Below, in pieces: positions 1 to 64,000 of a stretch of 64,000 nucleotides of DNA. The stretch comes from Gemmatimonadota bacterium (GTDB lineage Bacteria; Gemmatimonadota; Gemmatimonadetes; Longimicrobiales; Gaopeijiaceae): NCBI GenBank assembly GCA_028873815.1, contig JAPPNN010000050.1, positions 1 to 64,000 of the forward strand, read 5' to 3'. The translations under genes and the position numbers were made by a program. The notes under the pieces were generated by a model that worked only from the letters and a program-made list of their open reading frames with translations, ran no database searches and was not told where the DNA came from. How positions within the stretch are numbered: position 1 is the first letter of the stretch; every line of letters starts with the position of its first letter.

Positions 1-1
1 G

Positions 2-814
2 CGCCAGACGATCCTCAGCCTCGCCGTGCGGGGCAAGCTGGTCGAGCAGGATCCGTCGGATGAACCGGCCTCAGCGTTGCTGAATCGGATCGTGGCCGAG
101 AAGACACGGCTTGTGGAGGCTAGGGAGATTAGAAAGCCTAAGAGAATGCCCGTGCTCGACACGAACGAGCTTCCTTTTGGCCCGCCTCACGGATGGGCAT
201 GGGCGAGGCTCTTCGAGATTAGCCGTAAGATCCACTATGGCTTTACGGCATCTGCAAACAGAATGGTTGAGGCTGTTCGAATGCTCAGGATCACCGATAT
301 CCAAGACAATGGCGTGGATTGGTTTTCTGTACCCGGATGTGACATTGAAGAGAGTGTTCTCCCGAAGTTTAGACTTGAGAAGGGCGATGTCCTGATCGCT
401 CGTACTGGCGGCACAATTGGCAAATCGTTTCTTGTCCAAGATGTTCCGGTCAGCGCAGTCTTTGCCTCCTACCTCATCCGCATACAGGGTTCGCACGAGG
501 TTTATGATCGCTATTTGAAGATCTTCTTGGAGTCTCCGGTATATTGGACTCAATTGCGAGACGGTACGAGGGGTGCGGGTCAACCGAACGTGAATGGTCA
601 AACCTTGGGAAGGATGGCTGTACCCGTTCCGCCCCTTGTCGAGCAATACCGCATCGTCTCCAGAGTCGATGAACTCATGGCGCTCTGTGATCGGCTGGGG
701 CTTGGTTTGCATGCTACGGACAGCATCCGGAAGCGTCTTCTGGAGTCTCTTCTGCAAGACACGCTCGCACCTTCCGCGCACGAAGCTGCTACTGCTGGGG
801 CGGTTGAGGCATGA
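2..814 (+). CDS. hsdS: Type I restriction-modification specificity subunit S, 3' part (cut by window edge)
   Basis: HsdS provides target recognition for a type I restriction-modification complex with HsdM and HsdR. The open frame runs off the left edge: codons from base 2 read RQTILSLAVRGKLV, the typical conserved HsdS helix that precedes the second target-recognition domain, so the GTG at 26 is internal rather than a start. The visible part holds one target-recognition domain (about residues 50-210) with the usual GD(V)LIARTG-type segment and the closing PLVEQ..IV..V..L motif, then the C-terminal conserved helix. The stop overlaps the next start by 4 bp (ATGA). The hsdM/hsdR genes would lie outside the window to the left. 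The family is clear; the specificity cannot be read. Confidence 0.85.
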   Translation, partial: RQTILSLAVRGKLVEQDPSDEPASALLNRIVAEKTRLVEAREIRKPKRMPVLDTNELPFGPPHGWAWARLFEISRKIHYGFTASANRMVEAVRMLRITDIQDNGVDWFSVPGCDIEESVLPKFRLEKGDVLIARTGGTIGKSFLVQDVPVSAVFASYLIRIQGSHEVYDRYLKIFLESPVYWTQLRDGTRGAGQPNVNGQTLGRMAVPVPPLVEQYRIVSRVDELMALCDRLGLGLHATDSIRKRLLESLLQDTLAPSAHEAATAGAVEA

Positions 815-1959
815 TCCGCGTCCCCGTGCCGCCCGAGATGCTTCGCTGGGCCTGCGAACGTGCGGGCTACGACGTGGCCCAAGTCGCTGAGCGTGTCCCG
901 CAGCTGTGGGCCTGGGTCCGGCGCGAGCGGCAACCGACGCTGAAGCAACTGGAAAGGCTGGCCAAGGTCACCCATACGCCGCTCGGCTACCTGTTCCTCC
1001 CGGAGCCCCCCGACGAGCGCCTCCCGGTGCCCGACTACCGCACCATGTCGGGCACAGCCGCAGCCAAGCCGAGTCCCGACCTGCTGGACACGCTGTACAC
1101 GATGCAGCGTCGCCAAGCATGGCTGCGGGACTCCCTCGTCGAGCACGAGGCGGAACCACTGCCCTTCGTGGGAAGCGCCCGCCTCGCCGATGACCCGGAT
1201 GGTGCGGGTCGCGAGATGCGGCGCGCCCTCGACTTGGACGAAGGGTGGGCGGCCCAGGTCCGAACGTGGCAGGACGCCGTGCGCGAATTGCGCCGTGCCA
1301 TCGAGCACCTTGGTGTCATGGCCGTGATCAACGGCGTGGTGGGGAACAACACCAAACGCCGACTAAGTGTGGAGGAGTTCCGCGGCTTCGCCCTGACGGA
1401 CCCCTACGCGCCGCTGATCTTCGTGAACGGCGCCGACGCCAAGTCGGCACAGATGTTCACCCTCGCCCACGAACTGGCACACGTCTGGCTTGGAACGGAG
1501 GGGGTTTCCGGCTTCGATACGCTGCTCCCCGGCGGTACCGAGGTGGAGGACTGGTGCAACCGGGCGGCGGCTGAAATGCTCGTGCCCGCCCAGGAAGTCA
1601 GAGCACGCTGGATGCGAGTCAAGCGGTGGCCGGATCCCTTCGATTCGCTCGCTCGCGCATTCAAGGTGAGCCCGGTGGTCGCGGCTCGCCGCGCTCTGGA
1701 CCTGACGCTCATCGAACACAGCACCTTCTTCGAATTCTACGAGGGCTATGTGAAGCGCGAACGCAGGAGCGGCACCAAGGCGACCGGGGGAGATTTCTTC
1801 AACAACCAGAACACGCGCGTCGGCGAACTGTTCGCGACCCATGTCCTACACGCGGCCATGGAGGGCCGAATCGGTTTCAAGGAAGCCTACGACCTGACCG
1901 GGCTGCGTGGCGGAACATTCCAGAAGTACGCTAGACGGCTCGGGATGGACCTGCCATGA
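811..1959 (+). CDS. ImmA/IrrE family metallo-endopeptidase with N-terminal HTH-like region
   Basis: 382 aa. Residues about 15-65 look like an XRE-type helix-turn-helix (repeated short helices ending in TPLGYLFLPEPP, as in many HTH-ImmA proteins). The zinc peptidase domain carries HELAH at residues 220-224, followed by a downstream NRAAAEMLVPA segment that supplies the third ligand in this family. ImmA/IrrE peptidases cleave repressors or antitoxins. The start overlaps the hsdS stop by 4 bp and the stop overlaps the DUF4411 start by 4 bp, so all three are probably translated together. HTH-ImmA genes next to DUF4411 genes are a recurring pair annotated as toxin-antitoxin-like; the antitoxin role is inference. 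Confidence 0.85.
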   Translation: MIRVPVPPEMLRWACERAGYDVAQVAERVPQLWAWVRRERQPTLKQLERLAKVTHTPLGYLFLPEPPDERLPVPDYRTMSGTAAAKPSPDLLDTLYTMQRRQAWLRDSLVEHEAEPLPFVGSARLADDPDGAGREMRRALDLDEGWAAQVRTWQDAVRELRRAIEHLGVMAVINGVVGNNTKRRLSVEEFRGFALTDPYAPLIFVNGADAKSAQMFTLAHELAHVWLGTEGVSGFDTLLPGGTEVEDWCNRAAAEMLVPAQEVRARWMRVKRWPDPFDSLARAFKVSPVVAARRALDLTLIEHSTFFEFYEGYVKRERRSGTKATGGDFFNNQNTRVGELFATHVLHAAMEGRIGFKEAYDLTGLRGGTFQKYARRLGMDLP

Positions 1960-2480
1960 ACGCCGGTCGGCCCTACCTCGTGGATTCGGATGTCTTCATC
2001 ACGGCGAAGAACCTGTACTACCCGTTCGACATCTGCCCCGGCTTCTGGAATAGCCTGCTTTATCACCACCGGGCGGGCCGGATCTACAGCATAGACCGAG
2101 TACGCGGCGAACTCCTCGCGGCCAGCAGGACGGAAGATCTCGTGCGTTGGGTGAGGAACGAAGTCCCGGATGGCTTCTTCCTCCCCGTGGACACCGCCGA
2201 CGTGTCGGACGCCTACACGGACATCATGATGTGGGTCCAGCGCCAATCGAGGTTCTTCGACCACGCGAAGGCGAAGTTTGCGACCGGCGCGGACGGATGG
2301 CTGGTGGCCTACGCGCAGGTCCACGGCGCTACCGTCGTGACCAACGAGCAGAGCGCGCCGCAGTCCAAGAAGGATGTCAAGCTGCCCGATCTTTGCGATC
2401 AGTTCGGAGTCCGGCGCGACAACACGTTCGCCATGCTTCGCGCGCTGAGGGTTCAATTCGACTGGTTGCGAGGGTCTTGA
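1956..2480 (+). CDS. DUF4411 family (PIN-like) protein, putative toxin partner
   Basis: 174 aa. The N-terminus YLVDSDVFITAKN places two acidic residues (D10, D12) on a first beta strand as in PIN-domain ribonucleases, and the C-terminal half has the PIN-like pattern of a conserved D in TGADGWLVAYA followed by ATVVTNE. This matches DUF4411. PIN nucleases cut RNA and often act as toxins. It is translationally coupled (ATGA) to the upstream ImmA-like peptidase gene. The toxin role is inferred from the fold and the pairing; no activity can be read directly. Confidence 0.75.
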   Translation: MNAGRPYLVDSDVFITAKNLYYPFDICPGFWNSLLYHHRAGRIYSIDRVRGELLAASRTEDLVRWVRNEVPDGFFLPVDTADVSDAYTDIMMWVQRQSRFFDHAKAKFATGADGWLVAYAQVHGATVVTNEQSAPQSKKDVKLPDLCDQFGVRRDNTFAMLRALRVQFDWLRGS

Positions 2481-2492
2481 GGTGAACTCACC

Positions 2493-3635
2493 GTGTACTC
2501 GGGGACTTCAACGGTGATTCGAGGTGTGGGTCAGAGCCCGTTCCAAGTCCGCGAGTGCGTTTCGACCCAGGGGGATCCGACTGACCTCCGCCGCATGAAG
2601 AATCGAAAAGACACGCCGGCACCGGATGTCGCGTATTACTACCCAGCGCCATACTGGCTGGCTAGCGAGAGCGATTGGATAAAGTCCCTGCTCCTATTCT
2701 TCGACCGAGTCGCGATCCTTCTGCCTGGCTACATGTATGGTCAACACGTAATGGCGGACCCGATATTGGCTGGACCACTTGAGGAGCGCGGCCTGTTGCA
2801 AGTTCTGGAGCCCAATGATTGGGTGAATGAGAGCATGGCACACCAACTCGGTGAGATTATTGTAGAACTACTGACAAACGGAGGATTTGACGACTTGTCG
2901 CGAGAAGATCAGTTTCTTGAACTGTCCTATTCTCGACTAGGACACAGTGCCGACTTTGAGCTTTCCGACTTCCTTGTCGACGAACTCCGAGCGAACGACC
3001 TGGCGCGCCCGAGCGAGGATGGTGTTTCTGTTCCGCTTCACCCGACCGTTCGTACAACGATTCTGACCCTCCTTGGTCAGCTGTCGCGGGCAGCGGGAAG
3101 CAAGCGTGGTCTTGTTGTTCATCCAACGACCCAAGATCGTGGTGCCGTCGAGGATCTAATTTCTACACTGTCGCGAGAAGCGATGCCGTCACGCACCAAT
3201 GTGATTGCGTTTGATCTCGAACCGGTGGGCCTCAACCTGTCGTCGATCCCGCTCGATGACGTAGTCCAATTCCGGGCGGAACGCCGAGACGCACACCGAG
3301 CTTACATGCGCGATTTGCAACGCTGTATGGCTGAGCTCGCTGCCATCAACGAACCGGAGCAGCGAGAAGCGCTGCTGCTTCAGAGGCGCGAGGAAATCGC
3401 CGCTGCGGCTCACGACATTCGTCGTACGGCCGGGCGGGCATTCGGGAAGAGTCTGTCGTCGTGGTCTCTCGGCTTGACAGGGGCTGCTTGGGCGCTTACC
3501 ACTGGTGATCTTCTTGGGGCGGCACTTTCCGCCGCGGGCCTCGTACCTAAGGTGTTCGGAGACGCCGACAGTGTCACCGCTTATTCGTATCTGTTCGCCG
3601 CCCAAGAGAAGATGGGGAAGAACTACCGGGAATAG
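2493..3635 (+). CDS. Hypothetical protein in a defence-type neighbourhood
   Basis: 380 aa from a GTG start preceded by a good ribosome-binding site (GAGGTGA at 2479-2485). An in-frame ATG at 2595 would give 346 aa beginning MKNRKD and would remove a disordered-looking N-terminus, but it lacks a clear ribosome site. The protein is mostly helical, with a charged stretch near residues 260-310 rich in R, E and A (possible coiled coil) and a hydrophobic Gly/Ala-rich segment near residues 325-355 that could enter a membrane. No family is recognised. Local GC is lower than in the flanking chromosome, as often seen for transferred genes. It lies 12 bp after the DUF4411 stop, so it may belong to the same operon. 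Confidence 0.7.
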   Translation: MYSGTSTVIRGVGQSPFQVRECVSTQGDPTDLRRMKNRKDTPAPDVAYYYPAPYWLASESDWIKSLLLFFDRVAILLPGYMYGQHVMADPILAGPLEERGLLQVLEPNDWVNESMAHQLGEIIVELLTNGGFDDLSREDQFLELSYSRLGHSADFELSDFLVDELRANDLARPSEDGVSVPLHPTVRTTILTLLGQLSRAAGSKRGLVVHPTTQDRGAVEDLISTLSREAMPSRTNVIAFDLEPVGLNLSSIPLDDVVQFRAERRDAHRAYMRDLQRCMAELAAINEPEQREALLLQRREEIAAAAHDIRRTAGRAFGKSLSSWSLGLTGAAWALTTGDLLGAALSAAGLVPKVFGDADSVTAYSYLFAAQEKMGKNYRE

Positions 3636-3717
3636 ACAACAACCCCGTCTGCACTCCGTACCGCTAATACTAGGGCGGAACAATCTTCTTCCCGAATGAT
3701 GGACAACTCCTAAACCA

Positions 3718-4203
3718 TCACAATTCCGCGCCGCCCCGCCAATTCAGCCATGTTCTCCAACTCAACGATGTAGCATCATCGCTCCACCGAGTACATACGA
3801 TCCACTTGTCACCTACTATCGGCAACAAAGAGTTCTCCGTGCGGCCGACCCACAACTCTGGTGGGGAAGAGACCGCGTGTGTATTCATACCAAGCAAATC
3901 GTCAACCTCGTATTTCTGGATGCGATCAACACGGCTTGGTTGCGCCACAAAGATGAACCCTGGTTCGGACATAGCCGGGATCACGGAACGTGTCGGTCTG
4001 TGTCGATAGATTCGACGGCACGCGGCTGTGTCGGGAATACCGACAAAATCGGGGTTCGGGGAGGTCCAAATGTACATCTTCCCGATAGGAATGGCTCGCC
4101 TCAATCGCCATACCCAATTCCCGGCTGCTAGAAGCCCAAGCGGAACCGTAATCCATCGCCAGTTCCAATAGAGCTCCCAAAACCAGCCTTCAATCTCAAC
4201 CAT
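3718..4203 (-). CDS. Hypothetical small membrane-anchored protein
   Basis: 161 aa, ATG start. One transmembrane helix is likely near residues 16-33, followed by a basic stop-transfer stretch (WRLRR) and a Trp-rich soluble region. There is no clear ribosome-binding site and no recognised family. Local GC is lower than in the surrounding genome. The amino-acid pattern (alternating hydrophobic and polar stretches, low Arg/Pro/Ala excess) looks more like a real protein than the usual antisense shadow frames, but the call rests only on that. Confidence 0.4.
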   Translation of the reverse strand: MVEIEGWFWELYWNWRWITVPLGLLAAGNWVWRLRRAIPIGKMYIWTSPNPDFVGIPDTAACRRIYRHRPTRSVIPAMSEPGFIFVAQPSRVDRIQKYEVDDLLGMNTHAVSSPPELWVGRTENSLLPIVGDKWIVCTRWSDDATSLSWRTWLNWRGGAEL

Positions 4204-4316
4204 CCCGGTTCCGAGGAGGCTTGCACAGCACCCGGGTCAGTTGGCGGCGAGCAGTTCCCTTAAATCCCGGTGCCGTGAACGGCTGGTCGTCCGAGGCGTG
4301 CAACTTGTTTGTCAAC

Positions 4317-4346
4317 CGGGTGTGCGAAACGCGGGTGTGCGAAACG
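4317..4346. repeat. Perfect 2 x 15 bp tandem repeat
   Basis: The unit CGGGTGTGCGAAACG occurs twice head to tail. It lies in a short gene-free stretch between two minus-strand small genes. No function is evident. Confidence 0.8.
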
Positions 4347-4407
4347 TGGCCGCATGGAGCTCTCAGCACGACACCTCCCCTGAAGGGGAAAGAAAGCGCG
4401 CAGCGCC

Positions 4408-4671
4408 TTAGCCGGTGTGCAGGAGCCCAGCGTTCGCGAGGCATAGCGAACCTCGGTCGCTACATTGCCACAGCCCATCTTCTTTCTGGCGAACCAGCTT
4501 TTCGCGAACCAATCGTTCGTACTTCTTGGAGTCGAACTCAGCGACTCCGGCGGGCTCGCGGAGCTTCAGCAAGATGGTTTTTTCTTCGTTCGTGAGCTTT
4601 ATGGACGTCACATGATCCGGTACGAACGTTATTGGGTCGGCGGAACCTAAGCGGTAGATTGGGCGCACCAC
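4408..4671 (-). CDS. Small hypothetical, possibly winged-helix, protein
   Basis: 87 aa from a GTG. The core (residues about 22-75) has a helix-rich pattern, LTNEEKTILLKL followed by KYERLVREKLV and a short polar hairpin ending SDRGSLCLANAG, reminiscent of small winged-helix DNA-binding domains. The start is uncertain: a second in-frame GTG opens just before TSIKLTNEEK. No ribosome-binding site stands out. No neighbour suggests a role. Confidence 0.45.
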   Translation of the reverse strand: MVRPIYRLGSADPITFVPDHVTSIKLTNEEKTILLKLREPAGVAEFDSKKYERLVREKLVRQKEDGLWQCSDRGSLCLANAGLLHTG

Positions 4672-5017
4672 GTTTCTTCGCTCCTAGTCCATTTTCGTCG
4701 ATGCTAGTGGTTCGCTCCTTGCGTTGCGCTCCCAAAGGTGGTTGCGGTGTTGCGCGGCAAGAAGCTCCACCTACGCAACGGGTTACATCTTACAACGTCT
4801 CGGTTTCGTACGCTAGTTCTAGGGCGCGCGTTCGTCGATACCTGGGCTCGCCCCATCGCGATCCCCGGCATTCCCGTCAGATCCTGCGCTCACCCGAAGG
4901 GCAACGTGCGGTGGGCGGCAATCGCGCCTGACCGTTGCCGATGGGGGTAGGGAGGTTCCCGCCATTCGAGGCGACTTCGCCGCTTTTTCCGGGTTATGGA
5001 AGTCGACGCGGTTGAAG
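4672..5017. other. Gene-free stretch left of the truncated integrase
   Basis: No convincing gene. The right part (about 4940-5017) resembles the sequence just left of the repeat copy at 18075, sharing the segment TCCCGCCATTCGA and a similar spacing, so the repeated unit may extend to about 130 bp. Confidence 0.4.
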
Positions 5018-5070
5018 GACAGAAAGCGCAGATCGTACGGCCCTGTAAGTAGTTAGACGATTCCCTGCCG
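5018..5070 (+). repeat. Dispersed ~52 bp repeat, copy 1 (putative attachment site)
   Basis: Shares CGCAGATCG, CCCTGTAAGTAGTTAGACGA and a closing CCCTGCCG with the copy at 18075-18127. Same orientation as the other two copies. It abuts the breakpoint of the truncated integrase copy (about 22 bp away). Its 14 bp core (5027-5040) is the most diverged of the set. Confidence 0.7.
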
Positions 5071-5093
5071 TGATTCACGTCCGATACAGTCCG

Positions 5094-5351
5094 CTTCTCC
5101 AGAGTGAGCGGCTCGGCCTCGGCTTCCGCCTTGCCGGTGAGGTCCGGGCCGGCGAATCCGGCCGCGAACTCGTCCGCCTGCCTCTTCGCCCTCGCCCAGT
5201 CGCGGTGACCCAGCGGCCGGGTGAGCCTCCGCCCGTTCTCGCGCCACTCAATCTGGAAGTTGCCGGTCTTCGGGTCCGGGAAGATCCGGACCCGGTTCCG
5301 GCCCCATTCGCCAGCGCCGTACGAGCGCCGACTTCGTTTCGTGCGTGCCAT
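5094..5351 (-). pseudogene. Truncated tyrosine recombinase (N-terminal 86 codons only)
   Basis: The first 86 codons (MARTKRSRRSYGAGEW through PLTLEK) are nearly identical to the start of the intact integrase at 7415-8575. Homology stops abruptly at about 5092, after which the frame runs into unrelated sequence next to repeat copy 1. The arm/N-terminal domain is present; the catalytic R, H-x-x-R and Y are all missing, so it cannot recombine DNA. DNA homology to the intact copy also extends about 42 bp upstream of the start. Confidence 0.85.
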
Positions 5352-5715
5352 CGTTCGATTCCTCTCGATTCGATGGACTGCACGATCTGCGCATCCGAAT
5401 CTCGCTGGACGAAGGCCGCTTGACCAGTGCGAATGTGGCACTCGCGTGGTTGGCTTCTCGAACCGAACCCGAAACACCTTGGGCTCTACGGGAAGCGATG
5501 GGGGAGCGGTCGCCGGAGGCCGTTGGGTATCCAGGACCGCACCGGACGGCTCGGGACGATTGCCTGCGGTGCGGCTTGACGCCGCCGAAGGCGCTCTCCC
5601 GATTCCTACTGGCGGTGACACCTTCACCAGCACCGAATACCTACTACGGAATCCGTGCTACTGCGGGAGAGGAAATCCTCATGTGCCGCGAAGCCACTGA
5701 CCAACGACCGTCGCG
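5352..5715. other. Gene-free stretch upstream of the truncated integrase
   Basis: The first ~42 bp match the region upstream of the intact integrase and include CTGCACGATCTGCG at 5378-5391, the reverse complement of the dispersed repeat core. Beyond about 5395 I see no gene, hairpin or promoter I can support. Confidence 0.5.
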
Positions 5716-6654
5716 TTGATCCACCATCTGAAGGGGCGCGAGAAGGCGCTGGAGCCGTTCGGCCTGACGGGCCGCCGCGCCGAGTGGATCGCTTTGGCGA
5801 GCCTGCACGGCGGTTTGTTCACCCGCTCCCAGCTATCGGACTGGTTCGGCATGGACCGCTTCAAGACGCTCCGGGTCGTGCAGTTCCTGACGCGGAGAAG
5901 GCTCGCCGCCGAGGAGACGGTCGGAGATCTGAAGGTCTGCCGGATCTGCGCGCGCGGCGTCTACCGGGCGCTCGGGGCCGAAGGCATCCGCCTACGGAGG
6001 ATCACCGCGACGGAGGTGGCCATGCGCCGCCTGCTCTCGTTCGACTACGTGATCGAGCACCCGGACCTGCCCTGGCTCCCAACAGAGGCTGAGAAGGTTG
6101 CCGCGTTCGAGGCGCTGGGCATCGGGCGCTCGGCCATGCCCGTCCGGGTCTATCGGGGTGCCGCCGCGGGTGCGCGGCGCTACTTCCCACGCGGGATGCC
6201 CGTGGCGCTGGACTCTGGTCGCGCCGTGTTCGTCCACGCCGATCCCGGCTACGGCACCTCGACGGCGCTCCGTTCATGGCGGGACCGGCACCAGCGGCTC
6301 TGGGAGGCGCTGCGGGACCAGCAGGGCCTGTCGGTCGAAGCCGTCGGGGTCGCTGCCGGGGCAAAGGAACTCAAACGCGCACGCACGATCTTGGGCAACT
6401 GGGTCGGCCCGGCCCCCACCCAGGAAGCCAACCGGCAGCCCCGGACCGCCACAGCCGTCCGGCGCGAGATCGCACGCGTCGAGAATGCCATCCGAGGAAG
6501 GGACGAAGCCGTGATCGACGAACTGGGCGGTCTCAACGGCTGCCTTCACCGTCTCGTCGAGATGAAGGCTCTGCTCCGATCAGGCCTTCCCGGAGGCATG
6601 ATCGACGGCTATTCGGTATGGCGTTCGAGCCGCTTCGCCGGAGGCGGGATTTGA
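5716..6654 (+). CDS. Winged-helix-like protein of the accessory region, paralogue of the gene at 18183-19166
   Basis: 312 aa from a TTG; an in-frame stop at 5698-5700 leaves no better start and there is no ribosome-binding site. Residues about 15-85 look like a winged helix (GRRAEWIALASLHGGLFTRS, then a strand pair ending CRICARGVYRALG). The rest is an unrecognised alpha/beta domain with the conserved block HPDLPWLPTEAEKVAAFEAL. It is clearly homologous, end to end, to the minus-strand gene at 18183-19166. The layout resembles replication-relaxation (Replic_Relax) proteins of mobile elements, but that match is weak. It ends where the palindrome element copy 1 begins. Confidence 0.7.
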   Translation: MIHHLKGREKALEPFGLTGRRAEWIALASLHGGLFTRSQLSDWFGMDRFKTLRVVQFLTRRRLAAEETVGDLKVCRICARGVYRALGAEGIRLRRITATEVAMRRLLSFDYVIEHPDLPWLPTEAEKVAAFEALGIGRSAMPVRVYRGAAAGARRYFPRGMPVALDSGRAVFVHADPGYGTSTALRSWRDRHQRLWEALRDQQGLSVEAVGVAAGAKELKRARTILGNWVGPAPTQEANRQPRTATAVRREIARVENAIRGRDEAVIDELGGLNGCLHRLVEMKALLRSGLPGGMIDGYSVWRSSRFAGGGI

Positions 6655-6832
6655 TCGCCCGTGGACGTGGCCCGTTGCCGATCCATGAGTGTCCATGTGA
6701 AATCGGGGTCGTTGTGCACGAAAACCGCGCTCAGGTGTGACACGCCGCCGATACCGCAAGTTGCTGGCGGCGTTATGTTTGTACCGCAGCCGCCGGGGCG
6801 GCCGATGACGGGCGGGCGCGTGCGCCCGTTGA

Positions 6833-6924
6833 CGGGAGCGACCCATGTGTTCGGCATACCTCACACGCCACGGCGGCGGTTGGGATGTGCACGGCCATCC
6901 CACCCTCGCCTGGGGTCGCTCCCG
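6833..6924. repeat. Structured palindromic module A
   Basis: A 12 bp perfect outer stem (CGGGAGCGACCC with GGGTCGCTCCCG) encloses two inner inverted repeats, one of which is TGGGATG...CATCCCA around GTGCAC. A small hairpin, GGGCGCGTGCGCCC, precedes the module. Same layout as module C. Confidence 0.8.
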
Positions 6925-7086
6925 GACCAGCGATCCCATGCGGGAAGGCTAAACGGCGCGCCGCGACGGGTCCCGTCCCGACCGTGGTCGGTGATGCCGC
7001 ACAGCCCACCGGCCAGCCGGTCGGCGAACGGGTGCTCCGCCGCCTCGAAGCGGCGCGGGAACGGCCTTCCTGCAAGGATGATTCGA

Positions 7087-7183
7087 TGGGGAGCGACCCC
7101 AGAAGGGGGCGGGGACGAGCGTGTGAAAACGCGCACGGCCCCGCGCCCGAACCGGGCACCTGTGCCCCTGGGGTCGCTCCCCA
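7087..7183. repeat. Structured palindromic module B (inverted relative to A)
   Basis: A 15 bp perfect outer stem (TGGGGAGCGACCCCA with TGGGGTCGCTCCCCA). Inside are a GC-rich stem around GTGTGAAAACGCGCAC and a small hairpin GGGCACCTGTGCCC. Read on the minus strand, the small hairpin comes first and the larger one second, the same order as in A and C. Confidence 0.8.
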
Positions 7184-7356
7184 CCAAGCCCCAAGCGGCT
7201 CCCGCGCCCCGGCCGGCCGCGCGGCGAAGCCGCAAGACATTGCCGTGCCATCGGATATGCAGGCCGGGCGGTGCGCATCACCGGAGTGCCAAAATGTGCA
7301 TCGACCCCCGTTGTCTCTTGCACAAGAGGTGTCTTGTGTGGATGTCGTTGCGGGAA

Positions 7357-7398
7357 TTGAACTTACGAGTCCAGATACATGGATTCCCGCTGTTCGAT
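7357..7398. repeat. Inverted repeat just beyond the integrase 3' end
   Basis: GCGGGAAT and ATTCCCGC form an 8 bp perfect inverted repeat around an interior that contains ATTGAACTTACG, a 12-mer also present in the repeat copy at 27093-27144. It may be part of the integrase attachment region or a terminator-like hairpin. Confidence 0.45.
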
Positions 7399-7414
7399 TC
7401 CCGCCGATTGAAAA

Positions 7415-8575
7415 TCAGCCGTGAGTCGTCGCACGCCTGTCGAGAGCCTTCCGCAGTTGGTGCTGATCGACTCGCTGATAGCACTGAAGGATCGTCTGGG
7501 CGGTCTTCCAGCCGCCAAGCTCGCAGAGGACCTTGAGCGGAAGGTCCATGAGGTCGGAAGCAAACTTCCGCCGAAGCGAGTGCCAGCCCCGGCCATGCTT
7601 CGGTTCCAGCCCGGCCCGGTCAGCCGCCTTCCTCCACCAGTCGCGCACGCACCATTCGCTGACGCACCTTGCCGGATCCCTCGGCGCTGGCAACAGGGGA
7701 GCGTCTCCGCTCCCGGGATTCGAGTTCGGCGCCTCCTTGAGGACAGCCAGCGCGGCGCTGGTCAACGGGGTCCGGTGCTCGTATCCGGTCTTCTCGTGCT
7801 CGGCTCGCCAACGGACGATCCCGTTCTCGAAATCGATGTCGTTCCATCGAAGATGGCGGATGGCCCCGATGCGGTGACCCGTCTCGTGCGCCAGCACGAG
7901 GGCGACGTTGAACCGCCAGTCCACCTGTCGGGACACCTTCAGCAGTGCCCGGTACTCCGCCTCGGCGAGAACCACCCGTGTCGGGTTCTTCTGCTTGGGC
8001 TTCTTCAATCCTCTCAGGGGGTTCGACGCGAGGAGGAGCCTTCCCTCCTCGTCCCTCGACTTCCCGGCCCAGTTGAGGACCGCGATCAGGAACGTCAGGT
8101 CCTGTTCGATCGTTCGGTCGGATACCGGCTTCCCGCTCCGGCCGGCGCGGCCTGCTCGCCGCTCCCGGATGAACCGGTCCCAGTCCCGCTGCGACAGGGT
8201 CTCGGGTCTTCGGTCCCTCCCGAAGAACTGGAGAAACATCGCGGTGGTGGCCCGGTCGTACCTCCGGGATCCCTTGCCCTTCGTGGGCGTCACCTCCTCA
8301 CCGTAGATTTCAAAGAGCTTCTCCAAGGTGAGCGGCTCGGGCTCGGCTTCCGCCTTGCCGTTCAGGTCCGGGCTCGCGAACCCCGCGGCGAACTCGTCCG
8401 CCTGCTTCTTCGCCCGGGTCCAATCCCGGTGCCCGAGCGAACGGGTGAGCCTTCGCCCGTTCTCGCGCCACTCGACTTGGAACAGGCCGGTCTTCGGGTC
8501 GGGAAACACCCGGACCCTGTTCCGGCCCCACTCGCCAGCGCCGTAGGAGCGCTGGCTTCGTTTCGTGCGTGCCAT
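7415..8575 (-). CDS. Tyrosine recombinase / site-specific integrase, intact
   Basis: 386 aa, ATG start with ribosome site AGAGAGGA about 9 bases upstream. The N-terminal arm/AP2-like region (residues 1-90, basic, with a FPDPKTG...WRENGRR strand pair) is followed by a core-binding domain (about 100-190) and a catalytic domain. Catalytic residues are visible: R235 in GHRIGAIRHLRW, H332 and R335 in WHSLRRKF, W356 in LGGWKT and the nucleophile Y366 in CYQR. It probably integrates and excises the surrounding genomic island. The region upstream carries CTGCACGATCTGCG (8599-8612), the reverse complement of the core of the dispersed repeats. A truncated duplicate lies at 5094-5351. Confidence 0.92.
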   Translation of the reverse strand: MARTKRSQRSYGAGEWGRNRVRVFPDPKTGLFQVEWRENGRRLTRSLGHRDWTRAKKQADEFAAGFASPDLNGKAEAEPEPLTLEKLFEIYGEEVTPTKGKGSRRYDRATTAMFLQFFGRDRRPETLSQRDWDRFIRERRAGRAGRSGKPVSDRTIEQDLTFLIAVLNWAGKSRDEEGRLLLASNPLRGLKKPKQKNPTRVVLAEAEYRALLKVSRQVDWRFNVALVLAHETGHRIGAIRHLRWNDIDFENGIVRWRAEHEKTGYEHRTPLTSAALAVLKEAPNSNPGSGDAPLLPAPRDPARCVSEWCVRDWWRKAADRAGLEPKHGRGWHSLRRKFASDLMDLPLKVLCELGGWKTAQTILQCYQRVDQHQLRKALDRRATTHG

Positions 8576-8598
8576 CGTTCGATTCCTCTCTCGATGGA

Positions 8599-8612
8599 CT
8601 GCACGATCTGCG
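8599..8612 (-). promoter_or_regulatory. 14 bp core shared with dispersed repeats (putative att core)
   Basis: CTGCACGATCTGCG lies just upstream of the integrase start. It also occurs upstream of the truncated copy (5378-5391). In the opposite orientation it occurs in the repeat at 18084-18097 (exact), at 27102-27115 (one mismatch) and at 5027-5040 (three mismatches). An attachment or recombinase-binding role is inference. Confidence 0.45.
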
Positions 8613-8933
8613 CAGCGAAGTATCGCGGAAAGCAGGCTTCTCCGCCAGAAGAAGAAGTGCTCGAAGCGCGCGGCATCCTCCGCGAAATCGGGCCGGAAAT
8701 CCGCCGTCTACCGGTCGCGCCGGAGCTTCCCGATCTTCGGGCGGGCAGCGATGACTTGGAGGCGGTTCTCGGTACGCCCGGTGCCGATCCAGAGGTGCAC
8801 AGTGACGCGAGGGTCGTTGTGCACGAAAAAGCGTCTTGGACGTGCACGGCGCCGATTCCGTAAGATGTCATCGTTCTTGTCTTTGCGATCCGTATACCAG
8901 AGCACCGATGCCGTGTCGGCCTTCAGGCCGATG

Positions 8934-9026
8934 CCGGTAGCGACCCATGTGTTTCGATGCCTGTCGTGGCATCGGCGGAGGTTGGGATGTGCACTCCATC
9001 CCAACTCCCCCATGGGTCGCTACCGG
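8934..9026. repeat. Structured palindromic module C
   Basis: A 16 bp perfect outer stem (CCGGTAGCGACCCATG with CATGGGTCGCTACCGG) encloses two perfect hairpins: GATGCC-tgtcgt-GGCATC and GTTGGGATG...CATCCCAAC around GTGCAC. The result is a cloverleaf-like three-way junction. A further hairpin, TCGGCCTTCAGGCCGA (8916-8931), sits just outside. Confidence 0.85.
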
Positions 9027-9218
9027 GCCAGCAATCCCGTGCGGGAAGACCATCGGCGAGCCGAATCGGGACCCGGTCCCCTCGCCTATCCGTCGGGCCG
9101 CCGTAACGCGCCATCGGTGCCGCCGCGTCCGTTGCCAGACTCGGTGGCGCGCCGCCTCCTCATCGCAACCGGAGTCGGCTTGCACGGGTGTCGGACCATG
9201 CATTAGGATTCTCCTGCC

Positions 9219-9884
9219 ATGGGACGGAACAAGCCAAAGCGCAGAGAGCGGGGGCCGTCGTGGAAGCGTTCGCTCGCAAGGACCGCGTGCCTCGTCTTCG
9301 GCCTCCTGACGATCCGCGTCGTGGCACTTCAGGCCTTCACCATCACGTCCGGATCCATGGAGCCGACGTTGTCGGCGAGGGACTTCCTGCTCGTCAACAA
9401 GGCCGCGCTCGGCTCGCGGATTCCGTTCACCGACATCCGCATCCCCGGCTACTCGGAGCCCGAGAGAGGGGAGATCCTGGTCTTCGATCCCCCGCACGAG
9501 GACACGCTCACCGTCATCAAGCGGCTCGTCGGAATGCCCGGGGACACCTTGCAGATGCGGGACAAGACCTTGTACCCCTGAACGGGCGGGTGTTGGACGA
9601 ACCATACGTGCTGCACACCGAAGGGGCATCCGATTTCTCCGCAGTCTCGATGCTGTGGCAGCAGGAGATCCTCGTCGGTGGTCCGAGGGAGAACTACCGG
9701 TCGACGCGCGACACATGGGGTCCCCTCGTGATCCCCGACGACCGCTACTTCATGCTAGGCGACAATCGGGACGCGAGTCTGGATTCGCGGACTTGGGGGC
9801 TTCTGGAGCGCTGGCGCTTCGAGCCGGCCGTTCCCGTTCATCCGCGAAATACGCTGGAACCGGATCGGAACCCGTCCCCGATGA
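9219..9884 (+). pseudogene. lepB: Signal peptidase I (S26 family), two frameshifts
   Basis: The reading frame starts MGRNKPKRRERG, has one transmembrane helix (about residues 20-42), the catalytic Ser motif SGSMEPTL and the Lys motif VIKRLVGMPGD, but stops at 9579-9581. The protein continues in another frame (LNGRVLDEPYVLH, then YFMLGDNRDASLDSRTWG, box E) and, after a second shift near 9830, in the third frame (FPFIREIRWNRIG) to a stop at 9882-9884. The first shift lies in a C run (TACCCCTG) and the second in a short C/G-rich stretch. Intact, the protein would cleave Sec signal peptides. It is either a decayed cargo gene or a sequencing-error victim. Confidence 0.85.
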
Positions 9885-10021
9885 CCGTCTCCGGGGTGGC
9901 CCTCCGCCCGGCTGCGGTCTCGAACACCGCCGGAACAGGCAGCCCCGATCCGGTCGGAGAATGGGTGCTCCGCCGCCTCGAAGCGGCGCTCGTACCGCCT
10001 TCCCGCGCAGGGATCGCTGGT

Positions 10022-10114
10022 TCGGTAGCGACCCCAAGGGTCGGGGGCAGGGGTGCGCAAACCCACCTGCCCCCGAACCCGTAGCAGGCCCTCGGACTGC
10101 GGGGTCGCTACCGA
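10022..10114. repeat. Structured palindromic module D (inverted relative to C)
   Basis: A 14 bp perfect outer stem (TCGGTAGCGACCCC with GGGGTCGCTACCGA) encloses a hairpin GGGGGCAGG...CCTGCCCCC. The module is 93 nt long, close to the other three, and is inverted relative to module C. Confidence 0.8.
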
Positions 10115-10255
10115 CCACGCCCCGAGCGCCACTGTGCCACGGGCGACCGGACGGCGCAGACGCAAGACGTTGCCACGCCACAGGATGAGCCGGAGGTCGT
10201 GTGCGCATCGCCGGAGCCCCTAAGTGTGCATCGGACCCCCATGTCGTTTGCGCGA

Positions 10256-10603
10256 TCAGGTACGGCTCTAAGCCGGGGCGCGGGCTACCGCCCGACCCGA
10301 TCCCGGAGAGCAGCACCTCTTGTGCGTCGAGGCCGCCGTGATCCGTTGTCGTTCGTAGGATGTCCGGCTGGTCTCCCAAGACGAAACGGGCGCTTGCGGC
10401 GGCCCGGATGACGACGGCGAGGTCGGAGTCTACCATGACCGGCCATCCAATGGTCAGCAGGTTCCACAGTCGGCACTACGGCGGTCGTGGCGATCAAGTT
10501 TCGACGGCGCGACCGGCGGCTTGTAATGTGCCGTTGCGGAGGTCGAGGGGGGCACAGCCCCCGCCAGCCCATGCGCCGACGGTTGTTGCGTGTGCGGGTG
10601 CGC
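10256..10603. other. Gene-free stretch between element copy 2 and the large defence-type gene
   Basis: No complete gene. A minus-strand frame from about 10436 to 10270 reads MVDSDLAVVIRAAASARF onward for about 55 codons in a protein-like way before entering the element, so it could be the 5' remnant of a gene interrupted by it. I cannot identify it. Confidence 0.3.
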
Positions 10604-13600
10604 TCAGTCGAGATCCTCAAGCATCCCGGACCTGTGATCCTCCTGTCCGGCATCGAGCTCGTAGTGATCTGCTATCCTTCGCAAGAGCCTTGCCGTGCGT
10701 GGGTGGCTAAAGCGCACCGCCGCCGCCAAACCCTCATACTGTTCCGCCAACTCGCGCTCTTGCTCACCTCCCTCGGTGGGATGTTTCGAGATCAGGCCGC
10801 GGCCGGTTAGGACGCCGTGCCTCAGCCCCTCCTCCACCTCGGGACGATGTACTATGTCATCGAGGATGTCACGGACCGGTGTACAGGGCCAAGTCCCGTC
10901 GGGGTCCGGTGGACTCTCGCTGAGCATCTCCCCAATTGCGTGGCGACCGATGGCCAACCGGTCAACGTCATCAAGCGCCCTTTCCGCCGAAGAAATCCAT
11001 TCGCGGAGATACTCCCTGTCAGGCTGCTCGGATCTGGCCGGGGCAGGTACGGCTCGCCACGATTTCAACAAAGAGTGGCCGGCACGGGCGCGCAGTTCAT
11101 CTTGTTGAGCCAGTCCTGGCGGCTCGTCGCCTCCCGCCCGGTAGACGAGAGACACCACCTCCGCGAAGAACTCCGGGCTCTCTGACAAGAGGTGATGCAG
11201 GGCACGCGGAGTCCAGTCCAACCGTCTGAGAAATCGTAGGAGCCTCCATTCAACACCTGCTACCCGAATCCTATCGAATCCGGCGACCACAAGCGTGTCG
11301 AGGAGTCGCTCCGCCGCGTGAGCGAAACTAGGGCTGGGTCCGTCCACTTCCGTGTCATCCGTGTCGGTCGCCACCACCGCTTCAAGAACCTCTGCGATCA
11401 CTTCCAATGGCATGGAAGCCTCGCCGCTACGTTGTAACCCCAGAAGGTCAATCGCTGCGAACGGACGTCCAGCTCTGACCAGTTCCAGAGCCGCTTCGGC
11501 GAGATGCTCAACTGCGATCTTGTGGACCACTACTTGGCGCCAGTAAGCGAGCGACGTAGCCTCACCGTAGTCGGCGGCCAGTCGCCAAGTCGCCCGCGTC
11601 GCCGGTAGCGCGCACAGCATTGCCGCTCGCTGGAGCGCGGATAACCCCAGATTCTCCCGTTGAAGCTGGCCGAGTACCCAGTCATCGCCATGTGCATCCA
11701 CGTGGCCCGCCGCGTAGCCGAACGCCAGCATCGCCAACGCTCGATTCTCATCGCCAAGGTGACTTGCGAGCAACTCGTTGCCAAGACGATGCACGTTGTC
11801 TACGCTCGCCGCTGTTCTGCCAACTTCCCAAGGTTGCTCAACCTCGCTCGCGAGAGCCCGCAGCCCGCCGAGTCCTCGTTCTTCCACGACCTCGCTCACC
11901 GCCCTGATTCTCTCCGTGCCAAGAGCAACTTGCTGTGCGTCCCACGACGTTTCCGTCACGTCGGGACCATCGGAGAGGTAGGGCTCAGGGCCGAACAACC
12001 AAGCAGAGCGGGCGACCGGATCGTCGGGAGCAAATCGATCACGGATGGCATCTAGCCGGGCAAGACAAGCCTCCGGCATGGCCCATTTTGCGGTCCGCAA
12101 GGCTCTGTGCCGGGCGACGAGTGCTCTAAGTGCCTCCCAAACTAGGCTGGGTCCGTCGAGTTCTTGAGCGTCCAGCTTCTCCAGATCTTCAACGATGCTG
12201 GTGTGTTCATCGTGTGGAAGCAGGTCCAGATGTTCGACCAGTTCTGCCCACCGCTTCGCGTCGGATCCGGCATCGGAGCACAGCCGGTGGACGACCTCCT
12301 TGGTGGTGTCTGTGATCACCTTCAGGCTTACAGAACGCTCCGCGTTGTCGGCCCAGTCTCTGACCTTGGGCTGGGCGCTTGGAAAACCGACGGCGTGCAT
12401 CTCCGGGAGCATCGACAACATGACCGCCCACCCAAGTTCAGGCCGCACATGGCGCAGCTGATTAAGCAACTGGAGCCGCTGCTCCAGCGTGGCGGACGTC
12501 TGGGGCTGCCAGCTTCGGAAGATGGCGTTGAGGCTGGCCGAGGGACGATTCGCCAGTCGGCCACCATCCTCGGCCCTGGTTAGCAGTGGTGAACCAGGAT
12601 CCACGCGGTCGAGGTGCGCCAGCAACGACACGACCCGGCCGACATGATCTCGCGACCACGCCAGGACTTCCAACGCGTGAAGGAGACCAGGGTGCGGAGA
12701 CGCATGGAACATCGCACTTCCGTGGTCAGTGAAGAGCCGGGCAAGCACTGGCCTCGGACCGATCACCCCTTCTTCCACGCTGTCCAGAAACGGATCGGGC
12801 GCGGCCTCGGCGAGTTGCGGAAGACGGCTGGACAGTGAGGCCCATATCCTCCAGTCTTGGTTGGCGGCCATAAGCACCTTCCGGACGACTCGCGCCGATA
12901 CGTCCCGTTCCGAATAGTCTGCGAAGGGCAGCTTGTCCTCCTGTACGCCCATGATCAGGAGAGATTGAGCCAACCCGTCTAGTAGGAGATTCGACCACTT
13001 GGGCGATACATCGAGGGCCGCCGCCATCCAACGCTCGTCGCGGGGGAGATCGAAGGCTGGGTCTGGGGTTCGCATGACATCGAGGGCGATCTCCTCGAAT
13101 CGGGTGAAGTCGTCGGGCGTCAGGTAGCGGCGCAATGCCCGCCATGCGCCCTCATGCGATACCAGATACCAAGCGTGATTTCGTCGCCGGATTGCAGGAT
13201 CTGCTCCTACGCTCCAACGCACCATTCGATCTCCAACGTCTTCGTACGCGCATCGACTCAGTCGTGCGAGCACCTCGCGATCCCCTGCTCTTGCGTCGTC
13301 CCACGACCCGGCGAAGACTGCGGGCAACAGCGTTCGGCCCACGGCTGGTTTCGACCACTCTGGCTGCTGCAAACCGGAGCCGTGGGAAATCTTGCGCCGA
13401 AATGCAGTCAAGCTTCGGCGCGCCAATCCAGCCAACTTGTAGGCGTATTCTTGATCTATCCCGTGCTCCCCGAGCACCTCGGCGACGGAATCTCGCGACA
13501 AGGGAGCCAATCGCACACTCACTCCGTGTTCCGCATCAGCTTCATCTAGCGGGACGACTATGGTGTGGCCCGCACGGGCTGCGGCTGTCACGAGTTCGTC

Positions 13601-14710
13601 CGCATCAATGGCTGGTGCCGGAACCAGTAGAAGACGCGACGGAAATGCCGTCAACTGTCGGAGTGCGTCGCGTGATTCGACGACGACCGAACGCGCGAGA
13701 ACGTGGTCGGCGTCAGCCGGAGGAAGCTCGCGTATGACGCAGTAAAGCACTGCCACAGCCTCGCTCCTGGACTCCGTTCGAATGGCAAACGACTGACCAG
13801 ATTCGCCAAGCCGATCACGGATTTCGGACACCGCGACATCGCGATCCGAAAGCAGAAGTCGAGACGTAATGGGCGGATGCGTCTCCTCCGCCCACTCACG
13901 CCAGTACGATTCCAGGTCGATCGAGCCGCTGGGCGTCTTGTCGATTCGCCTTGAAAACCACACATGGACTGCGGGTGCCTGCTCCATCCACGCGACCAAG
14001 CCGTCCGCATCGACGACTCGTACGCGCCGAAACGGTCCCAGTTCGGTCTGCTGTCTGGCCCACGCTTGCTCCCCGCTGAAACGGCGCGGGGTGACGAACA
14101 CAAAGGTGGTGTCTCCGGGGTCGAGTGGCTCAGGTTTCTCAGCCCGGTCCTGCAAGTCCCTTTCGGCCTTGCGCTTTGCGCCCGCTCCAGTTCCCATCTC
14201 CCACCCGCTTGCACCGGGTGGCACGAAGGGCGTGCTCTGCGAAATGTCCTCGCCCGCGTCCACGATTCCGTCCCAGCCGCTTAGTTGCACGCCTTCCTCG
14301 TCCCGGAACCCCTGTAGCTCGCGCAGACCCCTGCTAGTCGCGAAGATCAGACGCCGAACCAGCACCGGGAGCAGCCCTTGAGCTTCTCGGCGACCGGCCC
14401 ATGCCACTAGATCGGCTGCGTTGCAAAGAGTACTGCTTCTGATGGGCGAGTGGCGGGTCTTCGCCGCTGCGCGCCCACCGGCCAGCCCCGTATTCGGAGG
14501 GGTATCCACACCGGACCCACGCGCCAGTGCTGTCGCGATCAGCTCTTCAGTTCGGGGCGACACCCGGTTCTGGTTGATGGCCCGCGAGACTGTCTGGCGG
14601 CTGATCCCGCTGGCGTCAGCCAAGCGAGCTTGACTCCACCCGGCCGCCTTGATTTGCTTGCGCAGGCTGGCCCCGTAACCCGGAACCTCGCGGACGGTTC
14701 GATCAGTCAC
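10604..14710 (-). CDS. Large XRE-HTH protein with putative PD-(D/E)XK-like domain, degenerate STAND-like region and helical C-terminus; candidate anti-phage effector
   Basis: 1368 aa, GTG start with ribosome site AAGGAGC. Residues about 10-65 form an XRE helix-turn-helix (WSQARLADASGISRQTVSRA). Residues about 90-260 contain LSGWDGIVDAG, then FVPPGASGWEMGT and a following K-rich segment, a spacing that recalls PD-(D/E)XK nucleases fused to sensor proteins. Residues about 280-450 are alpha/beta without a clear Walker A, so any ATPase fold is degenerate. The remaining ~900 residues are Leu/Ala/Arg-rich helices resembling an alpha-solenoid sensor. The layout, and the restriction-modification genes downstream of its start, suggest defence. 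Upstream (14739-14746) is the palindrome TACTAGTA, a possible self-regulatory site. The domain calls are inference. Confidence 0.75.
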   Translation of the reverse strand: MTDRTVREVPGYGASLRKQIKAAGWSQARLADASGISRQTVSRAINQNRVSPRTEELIATALARGSGVDTPPNTGLAGGRAAAKTRHSPIRSSTLCNAADLVAWAGRREAQGLLPVLVRRLIFATSRGLRELQGFRDEEGVQLSGWDGIVDAGEDISQSTPFVPPGASGWEMGTGAGAKRKAERDLQDRAEKPEPLDPGDTTFVFVTPRRFSGEQAWARQQTELGPFRRVRVVDADGLVAWMEQAPAVHVWFSRRIDKTPSGSIDLESYWREWAEETHPPITSRLLLSDRDVAVSEIRDRLGESGQSFAIRTESRSEAVAVLYCVIRELPPADADHVLARSVVVESRDALRQLTAFPSRLLLVPAPAIDADELVTAAARAGHTIVVPLDEADAEHGVSVRLAPLSRDSVAEVLGEHGIDQEYAYKLAGLARRSLTAFRRKISHGSGLQQPEWSKPAVGRTLLPAVFAGSWDDARAGDREVLARLSRCAYEDVGDRMVRWSVGADPAIRRRNHAWYLVSHEGAWRALRRYLTPDDFTRFEEIALDVMRTPDPAFDLPRDERWMAAALDVSPKWSNLLLDGLAQSLLIMGVQEDKLPFADYSERDVSARVVRKVLMAANQDWRIWASLSSRLPQLAEAAPDPFLDSVEEGVIGPRPVLARLFTDHGSAMFHASPHPGLLHALEVLAWSRDHVGRVVSLLAHLDRVDPGSPLLTRAEDGGRLANRPSASLNAIFRSWQPQTSATLEQRLQLLNQLRHVRPELGWAVMLSMLPEMHAVGFPSAQPKVRDWADNAERSVSLKVITDTTKEVVHRLCSDAGSDAKRWAELVEHLDLLPHDEHTSIVEDLEKLDAQELDGPSLVWEALRALVARHRALRTAKWAMPEACLARLDAIRDRFAPDDPVARSAWLFGPEPYLSDGPDVTETSWDAQQVALGTERIRAVSEVVEERGLGGLRALASEVEQPWEVGRTAASVDNVHRLGNELLASHLGDENRALAMLAFGYAAGHVDAHGDDWVLGQLQRENLGLSALQRAAMLCALPATRATWRLAADYGEATSLAYWRQVVVHKIAVEHLAEAALELVRAGRPFAAIDLLGLQRSGEASMPLEVIAEVLEAVVATDTDDTEVDGPSPSFAHAAERLLDTLVVAGFDRIRVAGVEWRLLRFLRRLDWTPRALHHLLSESPEFFAEVVSLVYRAGGDEPPGLAQQDELRARAGHSLLKSWRAVPAPARSEQPDREYLREWISSAERALDDVDRLAIGRHAIGEMLSESPPDPDGTWPCTPVRDILDDIVHRPEVEEGLRHGVLTGRGLISKHPTEGGEQERELAEQYEGLAAAVRFSHPRTARLLRRIADHYELDAGQEDHRSGMLEDLD

Positions 14711-15312
14711 AATTGCTCCTTGCTCTTTAAGGCATATGTACTAGTAACGTAACATCTGACATGACCCGTAGTACACCCGAAGCGTAGTCTGGTTTCCTCG
14801 GAGGCCGTGTCGGTCACCAGAACGGATTAGCCAAGTCCATGCCACCGCTGCGTGGAACCGCTATCCCACTGCCCGGAAACCGCACATCCGATGATCTGTT
14901 CGCGGTTCCACCTTCGCTCGTCGGATCGCCCACGACGTGTGAACGGGAATGACACGACATCGAAGCGGTGCCGCACCGTGCCGTGCGCAACGCGGTGCTG
15001 GAGCAAGATAGCCCCGGATCAGGTTACGGGGTGAGGATTCGAGCCCGGAGGCCCGCCCGCAGCCTCGCCGACTCGATGTAGGCTCGGCTGCCGGGTTGCT
15101 GCACCCTGTTCCGCGCCGGATCGTCCGGGTAAGCCCAATTCGTGTTCGGCGTTGAAGGGATCCCGGAACGGGCCTAACGTCTTCTCCCAACGACGCCACA
15201 GGCGCTACACCCAGCCTTGGGGTGACTCCGCCTGATTTCTTCGCTGACCCGGCGCTGTTAGCTTAGCTTGGAACCTTGGAGCAGCGCCCCGTTCCGGAGG
15301 TAGGTCCACTTC
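14711..15312. other. Divergent intergenic region before the restriction-modification genes
   Basis: About 600 bp between the divergent XRE-solenoid gene and the methyltransferase gene. It must contain both promoters. AT-rich sequence with TACTAGTA and the direct repeat GTAAC lies at 14735-14755. The methyltransferase start is preceded by the ribosome site GGAGGTAGG (15296-15304). No coding sequence in this interval looks real. Confidence 0.5.
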
Positions 15313-16773
15313 ATGAGCACATCGCCGAGCCGCAAGGATCTTGGATCCTACTACACCCCGCCGGTCGTCGTCCGTGCACTGGTCTCATGGGCGATGCGAG
15401 GAGATGTCAGCGGTCCCGTTCTCGACCCCGCGTGCGGGGACGGTCGGTTTCTGGCGGGTCTGGAGAATGCCGTCGGAGTGGATGTAGACCCGGTGGCCGC
15501 CGCCGAAGCTTCGCAGTGTGTGGACGCGGAGATCGCGACAGCGGATTTCTTCGAGTGGGCACCCCAAACGAGTCGCCGATTCGCGGCAGCCGTTGGCAAC
15601 CCACCCTTCATCCGTTACCAGCGGTTCACCGGTCAGGCGCGTCAGCGGGCGCTAGAGTACTGCGCCGCCCAAGGGGTTGAGCTTTCCGGCCTGTGTTCGT
15701 CGTGGGCACCTTTCGTGGTAGGAGCCTCGCGCCTCCTGATGCGCGGAGGACGCCTTGCTTTCGTCGTCCCTGCGGAGATCGGACACGCGGTTTATGCGCG
15801 GGCGGTGGTTCGGTATCTCCTCCGCTCGTTCGAACGTGTTGAAGTGATCGCCGTCCGGGAAAAACTCTTCCCTGATCTATCGGAGGACTGCTGGCTATTG
15901 CGGGCATCTGGATTCGGCGGTCGGTCGGATGCAATTCACTTCGTTCGACTCGACTCGCTTCCTGTGGAGAACGGTTCTTGGGACGGCGAGCCGGTGTCGG
16001 TGGAGGAACTCGGACGGTGGGGATTCCGGTTACGTGCTCTCCTGCTCCCCTCGTCGATCCGTGCAGCCTACCGGGAGATTGCGGTTGCCAAGGCGGCCAG
16101 CCGACTGGGCAACTTGGCGCGGCTCGGAATCGGCTATGTGACGGGAGCCAACGGCTTCTTCCATCTGCGCCCCAGTACCGCAGCCGCGTTCGGCATCCCG
16201 AAGGAAGTGCTCCGCGTTTCCGTCCGCTCGAACCGTGACCTAGCTGTGGACGATGTTGACGAGGCTGTCGTGAGGCGATGGTTAGACGAAGACCGCGCGG
16301 TTCTCCTGTTGAATCTGGGTGGCGTAGGCGAGCTGCCTCGTTCCGTGGGAGATTATCTGGATTCTGAGGCAGGGCACACGGCGAGCAAGACCTACAAGTG
16401 CCGGAACCGTCAGCCGTGGTATGCGGTACCGGATGTCCAGACCCCTCACGCGTTCCTGTCCATCATGTCCGGTCGGGGGCCAAGGTTGGTCGGAAACTCT
16501 GCCGGCGTGACCTGCACCAACTCCGTCCACGCAGTGCACTTCCGTAACGAGCGGGACGTGACACGATACCTTGCCAACTGGCGGAACGCGCTGACCACGC
16601 TTTCCTGCGAGTTGGAGGGACACGCGTTGGGAGGTGGCGTCCTGAAGATCGAACCGGCAGAGGCCCGCCGTGTTCTGCTGGCGCCTGAACTAGATCTGTC
16701 GGAGGAGCAAGAGGAACTGCTTCGCAGCGGAACCCGTGAGCTTAGGAGGTGGAGGCATTACCGTGCCGCCTGA
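15313..16773 (+). CDS. N6-adenine DNA methyltransferase (Eco57I/TaqI-like, gamma-type motif order)
   Basis: 486 aa, ATG start. The N-terminus reads GSYYTPPVVVRALVSWA, the usual opening of Eco57I/TaqI-like methyltransferases. Motif I (SAM binding) is LDPACGDGRFL, followed by the acidic motif II segment VGVDVDPVAA and the catalytic motif IV NPPF (residues about 95-98) in NPPFIRYQRF. The C-terminal half is the target-recognition region. It methylates adenine in a specific sequence to protect host DNA. The last codons overlap the endonuclease gene by 11 bp, so it is a co-expressed modification-restriction pair. Confidence 0.9.
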   Translation: MSTSPSRKDLGSYYTPPVVVRALVSWAMRGDVSGPVLDPACGDGRFLAGLENAVGVDVDPVAAAEASQCVDAEIATADFFEWAPQTSRRFAAAVGNPPFIRYQRFTGQARQRALEYCAAQGVELSGLCSSWAPFVVGASRLLMRGGRLAFVVPAEIGHAVYARAVVRYLLRSFERVEVIAVREKLFPDLSEDCWLLRASGFGGRSDAIHFVRLDSLPVENGSWDGEPVSVEELGRWGFRLRALLLPSSIRAAYREIAVAKAASRLGNLARLGIGYVTGANGFFHLRPSTAAAFGIPKEVLRVSVRSNRDLAVDDVDEAVVRRWLDEDRAVLLLNLGGVGELPRSVGDYLDSEAGHTASKTYKCRNRQPWYAVPDVQTPHAFLSIMSGRGPRLVGNSAGVTCTNSVHAVHFRNERDVTRYLANWRNALTTLSCELEGHALGGGVLKIEPAEARRVLLAPELDLSEEQEELLRSGTRELRRWRHYRAA

Positions 16774-17653
16774 GACGCCGGTCCTCATCAGCCTGAAGGA
16801 GGCCCTCACACAGTTTGCCTTCCCGCCTGCCAATGTCCAAACCAGCAAGCACATCATCCCACTACACTGGTACGTCGCTTGTCGGTTGGTGATCGAGGGC
16901 GGTTTCGATCCCGATCAGATCTTCCCGCGACCGCCGATCACCGTAAAGGAGAGGCGACGTGCCCTTCTACTTCACCATGACCCGTCCGCTGCGAAGCCCG
17001 GCGAACGGACGGTTTTCGGTGGCTTGAAAACCAAGCAGTTGGATGTGACGGTCACGGTCCCAACGATCGGCCCGGTCCTCGCGGTGTCTCTGAAGGGCAC
17101 GCACAACGCGTTCCGCAACCTGACGAACCGAATGGAGGAGGCTGCGGGAGACTGTACGAATATCCACATGGCCTACCCGGCCCTGGTCTACGCCTTCTGG
17201 TCCGTTCTTCGAGCCAACGAGGCCGACGACCCAGCTCCGGTTGCTCACTTCAAACTCAAGGAGGATCACTACGCCGGACCCGATCTCGCGTTCCAAGAGG
17301 GCGGTGAGCCTACGGAGACAATCAAGCGCTACCAGCAGGCGCTTCTACGTCTCTCGGAACGCGACGATCTCCGCGACCACCCGTCGCGCTACGAGGCCTG
17401 CGGGCTGACCTTCGTGAAGGCTAGGGGCGGTCCGGCCGAATGCGGTGTGTACGCTGGAAACGCCGACTCCAAGCTCGACTACAATCGGATGTTCCATAGG
17501 CTGTACGCCATCTTCGACAGGCGGTTCGTGTACACCGCCGCCAAGCTGAGGTCGAAGACCAAGAGGAAGGTTTGGGACCGCGAGTCCCCGCTCCTAAAGG
17601 AGACGATCTTGCGACAGGACGCGTTTGCGGAGATGGAGCCCCGGATTGGGTAA
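16763..17653 (+). CDS. Putative type II restriction endonuclease (PD-(D/E)XK-like)
   Basis: 296 aa from the GTG at 16763. The ribosome site AGGAGGTGG (16744-16752) lies at the right distance for this start and overlaps the methyltransferase 3' end; an upstream GTG at 16736 is in frame but would precede the ribosome site. The central segment KTKQLDVTVTVP, followed by VLAVSLKGT, matches the D...(S/E)xK pattern of PD-(D/E)XK nucleases with D about 15 residues before the SLK lysine. Translational coupling to a DNA methyltransferase supports the call. Sequence specificity is unknown and no characterised family is recognised. Confidence 0.75.
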   Translation: MPPETPVLISLKEALTQFAFPPANVQTSKHIIPLHWYVACRLVIEGGFDPDQIFPRPPITVKERRRALLLHHDPSAAKPGERTVFGGLKTKQLDVTVTVPTIGPVLAVSLKGTHNAFRNLTNRMEEAAGDCTNIHMAYPALVYAFWSVLRANEADDPAPVAHFKLKEDHYAGPDLAFQEGGEPTETIKRYQQALLRLSERDDLRDHPSRYEACGLTFVKARGGPAECGVYAGNADSKLDYNRMFHRLYAIFDRRFVYTAAKLRSKTKRKVWDRESPLLKETILRQDAFAEMEPRIG

Positions 17654-18074
17654 GCGGATCTGGTCCTTGTCAGCGCGGCCGGTGACAACGCACGAAACCT
17701 GGGCGGCCCACTAACATCTGGAGTACCCACCCGATCAGCATGTTCGACCCATGGGACTGGGGGACAGTTCGTAGCACGGCGATTCTCCGCGATCCGTGCT
17801 ACCGGGCTCGGTAGGTCGTGGGGATGATCTCCAGCGCAGTGCCAGCGTCTCCGCTGTGTTGCGGTCTGGCGAGGGAGCCGCAACCTGCGAGGACTGCGGG
17901 CTACAGCGTTACCAGCGGCGGGGGAGGTAATCCCGTGAGGCCAGCCCGTTGAGCCGACTGCTGGAGGGCTTCCGAAGCCATCAGGGAGAGGGGTGGTGTG
18001 CCTGCGGGAAGGTCCCGCCATTCGAACCCGGTTTTCCCGCTTTCGCGCCCCGGTCCAGCAAGATCCAGTTCAAC
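17654..18074. other. Gene-free stretch after the restriction gene
   Basis: No supportable gene. The right part (about 17995-18074, containing GGTCCCGCCATTCGA) resembles the sequence left of repeat copy 1, suggesting that the dispersed repeat unit is longer than its 52 bp conserved end. Confidence 0.4.
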
Positions 18075-18127
18075 GGCAGGAAACGCAGATCGTGCAGCCC
18101 TGTAAGTAGTTAGACGATTTCCTGCCG
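18075..18127 (+). repeat. Dispersed ~52 bp repeat, copy 2 (putative attachment site)
   Basis: Perfect 9 bp inverted ends, GGCAGGAAA (18075-18083) and TTTCCTGCC (18118-18126), enclose the core CGCAGATCGTGCAG and CCCTGTAAGTAGTTAGACGA. It is in direct orientation to copies 1 and 3 and carries an exact match to the 14 bp found upstream of both integrase genes. Confidence 0.75.
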
Positions 18128-18182
18128 GGATTCGGCCCTGTGGCGATGCGCCTCTTGCACACCTCCGGTACGGCCCAGCACA

Positions 18183-19166
18183 TCAGGACTCCCACCAGAT
18201 TCGAGCCCCCGCCAGCCGGTCCGAACTCCATGTCTTGACGCGTTCCGTCAGCCCCCGGCCCGCACGCCTGCGCGCCCGGTTCTCAAGGGCGATGGCGTGC
18301 TTCAGGGCGGCGTTCAGGCCACCGTATTCGTCGAGCGTGCGGACATCTCCCCCGAGGATGGCCTGCTCGATGCGGGCGAGATCGCGCCGGGTCTCCTCGT
18401 CGATTTCGGACGGGCGCGGATACCGCGACCAGTTGGCCAGCACCCGGCTCGTCCTCCCGTACTCCTTCCATCTCCGGACGACCGCCACCACCTCGATCTT
18501 GAGGCCGAGGTCCCAGAGCCCCTTCCAGAGATCGCCGTGCTTCGCGCCCCACGAGCGGATCGCCGTCGCGGTCTCGTAACCCGGTTCGGCGTAGACGAAG
18601 ACGGCGCGCTCCGTGTCCAGCGCGATGGGCAGCCCGAGCGGGAAGAAGCGCCGGAGACCCCCGAGCGCGCCCCGGTAGACCCGTTGGGGAAGAAGCCCCC
18701 GCTCGATCCCGAGCGCCTCGAAGGCGGCCACCCGGTCGGCTTCGGTGGGAAGCCACGGCAGGCGGGGATGTTCGAGCACGTAGTCGAGCCCGAGCAGGCG
18801 CCGCATCGTCACCTCCGGCGACGTGATCCTCCGGCGGCGGCGGTCCCCCAAGCCGAGCGCCTTGTAGATCGGGCGACCGTGGATACGGCAGATCCGCCCG
18901 ATGCCCTTGATGCCGGGCGGCTTCTCCTCGATGGCCACGCCCTGGGCGACGAGCTTGCGGACGGCGCGGCCCACCTTTTCGTGGTGGGACCCGAGGAAGC
19001 TCGTCCACTGTACGCGGGTGAACACGCCGCCGTGGCAGCAGGCCAAGGCGATCCATTCGGCACGGCGTCCCTTCCAGCCGAAGGGCTTCAACCCTTCTGC
19101 GCGCTCCCTGAGACCGGGGACCGCTCTGCCCGCCGCAGGACCGATCCATTGCTTCGGTGTCTCCAT
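18183..19166 (-). CDS. Winged-helix-like protein, paralogue of the gene at 5716-6654
   Basis: 327 aa, ATG start. It aligns over its length with the plus-strand gene at 5716: shared blocks include GRRAEWIALA, CRIxxRxxYKALG and LPWLPTEAxxVAAFEALGI. The N-terminal third has a winged-helix pattern; the remainder is an unrecognised alpha/beta region followed by charged helices. It lies about 55 bp inside repeat copy 2, while its paralogue lies near repeat copy 1. That placement suggests a gene family travelling with these elements, perhaps in replication or mobilisation, but no catalytic motif is visible. Confidence 0.75.
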   Translation of the reverse strand: METPKQWIGPAAGRAVPGLRERAEGLKPFGWKGRRAEWIALACCHGGVFTRVQWTSFLGSHHEKVGRAVRKLVAQGVAIEEKPPGIKGIGRICRIHGRPIYKALGLGDRRRRRITSPEVTMRRLLGLDYVLEHPRLPWLPTEADRVAAFEALGIERGLLPQRVYRGALGGLRRFFPLGLPIALDTERAVFVYAEPGYETATAIRSWGAKHGDLWKGLWDLGLKIEVVAVVRRWKEYGRTSRVLANWSRYPRPSEIDEETRRDLARIEQAILGGDVRTLDEYGGLNAALKHAIALENRARRRAGRGLTERVKTWSSDRLAGARIWWES

Positions 19167-19571
19167 GCCCGAAACGGTGAAGGGCCGCTTGGAGGGAAGT
19201 CAACCCACAGAGAATGCCTTGAAGTCCGTTGGCCTTCAGAGATGTTCGACAGCGTTCGCCGCTCGGAAGAGGGCTCCGCCAGGGAGGTGGCAGATACCCC
19301 CGAAGTCACGATAGCGAGCAGGTCGCCGTGGGATTGCGTTGCGGGCGACGATGTCCCGGTTCCCCCGAGAAGTCATCGGGCGACCGCAATGTGAAGCCGT
19401 GCTGGCGGCGACAGCTTTCCGATTAACCCCCTACTACGGGGGGAAGATTCCGCATCAAGTGGGGTGTTCAGTACTCTATTCGACTTTGCGACAAAGCCCG
19501 AACGTTGTTGCGTCCATTGGCCGCGGTCCTTCGCGGCCACCACAACCAACCCTCAGAACAGGAGGATTCCG
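19167..19571. other. Upstream region of the secreted-peptide/receptor cluster
   Basis: About 400 bp with no supportable gene. It should hold the promoter for the plus-strand cluster starting at 19572. A small hairpin, CCCC-ctactac-GGGG, occurs near 19430. I could not identify a convincing -35/-10 pair. Confidence 0.4.
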
Positions 19572-19859
19572 ATGACGAGGGTGCTTTCCTTCCTGGCACT
19601 GGCCATGCTCTTCGCTACGGGTGTGGCCGTGGGCGGGACCGTTGGGCCTGCGCCCGCCTACGCGCAGACCGAGGAGACCTGCGAGCAGGACGAGTGCGAT
19701 CCGGCTCCTTGGTGGAAGTTCTGGGCTAGTGACGAGTGCGTCATGAACCCGGGATACCTCACCGGTTGCGACTGGGTCGGCGATGACGAGTGCGCGACGT
19801 ACGCGTGCGGTCAGAAGCTGCCGGGCGGCGGCAACGGCTCAGGAGACGACGACGAGTAG
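19572..19859 (+). CDS. Small secreted acidic cysteine-rich peptide
   Basis: 95 aa from the ATG at 19572, with a good ribosome site (AGGAGGATT). A Sec signal peptide is clear (basic n-region, hydrophobic residues about 4-24, AYAQ cleavage site). The mature ~64 residues are acidic, contain six cysteines (three in DEC tripeptides), two adjacent Trp, and end in a Gly-rich linker and DDDE tail. No family is recognised. It directly precedes a TonB-dependent receptor and, further down, a beta-propeller lipoprotein. The pattern recalls Bacteroidota NVEALA-type secreted peptides that accompany 6-bladed beta-propeller genes, but there is no sequence identity I can claim. A metal-binding or exported signal/peptide role is possible. 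Confidence 0.8.
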   Translation: MTRVLSFLALAMLFATGVAVGGTVGPAPAYAQTEETCEQDECDPAPWWKFWASDECVMNPGYLTGCDWVGDDECATYACGQKLPGGGNGSGDDDE

Positions 19860-19873
19860 GATCCGTCCCGAAG

Positions 19874-19911
19874 CAGGGGGTGGCGGGCGCGGGCTGGCCT
19901 GCCGCCCCCTG
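19874..19911. other. GC-rich hairpin between the peptide and receptor genes
   Basis: CAGGGGG...CCCCCTG with a further GGC/GCC extension forms a stem of about 10 bp. There is no T-run, so it is not a classical terminator. Its place just after the peptide stop could stabilise the upstream message or attenuate expression of the receptor gene. Confidence 0.4.
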
Positions 19912-19960
19912 GTTCGACCGACCAGGGGAGGAGACAGGGAAGAATGAAAGGAAGAGACGA

Positions 19961-22285
19961 ATGATCAGCGTAGCAGCAACAGCGGTGGCAGTAGCCTTGC
20001 AGCAGGCGGCCGTGACCGGAGTGGTCCGTGACAGTACGGACCTGGAGCCGGTCGCTTTCGCGCGAGTGACGGTCGAGATCCCTGAGGTTCCACCACGGGA
20101 AACGGCCACTGACAGATTCGGCGCCTTTACGATGGCGGGACTCGAAGCTGGCGATGCCGTCGGCGTCCTCACCGTGGATGCGTTCGGATATGCGCCTTGG
20201 CGGATGGAATTGACGCAGGCTTTGGACGGCGAACTCACGATTCTGCTTCGAGCGCAGCCGATCGCGCTTGAGGAGATACGCGTCAATGGACGACGGGCGG
20301 CCGACCCGTTGTCGTCGTCTCCGGGAGCCTTCGTGGTGGACCGGGAATTGGTGCGCGCACAGCCCGTGGTGCTGGAGACGGATGTACTCCGCGCCACGGC
20401 CCTTTCCCCTGCCGCGTCGCCGGCGTCCGACTGGGTGGCGGCACCGTTCATTCGGGGCGGGGCGAGCGAGGGCACGCCGGTCTTCCTGGACGGAGTACGG
20501 ATCTTCAACCCGTTCCATGTCGGGGGATTCGTGGCGGCGCTCAACGCCGAGGCCGTCAATCGGGTGACTCTGCTCACGGGATCGTCGAGCGAAGCGCTGG
20601 CGGTGGGGTCGCTTTCGGGTGCCATCGATGTGGCCACCCGGGATGGAGCGCGGGACAGTTTCCGCTCAAGTGGCTCATTGGGTATCGCTTCGCTGCGCAT
20701 GTCCGCCGAGGGACCGGTGGGTCGGTCGGCGTCGTTTCTCGTGGACGCCAGACGCTCATACATCGACCTGCTTACGGCCGGACTAGGAACGATTCTGGAC
20801 AACTCCACGGTGCCGTACTCCTTCGGCGACGTCCATGGAAAGTTCACGAAGGATCTCGGGGGCGTCCGCCGACTCTCGCTGACGGGCTACTGGAACGACG
20901 AAGGCCTCGATTCGAGGCCCCAAGACATCCCCGAGGGAGACGCGGCGCTTGGCCGGGCCTCAAGGGCGATCTGGGGGAACATGGCGCTGGCCGCGCACTA
21001 CCGGGACCGGCTTGGGTCGGCCACCCTGGTCGATCTGAGCGTCGGGCACAGCCGGTTCTCGGGCGACTACACGGTGTTTCAGGGCAAGGCCATGGACGCC
21101 GACACCTCCTCCATCGTGCGCGGTATGATGGGCGAGTACCGGACCGAAGTGCGGCTCCGGCGGCAGTCCGGCAACGTGACCCTCGACGGAGGCGTACAGG
21201 CAACCCGTTTCGAGGCGTCACACAGCGCCGTCGGCAGTGAGTGGGACGGTAGCGACCCGCACGACCTCTTCGAGGCGTTCGATCTTTCGCCCGCGGCGAC
21301 GAGGTTCGCTGCGTTCGGCAGCGTGAAGGCAACCATGGGCGGGGGGTTCGCGGTTGGAGGGGGCCTGCGGGCCGACCACTTCTTCGGCGTCGAGGGCGCG
21401 CTATCGCCCTTGGCGGAGTTGTCGTACCAACGGCCTCGCTGGAGGGCTTGGATATCCGCCAGCCGGTCACATCAAGCGCTGTCGTCGATCCGCAGCGAAG
21501 AACCGGTCTCGTCGAGCTATCTGGCCTACGACCTGTTGGCTCCGGTCCGAGAGGGTCCGCTTCTAAGGAACTCCGAAGTGTCCGGCGGCTGGGAGGGCGG
21601 CACTCACGGTGTGCGCGTTCGGGTAGAAGCCTTCGCCCGGCGGATGGACAACCTTCGCCTTCCCGTCCTGAACAACAATCCCATCGAGTCACTCATGCTC
21701 ATTGAGCCGTCCAAGCGCGAGTTGGGGAGCGGCACGGCGAAGGGGCTGGAATCCACTTGGAGCTGGGCTCCGGCCGGCGGTGGGGCAACCGTGATCGGCA
21801 GCTACCGTTGGGCCAATGTGACCCGAACCGTCGGCGGCCGCACCTATACACCCCGATTCCACAGGAATCACGAAGGGGAGTTGAGTGCGAGTCTGCAACG
21901 TGGCGGCTCGACCTGGTCGGTGCGCTTCTCTGCGCGCAGCGGACAGCCGACGACACCCATCGTGGCCTTCTTGCCTTTCGTCGCCTACCAGTCCCCCGAT
22001 GCGCGCGCGGGTGGTCTCTACGACGATGTCCTGAACTTCGCAGGAGACTACAACTCGGCCACGCTGCCGCCCTACCTGCGAATCGACGTGGGCTGGCGCG
22101 GCTCGAAGGACGTGGACTGGTTCGGCGGCGGAACGCTGACGCCTTTCGCCTCCATCGCCAATCTCTTCAGCCTTCCCAACGTCGTTGGCGTCGCGCCGGA
22201 GCAACGCAGGGACGGCGTGACCGAGCGCGTGTACGCGCCACAGCTTCCGATGCTCCCATTCCTGGGTCTCGAATTCCGATTCTAG
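19961..22285 (+). CDS. TonB-dependent receptor with carboxypeptidase-regulatory-like N-terminal domain
   Basis: 774 aa from the ATG at 19961 (ribosome site AGGAAG). A short signal peptide is followed by a beta-sandwich carboxypeptidase-regulatory-like domain (residues about 20-95, VTGVVRDSTDLEPVAFARVTVE), a plug domain (about 110-230, with PFIRGGASEGTPVFLDGVRIFNPFHVGGF) and a 22-strand-type barrel ending in the aromatic C-terminus LEFRF. It is an outer-membrane importer powered by TonB. The substrate is unknown; the co-transcribed small Cys-rich peptide, DUF4249-like protein and propeller suggest handling of a peptide- or metal-type ligand. An alternative is a SusC-like role, but no SusD-like gene is present. 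Confidence 0.9.
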   Translation: MISVAATAVAVALQQAAVTGVVRDSTDLEPVAFARVTVEIPEVPPRETATDRFGAFTMAGLEAGDAVGVLTVDAFGYAPWRMELTQALDGELTILLRAQPIALEEIRVNGRRAADPLSSSPGAFVVDRELVRAQPVVLETDVLRATALSPAASPASDWVAAPFIRGGASEGTPVFLDGVRIFNPFHVGGFVAALNAEAVNRVTLLTGSSSEALAVGSLSGAIDVATRDGARDSFRSSGSLGIASLRMSAEGPVGRSASFLVDARRSYIDLLTAGLGTILDNSTVPYSFGDVHGKFTKDLGGVRRLSLTGYWNDEGLDSRPQDIPEGDAALGRASRAIWGNMALAAHYRDRLGSATLVDLSVGHSRFSGDYTVFQGKAMDADTSSIVRGMMGEYRTEVRLRRQSGNVTLDGGVQATRFEASHSAVGSEWDGSDPHDLFEAFDLSPAATRFAAFGSVKATMGGGFAVGGGLRADHFFGVEGALSPLAELSYQRPRWRAWISASRSHQALSSIRSEEPVSSSYLAYDLLAPVREGPLLRNSEVSGGWEGGTHGVRVRVEAFARRMDNLRLPVLNNNPIESLMLIEPSKRELGSGTAKGLESTWSWAPAGGGATVIGSYRWANVTRTVGGRTYTPRFHRNHEGELSASLQRGGSTWSVRFSARSGQPTTPIVAFLPFVAYQSPDARAGGLYDDVLNFAGDYNSATLPPYLRIDVGWRGSKDVDWFGGGTLTPFASIANLFSLPNVVGVAPEQRRDGVTERVYAPQLPMLPFLGLEFRF

Positions 22286-22317
22286 GGATCACCAACCGAT
22301 CGAGAAAGGATCTCATC

Positions 22318-23280
22318 ATGCATGACAATTCGATAGACAGGGCTACGGGCGGCGGGGCCAAGCGCCGTGGGCACGGCCCTGCTCACCTCATCGCCGCATT
22401 GACGGCACTTGGCGCCGCCGTGGCTGCGGGCGCGTGCAACTACACGCATCCGACGGAAGTCTTCGTCCCCGACGAAGACGTCATAGCGGTCGCCGCCGTG
22501 ATCAGTGCGGGATTCGACACCGCCACCTTGCTTGCCACCTACCCGCACCGCGACACACTGGCCGGTCCGCCGGTGGTCGGTGCCCAACTGTCCGGTCCGG
22601 GATGGACGGCCACCTTCTCGCAGGGTCCGGACTCGCATACGCCAGAGGGTCTTTGGGCGTGCAATCTGATATCCGGGTCGGTGGCTTGGAAGGGGCCTGT
22701 ATCATGCTTGCGCGCCCAGCTTCCGGAGCCAATCGAGGTGGGCGGCCGGTACACCCTGTCGGGCACTACGGAACTCGGCGCCTTCTCTGGAGCTACGACC
22801 GTCCCTTCCGCTCCAGTGCTTGTCGAGCCATCGGTGCAGTTCGTTGCCACGCCAACCGGTGACACGTTTGGCGTCGATGTACGATACGAGACTCCTGCCG
22901 GAGTGGAGTTCATCGTAGCGGAGGCCGCCAATGTCGTGCAGGTCGTCGTGGACAGCGCAGGCGACTTGAGCGAGGAACCCAGATGGATAAAGCGCCTCGC
23001 CCCCCGGGAGCTGAACCCGGCGGCTGAGCGCGCTCGCATCATGGTCTGGGGCTATGGTTCCAGTTCGCCCCAGAACGCTTGGCGGCCTCCCGAATTCCGC
23101 CTCGACCTCCACCTCGTCGGCTTCGACGAGAACTTCGCCCGCTTCGCCCGACTCCGCTACGACCGTCTAGTGATCCGCCCTTGGCCCAGCTTCGGGCTCA
23201 GCGGCGATGAAGGCATCTTCGGCTACTTCGGAGCCGCATCCCGTTCAAACCCGGTCCAAGTGATTGTGAGGCCAAAATGA
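22318..23280 (+). CDS. Exported protein, DUF4249-like, receptor-associated
   Basis: 320 aa from the ATG at 22318 (ribosome site GAAAGGA). The N-terminus has a hydrophobic segment ending AAVAAGACNYT, which could be a degenerate lipobox. The remainder is beta-rich with two Ig/beta-sandwich-like halves (VDVRYETPAGVEFIV; ARIMVWGYG) and resembles DUF4249 proteins, which sit next to TonB-dependent receptors and are thought to be surface or periplasmic partners. It starts 32 bp after the receptor stop and overlaps the next gene by 4 bp (ATGA). The family assignment is tentative. Confidence 0.75.
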   Translation: MHDNSIDRATGGGAKRRGHGPAHLIAALTALGAAVAAGACNYTHPTEVFVPDEDVIAVAAVISAGFDTATLLATYPHRDTLAGPPVVGAQLSGPGWTATFSQGPDSHTPEGLWACNLISGSVAWKGPVSCLRAQLPEPIEVGGRYTLSGTTELGAFSGATTVPSAPVLVEPSVQFVATPTGDTFGVDVRYETPAGVEFIVAEAANVVQVVVDSAGDLSEEPRWIKRLAPRELNPAAERARIMVWGYGSSSPQNAWRPPEFRLDLHLVGFDENFARFARLRYDRLVIRPWPSFGLSGDEGIFGYFGAASRSNPVQVIVRPK

Positions 23281-24509
23281 AAACTCGATTCCTACCACCA
23301 CCCCGATTCTTCCCGGTACTCCTGAGCGTGGCCGCGCTTGGGTTCGCGGCCGCCGCCTGTGACGGCCCAAGGAACAACGAAACCGTGCATCCGTTGCCCG
23401 GTCGGATTCCCGGGAGCGAGTGGGCTACGTCGATCACGCGCGACAGCGTTCCGGGGGACATGGCACCCGAACGGCTGGCGAAGTGGACCGCCGCGCGCGA
23501 CGCGATCCGAAACGCCCGCCTTGTCGTGGCAATCGGCAGCGCGGGGATGGATCATTCGGAACGTTCGGATCCCACAGTCTTCGGAAGTCTGGCCGATGTC
23601 GCGGTCGACACCTCTGGTCTTGTCTACGTTCTCGATGAGCAAGCTCAAGAGGTGCGCGCGTTCGATTTCGCCGGCCGCTTCCTCCACAGATTCGGCGGGT
23701 TCGGAGACGGACCCTCCGAACTTCGGCACGCGATCGGCATCGAACTGCTCGGTGACGGACGGATTCTGGTCGCGTCGCGTGATCTGCGCGTCAAGGTGTT
23801 CGCGCCCACCGAGCAAGGATGGAGCGCGACCCAGACCATCGAGGCCCCCGTCGGCCCCCGCGCGATCTGCTCGATGCGCGACGGGCGAGTCTTTATCAAC
23901 GGCTATCGCCAGGATGCGAACACGCTCGTCCATCAACTGCCGGTCTTCGGAACCGACTCGGTCGCCCCTGCCTTCGGAGGAGGCTATCAGGACGAAAACT
24001 GGCTCGTACAGATGGCGCTCGCCGAGGGTGCGCTGGCATGCGCGAATGCCAGACGCGGTCTGGTGGTGCTCGGCCATCGCGCCATCCCGCTGATTCGGGC
24101 CTTCGACTCGCTCGACGGCTCGCTCGTCTGGGCCTCGAAGCTCGAATCGTTTTCTGGAATGCCCGTCTATCAGGGGGTGAACCAGAGGGGACGAAACTAC
24201 ATTCGCAAGGGACGCCCGGCTCAATGGGATGTTCTGGGCTCGGTCCACCCCGTTGCGGAAGGCCACCTGCTGGTTCAGGTGGGCCACGGAAGCATGGTTC
24301 GACGGACGGTTTCCATCGAGAGCTACCTGTTGGACTCCGAGTCCGGCGCCGGAGCCTTTCTCGGCGATGAGGTGCCGAGAGCCATTCCCTTCGAGGGAGG
24401 ATACATCGCCCTGTATGAGGATCCCTACCCCCGGATCGAGGTCCGGGCATTCGATGATTCGCAGTTGATCAGAATGGCCTCAGCGCCGAAAGGGGTGGCT
24501 GGGCAATGA
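23277..24509 (+). CDS. 6-bladed beta-propeller (NHL-type) lipoprotein
   Basis: 410 aa. A signal peptide ends in a lipobox-like AAAAC (residues about 24-28). The body has repeated propeller blades with typical strands such as VAVDTSGLVYVLDEQAQEVRAFDFAGRFLHRFGGFGDGPSEL and later blades around residues 130-380. Propellers of this type bind ligands or partner proteins at the cell surface. The start overlaps the previous stop (ATGA) and the stop overlaps the next start, so it belongs to the receptor operon. It resembles the second propeller lipoprotein at 30409-31644. Confidence 0.85.
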   Translation: MKTRFLPPPRFFPVLLSVAALGFAAAACDGPRNNETVHPLPGRIPGSEWATSITRDSVPGDMAPERLAKWTAARDAIRNARLVVAIGSAGMDHSERSDPTVFGSLADVAVDTSGLVYVLDEQAQEVRAFDFAGRFLHRFGGFGDGPSELRHAIGIELLGDGRILVASRDLRVKVFAPTEQGWSATQTIEAPVGPRAICSMRDGRVFINGYRQDANTLVHQLPVFGTDSVAPAFGGGYQDENWLVQMALAEGALACANARRGLVVLGHRAIPLIRAFDSLDGSLVWASKLESFSGMPVYQGVNQRGRNYIRKGRPAQWDVLGSVHPVAEGHLLVQVGHGSMVRRTVSIESYLLDSESGAGAFLGDEVPRAIPFEGGYIALYEDPYPRIEVRAFDDSQLIRMASAPKGVAGQ

Positions 24510-25141
24510 CTCGCAAGACAAGGACATGGATCGCCGGTACGGTGTTCACGGTGGGATCGGTTGCGGGCATGGCCCTGGCAACTGCGGGTCTAATGCCCAC
24601 GGTGGACATCGAGCTTGCCGTGCCAGCGCGCGAGGCGCGGGAGTACCGGCCCGGCAGCGTAGCCGCCAACGGCGTCGAGGACGAGATCGTGCTCGTCTAT
24701 CTGGGTTCGTCGTCGTGTGGTTGGTCGAATCTACCCGAGGTATCGCGCGCAGTGAGGGACGCGAAGGTCCTCGTCGCGGAACATGCTCGGAACGCCGGGA
24801 TGCGCTTTTCCGCTCTGGGAATCGCTCTGGACGTGGACGCCTCACGCGGCTGGGCGCATCTTCGCAACGCAGGCTCGTTCGATGAGATTGCGGCAGGCAT
24901 GGGTTGGGCCAACAGTGGAGCCGACAAGTACGTCTTCGGCAACTTGGCTGGCCCGGCATCGACCCCGCAGCTACTTGTCGTCCAACGCTCTCTGAGCACC
25001 GGCCTGGGAGGACGCCCGAAGGCGGAATCCGAGCGGGTTTTGGTGAGGAAGACCGGCTCGAACGCAATCCTGGGTTGGGTGTCGGAGGGAGCTGCATACG
25101 AAGGCCGAACCGGCGAAGTGCGGGCCGCGGGCGGGATGTGA
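24506..25141 (+). CDS. Membrane-anchored thioredoxin-like protein, single-cysteine active site
   Basis: 211 aa. One N-terminal transmembrane anchor (about residues 9-30) is followed by a region with a thioredoxin-like beta strand and active-site loop, IVLVYLGSSSCGWSN, in which only one Cys of the usual CxxC is present (CGWS). A later FDEIAAGMGWANSGADKYVFG and the TPQLLVVQR strand fit the second half of a thioredoxin fold with a cis-Pro-like TP. It is coupled by 4 bp to the propeller gene. A role in cysteine chemistry of the co-encoded six-Cys peptide is attractive but unproved. Confidence 0.6.
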   Translation: MTRKTRTWIAGTVFTVGSVAGMALATAGLMPTVDIELAVPAREAREYRPGSVAANGVEDEIVLVYLGSSSCGWSNLPEVSRAVRDAKVLVAEHARNAGMRFSALGIALDVDASRGWAHLRNAGSFDEIAAGMGWANSGADKYVFGNLAGPASTPQLLVVQRSLSTGLGGRPKAESERVLVRKTGSNAILGWVSEGAAYEGRTGEVRAAGGM

Positions 25142-25145
25142 TCAC

Positions 25146-26309
25146 ATGGGACTCATGAGATTGATTCGGAGGAGGTCCCGCGATCAGCGCCGGTCCCTGC
25201 GGCGTCCTCCGGCCGTCCTGCCGCTTCAAGTACTCCGGTGTGGCACGCTGCCGATTGCGTTGCTACAATGCGTCATGCTCACGGACACCCTGATCAGAGA
25301 AGTCTTCGACGCGTCGCCGGACGCCATCTTGGTGGTGGATGACGGAGGTGTGATCCGGGATGCCAACGAGCCCGCTGCGACCATGTTCCAATGGGATCGT
25401 GGTGAGTTGGTCGGGCTGAGTGTCGATCTGCTGGTGCCCTTCCAGCATCGCGCGCGCCACTCGGAACTCAGGGCGGAATACGCGCTCCAACCCCGTGCCC
25501 GGCCAATGGGACACGGCTTGCTCCTGCATGGGGAACGAAGAGATGGGAGTCAGTTCCCGGTCGAAATCGCGCTCACGCCCTGGCAACCCGCCGATGACCA
25601 ACCGATGGTCGTCTGCACGGTTCGAGACCTGTCCCGATTCGACCGATGGCGCAGCATGTCGATGGCGAGGGAAGAGGCCGCGGAGGCGGAGCGGACCCGA
25701 ATGGCTGCCGAGTTGCACGACGACATCGTCCAGCGGATGGTCTTCATCAAGCACCGCTTCACTACCCTGCGGAACGCCGAGGGCCTGTCCGGCGACGATG
25801 GCCGTCTGCTGGAGTTGAGCGCAGCCATTGATGGGACCATCGCTTCAATCGAGCGGATCTGCCGAGGTCTGACGCCGCTGGAACTCAAGCACTTCGGACT
25901 GAGCTTCGCGTTGCGGATCCTGTTTCGCGAACATTCCGAAGCAGGGTTCGCGGTTCAAAGCGATCTCATGGATGTGGGGCGCGAACTGGACCCGGCGAAA
26001 GCGCTGTCCCTGTTTCGCATCGTCCAGGAGTCCCTTTCCAACGCGCGCGAGCATTCGGGAGCCGACGAAGCCTTCGTCACCCTGACCCGCGATTCCGACT
26101 GGATTGAAGTTGAAGTCAGGGACGCTGGCGTCGGCTTCGATACCGCCGCCGTCGCTTCGTCGGGGAGCGGCATCGGGCTCCTCGGGATGAGTGAACGAGC
26201 CGCCATGGTCGACGGGCTCTTCGAGGTGCGCAGCAGTCTCGGCAATGGCACGGGAATCCGGGTTCGCGTTCCGGTGGCTGAGCGTGCTTCGGCGGAGGAA
26301 GGGCTGTGA
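25146..26309 (+). CDS. PAS-domain sensor histidine kinase (NarX/DesK-like, HisKA_3)
   Basis: 387 aa as drawn; an internal ATG at 25275 (residue 44) that begins LTDTLIREVFDASPD is an equally good start, since neither has a strong ribosome site. PAS domain about residues 46-165 (ILVVDDGGVIRDANEPAATMF); HisKA_3 dimerisation helix with phospho-acceptor H191 in AAELHDDIVQ; HATPase_c with N-box RIVQESLSNAREHSGA and G-box DAGVGFD and GIGLLGMSERA. There is no transmembrane segment after residue 44, so it is probably cytoplasmic. It phosphorylates the response regulator whose GTG start overlaps its stop (GTGA). Confidence 0.9.
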   Translation: MGLMRLIRRRSRDQRRSLRRPPAVLPLQVLRCGTLPIALLQCVMLTDTLIREVFDASPDAILVVDDGGVIRDANEPAATMFQWDRGELVGLSVDLLVPFQHRARHSELRAEYALQPRARPMGHGLLLHGERRDGSQFPVEIALTPWQPADDQPMVVCTVRDLSRFDRWRSMSMAREEAAEAERTRMAAELHDDIVQRMVFIKHRFTTLRNAEGLSGDDGRLLELSAAIDGTIASIERICRGLTPLELKHFGLSFALRILFREHSEAGFAVQSDLMDVGRELDPAKALSLFRIVQESLSNAREHSGADEAFVTLTRDSDWIEVEVRDAGVGFDTAAVASSGSGIGLLGMSERAAMVDGLFEVRSSLGNGTGIRVRVPVAERASAEEGL

Positions 26310-26959
26310 GTTGGGACACGAAGGTGCTCATCGTTGACGACCATGAGATGGTTCGTGCCGGTCTTCGGGCGATCATCGAGAGTACCGGTCGAATGAAGGT
26401 GGTTGGCGAGGCTGCCGACGGCGAGGAGGCGATTCGGCTGGCTCAGAGACTCGAACCCGACGTGATCCTGATGGACATCGACATGCCTCGCCTGGACGGC
26501 ATCGAGGCAACCCGGCGAATAAGCGCGCTGGAGTTTGGCGGAGGGGTACTGATCCTCACCAGACACGACCACGAGGAATACCTTGAACCCATCATGTCGG
26601 CGGGCGCGATGGGGTTCATCAGGAAGAGCCGGGGGCCTGAAGACTTGGTCCGGGCTGTGGATCTGATCGCAGCCGGACGGACAACGATGCCTCGCGTGGC
26701 GTCCCAGCTCTACATGAGGAGACGGCGGGAATTCGACGCCCAGCCGGAATCCCCGCTGGCCGCCTTGAACGATCAGGAACGCGAAATCCTGACACTGACC
26801 GCGAGAGGCTATACGGCAAGCCAGATTGCCGGCAAGATGTCCCTGGCGCGGAAGACGATCGAGAATTACCGTGCCCGCCTCAAGGAGAAACTCGGGTTGC
26901 GCGACCGGTCGGACTGGGTGGACTTGGCGCTCAAGTCGGGCTTGTTGCTGGACGAGTAG
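26306..26959 (+). CDS. NarL/FixJ-family response regulator
   Basis: 217 aa from a GTG overlapping the kinase stop by 4 bp. Receiver domain residues 5-120 with acidic pocket D11/D12, phospho-acceptor D57 in ILMDIDMPRLDG and the conserved K in FIRKSRGPEDL. LuxR-type HTH near residues 150-212 (LNDQEREILTLTARGYTASQIAGKM). It probably controls genes of the upstream receptor cluster, to which the pair is adjacent; that target is inference. Confidence 0.92.
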   Translation: MSWDTKVLIVDDHEMVRAGLRAIIESTGRMKVVGEAADGEEAIRLAQRLEPDVILMDIDMPRLDGIEATRRISALEFGGGVLILTRHDHEEYLEPIMSAGAMGFIRKSRGPEDLVRAVDLIAAGRTTMPRVASQLYMRRRREFDAQPESPLAALNDQEREILTLTARGYTASQIAGKMSLARKTIENYRARLKEKLGLRDRSDWVDLALKSGLLLDE

Positions 26960-27092
26960 GATTGGATCAAGAACCCCATCGGCCAGCGTATACTGGAGTA
27001 CGGCCGCATCCGCCCGGACCCCCTCCGAAGTCCCGCTATTTGGTCACGATTTCCCCGCTGTTCGTGGGCGGCGAGGTCAGATGTGGTCTGAG

Positions 27093-27144
27093 GGCAGGAA
27101 ACGCAGATCGCGCAGCCCTGATTGAACTTACGTGATTCCCTGCC
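27093..27144 (+). repeat. Dispersed ~52 bp repeat, copy 3 (putative attachment site)
   Basis: Starts GGCAGGAAACGCAGATCG and ends GATTCCCTGCC like copies 1 and 2; the core CGCAGATCGCGCAG differs by one base from the integrase-upstream sequence. The interior is different (ATTGAACTTACG, also found at 7362) where copies 1 and 2 have GTAAGTAGTTAGACGA. Direct orientation relative to the others. It lies in the convergent gap between the response regulator and the hydroxylase gene. Confidence 0.7.
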
Positions 27145-27164
27145 GTGATACTGACCACCTCTAG

Positions 27165-27202
27165 TCTGCCAAAATGACAGGTGAATCTGTCAAGATGGCC
27201 GA
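27165..27202. promoter_or_regulatory. Pair of CTGCCA-N3-TGGCAG-like sites
   Basis: TCTGCCAAAATGACAGG (27165-27181) and TCTGTCAAGATGGCCGA (27186-27202) are two imperfect copies of a 7-3-7 palindrome with centres 21 bp apart. The same arrangement recurs at 33268-33306. They sit between two convergent genes, so no obvious promoter is served. Confidence 0.4.
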
Positions 27203-27222
27203 GTTGTAATCGCCAAAGCCGC

Positions 27223-28104
27223 CTACTCCGACGCACTCCAACTCGGCGGTTTCACCAGTACCCGCAGCCTGTTCCTGACGCCCCTTGTTCGGAAGACCTT
27301 CAGAATCAGCCGCTGGATCCCATGCAAGAACACCTTGATGGGGTTGTTCGAGTTGACCGGCTGCTCGATGCCGTACGTCACCGGCTCGACCTCCGGTTCG
27401 AAGGTCCCGAACATGCGATCCCAGATGATGAGCATGCCCGCGTAGTTCTTGTCCCAGTACTGCGGGTTCGAACCGTGGTGCACCCTGTGATGGGAGGGTG
27501 TGTTGAAGAGGAACTCGACCGGTCGCGGCAGCTTGCGGATCGCCTCCGTGTGCAGGATCGCCTGGAACTGTTGGACGAGGACCTCCGACAGCAGCACCAG
27601 GATCGGGTGATACCCCAGCATGACGATGGGGAAGGAGAAGAGGAGCGGGAACACCGCGTCGAGGGGGCCGAAGCGGTAGGCCACCGACATGTTGAAGTGA
27701 GGTGAGCTGTGATGCACGGTGTGCGTGGCCCAGCCCACCCCGATCCTGTGCATCATGCGGTGATCCCAGTAGTACGTGAGATCGGCCAGCAGGACGCAGG
27801 TAGCGATCGTGACCCAGTTCAGCGACAGATGGCTCAGGCTGAAGTTCTCGTAGATCCAGAAGTAGAGCTTCGTGACGAAGAGAATCCCGAGCGCGTACTC
27901 GATGGCCACGAAACAGATGAAGGTGATGACGTTCGCCACCGAGTCACCAATGACGTCGAAGCTCAGGCGTTTCAGAAACGCATAGCGAATGAGTTCGACG
28001 AAGAAGAACGGGATGACCACGTACACCAGGCTCAGGTCGTTCAGTACGTAGAACCAGCCCAGGACCGCGTTCCAGTTGAGCGCTCTGGAGATTGCGTCGA
28101 TCAT
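27223..28104 (-). CDS. Sterol desaturase / fatty acid hydroxylase superfamily membrane protein
   Basis: 293 aa, multi-pass (several hydrophobic helices within residues 10-130). The di-iron histidine clusters are intact: WDHRMMHRIG, THTVHHSS and HHRVHHGS. The superfamily hydroxylates or desaturates lipids in the membrane using O2 and Fe(II). It overlaps the small membrane protein gene upstream (ATGA) and lies in a TetR-led operon, so it is probably induced when that repressor releases its operators. The lipid substrate cannot be read. Confidence 0.92.
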   Translation of the reverse strand: MIDAISRALNWNAVLGWFYVLNDLSLVYVVIPFFFVELIRYAFLKRLSFDVIGDSVANVITFICFVAIEYALGILFVTKLYFWIYENFSLSHLSLNWVTIATCVLLADLTYYWDHRMMHRIGVGWATHTVHHSSPHFNMSVAYRFGPLDAVFPLLFSFPIVMLGYHPILVLLSEVLVQQFQAILHTEAIRKLPRPVEFLFNTPSHHRVHHGSNPQYWDKNYAGMLIIWDRMFGTFEPEVEPVTYGIEQPVNSNNPIKVFLHGIQRLILKVFRTRGVRNRLRVLVKPPSWSASE

Positions 28105-28340
28105 GGCTCTCGACGCTCGGCCGGCACCGAGGTCTCGTCGTCCGCCGAGTCGGCTGCCAAAACACCACGGGCGGCTCCTTCCAGCTGAAACCGCGTCTGC
28201 TCCGCCGCCTCGTCGAACGCTCTGGAGTCTTCTTCGGAACTCGCCAGGCGGGCGGCCCCGGCCAGGGCGACCACAATGATCGCGGTGGTCAGCAACTGCG
28301 CCGGAAACGGCAGTCGATTCTGTCTATTCGGCATGGTCAT
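28101..28340 (-). CDS. Small single-pass membrane protein of the TetR-hydroxylase operon
   Basis: 79 aa from the ATG at 28340 (28334 is an alternative ATG). One transmembrane helix (about residues 14-33, FPAQLLTTAIIVVALAGA) and an acidic C-terminal tail. It overlaps the TetR 3' end and its stop overlaps the hydroxylase start by 4 bp, which argues that it is translated. No family is recognised; a membrane partner for the hydroxylase is possible. Confidence 0.6.
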   Translation of the reverse strand: MTMPNRQNRLPFPAQLLTTAIIVVALAGAARLASSEEDSRAFDEAAEQTRFQLEGAARGVLAADSADDETSVPAERREP

Positions 28341-28896
28341 GCGTTCTCTTGCCTTCGGTTGAAAGCCCGTTCGCGACGGTCTCCCAGACGAGATCCTGTG
28401 CCTGAACCACACCAAGTTCCCCATCGCCGACGGCTCGACACGCCGCCCATATCAAACCATCGATACTCGCCACCACCCAGGCAGTGGGGACATCCGGTCG
28501 AATGCTGCCCTCCCGCTTGGCGGCTCCGACCAGGTCAGCCAGCTCGGAGATCTGCCGCTGGTAGGCTTCGACGATCTCCGGCTCGTCGTAGAGCTCGGCG
28601 GCCGAGTCCAGGAAACGAAAGAACTCGCCGGCGCCGACAACGGCCCGCGTCACCAAGCGCAGCGCATCGGTAGCGGTGCAGGCATTTGCCACGGCCCGCC
28701 GGGTCACGCTGTCCGTCTCGGCGATGGCCCGACTGGCCAGCGCCCTTAGCAGCCCCGCGCGGTTCCCGAAGTGACGGAAAACCGTTGCTCGACCAACCCG
28801 CGCCTCGGCCGCGATCTCGTCAACTGTCGCGTTCGGATTCCGTAATAGCGCCGTGCCTGCCGCCTCAAGGATCCGTTCTTTTGTCGCTAACGCCAT
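28324..28896 (-). CDS. TetR family transcriptional regulator
   Basis: 190 aa. N-terminal TetR HTH (residues 5-50: ERILEAAGTALLRN, VDEIAAEARVGRATVFRHFGNRAGLLRAL). The C-terminal helical ligand pocket is not assignable to a subfamily. The gene leads an overlapping operon with the small membrane protein and the fatty acid hydroxylase. Two palindromes lie immediately upstream (28902-28915 and 28921-28936), so autoregulation in response to a lipid-like ligand is likely. Confidence 0.92.
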   Translation of the reverse strand: MALATKERILEAAGTALLRNPNATVDEIAAEARVGRATVFRHFGNRAGLLRALASRAIAETDSVTRRAVANACTATDALRLVTRAVVGAGEFFRFLDSAAELYDEPEIVEAYQRQISELADLVGAAKREGSIRPDVPTAWVVASIDGLIWAACRAVGDGELGVVQAQDLVWETVANGLSTEGKRTHDHAE

Positions 28897-28901
28897 TTGT
28901 G

Positions 28902-28936
28902 ATACGCTATCGTATTGACTGATACTTTAGAGTATC
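28902..28936. promoter_or_regulatory. Double palindromic operator upstream of the TetR gene
   Basis: ATACG-ctat-CGTAT (28902-28915) and GATACT-ttag-AGTATC (28921-28936) are perfect palindromes with centres 20 bp apart, beginning 6 bp upstream of the TetR start. Half-sites share the ATAC core. Likely TetR binding sites covering the operon promoter. Confidence 0.7.
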
Positions 28937-29023
28937 ACCAGAATTGTTGGCGTTGTCAATGCGTTCGAACGGACGATGAGGATCCGGCGCCCGGTAACGC
29001 ACAGTGCCGACCGAGACCTCAGA

Positions 29024-30070
29024 TCAGCGATAGCGCTCGAGGTACGCCCGCAGCCGCGCTGACTCGTCGGCCGCAGCGGGATCGCCTTCCACCTGGTACA
29101 AGCGCGTGCGGACCACGAACAGGTCCATGTCCTCCTCGCTCGGCGGCGTGTCCCTCTCGATAATCTCGCGCACCTTGCGAGGGAAGAAGCTGCCCCAATC
29201 CGGGCGGCGGCCGTCCACATCGGTATAGCCGTACTCCTTCGCCAGCCCCCAGCTCGAGAACAGGCCGCCGCTCCTGGCCCCGACGTCCGGGTCGGCGGCC
29301 AGCGCCGCCACCGCCCGTCCTACGTAGCACGGCGTCTCGGACTCGGCGAAGTACCGATCCTCCTCAATGGCGTCGCGCCAGTTGGCCTCGGTGACCCCGA
29401 AATGGTCGAGCACCGCCTCGGAGCGCATGAAGCCCGGCGTGAGCGCCACCGCCGTCACCCGGTGCGCGTGCAGGTCGGCCGCCATCGCGTAGGCAAGGCG
29501 AATGACCGCGTTCTTGGCCAGGTCGTAGAAGAGATTGCCGCGATACCCGAGGGTGTCGCCGTCGGTAACCTCGACAATGAGCCCCGCGTTGCGCTCGACC
29601 ATCAGGGGAACGCCATGCCGGCTCGTGATGATGTGAGTGTGGACGGCGCGCTCCAGCAGTTCGAACCCCTGGGCGGTGGAGAGCTTCCAGAAGGGCGCTC
29701 CCCACTCGGTCAGCGCGTCGCCGCCCCAGATGTCGTTGACGAGCACGTCGAGCCGGCCCTGCGCGGCGCGGACGCGCGCAAAAAGCCGCTCGACCTCGGC
29801 CTCGACGGTATGGTCGGTGCTGACAGCGATTCCGTGGCCTCCCGCCGCGGTCACCATCTCCGCCGTCTCTTCGATCGTCTCGGGCCGTCCGGCGGTGGCG
29901 GGGCGCCCGCGGACGCTACGGCCGGTACAATAGACAGTGGCGCCGGCCTCTCCCAGCATCCGGGCGATACCCCGGCCGGCGCCGCGGGTAGCACCGGCGA
30001 CGACGGCCACCTGGTTCAGGAGGCGCTGGTCGGGCAAGAGAGCTTGGGGGGGTTGGGTCTCACCCGACAT
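29024..30070 (-). CDS. Short-chain dehydrogenase/reductase (SDR) family oxidoreductase
   Basis: 348 aa from the ATG at 30070; the longer frame upstream has a non-protein-like Arg-rich leader. Rossmann NAD(P) motif VAGATRGAGRGIA near residues 23-35, NNAG equivalent LVNDIWGG, and the catalytic pair in FYDLAKNAV (Y-x3-K). The length and the C-terminal extension resemble DHRS1-like SDRs. Substrate unknown. It is the last of the minus-strand run that includes the propeller lipoprotein and may be independent. Confidence 0.85.
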   Translation of the reverse strand: MSGETQPPQALLPDQRLLNQVAVVAGATRGAGRGIARMLGEAGATVYCTGRSVRGRPATAGRPETIEETAEMVTAAGGHGIAVSTDHTVEAEVERLFARVRAAQGRLDVLVNDIWGGDALTEWGAPFWKLSTAQGFELLERAVHTHIITSRHGVPLMVERNAGLIVEVTDGDTLGYRGNLFYDLAKNAVIRLAYAMAADLHAHRVTAVALTPGFMRSEAVLDHFGVTEANWRDAIEEDRYFAESETPCYVGRAVAALAADPDVGARSGGLFSSWGLAKEYGYTDVDGRRPDWGSFFPRKVREIIERDTPPSEEDMDLFVVRTRLYQVEGDPAAADESARLRAYLERYR

Positions 30071-30092
30071 TCCGATTCGGATCTCATCATCC

Positions 30093-30425
30093 TCATCTGC
30101 GAGGCAGTCCCCGTACGATCTCCACTTGAGCGTGCACCCGCATGGCCGCCGGAAGTCCTCCGCTCGACCAGTCACGTGACATCGAGCGTATCTGGCCGGT
30201 TGCGCGGTCGAGGATCAATGCGGCCCTGCCGCCGGTGTCCCGGTCGATTGTAACAGTGCCCTCGGGACCCGTCAGCATAACGCGGTCCAACTCCAGGGTC
30301 CATGCGGGCTCGTAGGGGATGGCGAACACAAAGTTGCTCCCCCAATGGTCGAGTTTGACCTCGAAGCTCTGGGAGCGGACAAGCCTTCGGGGTCGCTGGC
30401 CGTCACCGTCACGGACGTCCGTCCC
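30093..30425 (-). pseudogene. C-terminal remnant of a cadherin-like / secreted protease-type protein
   Basis: Residues encoded at 30374-30093 (SQSFEVKLDHWGSNFVFAIP, then LDRVMLTGPEGTVTIDRD and LDRATGQIRSMSRDW) match the C-terminal domain of the LRR metalloprotease at 42521-45700 (FFFAIPIEPEWAD, LVGPEGVVVIDGDD, RGTGRIRAILRDW). Just upstream, in another frame, the DNA reads SVTVTASDPEGLSA, a cadherin-like/Ig-like domain end, so a frameshift in a C run (GCTCCCAG) separates the two. The 5' part is gone; the segment overlaps the 3' end of the propeller gene. Confidence 0.65.
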
Positions 30426-31644
30426 GCTTGTCGGTTGGCAATACTCGATGGCGCACGACGCTTTGGCTTCCAAATTCGTCTTCGACGACCCCAATCACGA
30501 CGTCAGCGGCGACGAGAGGAGTTGGAGTCAAGGCCATAAGCTCTGGTGATGCGGCCCGCCCACGGTATCGGCCTGCATCGTCAAACAGGTCCCAGGCCTG
30601 CACGTGGTCCTCCTCTGTCACCGCGACCCACAGCCATGAATCCGGATCCACTGCGATGGTACCCATGACTGGCTTGTGTCGCGGGAGCATTCCAGACGAA
30701 AGGCCCGCGGCCGCCGCGACGCTGTCTCGTTCCCGTCCCTGTAACAGTTGGGGGGCACGCCCCAGTTCAACTGTGCGAACGGTATCTCCGGACAACGCCA
30801 CCTTGTGTATCCGAAATGTATCGCTTCGCCCCAGCCATACCCCGCCGTCGGGGCCCACTGCCCAGCGCAACTCTGGCGACATGGGAACCGGGCTACTTGC
30901 CATCCCGAATTCGTATTCGCTGGGGTACAACCGGACGTCGATCGTGGGAAGCAAGAGACTGTCCGACAAGAACAGTCCACCGTCCTCGGTAGTACCATTT
31001 CGTAACAAGTAGTCGAAGCCCGAATCCGGATCCCTTCGATAGAGATGTCCCGTTGCGTCCGCATGAACTCGCCAGACCGTTTCCGCGTTTAGACTACGTG
31101 CGCCATAAGCATGTTCGGCCAGGAACCGACCGTCGCGGTCAAAGGCCGTGATTTTCCTGGATCGGTAGTCCAGTGTCCACAGGACTCCGGTTGCCTGGAC
31201 GAATGTCGCACCGCCCAGCGTTTTGAACTCGCCGGGGCCTTCCCCCGGTCCGCCGATGCTGTGGAGGAAGTCGCCTTCTGGGCCAAAGACGCGAATCTCT
31301 CGCCATTGAGAGTCGGCCACAAAGATATTACCCCGTTCGTCGACAGCCAGAGATACAATGGCGCCGAACACAAACGGGTCGTGAGTGCCGGCTCCGACTG
31401 CAGCGCCTATACGAAGGTCCTCCACCAAGCGGAAGGCGTCAGCAGTGCCCGACCTGGCCGGATCCGGGTTCGAAACGACAACACGTCCATTGGCGAGTGT
31501 GTCAACGGCAAATGCGTCGTGCCTTGCACCGGAACCGCCGCACGACCACACGACGCCTGCGACAGTACCGGCCAGGAGCAATCCTGGAACGTACTCGCTG
31601 CATGTCCTCCGTCTCCAACGGACAAAGCGGCCCAGAATATCCAC
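30409..31644 (-). CDS. 6-bladed beta-propeller lipoprotein
   Basis: 411 aa. Signal sequence with a lipobox-like VVWSCGG (Cys about residue 35). Propeller blades are visible, for example IVSLAVDERGNIFVADSQWREIRVFGPEGDFLHSIGGPGEGPGEF (positions about 31200-31340) and WAVGPDGGVWLGRSDTFRIH. Related to the lipoprotein at 23277-24509. Base composition is lower in GC than neighbours. Its 3' end overlaps the gene remnant described above, so the natural C-terminus may have been altered. Confidence 0.85.
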   Translation of the reverse strand: MDILGRFVRWRRRTCSEYVPGLLLAGTVAGVVWSCGGSGARHDAFAVDTLANGRVVVSNPDPARSGTADAFRLVEDLRIGAAVGAGTHDPFVFGAIVSLAVDERGNIFVADSQWREIRVFGPEGDFLHSIGGPGEGPGEFKTLGGATFVQATGVLWTLDYRSRKITAFDRDGRFLAEHAYGARSLNAETVWRVHADATGHLYRRDPDSGFDYLLRNGTTEDGGLFLSDSLLLPTIDVRLYPSEYEFGMASSPVPMSPELRWAVGPDGGVWLGRSDTFRIHKVALSGDTVRTVELGRAPQLLQGRERDSVAAAAGLSSGMLPRHKPVMGTIAVDPDSWLWVAVTEEDHVQAWDLFDDAGRYRGRAASPELMALTPTPLVAADVVIGVVEDEFGSQSVVRHRVLPTDKRDGRP

Positions 31645-31680
31645 CTAGTCTTGCTCTTCCGGCTCGTCCGACTCGCAGTT

Positions 31681-32115
31681 TCAGTCTTCTGGCGGGCCGA
31701 GCGGCGGGTGGGCTATCGGTGCGGGAACTGAGTCTGGCCGGAGCGCAGACTCAATGAGAAAGACCAGGCGTTCCTCGTTTCGCTCCACTTCAACTTCGTA
31801 CAGCGTGCCGGGTCCCCCAGGACTGAAGGCAGGCGATCTGCGGGCGTCTCTGCCGTTGACCGTCCTGAGCAAATCGCCAGGCTCCAAGCCCACAACGTGC
31901 GCTGGCGAGCATGGGCGAATGCTCGCTATCACAGGGAATCGCCGTTCTTCGTAACGCTTGACCACGTCCGGAACGGTCCAGCGAAGGCCGACATACCCCA
32001 AGTCAGCTCCACGGGGGACGACAACCTCCTGAGCCTTGAGAGAATCGGAGACCCCGGGAACACTAGTGAGACCAAGCAGCAACGGTAGCGCTACTCGCCA
32101 GTTCATGCGTCGCAA
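31681..32115 (-). CDS. Secreted PDZ-domain protein
   Basis: 144 aa (a second in-frame ATG gives 141). A Sec signal peptide (about residues 1-29, ending LKAQ) is followed by one PDZ-like domain with the carboxylate-binding and core strands VIASIRPCSPAHVVGLEPGDLLRTVNGRDA. No protease domain, so it may act as an adaptor or substrate-binding module in the periplasm. It lies 36 bp upstream of the propeller lipoprotein on the same strand and may be co-transcribed with it. Confidence 0.75.
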   Translation of the reverse strand: MRRMNWRVALPLLLGLTSVPGVSDSLKAQEVVVPRGADLGYVGLRWTVPDVVKRYEERRFPVIASIRPCSPAHVVGLEPGDLLRTVNGRDARRSPAFSPGGPGTLYEVEVERNEERLVFLIESALRPDSVPAPIAHPPLGPPED

Positions 32116-32429
32116 CTTACGAGGCAGGCTCTGACGGTCGGTTGCCGCCGAGCGGTTGAAGTGGTGTTGAGAACATTGTCATCTCCCTGGTTCGAAGGTC
32201 GGCGGGGCGGGTCTCGCCACGTCGCGAGAAGAGGTTGGAGAGGTGTCGCACATCCTGCAAGCTTAGCTTGCTAACACCAGTTGGCCGATACGAGAGTTGG
32301 TGCTAGGCCGCCGACTCACAGCGCAGCGCCCCGTTCTCGTAGACCGGGAACGCGGGGGACTCGGAGTAGAAGCCTGGCCGCCGAGACTCACCCAGAGGGC
32401 AAGACATGCGACCATCTGCGCCGGTCGCG
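32116..32429. other. Gene-free stretch with an inverted repeat
   Basis: About 310 bp between the PDZ and VOC genes. Near 32270-32310 the sequence TAACACCA...TGGTGCTA forms an almost perfect inverted repeat that could be a terminator-like hairpin for the VOC gene. No coding sequence is convincing. Confidence 0.4.
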
Positions 32430-32825
32430 TCACATTTGACCCTTCTCCTCCATGATCTGGATCAGGTTGCCGCATGTATCGTCGAAGACTGCGGTAATGA
32501 CAGTCCCCAGGTCGGTGGGCGGCTGCACGAATCGCACACCCTCTGCCACGAGACGCTCGTGCTCGGCTTCGACGTCGTCGACCGCGAAGGCGGTATAGGG
32601 GATCCCGTCCTCCACCAGCGCCTTCCTGAACGGAACGACTGCGGGGTGCCCAGCGGGCTCCAGCACCAACTCCGTCCCTTCCGGAGCCTCCTCGGATACG
32701 ACCGTGATCCAGGCGTGCTCTCCCAGCGGGATGTTGTGCTTCAGCCGAAAGCCGAGCGTTTCCGTGTAGAAACGAAGTGCCTTCTCCTGATCGTCCACGC
32801 ACACGCTGGTCCAGTTGATTCTCAT
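32430..32825 (-). CDS. VOC superfamily (glyoxalase/bleomycin-resistance-like) protein
   Basis: 131 aa, one complete vicinal-oxygen-chelate fold with two beta-alpha-beta-beta-beta halves (TSVCVDDQEKALRFYTETLGFRLKHNI and YTAFAVDDVEAEHERLVAEGVRFV). A metal-binding E is present in the last strand (LIQIMEE). The family includes lyases, dioxygenases and resistance proteins; no specific activity can be named. The start overlaps the ArsR stop (ATGA), so the two are co-regulated. Confidence 0.9.
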   Translation of the reverse strand: MRINWTSVCVDDQEKALRFYTETLGFRLKHNIPLGEHAWITVVSEEAPEGTELVLEPAGHPAVVPFRKALVEDGIPYTAFAVDDVEAEHERLVAEGVRFVQPPTDLGTVITAVFDDTCGNLIQIMEEKGQM

Positions 32826-33133
32826 TGCTCGTTGTCCTCGTCAGTTGAGTGTGAAGTGTCTTCGTCTGTCGGGATCGGCCACCGCTCCCCGATGGCCTTC
32901 AGCGGGGCGCCCTCGAACCAGTGGAGTTTCGACCTCCCCTCTCGCCTCGTGCGAATGAGGCCGGCGGCTTCCAGCACGTCCAGGTGCTGCGAGATCGCTT
33001 GCCGCGAGGATTCGATGCCGTGTTTCATGATCAGGCGCGCGCAGAGTTCGAAGAGCGATTGACCCGACCGATCCACGAGTTCATCCAGGATGGCCCGCCT
33101 GGTCCGGTCAGCGATCGCGCGGTAGATGTCCAC
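32822..33133 (-). CDS. ArsR family transcriptional repressor
   Basis: 103 aa from a GTG. Winged-helix core with recognition helix SRQAISQHLDVLEAAGLIRTRREGRSKLHWFE. No Cys ligands, so it is the non-metal type that is usually paired with VOC or SRPBCC genes. It probably represses its own operon through the two operator repeats located 14-71 bp upstream. Confidence 0.9.
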   Translation of the reverse strand: MDIYRAIADRTRRAILDELVDRSGQSLFELCARLIMKHGIESSRQAISQHLDVLEAAGLIRTRREGRSKLHWFEGAPLKAIGERWPIPTDEDTSHSTDEDNEQ

Positions 33134-33146
33134 ATGTCAGTCTAAG

Positions 33147-33204
33147 GCAAGTGTCCGCTTGCATGTCAAGATGCACGATACGCAAGCACGGGCTTGCATG
33201 TCAA
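33147..33204. promoter_or_regulatory. Duplicated operator upstream of the ArsR-VOC operon
   Basis: GCAAG-N6-CTTGC palindromes at 33147-33162 and 33182-33197, each followed by CATGTCAA. The 13-mer GCTTGCATGTCAA is repeated exactly at 33157-33169 and 33192-33204, 35 bp apart. Likely ArsR binding sites. Confidence 0.65.
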
Positions 33205-33218
33205 TGGGCGGGTGGCTT

Positions 33219-33306
33219 CCTGCCAGAATGGCAGGGTTGGAATCGGTATCGGTGAGCGGAGCGGTTTTCCGCCAGAATGACAGCGAAAACCTGCCAAAAT
33301 GGCAGG
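33219..33306. promoter_or_regulatory. Three CTGCCA-N3-TGGCAG palindromes
   Basis: CCTGCCAGAATGGCAGG (33219-33235), TCCGCCAGAATGACAGC (33268-33284) and CCTGCCAAAATGGCAGG (33290-33306). The last two are centred 22 bp apart, like the pair at 27165-27202. They lie between the ArsR promoter and the 3' end of the kinase gene. The regulator is unknown. Confidence 0.55.
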
Positions 33307-33314
33307 TCAGGCGT

Positions 33315-34265
33315 TTAGTCCGCTGCCAACCCCGTCGCCAGGCGGAGCGCGCCCCGTTCGGGCAGGACGTCGCTGAGCCGCACGTCGCACCCCAGCTCGG
33401 CGGCCATCTCCACCACCGCTTCCCGGAGGGGGCTGTCCGCGCGTACAAGGCCGCCGACCAGCGCGACCGGCGTGGGGTCCGCCCACCCTGACGTCCTCTC
33501 CAGCACGGCTTCCAGATGCGCGCGGATCTCGCCCAGCGCTCGGTGGATCACACGCGCGGCGACCGGGTCCCCCTGCCGCGCCACACGCGCCACCTCCACC
33601 GACAGCGCGGCGATTTCTCCCTTGGTCGCGGCGGCCGCCCATGCGGGCAGTCCCTTGGGGTCATCCGCACCGGTCAGCGACAACAGCGCACCGGTGAGCC
33701 CGGTCTGCGGCTCGCGTCCGTCCGCGCTGCGCACGACCGCCCGCAACCCGTCCAGCCCGATCCGGTACCCGCTCCCCTCGTCCCCCAGCAGCGCCCCCCA
33801 CCCCCCCACCCTGACCACCTCACCCCGCGGGTCCACCGCGCGCACCGCCGACCCCGTACCCACCACCAGCAGCGCCCCGGGCCCGTCCCCGAACGCGTCC
33901 GCGTGCGCGGCCTCCACGTCGGACCCGACGGCTACCACGCCCGCCAGCCCCGCGTTCCCCAGCCCGGCCTCCACCGCCTGGCGCGCCGCTTCGTTCCCGG
34001 CACCCGCCAACCCCGCCCACAGCCCCCGCACGGGAAGATCCACGCCTGCATCGGCCGCGGCCGCGCGCACAACCGCCACAACCGCCCGCACGGCGCGCTC
34101 CGGATCCCGTGGGTCGATCAGCCCCGGCCCCCCATCGGCGGCACCCAGTTCGCGCCCCGCACCGTCCCCCACCAGCGCCCGCGAGCGGGTCCCTCCCCCG
34201 TCGACACCGACCTGGCAGGCGGACGACGAACGCACATCAGACCGCGCGCCTGGCTTCCCCGTCAC
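33315..34265 (-). CDS. BadF/BadG-type ATPase family sugar kinase (N-acetylglucosamine / N-acetylmuramate kinase-like)
   Basis: 316 aa from a GTG that overlaps the symporter stop (GTGA). The ASKHA phosphate-1 loop VGVDGGGTRSRALVGD opens the protein; VGTGSAVRAVD and GGWGALLGDEGSGYRIG are the phosphate-2 and sugar-binding loops typical of eukaryotic-type GlcNAc kinases and the clostridial MurK. The genomic context (NagZ, AmiE, NamZ-like genes) favours phosphorylation of GlcNAc and/or MurNAc released from peptidoglycan. Which sugar is used cannot be decided from sequence; no murQ etherase is present in the window. Confidence 0.85.
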   Translation of the reverse strand: MTGKPGARSDVRSSSACQVGVDGGGTRSRALVGDGAGRELGAADGGPGLIDPRDPERAVRAVVAVVRAAAADAGVDLPVRGLWAGLAGAGNEAARQAVEAGLGNAGLAGVVAVGSDVEAAHADAFGDGPGALLVVGTGSAVRAVDPRGEVVRVGGWGALLGDEGSGYRIGLDGLRAVVRSADGREPQTGLTGALLSLTGADDPKGLPAWAAAATKGEIAALSVEVARVARQGDPVAARVIHRALGEIRAHLEAVLERTSGWADPTPVALVGGLVRADSPLREAVVEMAAELGCDVRLSDVLPERGALRLATGLAAD

Positions 34266-35752
34266 GCACCCCTCCGGAACAGCGAACCCACCGCCATCGT
34301 CACCACGAGCCCGATGAAGACGAACCAGGGCCACGCCACCGCGTCCCGCGCCATCGCCCAGATCGCTACGACGGTGCCCACGCCCGCGATCATGCCGACG
34401 ATCGCGCCGGCCTGGCTCACCCGCCGCGTGAGCACGCCCAGCGCGAACGCGCCCAGCAGTCCGCCGTACGCCATCGAGGCCGCGGCCAGCGCCACCTCCA
34501 CCGCCGCCGACCCCTCGGAGAGCGGGATGAAAACGATGGCCCCCGCAATGAGGAGGCCGGCCCACACGAGCGTGAACACCTTGCCCGCGCGCATCATGGC
34601 GCGGTCATCCGTGGGGGCGTCGGTGCCGGGAGTGCGGCCAGCGCCCTCGCCGGCCGGGGCGTCAGCAGCACCCCTCCCCCGCCCCACCAGCGGCCCCCAG
34701 AAGTCGTACGCGCTCGCCGACGCCAGCGAGTTGATCGACGACGACAGCGACGACATCGCAGCCGCGAAAACCCCCGCGATCAGCAGCCCGCGCACGCCCA
34801 CCGGCATTTCCGCGATGATGAAGCGTGCGAAGATCTCGTCCGAGCGCGCGAAGTCGCGTCCTTCGAAGAACACCCACAGCCCGAGCCCGACCAGCAGGAA
34901 GAGCGCGAACTGTCCGATCACCGCGAAGCCGCTGCCGATCAGCGCGCGTCGGCTCTGCACCGCGTCCCGGCAGGTCAGCAGCCGCTGCACGATCAGCTGG
35001 TCGGTTCCGTGCGACGCCATCGACAGGAATCCCCCGCCGATCAGTCCCGCCCAGAAGGTGTAGGCCACCGCCGGCGACGCCGAAAAGTCGAAGACCTGCA
35101 GCTTCCCGGCCGACTCCGCGCTCGCCAGAATCGCCGGCCAGCCTCCGTCGACGGCGCCCTGCAGCAGCGCGAGCGCGATCAGCCCGCCCGCCACGTACAG
35201 CCCCATCTGCAGCGCGTCCACCCACACCACCGCCTTGATGCCCCCGAAGTAGGTGTATACCAGGGTCGCGGCCCCGATGACGAGGATCGACGCCGGATAC
35301 GACCAGCCGGTGATGATCGCCAGCGGGATCGCCGTCGCGAACAGCCGCACCGAGTCCGCCAGAAGCCGCGTGAGCATGAACACGCCCGACGCGAACCGCC
35401 GCGCACGGCCCCCGAAGCGCGTTTCCAACAGGGCGTAGGCCGTGGACAGTTCGCCGCGGTAGTAGGCCGGCAGGAGCACCCACGCAACAACGGTGCGGCC
35501 CGCGAGGTACCCCAGCGCCAGCTGCAGAAACGCCAGCGTCCCCAGGTAGGCGACGCCGGGGATGGAGAGGAATGTCAGGGTGCTGGTCTCCGTCGCGACC
35601 ACCGAGAGCATCACGGCCCACCAGGGAAGGTTGCGGCTGCCGAGGAAGTAGTCGGTCCCGCCGCGGTTGCCCCTTCCGAGCCAGGCCCCCCAGGCAGTGA
35701 TCCCGACCATGTACAGGACCAGGACCGCCAGGTCGGGGCCGCCGAAGCTCAT
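34262..35752 (-). CDS. Sodium:solute symporter (SSS family)
   Basis: 496 aa from the ATG at 35752; the upstream extension of the frame is Arg-rich and lies over the mini-ORF. About 13 hydrophobic helices. The first helices carry the SSS signature region DYFLGSRNLPWWAVMLSVVATETSTLTFLSIPG. A Gly/Ala/Pro-rich loop near residues 375-400 is unusual. Together with the neighbouring hydrolases and sugar kinase it probably imports a cell-wall sugar or muropeptide fragment with Na+. Coupled on both sides by overlapping start/stop codons. Confidence 0.88.
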   Translation of the reverse strand: MSFGGPDLAVLVLYMVGITAWGAWLGRGNRGGTDYFLGSRNLPWWAVMLSVVATETSTLTFLSIPGVAYLGTLAFLQLALGYLAGRTVVAWVLLPAYYRGELSTAYALLETRFGGRARRFASGVFMLTRLLADSVRLFATAIPLAIITGWSYPASILVIGAATLVYTYFGGIKAVVWVDALQMGLYVAGGLIALALLQGAVDGGWPAILASAESAGKLQVFDFSASPAVAYTFWAGLIGGGFLSMASHGTDQLIVQRLLTCRDAVQSRRALIGSGFAVIGQFALFLLVGLGLWVFFEGRDFARSDEIFARFIIAEMPVGVRGLLIAGVFAAAMSSLSSSINSLASASAYDFWGPLVGRGRGAADAPAGEGAGRTPGTDAPTDDRAMMRAGKVFTLVWAGLLIAGAIVFIPLSEGSAAVEVALAAASMAYGGLLGAFALGVLTRRVSQAGAIVGMIAGVGTVVAIWAMARDAVAWPWFVFIGLVVTMAVGSLFRRGA

Positions 35753-35823
35753 GGGTTGCGGGGGCACGCAGCGGAGGCGGGACCGGGACGGCCGGCCACG
35801 CGGTCGGGGGCGCCGAAGCTCAC
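35749..35823 (-). CDS. Coupling mini-ORF between the NagZ-AmiE and symporter genes
   Basis: 24 codons from a GTG that overlaps the upstream stop (GTGA) to a TGA overlapping the symporter start (ATGA). It arose by near-exact duplication of the junction: ATGAGCTTCGGCG...CCCCGACC and GTGAGCTTCGGCG...CCCCGACC are 71 bp apart, so the mini-peptide begins MSFGAPD like the symporter MSFGGPD and ends RNP like the upstream protein. It could pass ribosomes from one gene to the next. Whether the peptide itself matters is doubtful. Confidence 0.5.
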   Translation of the reverse strand: MSFGAPDRVAGRPGPASAACPRNP

Positions 35824-38800
35824 GGGTTGCGCAGCCCCGGCGGCGTGTCCAGGATCGCGCGGGCCACGCGGTCGTGCACACCGCGCCTGAGCGGCACGTG
35901 CCGGCTGTTCTCGCGCGTGGGGTTCACCCGGTTGGTGAGCAGAACGACCGCCAGCTCCTGCGTGGGGTCGATCCAGAGCGAGGTTCCCGTGTAGCCCGTG
36001 TGGCCGAAGGAGCGCGCCGAGAAGTAATCGCCTGCCGACGAGCGCGGCGAGGGCGTGTCCCACCCCAGCGCCCGCGTGGACGCTTCCGATTGCCGCCGCG
36101 TGAAACGGTCCACCGATCCCTGCGCGAAGATCGACACCGGCGTGAAGCGGGGGCGGTTGCACGGCAGCCCGGACACCTGATCGGCTGTGCACGGCGGAGC
36201 GACGCCCCGGTCCAGCATCATCTGGGCGAACACGGCCAGGTCGCGTGCCGAACTGAAGAGGCCGGCGTGGCCGGCGACGCCGCCGATCGCGTGGGCGTTC
36301 TCGTCATGCACGACCCCATGGACATGGTAGCCGCGGTAGGCCGCGTCGAACTCGGTGGTGGCGACGCGGTCCCAGCGCGACGGCGCCGGGGTGAAGTCCG
36401 TGTCGGCCATCCCGAGGGGGCGCCACACCTCGTCGCGCAGGAAGGCGTCCAGCGGCTGCCCCGAGACGGCCTCCACGATGAAGGACGCGGTCATGAGCCC
36501 GATGTCGGAATACACCATGGTGTCGCCGGGCGGGTGGTCGAGGGGGAGGGAGCCGATCGCGTCCTCGTAGGCGTCGCGGCCCTCCATCTCCAGGAAGAAG
36601 CGCCGGAACGGGGGCAGACCGGCCCGGTGCAGGAGCAGGTCCCGGATCGTGACGTCCGTCTTCGCGGGATCGCCGTCGTCCCACCAGGAGAGGTAATCGA
36701 CCACGAGGTCGTCGAGCGCGATGAGGCCGCGCTGGGTGAGGATCATGACGGCCGAGGTCGTGCCGACCACCTTGGTCAGCGACGCGAGGTCGAAGATCGA
36801 GGCCGGGGTGACCGGGGGAGCGTCCGGATCCCAGTCGAGGCGGCCGTACCCTCGCAGCCGCACGAGTTGTCCCCGCCGCAACACGGCCAAGGCCGCGCCG
36901 GAGGCCGCCGAGTCGGCGAGCGCGCCCAGGATGAAGTTGTCCAGCGCGGCGAGGGAGTCGGCGCTCATGCCGACCCGGGCGGGGTCCACCTCGCGCGGGG
37001 AGACCACGGCGCGGCCCGCGAGGCAGAACTCGTCCGCCAGGTCGGCCGGGTCGTTCGCGCCGTCCGGGGGCGGAGGCGCGAGGGCGGACGCCGGGTGGTG
37101 TGTGCAGGACGGTAGCGTGGGACCGGGTCGCCACCGGCCGGGACCGCCCGCCGGACTCTCCTGGTCGCCTTCTTCCGCCGCCTCGCCCCGGTCCGCCCCG
37201 GGGATGAAGCCCGCTTCCCTGAGCGGGTCGGGTCGCTCTTCGTCCTCCTCGGCCAGCTGTCCCGTTGCCGCACGTTCCAGCCCTTCGCCGATGGCGTGCA
37301 GCGGCGGAATCGAGATTGGCAGGCGGCCGGTGATCGGCGTCAGGCCCGCCACGGCCCGGGCGGCGGCACGCTGCGAGACCTCCCAGCCACCCCACGCGAC
37401 CAGGTAGGTCCCCGTCTCCGGGAACGCCGAGAGCAGGTAGGAGCTGCCGAAGGAGAGCACCGCGGCGCGCGGGCCGTCCATGCGGTCGAGGCGCTCGACG
37501 AATGCTCGGAAACCCGGCGGCACGCCGACCGAACCGACGCCCGAGCGCGGCGGGACGTAGGCCCCCACGATGACGGCATCGGCGACACGGGCGGCGTGAA
37601 GGAGAGAGTCGTAGGTGGCCCAGGGGGTGTCCGGGCCCACGCGGGCGGTGGCCACGCGGCGGGCATGGCTCCGCAGCGAGGCGTCGAAGGTCCTGCCGGC
37701 CAGGAGGGCGTCGGGGCGCGCGTAGGTAACGCTCAACACGTTGGCGCCCCAGGGGAGCGGGAGGACGCGGTCGCGGTCGCGCACGAGGGTGAGCGCGGCG
37801 GTCGCGGCGCGTTCGGCTACGGCCCGGTGCTCGGCGGTCCCGACGCGTTCGGCGACGGCCGTGGGGTCGACCCGGCGCCCGCGGTGCAGACCCAGGCGGG
37901 CCTTCGCTTCGAGGAGGCGCCGCACGGAGGTGTCGATCCTCGCGCGGCTCACGCGGCCGGACTCCACCGCCGCGGTGACGGCGTCGATGGTCACGCCGAT
38001 GCCGTCGGGCGCGAGGATCACGTCGGAGCCGGCCTCCAGGGACAGCACCGCGGCCTCGCCCGCGCCGTATCCGTCAGTGATGGCGCCCATGCGCAGCGCG
38101 TCGGTGAAGAGGATGCCGCCGAAGCCCATCTCGCCGCGAAGCACGTCGGTCATGAGCTCGGGTGACATTGTGGCGGGACGGTTGTCGCCCAGCACGCCCG
38201 GCACCGCCACGTGCGCGGTCATCACCGCGTCCACACCCTCGTCGACCGCCATCTGGAACGGGAAGAGTTCGACCCGGTCGAGGCGGTCCCGATCGGCGCC
38301 GATTACGGGCAGCTCGATGTGCGAGTCGGTGCGCGTGTCGCCGTGTCCGGGGAAGTGCTTGGCGGTGCTGAGCGCCCCGCCCGCCCGCGCGCCCCGGATG
38401 AACGACGCACCCAGGCGGCCCACGGCTTCCGGGTCCTCGCCGAACGACCGCACGTTGATGACGGGGTTGTCCGGGTTGCTGTTGACGTCGAGCACCGGCG
38501 CGAAGAGCCAGTGGACGCCCACGGCCCGCGCCTCGACGGCGGTGATGCGGCCGTACTCGAAGGCGAGGTCCTCGTCGCCCGCGGCCCCGAAGGCCATCGT
38601 CGGCGGGAAGCTGGTGCCCCCGCCCTGCGGCAGAAGCGACGGGAGCGCGTAGCTGTGGTGGATGCGCATCCCCGGGCCGCCATTCTCGAAGTCCGAGGTG
38701 ACCAGGAGCGGCACGCGGGCCCGTGACTGCAGGCGGTTGAGCTTGGCGACGTACGCGTCCGGCACCCCGATCGAGATCGAGACGCCGCCCAGCCCCCGTT

Positions 38801-39077
38801 CAACCCACCCGAGCAGGTCCTGGAACTCCGGGTCGCTCTCGGAGGCGTAGCCGCCGGGAATCCACGGGATGACGAGCTGGGCCACAGCCTGACGTAACGT
38901 CAGGGTCGCAAGGGTCTCTTCAACCCAGCGGCGGGCGTCGGCGTCGAGGTCGGCGGTGGTAACGGGTGGGGGGGCGACCAGGCGCGACGGCGTCGAGAGC
39001 CCGGCGGGCGGCGGACCCGACAGGGTGCAAGCGGCCAGCCCGAGCGCGGCTGCAGCGGCGAGCGTGGCCCGGGTCAA
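35820..39077 (-). CDS. Bifunctional lipoprotein: GH3 (NagZ-like) fused to serine beta-lactamase-like amidase (AmiE-like)
   Basis: 1085 aa from a TTG that overlaps the upstream stop (TTGA). Lipoprotein signal with lipobox LAAC. The GH3 domain (about residues 45-380) carries the NagZ signature KHFPGHGDTRTDSH with the catalytic His/Asp loop and a typical FAPVLDVN. A GH3 C-terminal-like domain follows (to about 600). After a Pro/Gly/Glu-rich linker the C-terminal ~390 residues are a class C beta-lactamase-like hydrolase with SLTK (SxxK), YSD and HTGYTG motifs. In Bacillus, separate NagZ and AmiE strip GlcNAc and peptide from wall fragments; here both are in one chain at the outer or inner membrane. 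Confidence 0.9.
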   Translation of the reverse strand: MTRATLAAAAALGLAACTLSGPPPAGLSTPSRLVAPPPVTTADLDADARRWVEETLATLTLRQAVAQLVIPWIPGGYASESDPEFQDLLGWVERGLGGVSISIGVPDAYVAKLNRLQSRARVPLLVTSDFENGGPGMRIHHSYALPSLLPQGGGTSFPPTMAFGAAGDEDLAFEYGRITAVEARAVGVHWLFAPVLDVNSNPDNPVINVRSFGEDPEAVGRLGASFIRGARAGGALSTAKHFPGHGDTRTDSHIELPVIGADRDRLDRVELFPFQMAVDEGVDAVMTAHVAVPGVLGDNRPATMSPELMTDVLRGEMGFGGILFTDALRMGAITDGYGAGEAAVLSLEAGSDVILAPDGIGVTIDAVTAAVESGRVSRARIDTSVRRLLEAKARLGLHRGRRVDPTAVAERVGTAEHRAVAERAATAALTLVRDRDRVLPLPWGANVLSVTYARPDALLAGRTFDASLRSHARRVATARVGPDTPWATYDSLLHAARVADAVIVGAYVPPRSGVGSVGVPPGFRAFVERLDRMDGPRAAVLSFGSSYLLSAFPETGTYLVAWGGWEVSQRAAARAVAGLTPITGRLPISIPPLHAIGEGLERAATGQLAEEDEERPDPLREAGFIPGADRGEAAEEGDQESPAGGPGRWRPGPTLPSCTHHPASALAPPPPDGANDPADLADEFCLAGRAVVSPREVDPARVGMSADSLAALDNFILGALADSAASGAALAVLRRGQLVRLRGYGRLDWDPDAPPVTPASIFDLASLTKVVGTTSAVMILTQRGLIALDDLVVDYLSWWDDGDPAKTDVTIRDLLLHRAGLPPFRRFFLEMEGRDAYEDAIGSLPLDHPPGDTMVYSDIGLMTASFIVEAVSGQPLDAFLRDEVWRPLGMADTDFTPAPSRWDRVATTEFDAAYRGYHVHGVVHDENAHAIGGVAGHAGLFSSARDLAVFAQMMLDRGVAPPCTADQVSGLPCNRPRFTPVSIFAQGSVDRFTRRQSEASTRALGWDTPSPRSSAGDYFSARSFGHTGYTGTSLWIDPTQELAVVLLTNRVNPTRENSRHVPLRRGVHDRVARAILDTPPGLRNP

Positions 39078-41071
39078 TTCCCGGACGCTTCTTTGCGGGG
39101 GATCTGCAGGCCGTGCCCGACATCGAAGCCGGCGATCCGGGTCGGCGCCCGTCCGGTGACCGCAATCCGACCCAGGATCGCGTCGGCCGCGGCGCGCTCG
39201 GCCACCGGTACGCCGGACCACGCGGTGAGATAGGTCCCGACCTCGGGGAATTCGGACAGGAGGTACGGGTTCCCGAAGGCGACCACGATCGAAGGCCGGG
39301 AGGAGCGGGCCAGCGCCTTGACGAAGTCCATGGTGGGCTCCGGCAGCGCTACCGAGCCGGACGCGGTCCTGACACCGACGTGCAGCGAGACGACCGTCAG
39401 CGCCGACCCGCGGGCCCGCGCGAGGATCGCCTGATAGTCGGCGGCGTCCGAATTCTGATCCACGTACGCGATTCCGAGCCGCTGGTACGTCTGCCCGAGG
39501 CGGGCGTTGAACGCGCGCCCCGCGCGAATGTTGTTGGTGCGCCGGTAGGTGACCGAGTACACGCGGGCGGTGCGCGTTCCAAGGAGCGGCAGGAGTTCGC
39601 GCTCGTCCTTCAGCACCGTGATCGACCGCTCCGCCACCGCCTGGGCCACGGCGGTGTGCGGCTCAACGCCCACGAACTCCGCCACGCGTCCGAGATCGAC
39701 CTGCCGCCACCGGTGAAGCCCCACGCGCGCCTTCGCGTTGAGAATCCGGAGTACCGACCGGTCGATCCGCGCCTCGCTGACCCTGCCGGAACGCACCGCC
39801 GCCATGAGCCCCGACCGCGCCGCGGCGAGGTCCGGGGGCATCAGGATCACGTCGGCGCCCGCCTCGATCGCGCGGACCGTGGCCTCGCCCCGACCGAAAG
39901 CGCGGTCGACGGCGGCCATGTCCATCGCGTCGGTGATTATCAGGCCGTCAAAGCCCATCTCGCCCCGGAGCAGGTCGGTCATGACGGCGGGGGCCAGCGT
40001 CGCCGGCACCCGGTCGCCGGTCAGCTCGGGAACCGTGATGTGCGCCGTCATGATCGCGCCGAGGTCGCTGCCGATGGCGCGGCGGAAGGGTCTCAGCTCC
40101 ACCGCGTCCATGCGCTCCCGGCCGACCCGGATGACGGGCAGCGCGATGTGGGAGTCCACGCCCGTGTCGCCATGGCCCGGAAAGTGCTTGGCCGTGGCGA
40201 TCGCGCCCTGGTCCTGGATCCCACGCACGAACGCGGCCCCGAGCGCCGCCACCCGCTCCGGGTCCTCACCGAACGACCGCACGTTGATGACGGGGTTCTC
40301 GGGATTGTTGTTGACGTCCAGGACCGGCGCGAAGGGGACGTGCACCCCGATCGCGAGCGCCTCGCGCGCCGTGACGCGCCCCATCTCGTAGGCGAAGCCG
40401 GGATCGCCGGTCGCGCCCACCGCCATCAGCGCCGGGAAGCGCGTGGCCCCGCCCAGCGGAATGATGGTCGGGACATGCACGATGCCGTCGAAGCGAAAGC
40501 CCGCCCCGGCCTCGAGGTCGGAGCCGATCAGGAGCGGCACGCTGGAAAGGGACTGGAGCCAGTTCAGCTTGGCCGCGACCTCGGTCGGCGAGCCCACCGA
40601 GACGATGATGCCGCCGACCTTGTGGTCCTCGATCATCGCCCGCGCCCGCGCCGCCGCGCGCGATCCCCTCGGCGCGAAGTCGCCGAAGATGAACGGCATC
40701 ATCATCTGGCCGACCTTCTCCTCGAGGGTCAGCGTCTCGAGGGTGCGCGCGGCCCAGTCGCGGCCATCGTACCATGCCTCGCGGCGCGCCTCCACGCCGG
40801 GCGGGGGCGCGAACCGCTCCGGAGGGGTGCGGTCCTCGACGGGCGCGGCGGCGGCAGGCGCGGCGGGCCTGGTGGGCGCGGCGGCCGCGGCGCCGGGCTG
40901 GGGCGCGCCGTCTCCCGTGCCGCCCGAAGACACGCTGCAGGACGCGAGGGCCAGGGTCGCAGCGACGAGCAGCAAGGGTACCGGCGGGAGAGCCGCGGCC
41001 GACGATCGCCGGTGCCGCGCCGCGAAGGGGGGTGGAGGCGGGGGTGGGGTGGAAAAGCGTCGTGAAATCAC
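39074..41071 (-). CDS. GH3 beta-N-acetylhexosaminidase lipoprotein (NagZ-like)
   Basis: 665 aa from the GTG at 41071 (GGAG seven bases upstream); much longer open frames upstream are antisense shadow. Lipobox LASC near residue 47, then a Pro/Ala-rich tether. GH3 catalytic domain with KHFPGHGDTGVDSH and FAPVLDVNNNPENPVINVRSFGEDP, followed by the C-terminal domain ending GLQIPRKEASGN. No amidase domain, unlike the downstream fusion. It is the first gene of the minus-strand salvage operon and is divergent from namZ across about 155 bp. Confidence 0.88.
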   Translation of the reverse strand: MISRRFSTPPPPPPPFAARHRRSSAAALPPVPLLLVAATLALASCSVSSGGTGDGAPQPGAAAAAPTRPAAPAAAAPVEDRTPPERFAPPPGVEARREAWYDGRDWAARTLETLTLEEKVGQMMMPFIFGDFAPRGSRAAARARAMIEDHKVGGIIVSVGSPTEVAAKLNWLQSLSSVPLLIGSDLEAGAGFRFDGIVHVPTIIPLGGATRFPALMAVGATGDPGFAYEMGRVTAREALAIGVHVPFAPVLDVNNNPENPVINVRSFGEDPERVAALGAAFVRGIQDQGAIATAKHFPGHGDTGVDSHIALPVIRVGRERMDAVELRPFRRAIGSDLGAIMTAHITVPELTGDRVPATLAPAVMTDLLRGEMGFDGLIITDAMDMAAVDRAFGRGEATVRAIEAGADVILMPPDLAAARSGLMAAVRSGRVSEARIDRSVLRILNAKARVGLHRWRQVDLGRVAEFVGVEPHTAVAQAVAERSITVLKDERELLPLLGTRTARVYSVTYRRTNNIRAGRAFNARLGQTYQRLGIAYVDQNSDAADYQAILARARGSALTVVSLHVGVRTASGSVALPEPTMDFVKALARSSRPSIVVAFGNPYLLSEFPEVGTYLTAWSGVPVAERAAADAILGRIAVTGRAPTRIAGFDVGHGLQIPRKEASGN

Positions 41072-41227
41072 GGGGTCGCTCCACGCTCCGTGGGGAACTG
41101 GCAGCCGAAAAAATGTAACGGCTTGCGGAATCCCTCGTGACGGTCCCGCGCCGATTCCGGGCGGCCCCGGCCCGGACGAGGGCTTCGCCGCTTGATGGCC
41201 CGTCCCCAGCGCGGTCATGTTGTATTC

Positions 41228-42493
41228 ATGACGACATCTTCGCGCTGGGCCATACTTGGAACCCGCGGACTCCTCGCCCTGTTCACGACAGCCCTGGCCG
41301 GCTCGGCCTCGTGCCAGGCGCCGGCAGAGGCCGATGACCCCGCGGCCGCCGTCCGCCCGGGCATCGAGGTGCTCCTGAGCGATTCGCTCGACCTGGTGAG
41401 GGGCAGGCGGGTCGGGCTGATCACCAACCACACGGGCCGCGACCGCAACGGCACGTCCAGCATCGATCTGCTGGCGCAGCATCCCGAGGTGGAGCTGGTG
41501 GCGCTCTACTCCCCCGAGCACGGCATCCGCGGCAGCGCCGAGGCGGGCGTGAGCGTGGCCGGCAGCGTCGACGCCCGCACCGGATTGCCCGTTCACTCGC
41601 TCTACGGGGAGACCCGGGCGCCGAACGACGAGACGCTGGAAGGGATCGAGGTACTGCTCTTCGACATCCAGGACGTGGGCACCCGCTACTACACGTACCT
41701 GTCGACCATGGCGCTGGCCATGGAGGCCGCGGGAGAGCGCGGCATTCCCTTCGTGGTTCTCGACCGCCCCAACCCGATCGGCGGGGACCCCGTGCAGGGC
41801 AACGTTCTCGACCCTGACTACTCCTCCTTCGTCGGCCTCTATCCGATCCCCATGCGGCACGGGCTCACGGCGGGCGAGTTCGCGCGCATGGCCGTCGGAG
41901 AATTCGGCGTGCGCGTCGAGCTGAGCGTGGCCGTCGCGGACGGATGGCGGCGCACGATGCCCTTTGCGGACACGGGCATCCCGTGGATCGCGCCGTCGCC
42001 CAACATGCCGTCGGTGGAGAGTGCGCTGCACTACCCCGGCACCTGCCTCTTCGAGGGGACGCCCATCTCGGTGGGACGCGGTACGGATCGGGCCTTCCAG
42101 CAGGTCGGCGCGCCGTGGCTGGACGGCGACGAGCTGGCTGCCCGGCTGCAAGCGCTCGCGGTGCCCGGCGTACGTTTTGTCGCGGTGAGCTTTGCCCCGG
42201 AGAACCCCGGCGACGGGAAGTTCGGAAGCACGGAGGTCCAGGGTGTGCGCCTCGAGGCCGACGGCCCCGCGTACGACCCGACCCTCGCCGCGCTGGCGCT
42301 CCTGGTGGAGATCAAGGCCATGTCGGGCGACCGCTGGAGCTGGCGCGTCGGCCACTTCGATCGCCTGGCCGGCACCGACGCGTTGCGGAACGCTTTGGAC
42401 GCCGGCGTGTCCTACAGGGAGTTGGCCGAGGGTTGGGGAGATGGATTGGAGGAGTACGTCGACCGCCGCACGGCGTATCTCCTGTACAACTAG
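41228..42493 (+). CDS. namZ: Exo-beta-N-acetylmuramidase NamZ-like (DUF1343 / GH171) lipoprotein
   Basis: 421 aa from the ATG at 41228. Signal peptide with ASCQ (possible lipobox). The DUF1343 body is clear: RRVGLITNHTGRDRNG near the N-terminus, ALYSPEHGIRG, LFDIQDVGTRYYTYLSTMA, LDRPNPIGG and SPNMPSVESALHYPGTCLFEGT. NamZ of Bacillus subtilis (YbbC) removes MurNAc from the non-reducing end of peptidoglycan chains, working with NagZ and AmiE encoded beside it. The same three activities are clustered here. Confidence 0.9.
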   Translation: MTTSSRWAILGTRGLLALFTTALAGSASCQAPAEADDPAAAVRPGIEVLLSDSLDLVRGRRVGLITNHTGRDRNGTSSIDLLAQHPEVELVALYSPEHGIRGSAEAGVSVAGSVDARTGLPVHSLYGETRAPNDETLEGIEVLLFDIQDVGTRYYTYLSTMALAMEAAGERGIPFVVLDRPNPIGGDPVQGNVLDPDYSSFVGLYPIPMRHGLTAGEFARMAVGEFGVRVELSVAVADGWRRTMPFADTGIPWIAPSPNMPSVESALHYPGTCLFEGTPISVGRGTDRAFQQVGAPWLDGDELAARLQALAVPGVRFVAVSFAPENPGDGKFGSTEVQGVRLEADGPAYDPTLAALALLVEIKAMSGDRWSWRVGHFDRLAGTDALRNALDAGVSYRELAEGWGDGLEEYVDRRTAYLLYN

Positions 42494-42520
42494 CGGAGAT
42501 ATGAAAACAGTTGCGCCTGC

Positions 42521-45500
42521 ATGAGAATGTGTAAAATGCGTAAAATGCGTAATCGGCCCCTGGCCTCGCTCCTCGTTGCGGCGTTCGCGGCAGGCTGCTC
42601 GGACGACCCGGAGCCCACCGCGCCGCCCGTCGTGCCCGTCGATGCCGACAACCCCGACCGACAGGTGCTGATCGACTTCTACAACGCGACCGGGGGAGCG
42701 GGCTGGGAGGACAGAGGCAACTGGAACGGTCCGTCGGCGATCGGCACCTGGCACGGCGTCGAGACCAACGCCGCCGGCTTCGTCACCGAGCTGTCGCTGG
42801 AGAACAACAACCTGACGGGGACATTGCCCGCCGGGCTGGGCAACCTGGCGGAGCTGCGGCGGCTCGTCCTGAATGGCAACAGCCTGTCGGGGCAAATCCC
42901 GCCCGAGTTGGGGAACCTCGCCAATCTCACGATGCTCAATCTGCGGGGGAACGCGCTGAACGGATCGATTCCTTCGCAGCTTGGCGCGCTGGCAAGGGTC
43001 GACACCCTGGATCTCTTCGACAACGATTTGTCCGGGCAGATACCGCCGGCGCTCGGCAATCTGAGTTCGGTGCGCAGGTTTACCGTGGGGTGGAACGAGC
43101 TGTCGGGTCCGATACCGGCGGAGATCGGGCAACTGGACAACGCCACCTACATGAACTTCAGCCTGAACCAGCTGACCGGCACGATCCCTCCGGAGCTCGG
43201 TGATCTGGAGTCGATCCAGCTGCTGTCGGTCTCGCGCAACAACCTGACCGGTACGATCCCGCCCGAACTGGGCGAACTGGCGACCCTGCAACGCCTGTAC
43301 CTGTACCGCAACCAGCTGAGCGGCCGGATCCCCGTGGCGCTGGGACAGCTCTCGCGCCTCGACCTCCTGTGGATCCACGAGAACCACCTCACGGGTGCCA
43401 TACCGGCGGCGTTCGCCAACCTGACGGAACTGGAGAGGTTTGCCGCGTACGAGAACGGGTTGACCGGCACGATTCCGTCCTTTCTGGGTGACTTGCCGCT
43501 GACCGGCCTGTATCTGCGGGACAATGCGTTCAGCGGCGGGCTCCCGGCCGAGGTCGGACGGATCGGCACGCTGGAGTACCTTGCACTGGAGAACAATGCC
43601 GGTTTGAGCGGACTGATTCCGCGGAGTCTGCTGAACAATGAGTTCCTGGAACGGCTGACGTTCGCGGGCACGGGGCTGTGCGCGCAGCTGGACGACGAGT
43701 TCCAGGCGTGGCTGCAGACGGTGCCGAGCCGCAGCGGGGACGCGTGCGACGCGGCCGACATCGAGCGGTTTGCCCTGGCCGAGTTTCACGAACTGACCGG
43801 CGGCGAATCATGGAAGGACCGAAGCGCCTGGGGGACCGGCGCGGGCGTCGGGGACTGGTACGGCGTCGGAACACAGGACGGGAGCGTGGTCGAATTGGCG
43901 CTGGCCGACAACGGACTGGCCGGTCCGTTCGCGGCGGAACTCGGCAACCTCGTGCGGCTGAGGGTGCTCGACCTTTCGGGGAACGAACTGTCCGGCGTGT
44001 TCCCCGCCGCCGTCGCCGGGTTGCAGGCCCTGACCGATCTGCGCGTGGCCCGGAACGCGGGGCTGGAGGGCGCGCTCCCCTTCGCGCTGCGGTGGCTGGA
44101 GGACCTGCGGACGCTGGATCACCGTGGTACCGGCCTGTGCGCATCCCCTTCTCCCGCGTTTCAGGATTGGTACGCCGGGATCGAGGAAACCGCGGGTGCG
44201 ATCTGCGACAATCCGGAACAGGTCACGGTGTCCCTGGGGACGGTGTACCTCACGCAGTCGGTGCAGACGCCACGCCGCAGTGTGCGCCTGGTGGCGGACC
44301 GGGACGCTTTCCTGCGGGCGTTCGTCACCGCCGACGAGCCCAGGGGATTCTTCGAACCCGAGGTTGTCGCGGTGTTCACGGGGCCTGGCGGCGACGAGGT
44401 CCACCGCGTGGTGATGACCCGCGACGCCAACCAGATCCCCGCGGAGACCGACGAGGGGGATCTGAGGCTGTCGTACAACGCGGTGATCCCCGCCGAGGTT
44501 GTCGTGCCCGGCGTGCGCCTCGTCGTCGAAGTCGACCCCGAGGAGAGCCTGCCGCTCGCCCCGGAAAGCCGGACGCGTTTCCCGGAGGAAGGCAGCGATT
44601 CGCTGCACGTGGTGGGAGTGCCCCCCCTGCGGCTCACCCTGGTGCCCGTGGTGGAGGCGGACCAGCCCGACAGCTCCGTGGTGGAATGGACTCGCGGGAT
44701 CAACCGCGACAGCCCGCAACTGGGTCTGCTGAGGCACTCCTTTCCCATCGGCGAATTCAACGTGTCCTCGCACGCGGTCTACGTTACGTCGCTCGACCTC
44801 ACGACGGAGCCCGGACAACACGGGTTGCTCAACGAGCTCGATGCGCTGCGGACCTCCGAGGGCGGTACCGGCCACTACTACGGAGTCGCCGCGAGCGTGA
44901 ACGGGTCCGTTCGGGGATGGGGCCGGCTGCCAGGCTGGATCGGCATGGGCCAGGCGAGGCCGACCACACTGACGCACGAGGTGGGTCACAACCTGTCCCT
45001 CCGGCACGCTCCCTGCGGCGGCCCGGAAAACGTCGACCCGGCCTTCCCCTACCGGGACGGAAGCATCGGCGTGTGGGGCTACGATTTCCGCGACGGGTCC
45101 ACGGTGTCCCCGGACCGCAACAAGGACATCATGACCTACTGCACCAGCAGGCCGTGGCTCAGTGACTACTACTTCGAGAAGGTGATCGACTATCGGGCCG
45201 GGACCGCCGGTGACGCCGCGCGGGCGCATGTCGCCTCCGCGCAGCCGTCCGGCGACATGCTCGTGCTGTGGGGCGGCGTGCTCGCGGGTGAATTGCGGCT
45301 CGACCCCCCATTTGCGATGCGCACGGCCGCGCGGCTGCCCGACGAATCCGGCCCGTACCGGATCCTGGGTACCGGGTCCGACGGGCGGTCCCTGTTTTCG
45401 CTGCATTTCACGCCGGGAGAGGACGGATACGGGCACGGCCACTTCTTCTTCGCGATCCCCATCGAGCCCGAGTGGGCCGACGCGCTGGAGAGGATCACGC

Positions 45501-45700
45501 TTGTGGGGCCCGAAGGGGTGGTGGTGATCGATGGCGACGACAACCGCGCGCTGACGGTGGTGACCGATCGCGGGACCGGACGGATCCGGGCGATCCTGCG
45601 GGATTGGGAGGCGCCCCTGCCGGCGGCTCTTGGGGCGCCGGGCGCGTTCGACGTGAAGACGACGCGGACGCTCAGGGAGGCGGTGGACGCCAGGAGATAG
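42521..45700 (+). CDS. Leucine-rich-repeat zinc metalloprotease lipoprotein
   Basis: 1059 aa; several clustered ATGs (42521, 42527, 42536, 42545) leave the exact start open. Lipobox FAAGC near residue 25. Residues about 45-400 are plant-type LRRs (repeats of LTGTIPPELGDLxxL). A second short LRR block follows at about 420-540. A protease domain carries HEVGHNLSLRH (H819, E820, H823, H829) and a later DIMTYC Met-turn, a metzincin-like signature. The C-terminal ~100 residues form a beta domain also seen as a remnant at 30093. Probably surface-exposed and proteolytic; targets unknown. Confidence 0.88.
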   Translation: MRMCKMRKMRNRPLASLLVAAFAAGCSDDPEPTAPPVVPVDADNPDRQVLIDFYNATGGAGWEDRGNWNGPSAIGTWHGVETNAAGFVTELSLENNNLTGTLPAGLGNLAELRRLVLNGNSLSGQIPPELGNLANLTMLNLRGNALNGSIPSQLGALARVDTLDLFDNDLSGQIPPALGNLSSVRRFTVGWNELSGPIPAEIGQLDNATYMNFSLNQLTGTIPPELGDLESIQLLSVSRNNLTGTIPPELGELATLQRLYLYRNQLSGRIPVALGQLSRLDLLWIHENHLTGAIPAAFANLTELERFAAYENGLTGTIPSFLGDLPLTGLYLRDNAFSGGLPAEVGRIGTLEYLALENNAGLSGLIPRSLLNNEFLERLTFAGTGLCAQLDDEFQAWLQTVPSRSGDACDAADIERFALAEFHELTGGESWKDRSAWGTGAGVGDWYGVGTQDGSVVELALADNGLAGPFAAELGNLVRLRVLDLSGNELSGVFPAAVAGLQALTDLRVARNAGLEGALPFALRWLEDLRTLDHRGTGLCASPSPAFQDWYAGIEETAGAICDNPEQVTVSLGTVYLTQSVQTPRRSVRLVADRDAFLRAFVTADEPRGFFEPEVVAVFTGPGGDEVHRVVMTRDANQIPAETDEGDLRLSYNAVIPAEVVVPGVRLVVEVDPEESLPLAPESRTRFPEEGSDSLHVVGVPPLRLTLVPVVEADQPDSSVVEWTRGINRDSPQLGLLRHSFPIGEFNVSSHAVYVTSLDLTTEPGQHGLLNELDALRTSEGGTGHYYGVAASVNGSVRGWGRLPGWIGMGQARPTTLTHEVGHNLSLRHAPCGGPENVDPAFPYRDGSIGVWGYDFRDGSTVSPDRNKDIMTYCTSRPWLSDYYFEKVIDYRAGTAGDAARAHVASAQPSGDMLVLWGGVLAGELRLDPPFAMRTAARLPDESGPYRILGTGSDGRSLFSLHFTPGEDGYGHGHFFFAIPIEPEWADALERITLVGPEGVVVIDGDDNRALTVVTDRGTGRIRAILRDWEAPLPAALGAPGAFDVKTTRTLREAVDARR

Positions 45701-45778
45701 CCGCGCGCAGGCAGTGTGCGGCCACCAGGGTGCGACCGTCGGCGGAATAGGGTCGCGCCCCGCGGCGCCCCGCCGGCG

Positions 45779-46624
45779 TCAGCCCCCGGTCACCTCCAGG
45801 AACTTCTCGAAAAGGGCGCGCGCGACCGGACCGACGTGTCCGTCCCCGATCATCCGGTCGTCGACCCTGATCGCCGGCCGCACCTCGGTGGTGGTGCCGG
45901 TAAAGAAGACCTCGTCGGCTCCGTACAGCTCACTCAGGGGGATGGCACGCTCCTCGAGCGGAATGCCGAGCTCCCCGGCCAGTTCGATCACGAAGTCGCG
46001 TGTCACGCCGTGCAGGATGTAGTTCGACTTGGGCGCCGTCGTGAGGACCCCGTCGAACACGGCGAAGAGGTTGTTGTGCGTGCCCTCGATCGCGATCCCG
46101 TCCCGTACCAGGATCGTGTTGATCACGCCCGCGTCCACCGCGGCCTGCTGCGCCAGCACGTTGGGCAGCAGCGCGATCGCCTTGATGTCGGCCCGGGCCC
46201 AGCGCTGGTCCGGCGCGGTGATCGCCCTGGATCCCAGCGCCCAGTTGTCCATCGAGGGGCGGTGGTACTCGTTCGCGAACGCGTAAACCGTCGGTTGCAC
46301 GGGGGGATCGGGGAACGCGTGGGTGCGGGGGGCGACGCCGCGGGTGACCTGCACGTACACGTACGCGACCGGGACATCGGCCAGGCCGTTTCGGGCGAGG
46401 AGTTCGAGCTTCACATCCTCGAGCGGCGCGGCATCGTAGTCGATGGCAATGGCGGCGAGTCCCTTGCGCATGCGCGCCAGGTGATGGTCCCAGCGGAAAA
46501 GCCGTCCGCGATAGGCCGGCGTCACCTCGTAGATCCCGTCGGCAAAAAGAAAGCCGCGATCGTTGACCGAGACCCTGGCCGTGTCCTTGGGCAGGTACTC
46601 TCCGTTCAGGAAGACGACGCTCAT
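45779..46624 (-). CDS. Class IV aminotransferase, D-amino-acid aminotransferase-like
   Basis: 281 aa, full length for the family. Fold-type IV PLP enzyme with Schiff-base Lys K148 in RWARADIKAIALLPN and the conserved E180 in GIAIEGTHNNLF; the N-terminal GFLFADGIYEV motif is typical of Dat/IlvE proteins. The ADIK...LPN and GT-HNN arrangement favours D-amino-acid transaminase over IlvE, which would supply D-Glu or D-Ala for peptidoglycan. Its start overlaps the pspA stop (ATGA). Confidence 0.88.
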   Translation of the reverse strand: MSVVFLNGEYLPKDTARVSVNDRGFLFADGIYEVTPAYRGRLFRWDHHLARMRKGLAAIAIDYDAAPLEDVKLELLARNGLADVPVAYVYVQVTRGVAPRTHAFPDPPVQPTVYAFANEYHRPSMDNWALGSRAITAPDQRWARADIKAIALLPNVLAQQAAVDAGVINTILVRDGIAIEGTHNNLFAVFDGVLTTAPKSNYILHGVTRDFVIELAGELGIPLEERAIPLSELYGADEVFFTGTTTEVRPAIRVDDRMIGDGHVGPVARALFEKFLEVTGG

Positions 46625-47493
46625 GCGCGGGCGCCTCCCCGCTGGAGCTTGTCGAACTCCTCAAGGAGCTCCGCCTCGCGAATCGGCGGCTCTTCCGCGG
46701 CTTCGCCTTCGGCGGCGTCCGCTTCCGATCCGTCACTCGCGGCGCTGTCGGCCGCTTCGCCGGCGCCCCGACCCGAACCGATCCGTTTCGGCGCTTCGCC
46801 TGAGCCGGACGGGAGCAGGCCCATTTCCGCCTTGAGCGCGGCCAGCTTGTTGTCCACGTCGGCGTCACCCGACCCCGACTCCAACCGCAGGAACTCGGAT
46901 TCCAGCGTGTCGCCCGCCAGAGCCTCGGTCACCTCGGCATGGGCCAGACTGCGCCGCTCCTCCTCCTCGATCTTCTCGGCCATGCGATTGAAGGCCTCGA
47001 AGGCGGAGGTGTCCGACAGCCCGGACATGGTCTCGTGGATGCGCTTCTGCGCCTGGGCCCGCTTCTGCTTCGCGATGAGGAGGTTCCGCTTGCGCTTGGC
47101 CTCTTCGATCTTGTCGTTCAGCTGGCGAAGCGAACCCTTCAGCTTCTCGGTTTCCTGCGCCTGCGCCTGCCAGGTGCCCTCCAGGACGGCCGCCCGGTCC
47201 GCGTGCTCCTGCTGGCGGATCAGGGCCTGCTTGGCGAGGTCGTCACGTCCTTCCTTGACGGCCAGCATCGCGCGGTGCTCCCAGTCTCGGGTCTGCTTGA
47301 CCTCGCCCTGCAGCTGGCCCTTGAGCTTGCGCTCGTCGGCGATGGCCGCCGCGACCTCGCGCTTCGCCTTGGCGAGCTGGTCCCGCATGTCGAGGATGAT
47401 CTGGTTCAACATCTTTTCCGGGTTTTCGGCCCGGGAAATAAGATCGTTGATGTTCGACTTGATCATCGTCGAGAACTTGCTGAAGATGCTCAT
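46621..47493 (-). CDS. pspA: PspA/IM30 family phage-shock protein
   Basis: 290 aa. N-terminal amphipathic helix MSIFSKFSTMIKSNINDLIS, then long coiled coil (about residues 25-220) with the PspA hallmarks DMRDQLAKAKREVAAAIADE and NLLIAKQKRAQAQKRI. A Ser/Ala/Glu-rich low-complexity C-terminus follows (about 225-290), longer than in E. coli PspA. ESCRT-III-like membrane maintenance protein. It starts 3 bp after the YbjN gene. Confidence 0.92.
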   Translation of the reverse strand: MSIFSKFSTMIKSNINDLISRAENPEKMLNQIILDMRDQLAKAKREVAAAIADERKLKGQLQGEVKQTRDWEHRAMLAVKEGRDDLAKQALIRQQEHADRAAVLEGTWQAQAQETEKLKGSLRQLNDKIEEAKRKRNLLIAKQKRAQAQKRIHETMSGLSDTSAFEAFNRMAEKIEEEERRSLAHAEVTEALAGDTLESEFLRLESGSGDADVDNKLAALKAEMGLLPSGSGEAPKRIGSGRGAGEAADSAASDGSEADAAEGEAAEEPPIREAELLEEFDKLQRGGARA

Positions 47494-47496
47494 CTC

Positions 47497-47898
47497 CTAT
47501 TCGCCCCCTCTCGTGCCTGCCAGGGCCTGAATACGCGATACATGGGACGATGCCGCGAGCTGAACGCTCTCCAGCGAAGCCTGGAGCTCGTCGAAATCGA
47601 GGTTGCCGAGCTGTAGCGTGTCGCTGAGGATGAGTTCACCCGCTTCAATCCCGTAGGCACCGTGAATCACATCCGTGGCGTTGAGCCTGAGCAGTGTCTC
47701 GTAGAGGCCGCCGAGGTCCTGCTGGTCCGTGGGCAGGTCCATGACCTTCATGCGCACGAGCAGCAGTGGCTCGGAGTGGTGAACGACGATCGGAGCGCCG
47801 CCGTTCTCGGTGCGAACGAGGAACATGCCGTCGTCCACTTCGTCGAAATCCGCGTCCATGCGGATCAGATAGCTTTCAAGGTCGTCTCGGGTAACCAT
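47497..47898 (-). CDS. YbjN domain-containing protein (CesT/T3SS-chaperone-like fold)
   Basis: 133 aa from the ATG at 47898 with ribosome site GGAGGG. One alpha/beta YbjN-like domain (VTRDDLESYLIRMDADFDEVDDGMFLVR through LLRLNATDVIHGAYGIEAGELILSDTLQ). Small bacterial proteins of this fold act as chaperone- or regulator-like partners. Co-transcribed with pspA, so a membrane-stress link is plausible but not shown. Confidence 0.85.
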   Translation of the reverse strand: MVTRDDLESYLIRMDADFDEVDDGMFLVRTENGGAPIVVHHSEPLLLVRMKVMDLPTDQQDLGGLYETLLRLNATDVIHGAYGIEAGELILSDTLQLGNLDFDELQASLESVQLAASSHVSRIQALAGTRGGE

Positions 47899-48044
47899 GA
47901 CCGTTTCCCTCCAGGGTCGGGCGAAGGTGGCAAGCCGGAACGTAACACAGCCGGCCGTGTCGTACCAACGCCCTACGAGCCTGCCTGTCGGCGCGGTTTC
48001 CGGGTCGCGCGGGACTCGTCGTCCGGGCCCGTCCGTGCCACCGC

Positions 48045-50954
<2,910 letters not shown>

Positions 50955-53900
50955 CTAGTACCCCCACTCCCTGAAGAACGAGAACCCCCAGATGCGGGCG
51001 AGTTCGAGGGACAGGTCGCCCAGTCCGCGATACCGTTCGCGGGTGCATCGGCCCTCGTAGAAGCCTTCCAGTGTCACGTCCTTCGGCATCCCGACCTCGA
51101 CTCGCACGCCACCGCTGCTCACGGGCAATGTCGGGTCGGCGCAGAACCCCCTCTGATAGACGCCCGTGAAAAATACATCATCCAGCAGGTACCACCCCAC
51201 CTCCACTTGCAGCGACGACGCCCCGAACGCGGCGCTGGCCTGGCTCTGTTCCGCTTGCGACACCGAGAGATGGTCCACCTCCAGTTCGCGCGCAAGGAGG
51301 TACCCGATCTGGTTGGCCACCTGTCCCCATAGAAGGTTGCTTACGGCACCACCCGACGCCGTCATGCCATCGTCGATAAACGCCGATGTCGGGCGTCCCA
51401 GGAAGAGGTAGTTGACCAGGTCAGCCTCGGACATCGCGATCTGCGAATCGCTGGAGAGCGTCGGGACGGGCGACAGCAGCGTGCCGGAGATGTCCGCGGT
51501 GATCACCAGCGGCTCTCCCTCCCGGGTTCGCAGCCGGTCCTCGGCAGTGATCGATACCCCTGGGTTGAAGCCCGGCGTGCCCACGAACTGGAACCCGCCT
51601 TCGGTGATCCTGAGCGTACGCGGGCCCAGGTTGTAGGTGCCCCGCACCACTTCCATCTCGCCCTGGAGCGTGAGCTGGTTGCCCTGACGGTCGAAGGTCA
51701 GAGACAGATCGCCGGCGGTCTCGACGTTCAGCTCGCGCGAGCGCAGCCAGTTGCCTCGTCCGATCTGTACGTCGATCAGGACGCGAAGGTTCTCCAGGAA
51801 CTGGTTCCGCGCGCGGAGGGCTTCGGCGCTCGCGTCCTCATTCTGGTCGGCGGAGCCGATTCGCGCCGTGGCGGCGCTGAACAGGATCGGATCGTAGAGG
51901 TCGATCACCTGGGCGGCGCGCCGGAACTCCTCGATGAACACGGTGCCGTCGGTGACGGTCATTGCGCCCTCCACGAAGGGAGCGTTGTAGGCTCCTGTCA
52001 GGGTGATCGAGTCTCCGCTCATCGCCGCCTCCATGTCGCGGCGATCGATCGCCTGGAACTCGCGGGCCCAGAAGGCAAGGTCGAGCTGCACATCGCTGAA
52101 CCGGCCCGCGTTGACTTCGCCGCGTACCTCCAACGTGCCGCCGGACACCGCTGTTGCGTCCACCACAACCGTTCCGTCGGTGCTGAGCTGCATCCCGATG
52201 TCGACGTCCGTGAGGCGCACGCCGAGCGGCGCAAGGAGACCCGTCCCGTCCGCAAGGCGGAGTGTCCCGGCAGGTTCGAAGTCGGACGGCGTGCCTCGCA
52301 ACCGGACATCGCCGGTCAGGTGCCCCCCGACATCCTCCATCCCCTTGATCACCCCCAGGACCATCGCGGCCGGAAAGGAGTCGACGACGATGTCGAGATC
52401 CACGTCACGGTCCGGGATTCGGTCCTCTACGGCCATGAGGCGGAGATCCAGCGGCACCGAGCCATTGACGTGAAGCGTGCGCCCCGTCTGGACCCAGGAA
52501 TCCAGCTCCAGCGTGAGGCTGCCGTCCGTGTAGCGCCCGCTCGCGGTCACGGTGTCGAATGCCACGGTCCCGTACGCGACATCGGCAACCCGCACCGAAC
52601 CCGCCCACCCGGGGTCGGGCCCAGGTCCGCGCGCACGCAGCCCGGCCGACACGATGCCCGTGGGAGGGTCCGCCATCTGCAGGAGTTCCCCGACCACCGA
52701 CAGATCGAGGTTGGCGACGTCCAGTTCGAAATCCGAGTCGCCGCCCTCACGCGCGAGGTGGCCGTCAGCGTAGACTCGCAACCCGTCAGTCCCGGGGCGG
52801 ATGAGGCCGAAATCGTTGACAGTCAGCGCCGCGTCGTCCCACACGAGGCTCGCGGGGCCCATCAGGCCCCAGCGCCGGTCCGGCAACACCAGCGTCAGGC
52901 GGTCGAGATCGAGTCGGCCGCCGTCGTCGTCCAGGCGAAGCACGGCCTGTGCCTCGTAGGACTCCCGGTCCGAGCGGGCAGCGAATGCGTGGAGCCGTCC
53001 TCCCGCGCCGAGCGCGTATGTTGCCGTGACGCGGGCAGAGTCGAGCGCGCGGTTGTCCAGCAGGATCGAGTCGGCCGTGATCGTGCCGTCCAGCAGGAGT
53101 TGCGGGGCCGGGCGGGCCGGTGCGTCCGCGGACGGGGGAGGAGCGATCCACGCGGGTGAGACGTTGAGGCCTTCGGCGGTGAAGTCGGCATAGACCGTGC
53201 GGGCCGAGTTTACGCCGTACTCCAGTGCCTCGATCGTGGCGGTAGTGCGTGCCGAAAGGTTGCCGATCGCACCCGCGAGCCGGATTTCGCCGAGCACCGC
53301 GCCGTCGAAGCGGATCTCGCGCGCCAGCGGGAATGTGTCCGGATCCACACCGTCGAACTCGATCATCACGTTCTGTTCCACGGTCGTCAACTCGTCCCAG
53401 GCGACCATGCCCTCGCCCATGAAGAGGGGGCGAAGCGGACGGATCGAGGGCGAGGACAGGGACAGAATCACCCCCTCGCCCTCCACGTCGGGAACCAGTC
53501 CCAGGCTCCCGCCACGACTGCGGATCACCAGCCCTCCCGCGTTGGCAAAGAGGGACTCCACCCGCAGGAGCCCGCCGTCGTCCGCCCAGATGTTGACGCC
53601 GAGCGAATCAAGTCGCAGCGCTCCGATTGTGGACGGGCCCACCTCGAGCACGAGTGCGCCGCGCAGCGACGCGAAGTCCAGCCCCTGACCGTCCAGGCTG
53701 GCGGTACCGGAGACGACGGTGGAATCCGGCAGCCCGGCAATCAGCTCCGAGAGCCGCAGGGCTTCGGCCGAGACGGCCAACCGATACCCGGCGGCCGGAT
53801 CGCGGACATCGACGACGCCGCGCAGGTCCAGGGCACCCGCCGTGGTCTGCAGGCTGGCGAGCACATCCAGTTCGGCCAGGCTCCCCGCCACGGCAACGGT

Positions 53901-55481
53901 ACCCTCCACGTCGCCGGTCAACGGGAAGTCGGGGTCGAACTCGCGGACCAGGGACAGTGCCAGGGGAGCGAGAGAGGCTTCGAGGTCCACCACCGAAATC
54001 GCGGTATCGCCGAAGACCGTGCCCTCGATGCGCACGGCGCTGCGGGTGTCGGCGTCCAGGACATGCTCCGCGGCCGCCCTGATCTCCATGCCGCTGCGAA
54101 GCTGGCCCGTGGCCTCCAGGCTCATCCGGCCGCGACCGGTCCAGGGAATCGCGGGGAAGAAAGCGGCAAGCACCTCGTAGTCGAGGGCGTCGACCTCGAG
54201 CGCCACGCCCTCCAGTCCCCACGACTCCAGGAGCGTCCCGCCTCCGGTGACCACCGCGACGGTGTCGCCCGCGCCTTCCCGGAACATCGCGACCACGCCG
54301 TTGATCGCGAGTCGTCCGGGAATTCCGTCGAAGCCGATGTCTCCCGCGAGTCGCCCGGAGACGGGCACGTCCACGCCCAGCCATTGCTCCACGTCAGCCG
54401 TCGTTACCGCCTCCGGCGCCACCCGCAGACCGCGGAACCGGACGGAGTCGCCCAGGGACACACCTCCGTCGATCGCCACGCGTCCCGACTCGGCCTCCAC
54501 CAGGCCGGCGTCCACATCGATGTGCACGCCGCGCCCATCGACCGCTATTCGCGCCGCGCCGCGGGCCGTCTCGTCTTCGAACCGCGCCCTCACCCAATGA
54601 AGGTCCTCGAGGGCCAATCGCTCGAACTGCAGATCGAAGACGTACTCCGCGCCGGTGGCACCGCCGACGTATGAAAGGCTGCCGCTCCCCACCGATCCGG
54701 GCAGTCGAAAGCGGTCTGCGTTCAGCATGATTCCCTCGGCACCGGCCTCGAGGCCGCCGCTGATCGCGGCCAATTCCAACCGCCCCCCACCGACGGGGAA
54801 GGACAGGTCCGCGCGCTCCACCTCCGCCGTGAAGGAGCGCTCCCCGCCAGGGCGGAAGTCGACCCGCGCGAGCTCGACATCGATCCGCTCCACGTGCGTC
54901 TCGCGACCGGTCTCGTCCCGCAGGATCACGGTGCCGCCGTGAATCCGCGCACCCCTTACGACCAGGGCCGGATCCGCCGTCTGGATGGGGATGGACGCAG
55001 CGGGAGGTTCATCATCGCCGCCTCTCCGCGTCAGCAACGCCGCCAGATCGAGGCGTTCGCCGGGGGCGGGCTCGAGATTGACCACCGGCTCCCAGACCTG
55101 CAGGTCGGCAATGGCGGGCGAACCCAGCACCAGTTCGGCCACCGAATAGCGCGCACGCAGCGAGTCGGCGACCAGCACGGGCCGGCCACGGCTGTCCGTG
55201 AGTTCCACATCCACCAGCGTGGCGCCTCCGAGCAACCCTCCGGATCCCACGGAACCGATGTGAATCGTGCCGTTGACCGCCGGCCGCAACTTCTCCAGAG
55301 CCCATTCCAGCGCCAGCCCGCGGCCGGTCTCCGTCCGGCTGATCGACAGGGCGGTGGTCACACCGGCTGCAAGGAGAATGCCGGCCACCACGATGGCCCG
55401 CGTCAGCACAACCGTCAGCCATGCCCATCTTCTCTTGCGGGCGTATGCCCCCGATCCGCGAGAGGTCGGCGCGCTGCTCAT
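50955..55481 (-). CDS. TamB-like translocation/assembly protein (DUF490 C-terminus)
   Basis: 1508 aa. A single N-terminal transmembrane anchor (about residues 20-45) is followed by a very long, regular beta-rich region of AsmA/TamB type, and a C-terminal TamB (DUF490) domain (about 1200-1508, containing [34 protein letters not shown] and [19 protein letters not shown]). Such proteins form a groove across the periplasm for lipid transport or outer-membrane protein insertion. The gene directly follows the BamA/TamA-like gene, a common genetic pairing. Confidence 0.92.
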
Positions 55482-55484
55482 GCG

Positions 55485-57743
55485 TCAAAACGCCTGACCG
55501 ATGGAGAAATGGAGCTGGAACCGGCGAAACGAGAATCCGGGGTCGTCCCCGAAAAGCACCGGCAGTCCCTGCACCGCCAGGTCCTCCGAAACCACCCAAT
55601 CGATGAATTCGGGCGCCTCCCCCGCCGGTGCGATGTCGATCCGGTCCGACTCCACATCGGCGCCGGGGACGAAGGGCCGAATCTGCGAAGTCACGACCTG
55701 CAGCGGCTCCAGGCCGCGGAAGGAATACGCGACATCGACGCGAACGGGCCCGAGGCGCGTGTTGTAACGCAATCCCACGCCCGGGGAGATTTCCATATCT
55801 CCGAGGTCGAAGCTCTCCGGCCAGACCTGGCCGACATCGACGAACGCCGCCCCGCCCAGCAACCCGTCTGCGAATTGCACACGAAGCTCCGCGCTGGCTT
55901 CGAGCGTCGCCAATCCCCCGATGGGCCTCACCTGGTAGAAGGTCGACCCCGAAAGCGCGGTCCCGTCGCAGATGAGTTCTTGCACCGCGGTCGGCGGACA
56001 GGTCGGGGTACCGTCGGCTGCACGGCGGCGCAGCAACTCCTCCACCGGAATCGACAGGCTTCGCGGACCCAGCGTGCTCTGGGCGAACCCCCGCAGACTG
56101 TTCGCCCCCCCGCCGTAGAATCGCTTCTGGGACGGAACCACCTCCGCGAAGCGATTCTGCCCCGTGAGCCGGTCCTCCAGACCCCCCGGACTGATCTTGC
56201 CCGCCCGCACCCTCAGGGCAATGACCGTTCGCCGGTCGATCGCCCGGTACGCGCTGCCGTCGACGAAAGCCCGCACATAGGAATAGTCCGATCCGGTGAG
56301 CCTGTCGGCGACCTCGAGGTCGACAAGCGCGCGGAAGCCGCGGGTGGGACTGAACAGATCGTCGGTCTCGTCCCGGTTGAGCGACAGCGTCAGGGGAGAG
56401 AGCCAGTTGGTACCGGAAAGCACCTCGATGTCGTCCGGCGAGCAGGCGAGGAACGTCGCGCAGAGTGTGACCTCGGCGGCGTACAGGCGGCTCAGTTCGG
56501 GGCGCCATCTCACATTCGCGAAGGAGTTGATTCCCAGCGAGCGTCTCACGGCGAAGTCCAGACCGAATGCGTCTCGCACGAAGATGTTCTTGCGGGACTG
56601 GCGCTCGGCAAAGAGCCCGGCCAGGAGACTCGCCCTTCGCGAGATGAAGCTGGGCTGATTGAAATCGAGCCCCACGACCCAGTTGACGCGTCCGAACGCG
56701 TCCGTGCCGGCCTGTGAGCACAGGTGTGTCGACTGGAGGGACGAGGCAAGCAGGTTGGACACGAGCGCCCGGGCCTGCAGAATGCGCCCGCCCCCGGCGA
56801 AGTTCCGGCTGGCCCAGCGGCCCTCGACGTTGAGGCACTCCGCACTGTTGAGCCCGCCGCCCGCCCGCACCCTGCGCGCATCACCCTCCACCACCTGGAC
56901 GAGGATGGGCATGACCGAATCGGATTCGATGCGGGCGCTGTCGGGTCCGACCCGCGCACGAGCCACAATCTCCAGCTCGTGGAGGCTGCGCTGCGCCTCC
57001 CTCATACGGCTCTCGCGGTAGAGTTCGCCCTCGCGAAACGGGAGCCGGTCGAGAATCGCGGACTCGTCGAGCAGTTCGTTTCCGACGACCTGTATGGGGC
57101 CGAATGTGTTGACGGGCCCCAGGTCGACGCGATAGCTCACGGATGCCCAGTCGCTTCCCGCGGGCAGGAAGGTGCCGCGAAAGACCTCCGCATGGGCGAA
57201 TCCCGCGTTTCGCAGCCGACGGGTCAGCGTGTCGCTGGCCTCCTGGAGGAGAAGGAAGCTGAGCGGGTCGCCGACGCCGATGGGGAATTCCGCGGCTTCG
57301 ACCAGCGTCGGGGGAAGCGTGTCGCCGACGAGACTGATCGACCCGATCCTGTACGGCTCCCCCTCGTCGATCCGGAACTGGATGACCACGCCCCCTTCAT
57401 CCGTGCGCGACATGGCGGGCTCGATGACCACGCCGCGGAAGCCGTGCGCCAGATAGAGCCACCGGAGCCGCTCCACGTCATCGTCCAGAACGCGGGGACT
57501 GAAATAGGACCGGTCGCGCCCCCAGTCGATCCCGAGCGCACAGGTCGTGACGGACAGAATGAACGGGCAGCTCGAGGACTGAGTAAACACCGCGCGACGC
57601 AGTTCAACGTCGGTGAAGGCCTGGTTGCCGAGGAAATCGACCGTGGCGACCTCTTCGTCGCCGTTCTGCGCAGCCGCGTCGGCCACCAGGGCGCCAAGCC
57701 CCAGCACGGCGAGGAGCAGTCCGTGGACAAGGCCCCCCGGCAT
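55485..57743 (-). CDS. BamA/TamA-family outer-membrane assembly protein
   Basis: 752 aa from the ATG at 57743 (an upstream in-frame ATG at 57806 lies almost on the promoter). A signal peptide (residues about 1-26, ending ADAAAQ) is followed by POTRA domains (VATVDFLGNQAFTDVELRRAV, GSISLVGDTLPPTLVEAAEF, FGPIQVVGNELLDESAILDRLPFREGELY), then the Omp85 barrel with RFYGGGANSLRGF (VRGF/Y-like motif) and the final strand HFSIGQAF. It inserts barrel proteins in the outer membrane; pairing with tamB suggests a TamA-like role. Confidence 0.9.
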   Translation of the reverse strand: MPGGLVHGLLLAVLGLGALVADAAAQNGDEEVATVDFLGNQAFTDVELRRAVFTQSSSCPFILSVTTCALGIDWGRDRSYFSPRVLDDDVERLRWLYLAHGFRGVVIEPAMSRTDEGGVVIQFRIDEGEPYRIGSISLVGDTLPPTLVEAAEFPIGVGDPLSFLLLQEASDTLTRRLRNAGFAHAEVFRGTFLPAGSDWASVSYRVDLGPVNTFGPIQVVGNELLDESAILDRLPFREGELYRESRMREAQRSLHELEIVARARVGPDSARIESDSVMPILVQVVEGDARRVRAGGGLNSAECLNVEGRWASRNFAGGGRILQARALVSNLLASSLQSTHLCSQAGTDAFGRVNWVVGLDFNQPSFISRRASLLAGLFAERQSRKNIFVRDAFGLDFAVRRSLGINSFANVRWRPELSRLYAAEVTLCATFLACSPDDIEVLSGTNWLSPLTLSLNRDETDDLFSPTRGFRALVDLEVADRLTGSDYSYVRAFVDGSAYRAIDRRTVIALRVRAGKISPGGLEDRLTGQNRFAEVVPSQKRFYGGGANSLRGFAQSTLGPRSLSIPVEELLRRRAADGTPTCPPTAVQELICDGTALSGSTFYQVRPIGGLATLEASAELRVQFADGLLGGAAFVDVGQVWPESFDLGDMEISPGVGLRYNTRLGPVRVDVAYSFRGLEPLQVVTSQIRPFVPGADVESDRIDIAPAGEAPEFIDWVVSEDLAVQGLPVLFGDDPGFSFRRFQLHFSIGQAF

Positions 57744-57823
57744 TCGAACGGCGATGCATCCGGCCCACGCCCGTTCGCTCACCTGTGCGTACTGTAAAGT
57801 AAACATTACTCTATGTAAACTAT

Positions 57824-57829
57824 ATTATA
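57824..57829 (-). promoter_or_regulatory. Probable -10 element of the bamA/tamB promoter
   Basis: On the minus strand the hexamer TATAAT lies in an AT-rich patch with two GTTTAC repeats, about 80 bp before the chosen start. No good -35 at 17 bp. The AT-rich patch stands out in this GC-rich genome. Confidence 0.5.
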
Positions 57830-57869
57830 CATTCGGCGTTTCTACAGGGCTCTCAGCCCTTTGCCACCA

Positions 57870-58715
57870 CTACGTGGAAGGTATCGCCTCGCGACCCGCC
57901 GTGGAGTAGTGCCGACGCGCGGCCGGCTGGAATTCCCCGGCTTCGGTTGAATAAAGATACGCAGTGACCTCCAGGCCCGACGCGAGCACCCGGATCAGGT
58001 TGAGCGAGTTCCTTCCTTCCTCGCTTCCACGCCCGCGGCTGGACGTGGTGGTCCCGGCAAGCACGACGGGTACTCCGTCGGTCGCGGCGTCGGGGCCGGT
58101 TGGGGCCAGGCCCAGGTGTGTGCGGTGAATATGACCGGACAGCACCAGGTCTACCCCCCACCGGGCAAGTTGGTTCAGCACCCCGCGGGCGCCCCGCATT
58201 GGAGGTGCGGAGTCTCCGTCGGCCGGCATGATGAGATTGTGATGGACAACGAGGACCCGAAGTGCCCCCTCCGGGGCCGCACGGAATGCGGTGGCTGCGA
58301 AATCCAGCTGCCTGCGATTCAGCCGTCCGTTAACAATCGCCGACAGGGGCGCCGACGAGTTGAGAGCGACAAACCGCAGTCGCCGTCCACCGCCTCGCGG
58401 CTTCATGTCGAGCACCGTGTCCAACTCGGGCGCGATGCTGGAGCGGTAGTTCCGGTACGGCGCGAAGATCCTCTCCCACACACGATACAGGGGAACGTCG
58501 TGATTCCCCGCAGTAGTCACCAGGGACCGCGGCCCCAGGTCGGCCAGAAACGCACGGGCCGCTCTGTATTCTCCGACCTTGGCGCGTTGTGTCAGGTCCC
58601 CCGAAACCACGACCGCTTCGGGATCCCGCTCGTCCACGAAACGCAGCAGGGCCGCCGTGACCACCGGCAGGTGCGGTCTTCCGAAATGGATATCCGAGAC
58701 ATGGAGGATAGTCAC
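57870..58715 (-). CDS. Calcineurin-like metallophosphoesterase
   Basis: 281 aa from a GTG that overlaps the Lgt stop (GTGA). Metal-binding motifs of the superfamily in order: LHVSDIHFG (D, H), VVSGDLTQRA (GD), TTAGNHDVP (GNHD), LVVHHNL (H) and LSGHIHRTH (GHxH). Possible cAMP-phosphodiesterase-like or UDP-diacylglucosamine hydrolase-like activity; the exact substrate is open. Last gene of the long minus-strand run. Confidence 0.9.
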   Translation of the reverse strand: MTILHVSDIHFGRPHLPVVTAALLRFVDERDPEAVVVSGDLTQRAKVGEYRAARAFLADLGPRSLVTTAGNHDVPLYRVWERIFAPYRNYRSSIAPELDTVLDMKPRGGGRRLRFVALNSSAPLSAIVNGRLNRRQLDFAATAFRAAPEGALRVLVVHHNLIMPADGDSAPPMRGARGVLNQLARWGVDLVLSGHIHRTHLGLAPTGPDAATDGVPVVLAGTTTSSRGRGSEEGRNSLNLIRVLASGLEVTAYLYSTEAGEFQPAARRHYSTAGREAIPST

Positions 58716-59560
58716 CCGGCAGCTGTGCCCTTCCCGCTCCTGAGCTTCAACACCCAGACGGTGCCGAAGGCGACCAGGAGCAGGGATATCACCTGCGCCA
58801 GGGTGAACACACCGAAGAACCGGTCGTCCTTGGCGCGGAAGATCTCCACGAAAAAGCGCTCGGCGCCGGCCAGGGCGAGCCAGACCATGAACAGCCACCC
58901 CGCCCTGTGACCGTGACCGCGCAGGCGCCACAGGAGCAGGAAGATCAGCGTGGAGATGCCCGTCTCGTACAGCTGGGTGGGATGCACGGGCAGGACCTCT
59001 CCGTACTTTTCGATCAGCGCCGGATCGACCGTAATCCCGAACTGGCTGCTGATCACGCTTGCGGTGCTGGGAGTCGGACCAACCGGAAACGCGACGCCAA
59101 CCCAGGAGTCGGTCGGCCGCCCATAGTCGTCCCCTACGAGAAAGCACCCCAGGCGCCCGACCCCGTAGGCCAGCGCGAGGGCCGGTGCCGCGGCATCGGC
59201 CGTCTTGCCCAGGGGCAGCTCGAACTTGCGTATGCGCCAGACGACGAGGGCCGTCGCGAGCAGGAACCCGCCGTACCAGACCATGCCGCCACGAGAAAAC
59301 AGCATCCCCGCAGGATCGGCGAGCAGACGCGGGTAGTTGAGAAACACGTAGTAGAGTCTCGCTCCGACGACACCGCCGATCACCGCCCAGAACACGAGGC
59401 TCCACGCGATGTCGGCGTCGTGCCCCTGCCGCACGAGGCCGGCCCTGAGTACGTATCCGGCCGTCAGGAACGACATCATCATCATCACGCCGAAGGTCGT
59501 GATCGGCGCGCCGGCGCCGATCGGGAACCACTCGGGAAGGTGAAAGAGATTGGGATACAC
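58712..59560 (-). CDS. lgt: Phosphatidylglycerol-prolipoprotein diacylglyceryl transferase
   Basis: 282 aa, about seven transmembrane segments. Lgt signature regions: WSLVFWAVIGGVVGARLYYVFLNYP, the GGMVWYGGF loop, YGVGRLGCFLVGDDYGRPTDSWVGVAFP and HPTQLYE (with the essential His/Arg region). It transfers diacylglycerol to the lipobox Cys of prolipoproteins, fitting the many lipoproteins encoded in this window. Starts 14 bp after tsaD. Confidence 0.95.
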   Translation of the reverse strand: MYPNLFHLPEWFPIGAGAPITTFGVMMMMSFLTAGYVLRAGLVRQGHDADIAWSLVFWAVIGGVVGARLYYVFLNYPRLLADPAGMLFSRGGMVWYGGFLLATALVVWRIRKFELPLGKTADAAAPALALAYGVGRLGCFLVGDDYGRPTDSWVGVAFPVGPTPSTASVISSQFGITVDPALIEKYGEVLPVHPTQLYETGISTLIFLLLWRLRGHGHRAGWLFMVWLALAGAERFFVEIFRAKDDRFFGVFTLAQVISLLLVAFGTVWVLKLRSGKGTAAG

Positions 59561-59574
59561 GGCGCCCTGCCTTG

Positions 59575-60705
59575 TTACTGGGAGTTTCGGCCGGGTGGAC
59601 TGCCCGGCAGGGGTTTTCGGCCCACGGCTTCCTCTCGCTTCCCGGGCCGCCAGCGGACCATGCCGGGGATGCGGACTCTGGCCGTTGCTTCCGCCAGTCC
59701 CTTTCCCACCCCCGCCTGCAACCGAAAGAGACCTGCACGCGCGATCATCGCTCCGTTGTCCATCGACAGCCGCGGGGACCCCGCGAACAGGCGCCCCCGC
59801 CGTCCCAGGCCGTCGCGGATCCGCGCCCTCAATGGGCGGTTTGCAGCGACTCCCCCGCCCAGCAGCACGCGACGGCAGCGCACGGCCGCCGTGGCCGCGA
59901 GCGCCTTGGCCGCAAGCACGTCGACGACGGCCGCCTGGAAGGACGCAGCCAGATGCGGTCGTTCCACGTCGATCGTGCCGGCCTGCTCCACGCGCATCAC
60001 CGTGCGCGCGACCGCGGTCTTCAACCCCGAGAAGGAGAAGTCGAAATCTCCGGGGGCGCCTACGCCGGACCCGCCGCGACGGCCCGCGAGCGATTTCAGC
60101 ATGGGGCGTGGGAACGTGTACCGGCGCGGATCTCCGGACGCGGCGGCCGCAGACACGGCGGGCCCACCCGGGTACGGCAGGCCGAGGAGCTTGCCCACCT
60201 TGTCGAATGCTTCGCCGGCGGCATCGTCCCGCGTCTCCCCCATGAGGTGGTAGCTACCCCACTCGGGGACCCAGATCAGGAGCGTGTGCCCGCCCGAGAC
60301 GAGGAGCGCGACAAAGGGCGGTTGCGCGCCGGGATCCTCCAGCACCGGTCCGAAGATGTGCCCCTCCATGTGGTGCACGGGGATCATGGGAATGCCGAGC
60401 GCCAGCGCCGACGCACGCGACCAGGTCACCCCGACCAGCAGCGCGCCGATCAGTCCCGGGCCGGCCGCCACCGCGATGGCTCCCAGATCACGCCGCTCGA
60501 TGCCGGCTTCTTTCAGGGCAGCCGCCACGACCGGCTCGATCCGCATGAGGTGGTCCCTCGCGGCAAGTTCCGGAACCACGCCGCCGTAGATCCGGTGTAC
60601 GTCCTGTGAGTGCACCACGAGACTCCGCATGGCTCCGTCCGAGTCCAGGACGGCCGCCGATGTCTCGTCGCAGGTGGTCTCGATCCCCAGAATCGGCCGG
60701 GTCAA
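59575..60705 (-). CDS. tsaD: tRNA N6-adenosine threonylcarbamoyltransferase
   Basis: 376 aa from a TTG overlapping the upstream stop (TTGA) with ribosome site GGAGGAG. ASKHA fold: ILGIETTCDETSAAV at the start, metal-binding HHMEGHIFG, LVSGGHTLLI and later FSFSGLKTAV and RVLLGGGVAANRPLRARI. Makes t6A37 in ANN-decoding tRNAs with TsaB, TsaC and TsaE. The C-terminal ~25 residues are a basic, low-conservation tail. Confidence 0.96.
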   Translation of the reverse strand: MTRPILGIETTCDETSAAVLDSDGAMRSLVVHSQDVHRIYGGVVPELAARDHLMRIEPVVAAALKEAGIERRDLGAIAVAAGPGLIGALLVGVTWSRASALALGIPMIPVHHMEGHIFGPVLEDPGAQPPFVALLVSGGHTLLIWVPEWGSYHLMGETRDDAAGEAFDKVGKLLGLPYPGGPAVSAAAASGDPRRYTFPRPMLKSLAGRRGGSGVGAPGDFDFSFSGLKTAVARTVMRVEQAGTIDVERPHLAASFQAAVVDVLAAKALAATAAVRCRRVLLGGGVAANRPLRARIRDGLGRRGRLFAGSPRLSMDNGAMIARAGLFRLQAGVGKGLAEATARVRIPGMVRWRPGKREEAVGRKPLPGSPPGRNSQ

Positions 60706-61658
60706 GGCTCCTCCTCCCTGCGCACCGACACCGAGTCCGGGCCGACGACCCCTTCGACCCACTGCGGGAGGCCGCTCAGGGCGATGGGCGCCCGGACATC
60801 TTCCATCTCTTCCAGTACGCCCAACAGTTCCTCGGCGGCGGTGACCACGCGCAACCTGAGGGCCGACGAATCCACCCGTTCCAGCACCTCGCCGGCCCCG
60901 TACAGCGTGACCGCAACGGTTGCGGGATCCACCACCAGATCGTCCACACCCCCCGGGACCGACACCTGCAACGCCACCACTCTGCTCTGCTTCGGAGCCA
61001 CCTCCACGCTCACCGTGGCGGAAATCGGGTTCACCGCCAGTCCTCCAAGGCCCGCCGTATCGAGCGCGACCTCGAAACGCCCGGACCCGGTGACCCGGCC
61101 CAGGTCGAAGGGCTCGAGGAACACCGTCTCCAACTCGTCCACGACCGAGGCGGCGCCCCGGACCCTGGTGAACAGGAGGTTGGCACGCGGCTCGGACACC
61201 ATCGCCAGCGAATCCGGCAATGAACCGCTCAGGCGGACCGAAACGGGGATCTCTTCCTCCTTGTTCCTCTCGAACAGCAGCCGCACGGAGCTTGGGGCGA
61301 AATTCTCGATCGTGACGCTGCTCCTGTCGACGTTGCTTACCCAGTCGGGAATCAGCGTTACGACCGAATCCTCACTCAGGACGGAGTCCACACGGATCAC
61401 CATCGCGGGCTGAGACATCGCGGCGCGAACCAGCTCGCCCTGCGGTCCGCTGACGCTCATCTGCACGGTCGACGGGAACGGGGCCTCCTTGAGGAACCAG
61501 TCACGGTGAACCTGTTCCACCCTGACTTCCACATCCGGTATGGTCAGGCGGCCGACGCTGCCGTCGGTCAGACGCATGGTGACCCAGAGCAGCACGGCGA
61601 GCGCCAGTGCGGCGATCTTGAGTCGCCAGTTGCGGACGATCACCCCTGACACGGACAC
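60702..61658 (-). CDS. YbbR/CdaR-like domain protein
   Basis: 318 aa. One N-terminal transmembrane helix (about residues 9-30, WRLKIAALALAVLLWVTMRL) followed by three or four YbbR-like beta domains (for example IPVSVRLSGSLPDSLAMVSEPRANLLFTRVRG and VVALQVSVPGGVDDLVVDPATVAVTLYG). In Firmicutes YbbR/CdaR proteins regulate the diadenylate cyclase CdaA; no cdaA gene is visible in the window. Lies between the thioredoxin-like and tsaD genes. Confidence 0.88.
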   Translation of the reverse strand: MSVSGVIVRNWRLKIAALALAVLLWVTMRLTDGSVGRLTIPDVEVRVEQVHRDWFLKEAPFPSTVQMSVSGPQGELVRAAMSQPAMVIRVDSVLSEDSVVTLIPDWVSNVDRSSVTIENFAPSSVRLLFERNKEEEIPVSVRLSGSLPDSLAMVSEPRANLLFTRVRGAASVVDELETVFLEPFDLGRVTGSGRFEVALDTAGLGGLAVNPISATVSVEVAPKQSRVVALQVSVPGGVDDLVVDPATVAVTLYGAGEVLERVDSSALRLRVVTAAEELLGVLEEMEDVRAPIALSGLPQWVEGVVGPDSVSVRREEEP

Positions 61659-61661
61659 GGT

Positions 61662-62222
61662 TCAGCGAGCTCCCGACAGGCGGCGAACCAGCGCGATGTT
61701 GGACTCCGAGTCCCACGCGGTCGGGCCGGCAACCTTCTTGTAGATGACGCCATCCGCGCCGATGACGAACGACTCCGGAACGCCCGAGGTCTGGTAGACC
61801 TGCTGGATGCTCCCCGACGGATCCAGGAGGATGGGGAACGTCAGCGCCAGGTCGCGCGCGAATGCGGCCGGGTCGCCGCCGACGTTGCCCGACGAGTCCA
61901 CACTCCCTCCGGGAGCATCGACGCTGATGGCCGCAATCTCGAATTCGTCTCTGGGAAACAGATCGTAGAGACGTTGCATGGAGGGCATCTCCTCCACGCA
62001 CGGGCCGCACCACGTGGCCCAGACGTTCAGGAGGACGACCTTGCCGCGAAAGTCCTCGAGGGTGACCGGGGTTCCCGCGATATCGGTCACCACGAAATCC
62101 GGCGCCGGATACCCCGACACCACCGGCTGGATGCGGCCGCGCGTCAACCACGCGGCCAGGACGACGCCGATCACGACGACGCCGGCCAGAAGATACGGCG
62201 CACGGCTCGTTTTGCCGGACAT
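61662..62222 (-). CDS. TlpA/ResA-family thiol-disulfide oxidoreductase
   Basis: 186 aa with an N-terminal membrane anchor (about residues 8-26). Thioredoxin fold with the active site WATWCGPCVEEMP and cis-Pro region SGVPESFVIGADG. A periplasm-facing reductant, as in cytochrome c maturation or cysteine maintenance. Ends 3 bp before the YbbR gene. Confidence 0.93.
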   Translation of the reverse strand: MSGKTSRAPYLLAGVVVIGVVLAAWLTRGRIQPVVSGYPAPDFVVTDIAGTPVTLEDFRGKVVLLNVWATWCGPCVEEMPSMQRLYDLFPRDEFEIAAISVDAPGGSVDSSGNVGGDPAAFARDLALTFPILLDPSGSIQQVYQTSGVPESFVIGADGVIYKKVAGPTAWDSESNIALVRRLSGAR

Positions 62223-62223
62223 A

Positions 62224-63066
62224 CTACGGTTCCCTGACCATTGCCTGCCCCACCGTCAAGCGGACGGCGGTTCCAGCCTCGACTTGCGTGTACGGGAGGG
62301 GGTGCTGGGCGAACACCCGGTCCACATTCAATATGCTGTAACGCAGGTCGAATTCCGACACCACTAGGCCCAGGATGTCCAGCACCGCGATCGCCTCGTC
62401 CAGCCACATCCCGGACAGATCGGGTATGGGAAGGGTTGGCGGTCCAAGGCTCACCTCCAGGCGCACCGCTCCGGGCAGCGCCAGCTCGGTGCCCGCTGCC
62501 GGTTCGATCAGCAGGACCCGACCGGCGGCGGCCTCGGATTCGACCGTATCGACCTCGACCGTGAAGCCGCTTGATTCGAGTACCCGCGTGGCCCGGCCGG
62601 CAAGCAGCCGCGTGACGTCCGGCACCGCGCCGATCTCGGGTCCGAGGGATAGCGTTACGCGGACCCCCGCGCCGGGAAGCGCGGTCCAGCCGGGCAGGGG
62701 ACTCTGCCCGATGACCGTTCCCGCCGCAATCACGGGATGATGCACCGAATCCACGCGCGCAACGGACAGATCCGAATCGGCAAGCATTGCTGCCGCCGAC
62801 CCGAACGTCCGGCCCGCCACATCCGGTACACCCTGAAGGGAAGGAGGAGGCGCGCCCGGGGGAAAGAGGATCCTGGTCGCCACCACGTATCCGGATACCG
62901 AGCCGGCCACGGCAATCGCGATCACCGTGCGGGCAGCCTTCCCCACGGCCCGTGAGCGCTTTGCCCAGGAGGTCCCTGCCCGGGAGCTCCTTGCCTGCGA
63001 ACTCCTTGCCCGGGAGCGCTTTGCCCGGGGCTTCCGGCGGCGGCGAATCGAACTGCCCAGGTCCAT
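62224..63066 (-). CDS. PASTA-domain membrane protein
   Basis: 280 aa. A long basic Ser/Arg/Ala repeat at the N-terminus (RSRARSSQARSSRAGTSWA), one transmembrane helix (about residues 48-70), then three PASTA domains (VPDVAGRTFGSAAAMLADSDLSVARVD, VPDVTRLLAGRATRVLESSGFTVEVD, IPDLSGMWLDEAIAVLDILGLVVSEFD). There is no kinase domain. PASTA domains bind peptidoglycan or muropeptides. Start overlaps the RsmB stop by one base. Confidence 0.9.
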   Translation of the reverse strand: MDLGSSIRRRRKPRAKRSRARSSQARSSRAGTSWAKRSRAVGKAARTVIAIAVAGSVSGYVVATRILFPPGAPPPSLQGVPDVAGRTFGSAAAMLADSDLSVARVDSVHHPVIAAGTVIGQSPLPGWTALPGAGVRVTLSLGPEIGAVPDVTRLLAGRATRVLESSGFTVEVDTVESEAAAGRVLLIEPAAGTELALPGAVRLEVSLGPPTLPIPDLSGMWLDEAIAVLDILGLVVSEFDLRYSILNVDRVFAQHPLPYTQVEAGTAVRLTVGQAMVREP

Positions 63067-64000
63067 CAGCCCTCCATCCGTCTCAGACGTGCCGCAAAGG
63101 CACCGTCGAACCCGCTCTCGTGCGGCAGTACCACAAGGCAGCCGCGCGAGTCCAGGAACCGTTCGGGAGCGTTCCCCGGCTGCACGCGGAAGTCCGGATA
63201 CCGTGCTAGGAATCTCTTCACCTGACCCCAGTTCTCCTCTGGCTCAAGGGCACATGTAGCGTAAACCAGGAGCCCGCCACGGGGAACCGCAGCCGCCGCG
63301 CCCCAGAGGATCTCACGCTGCACATCGGTGAGGACGCGAAGATCCCGCTCGCTCACCCGCCATCGACCGTCGGGGTGCCTTCGCAGCGTCCCGGTCCCGG
63401 TGCACGGTACGTCGACGAGCACCGTCCCGGCTTCGCGAACCGGGGGGAAACGGGCGTCCGCCACCACCAGCCACGCTCTGGCAGCCAGGCGCTGTTTCGC
63501 TTCCGACACTCTGGCAAGGCGCTGCCGCGAGCGGTCGCCGGCAACCACACCCGCCGCGCTTTCGGTCAGCGCCATCGCCTTGCCCCCGGGGGCGGCGCAG
63601 AGGTCCGCGACCACCGACCCCGGATCCGGCGACACATATTCTACCACCAGCGACGCTGCCGGGTCCTGAATGACTCCGGGGACGATCCGGAGCGCGTCAC
63701 CCGGATCCACTCCCGGGCGCAGTCGACACACATCCGCACCGGTCGCGACCGAGGCGCGCAAGCCAGCCCCGTTGAGAGCGTCCTCCGCCTGTGACGCATC
63801 CATGCCCACTGGACGCAGATAGACGGCCGGCTCGCTGTTGTTCGCGTCGACCAGTTCGCGCGCGGCCCTTGTACCGAAGTGGCGGATCCACCGGCGCACC
63901 ATCCAGCCGGGATGCGATCCCCAGGTCTCGAGGTAGCCCGCCAGGTCCTCTGCCGGGTCGGGAAACGCGTGCCGCCCGTAGCGCGAGGCGACCACTTTTC
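63066..64000 (-). CDS. rsmB: RsmB/NOP2/Sun-type RNA (cytosine-5) methyltransferase, 5' end outside window
   Basis: At least 309 codons; the frame continues past the right edge (codon before GTG 63995 is AAA), so the N-terminal NusB-like domain may be missing only because of the window. SAM site VADLCAAPGGKAMAL, catalytic Cys in VLVDVPCTGTGTLRRHPDGRW, the second conserved segment LVYATCALEPEENWGQVKRFL and the C-terminal SGFDGAFAARLRRME. Methylates a cytosine in rRNA (C967 type). Confidence 0.9.
   Translation of the reverse strand, partial: KVVASRYGRHAFPDPAEDLAGYLETWGSHPGWMVRRWIRHFGTRAARELVDANNSEPAVYLRPVGMDASQAEDALNGAGLRASVATGADVCRLRPGVDPGDALRIVPGVIQDPAASLVVEYVSPDPGSVVADLCAAPGGKAMALTESAAGVVAGDRSRQRLARVSEAKQRLAARAWLVVADARFPPVREAGTVLVDVPCTGTGTLRRHPDGRWRVSERDLRVLTDVQREILWGAAAAVPRGGLLVYATCALEPEENWGQVKRFLARYPDFRVQPGNAPERFLDSRGCLVVLPHESGFDGAFAARLRRMEG

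Follow-up and report, generated by a model that had tools for sequence, protein, structure and literature searches.

TraX of pAD1 is described as binding repeats that lie about 70–120 nt from the processed region, far from nic, and its gene stands beside T4SS genes (PMC12857230), while the MobC relaxase corresponds to the Replic_Relax profile PF13814 (PMC5357655). Other sources describe the AAV ITR as a T-shaped hairpin, of which the protein reads a linear repeat element together with the tip of one arm, a separate nicking stem being cut (PMC2809752), and IMEs and MGIs without a relaxase as users of the transfer functions of a conjugative element (PMC5704250). The open-licence PMC literature yielded no paper on sponge or Gemmatimonadota mobile elements and none on an oriT with a three-way junction. 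We analysed a stretch of 64,000 nt from a Gemmatimonadota bacterium (contig JAPPNN010000050.1 of assembly GCA_028873815.1), in the following called the window, and found that its four palindromic modules, A to D (Table 1), belong to a large family of cloverleaf sites beside a gene, ORF2, on mobile gene islands.

All four modules of a preliminary description of this DNA are present where it had placed them, B and D are indeed inverted relative to A and C, and the modules form two homologous types, "L" (A and C) and "R" (B and D). The shared core, AGCGACCC and GGGTCGCT spaced by 56–86 nt, occurs four times in the window and not once in 100 dinucleotide shuffles, and the 4.29-Mb assembly contains 15 such sites versus one for the reversed pattern. 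The closing stems, described as perfect over 12–16 bp, are so in A (12 bp), B and C (16 bp each), whereas D is a fold with 14 closing pairs; likewise, two inner arms fold in each module as described, but the first arm of A is weak and its pairing differs from that of C. Folding of either strand, whether as DNA or as RNA, gave a closing stem and two inner arms for every module (z from −4.1 to −10.1; none of 200 shuffles did as well in any of the 8 + 8 folds). Conservation also reaches beyond the module: every module sits inside a conserved unit of about 275 nt, with, in this order, an outer spacer of about 165 nt that carries three repeats (iterons), the module, and an inner hairpin of about 25 nt on the cargo side. 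ORF2, which is often lost, precedes the spacer, whose length between ORF2 and module is about 169 nt.

Table 1. Positions of modules, unit parts, and neighbouring genes in the window.
Feature	Position	Strand	Description
Integrase fragment	5094..5351	−	Element 1; N-terminal fragment of a second integrase, from the family of the one at 7415..8575
ORF2a	5716..6654	+	312 aa; predicted N-terminal winged helix and C-terminal alpha/beta domain; no family
Spacer of unit A	6655..6830	+	176 nt, ORF2a to module; iteron word TGTGCACG at ~6713, recurring in the hairpin-2 tip of A
Module A	6831..6926	+	L-type cloverleaf (three-way junction), 3' of ORF2a
Inner hairpin of A	6927..6952	+	CCAGCGATCCC..GGGAAGGC; cargo-side conservation mostly stops here
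Inner hairpin of B	7060..7085	−	
Module B	7086..7184	−	R-type cloverleaf, partner of A; a later insertion of 10.8 kb separates it from its own ORF2b
Outer spacer of unit B	7185..7324	−	Up to the insertion point; weak (6-nt) tip words only
Left junction repeat	7315..7324	+	10-nt CTCTTGCACA of the inserted element
Tyrosine integrase	7415..8575	−	PF00589, 386 aa; the assembly has 18 copies of full length
Outer spacer of unit C	8757..8932	+	No ORF2 here; tip word TGTGCAC at ~8795 (inverted) and ~8818, as GTGCAC at ~8842
Module C	8933..9027	+	L-type cloverleaf, adjoins the intact integrase
Inner hairpin of C	9028..9052	+	
Cargo between C and D	9219..9581	+	Signal peptidase gene (PF10502), N-terminal part; the open frame spans only 120 aa
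Inner hairpin of D	9996..10020	−	
Module D	10021..10115	−	R-type cloverleaf; its partner is C
Outer spacer of unit D	10116..10291	−	Tip words GTTTGCGC (~10246-10253) and TGCGCAC (~10201-10207)
Right junction repeat	18152..18161	+	CTCTTGCACA; the relative L098 has a single copy and no insert
ORF2b	18183..19127	−	~48% identity to ORF2a; natural neighbour of module B until the insertion separated them

Copies exist well beyond these four, as the module model matched 31 of 298 genomes of the phylum. The gene linked to the modules is ORF2, which encodes a protein of about 312 aa with a predicted winged helix. ORF2 matches occur in 34 of the 298 genomes and both ORF2 and modules in 30 (three with ORF2 fragments only); of 30 loci that were selected through ORF2 only, 26 have a module downstream on the same strand and at a fixed distance. 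The spacer between ORF2 and module measures 161–181 nt in 49 pairs. R-type sites are present in 31 of the 298 sampled genomes, nine of which have at least 10 scored matches, with no more than 14 candidates scored per genome. The first alignments (A3/A4) were gathered by the AGCGACCC pattern, so that the invariance of this core in them is partly due to how the sequences were selected; the later ones (A6/A7) were gathered by models, which had been built from A3/A4. Among viral contigs, 97 stretches match the bare pattern; the 80 that were scored reached at most 25.6 and 27.7 bits with the models R1 and R2, and they are therefore treated as chance matches.

The preliminary description had also claimed that stem substitutions are compensated, and the closing stems of the homologues do covary beyond shuffles: the score is 0.255 for 74 distinct R-type modules versus 0.142 in shuffles (0/500) and at most 0.066 with slid partners, and 0.114 versus 0.050 for 49 distinct L-type modules (0/500). 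Further pair types did not go beyond shuffles in either set (75/500 and 260/500), and neither did the count of two-sided pairs for the L type (143/500); identical rows were left out of these analyses and of those on G-U pairs, spacer length, and co-divergence. In the first L alignment, RNAalifold found the closing stem alone and missed the inner arms because hairpin subtypes misalign, and since hairpin 1 pairs in only 73.8% of cells in the L type and is drawn with constant wobble pairs in the R type, we rested the covariation claim on the closing stem. The outcome that would have refuted the earlier interpretation of selection on structure, a family of just these four copies or homologues with uncompensated stems, was not the one observed, and the interpretation is supported.

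Module and spacer are also connected by sequence, as the tip of hairpin 2 tends to repeat the word of the iterons 95–140 nt upstream. Tip and iteron word change together between classes (self 2.00, other units 0.77, p = 0.0001), also on 30 distinct tips (p = 0.0002), and the control block beside the module gives p = 0.97; the class words are TGTGCAC, TGCGCAC, TTCAC, CCGGACA, and GATGTACA. A 7-mer is common to the tip and the distal spacer block in 26 of 39 units (permuted mean 13.5, maximum 25) and to the tip and the block beside the module in 3; 13 units lack a common 7-mer, 35 of the 39 share a 6-mer (permuted maximum 36), module B has 6-nt tip matches only, and tip and iterons disagree in the L147 class and in L151. 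Part of the coupling is explained by shared descent, because tip distance tracks the near block (r 0.70, partial 0.32) as well as the iteron block (r 0.69, partial 0.26). Within ORF2, sliding windows showed that residues 241–285 track the iterons best (partial r 0.58–0.59) and residues 31–60 do not (−0.01), the winged helix thus not being the best-tracking segment. Partial Mantel scores for the co-divergence of ORF2 and module are alike for the N-terminal (0.40) and C-terminal part (0.39), so that co-divergence does not separate descent from coevolution.

The predicted winged helix of ORF2 is MarR/ArsR-like, and the predicted structure of a C-terminal fragment is poor (pLDDT 71). Structure searches with ORF2, from which this fragment was left out, gave no match among PDB and viral folds at E ≤ 0.001, and ORF2a had none by tblastn against plasmids and phages at E ≤ 0.01. 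Profile searches with 18 ORF2 proteins found no Y1-transposase family, and PF13814 was absent from their hits and had no match above the cut-off in four genomes, by which we reject ORF2 as a MOB_C relaxase; neither this profile nor fold matches revealed a nuclease motif in ORF2.

The setting of the units was clearest in an ICE, L017, which is found in the same genome (G000) as the window elements. Its gene order is VirB4-like (with a TraG P-loop), VirB9, VirB10, two frames without a family, VirB8, ORF2, module, T4CP, VirB11, ArdC and, further on, int and tRNA-Val, with family matches for VirB8, VirB9, VirB10, T4CP, and VirB11; the ORF2–module unit thus lies between virB8 and the coupling-protein gene, inside the T4SS operon. 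Over several kb, six loci (L019, L021, L142, L144, L149, and L151) show collinearity with L017, and all carry ORF2 and a module; among the six, the Pfam scan of T4SS genes covered L149 and its contig, with matches to VirB6, VirB11, and ArdC. More generally, R and L units converge on exchangeable cargo in mobile elements with one integrase family, and cargo genes include restriction-modification and OLD/AriA-like genes. The one mapped insertion of this integrase family has its junction at a separate palindromic core 3' of int, outside the modules. Judged by sequence, the elements qualify as ICEs and IMEs, with defined insertion junctions in the one mapped case and, in the ICE members, T4SS genes, and the inverted repeat and repeats beside transfer genes form an oriT-type layout with predicted protein binding. 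The ICE frames scanned included no canonical relaxase, and the L149 genome has its sole PF03432 match outside the ICE contig, on a short one; as the scan covered only some of the ICE frames and two of them (362 and 344 aa) belong to no family, a relaxase may be encoded by such frames. A relative of a PF03432 relaxase also occurs at some module loci (L111, L106, and L024, from the hits of queries L172, L175, L176, and L180), and ORF2 therefore need not be the relaxase.

We regard the module as the core of an initiation site that acts in cis in the DNA of a new family of ICEs and IMEs, most likely an oriT or a rolling-circle or replication origin doubling as one, and we put the chances of this at about even. 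The unit has the look of a place where a protein docks to begin transfer or copying of the island. The ORF2 protein would bind the repeats, and on supercoiled or single-stranded DNA the module would extrude, its hairpin tip offering one more copy of the binding word, so that ORF2 could bridge iterons and cruciform. A nick, made by ORF2 or by a recruited nuclease, may fall near the conserved RATCC..GGAAGG inner hairpin, and the strand would be handed to the coupling protein encoded next door. Small elements that share the site and have no T4SS could be mobilised by the ICE in trans, and transfer towards the cargo would begin at each of the two convergent copies, R and L. For an oriT, the presence of two inverted copies in one element would be odd. 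A more specific proposal, which we consider doubtful, is that of a bacterial origin in which one protein reads the iterons and an iteron copy on the tip of the extruded three-way junction, the two co-evolving as a specificity lock; this would be an independent counterpart of the parvoviral T-shaped origin, with ORF2 as a family that is neither HUH, MOB_C, Rep_trans, nor a tyrosine-recombinase relaxase.

Convergent R and L modules might instead be integron-like recombination sites that swap cargo, with ORF2 or the integrase acting on the folded site. The breakpoints agree with such an exchange, as 434 of 581 module pairs lose their homology 0–59 nt beyond the module in the direction of the cargo (pairs counted had ≥150 nt of outer homology, ≥70% identity, and ≥200 nt of inside sequence), and 26 of 37 neighbouring intervals are convergent, with 155–7252 nt between the modules and at most 451 nt in 10 of the 26 (duplicates L217, L219, L225, and L229 were left out of both counts). 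Furthermore, the A–B interval is empty in the window and holds 2.0 kb in the relative L147, the T4SS-collinear locus L019 carries a one-gene restriction enzyme behind its ORF2–R unit, and several modules (e.g., L022, L018, and L080) mix classes between outer and inner arms. However, ordinary homologous recombination in conserved flanks yields the same breakpoints, the mapped integrase junction lies elsewhere, L017, L142, L144, and L149 have a single detected module between ORF2 and int, and a "break" within module B of L077 is a scaffold gap, a run of Ns that rules it out as a natural breakpoint. We think cargo exchange unlikely. The unit could also serve as the operator of an ORF2 regulator or as a two-way transcription stop that shields the cargo, the hairpins being a by-product or an anti-transcription device; the type of winged helix and the position of the repeats, which follow ORF2 and, in L017, precede the T4CP gene, would suit this, but a two-armed junction, present in 72 of 74 R and 43 of 49 L modules, and a repeat word in its tip exceed the needs of an operator, and the unit terminates in GGAAGGC and not in a T run, which makes such a role quite unlikely.

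The strong fold, at a fixed distance after ORF2 and on its strand in the 26 of 30 loci, is what one would expect of a structured RNA, either non-coding or a 3' UTR element of the ORF2 transcript and perhaps bound by ORF2. Yet G-U pairs make up 79 of 2614 and 49 of 1757 pairs on the sense strand in two module sets and 71 of 2656 and 53 of 1763 on the other strand, without asymmetry and at about a quarter of the level in shuffles (10.8% and 11.7%), the antisense strand is slightly more stable, and the spacer has further copies of the tip word in either orientation. As both strands fold alike and G-U pairs are rare, DNA is favoured over RNA; Rfam had 0 matches at E ≤ 1 in positions 5500-11000 of the window, so a known RNA family was rejected, and a structured RNA appears highly improbable to us. 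Single-strand origins (sso), which are folded single-strand DNA read by host RNA polymerase, and centromere-like partition sites would be needed after transfer, not at its start. Repeats and structured DNA next to a predicted winged-helix gene could belong to either, but an sso needs no co-changing repeats and the ICE frames scanned contain no partition ATPase, and we consider a site of this kind very unlikely.

As an initiation site or otherwise, the modules are a marker for a mobile-island family for which no tool used here had a name, and they link these islands to a protein family without annotation. The identity of iteron and hairpin tip provides a testable recognition code by which the ICE and small islands, possibly carried by it, could recognise each other.

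The modules have folded DNA, a linked tyrosine integrase, and often single-gene cargo in common with integron attC sites, but the integrase is not of the IntI type (TIGR02249, 19.8 bits versus a cut-off of 265), R and L sites converge, and its one mapped junction is outside the modules, on which ground we reject membership. Judged by the element genes that were scanned, REP/REPIN sequences with RAYT and IS200/IS605 do not apply either, since ORF2 has no transposase match and the linked recombinase is PF00589; the early statement that the layout is unlike attC, IS200/IS605 ends, and REP was thus upheld where tested, by the integrase junction, the Y1-transposase search of ORF2, and Rfam. Direct-repeat oriTs (TraX/pAD1 and MOB_C) are similar in that repeats lie apart from the putative processed region and the gene stands beside T4SS genes, and dissimilar in that ORF2 has no PF13814 match and the hairpin forms a three-way junction, often with the iteron repeated at the tip. 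The likeness to the AAV ITR is a works-like comparison only, of a T-shaped hairpin with a tip and a linear repeat, here with a common word in 26 of 39 units that a protein may contact; the modules, however, are internal to bacterial ICEs and IMEs, ORF2 matches no helicase or nuclease family, and the nick is a presumed one. IMEs and MGIs without a relaxase differ from these islands, which have two convergent site copies, often with ORF2, and resemble them in that small elements share a site with ICEs in the same genome, as the window elements do with L017.

The cloverleaf module is real, widespread in one part of the phylum, structurally constrained and tied to one protein without family. All four modules of the preliminary description were confirmed at their coordinates, and their core pattern, present four times in the window and in 0/100 shuffles, occurs at 15 sites in the whole assembly versus one site for the reversed pattern. 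In alignment, A pairs with C (L-type) and B with D (R-type). The two sets are homologous: the covariance model R1, built on 26 R-type modules, also picks up many L-type modules, and the L-type model R2 (27 modules) picks up many R-type ones. Folding of both strands, a check proposed beforehand, gave each of A to D a closing stem carrying two arms. Of the distinct modules, 72/74 R-type and 43/49 L-type are predicted to form a two-armed junction whose stem has eight or more pairs, compared with 10% of shuffles; the remaining six L-type modules have three branches. Some modules have outer and inner stem arms of different classes (L022 9187, L018 276, L080 7663, L216 293, L224 8027, L155 126, L213 5610), a pattern resembling the outcome of recombination between two modules within the site.

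The claim of compensated stem changes also held: against shuffles that leave kinship among the rows in place, the R-type covariation score was 0.255 versus 0.142, with 0/500 as high. With slid partners it was at most 0.066, and two-sided changes occur at 10/22 pairs (both on 74 distinct rows); the number of further pair types was matched by 75/500 shuffles and is not beyond chance. L-type modules (49 rows) scored 0.114 versus 0.050 (0/500 as high); their five pairs with two-sided changes were reached by 143/500 shuffles and their further pair types by 260/500. The covariation comes from the outer closing stem, where GC, CG, TA and AT occur at the same pair, and the inner eight pairs of that stem are nearly invariant. 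Among predicted pairs of the sense strand, 3.0% (R) and 2.8% (L) are G-U, and the opposite strand has 2.7% and 3.0%; shuffles reach 10.8% and 11.7%. By G-U use, neither strand is preferred for folding. Because of this lack of strand preference and the few G-U pairs, the constraint most likely acts at the DNA level, which fits the module better than an RNA constraint, although perfect long stems alone also lower the G-U count.

The search for homologues and a shared linked gene found R-type modules in 31/298 genomes of the phylum, matches to the gene ORF2 in 34 and both in 30, three of which (G103, G158, G285) have ORF2 only as fragments. Within the window's own family, 24/24 positive genomes have both; elsewhere, G059 has a module without ORF2, and G065, G161, G215 and G298 have ORF2 without a module. 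ORF2 or its remnants lie upstream of the module on the same strand in many loci, with a spacer of 161-181 nt (median 169; 49 pairs), and 26/30 loci fetched by ORF2 match carry a module in the same position. The four misses comprise partial ORF2 (L262, L264), divergent ORF2 (L265) and a locus that ends 211 nt past ORF2, presumably at a contig end (L237). On the cargo side, conservation mostly ends at a small hairpin, CCAGCRATCC..GGAAGGC; homology stopped 0-59 nt beyond the module in 434/581 comparisons of modules that are homologous over 150 nt or more on the outer side. In Pfam, NCBIfam and PHROG, ORF2 has no match with a meaningful E-value. Its predicted structure (pLDDT 84) combines a winged helix with an alpha/beta domain, and the best 50 Foldseek matches are mostly winged-helix regulators (top E 0.012), with none at E≤0.001, nor any among viral folds at that threshold. 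As a candidate MOB_C protein, ORF2 did not pass the profile test for that class.

Repeats lie distally in the spacer (-150 to -81), near -140 (inverted), -118 and -95, and their word tends to recur at module positions 47-68, in the tip of hairpin 2. A tip shares 2.00 7-mers per unit with its own distal block, compared with 0.77 for other units (p=0.0001), 0.52 for units with dissimilar tips and 0.18 for shuffled blocks; the control block adjoining the module gave 0.10 (p=0.97). At least one 7-mer is shared with the distal block in 26/39 units (permuted mean 13.5, maximum 25) and with the near block in 3/39; with 6-mers, 35/39 units share one (permuted maximum 36). Restricted to 30 distinct tips, the test gave p=0.0002. 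Class words are TGTGCAC (window A and C), TGCGCAC (window D and others), TTCAC/ATTCAC, CCGGACA (L017, L258, L259) and GATGTACA (L260). No 7-mer is shared in 13/39 units; tip and iterons disagree in L147-like units and L151, and the tip words of window B have only 6 nt. Between L017 and L144, the C-terminal half of ORF2, the spacer and the module interior form one diverged block in otherwise collinear loci. In distance matrices, the tip correlates with the near block (r 0.70; partial 0.32) as with the iteron block (r 0.69; partial 0.26), and the tip-iteron claim is therefore based on the shared words rather than on the distance matrices.

Features of the window that bear on modules, elements and cargo
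Feature	Position	Strand	Remark
IrrE/M78 peptidase-domain gene, then DUF4411 gene	811-2480		
CTGTAAGTAGTTAGACGAT, first copy	5040-5075		just precedes 5093, where the element 1 integrase is cut
ORF2a	5716-6654	+	
Module A	6831-6926		L-type
Module B	7086-7184		R-type
CTCTTGCACA, first copy	7315-7324		flanks inserted element
Inserted element	7325-18151		
GCGGGARTC direct repeat, CCGTAAGTTCAA-like motif and palindrome	7330-7415		3' of integrase stop
Integrase	7415-8575	-	
Module C	8933-9027		L-type
Signal peptidase gene	9219-9581		C-D cargo; frame broken after 120 aa
Module D	10021-10115		R-type
Further part of inserted element	10604-17653		1368-aa protein, N-terminal HTH its sole domain; type II methyltransferase-like gene
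CTGTAAGTAGTTAGACGAT, second copy	18100-18140		near-identical to first
CTCTTGCACA, second copy	18152-18161		flanks inserted element
ORF2b	18183-19127	-	

A tyrosine integrase (PF00589) adjoins L-type modules, with 29 matches and 18 full-length copies in the window's assembly and 387 confirmed stretches in genome_contigs. The best 80 of these 387 loci were examined; they lie in MAGs labelled mostly Gemmatimonadetes/Gemmatimonadota, with 16 Gammaproteobacteria and a few Acidobacteria, Terriglobia or Binatia, and from bin names we take many to be sponge-derived. The elements are usually arranged as R(+), cargo, L(-), int(+), an order from which L020, L093 and others deviate, and the 37 neighbouring module intervals of up to 9 kb are convergent (26), tandem (8) or divergent (3). 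Comparison with L098 showed one inserted element in the window, between two copies of CTCTTGCACA, where L098 has a single copy; as the insertion is absent there, this sequence comparison indicates that A/B is part of an older element and C/D part of one that landed beside B. The CTGTAAGTAGTTAGACGAT copies are perhaps the far ends of two different inserted elements. The GCGGGARTC repeat is conserved at about 90 integrase loci and is followed by a CCGTAAGTTCAA-like motif and then by a palindrome that differs from locus to locus, with CTCTTGCACAAGAG and TGCCATTTTGGCA as examples; the palindrome is probably the attachment core. Among 60 loci scanned, tRNA genes directly border integrase elements in L017 (Val), L115 (Arg), L154 (Pro), L159 (Ile) and L165 (Pro).

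Cargo between modules in L016, L019 and L224 includes an OLD/AriA-like ATPase, a one-gene MmeI-like restriction-modification enzyme and a HEC-07-like protein, and cargo elsewhere an outer-membrane barrel, a periplasmic binding protein and PNPOx; 4/10 cargo proteins lack a Pfam family. The IrrE/M78-DUF4411 arrangement is one familiar from toxin-antitoxin pairs. In L213-L216, two tandem R modules 1.5-3.3 kb apart leave gene-sized intervals, forming short arrays. Of 80 loci (L077-L156), 34 have a contig end no more than 1.5 kb from the start of the integrase (the L side) and 9 have one no more than 1.5 kb from its end; assemblies thus break on the cargo side, from repeats or population variation.

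Seven loci (L017, L019, L021, L142, L144, L149, L151) are collinear over several kb, each with ORF2 and a module. As L017 encodes VirB4-like, VirB8, VirB9, VirB10, VirB11, coupling and ArdC proteins, and L149 VirB6, VirB11 and ArdC, these loci are integrative conjugative elements (ICEs) or their remains, and the small int-L-R elements resemble mobilizable relatives of these ICEs. In L017 the module sits between virB8/ORF2 and the coupling-protein gene, no canonical relaxase turned up among the scanned ICE frames, and a small conserved hairpin follows the large one; these points suggest that the module site is an origin of transfer. A relative of a PF03432 relaxase may instead be the true nickase, since some module-bearing loci also carry one. 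Such a relaxase or relative lies near an integrase of the same family in L165 (G000:C49), L105, L111, L115, L130, L135, L136 and L141. In all of these eight loci but L111, neither R1 nor R2 detects a module at E≤0.001. The module may also be a cassette-exchange site, or an origin other than oriT.

That the module is an ORF2-bound origin we hold to be about evenly balanced. A cis-encoded protein, putatively ORF2, would bind the three iterons, and the same protein would bind a fourth copy of the word, displayed at the tip only by the extruded module, so that a lock of this kind would respond only to supercoiled or single-stranded DNA of the right class. Two known systems would be alike in working, not by membership. 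The direct repeats bound by TraX of pAD1, a non-canonical relaxase, lie about 70-120 nt from nic (PMC12857230), and the repeats of the module unit may similarly sit away from the processed site. The parvoviral origin is read at a linear element plus a hairpin tip (PMC2809752), as the module might be.
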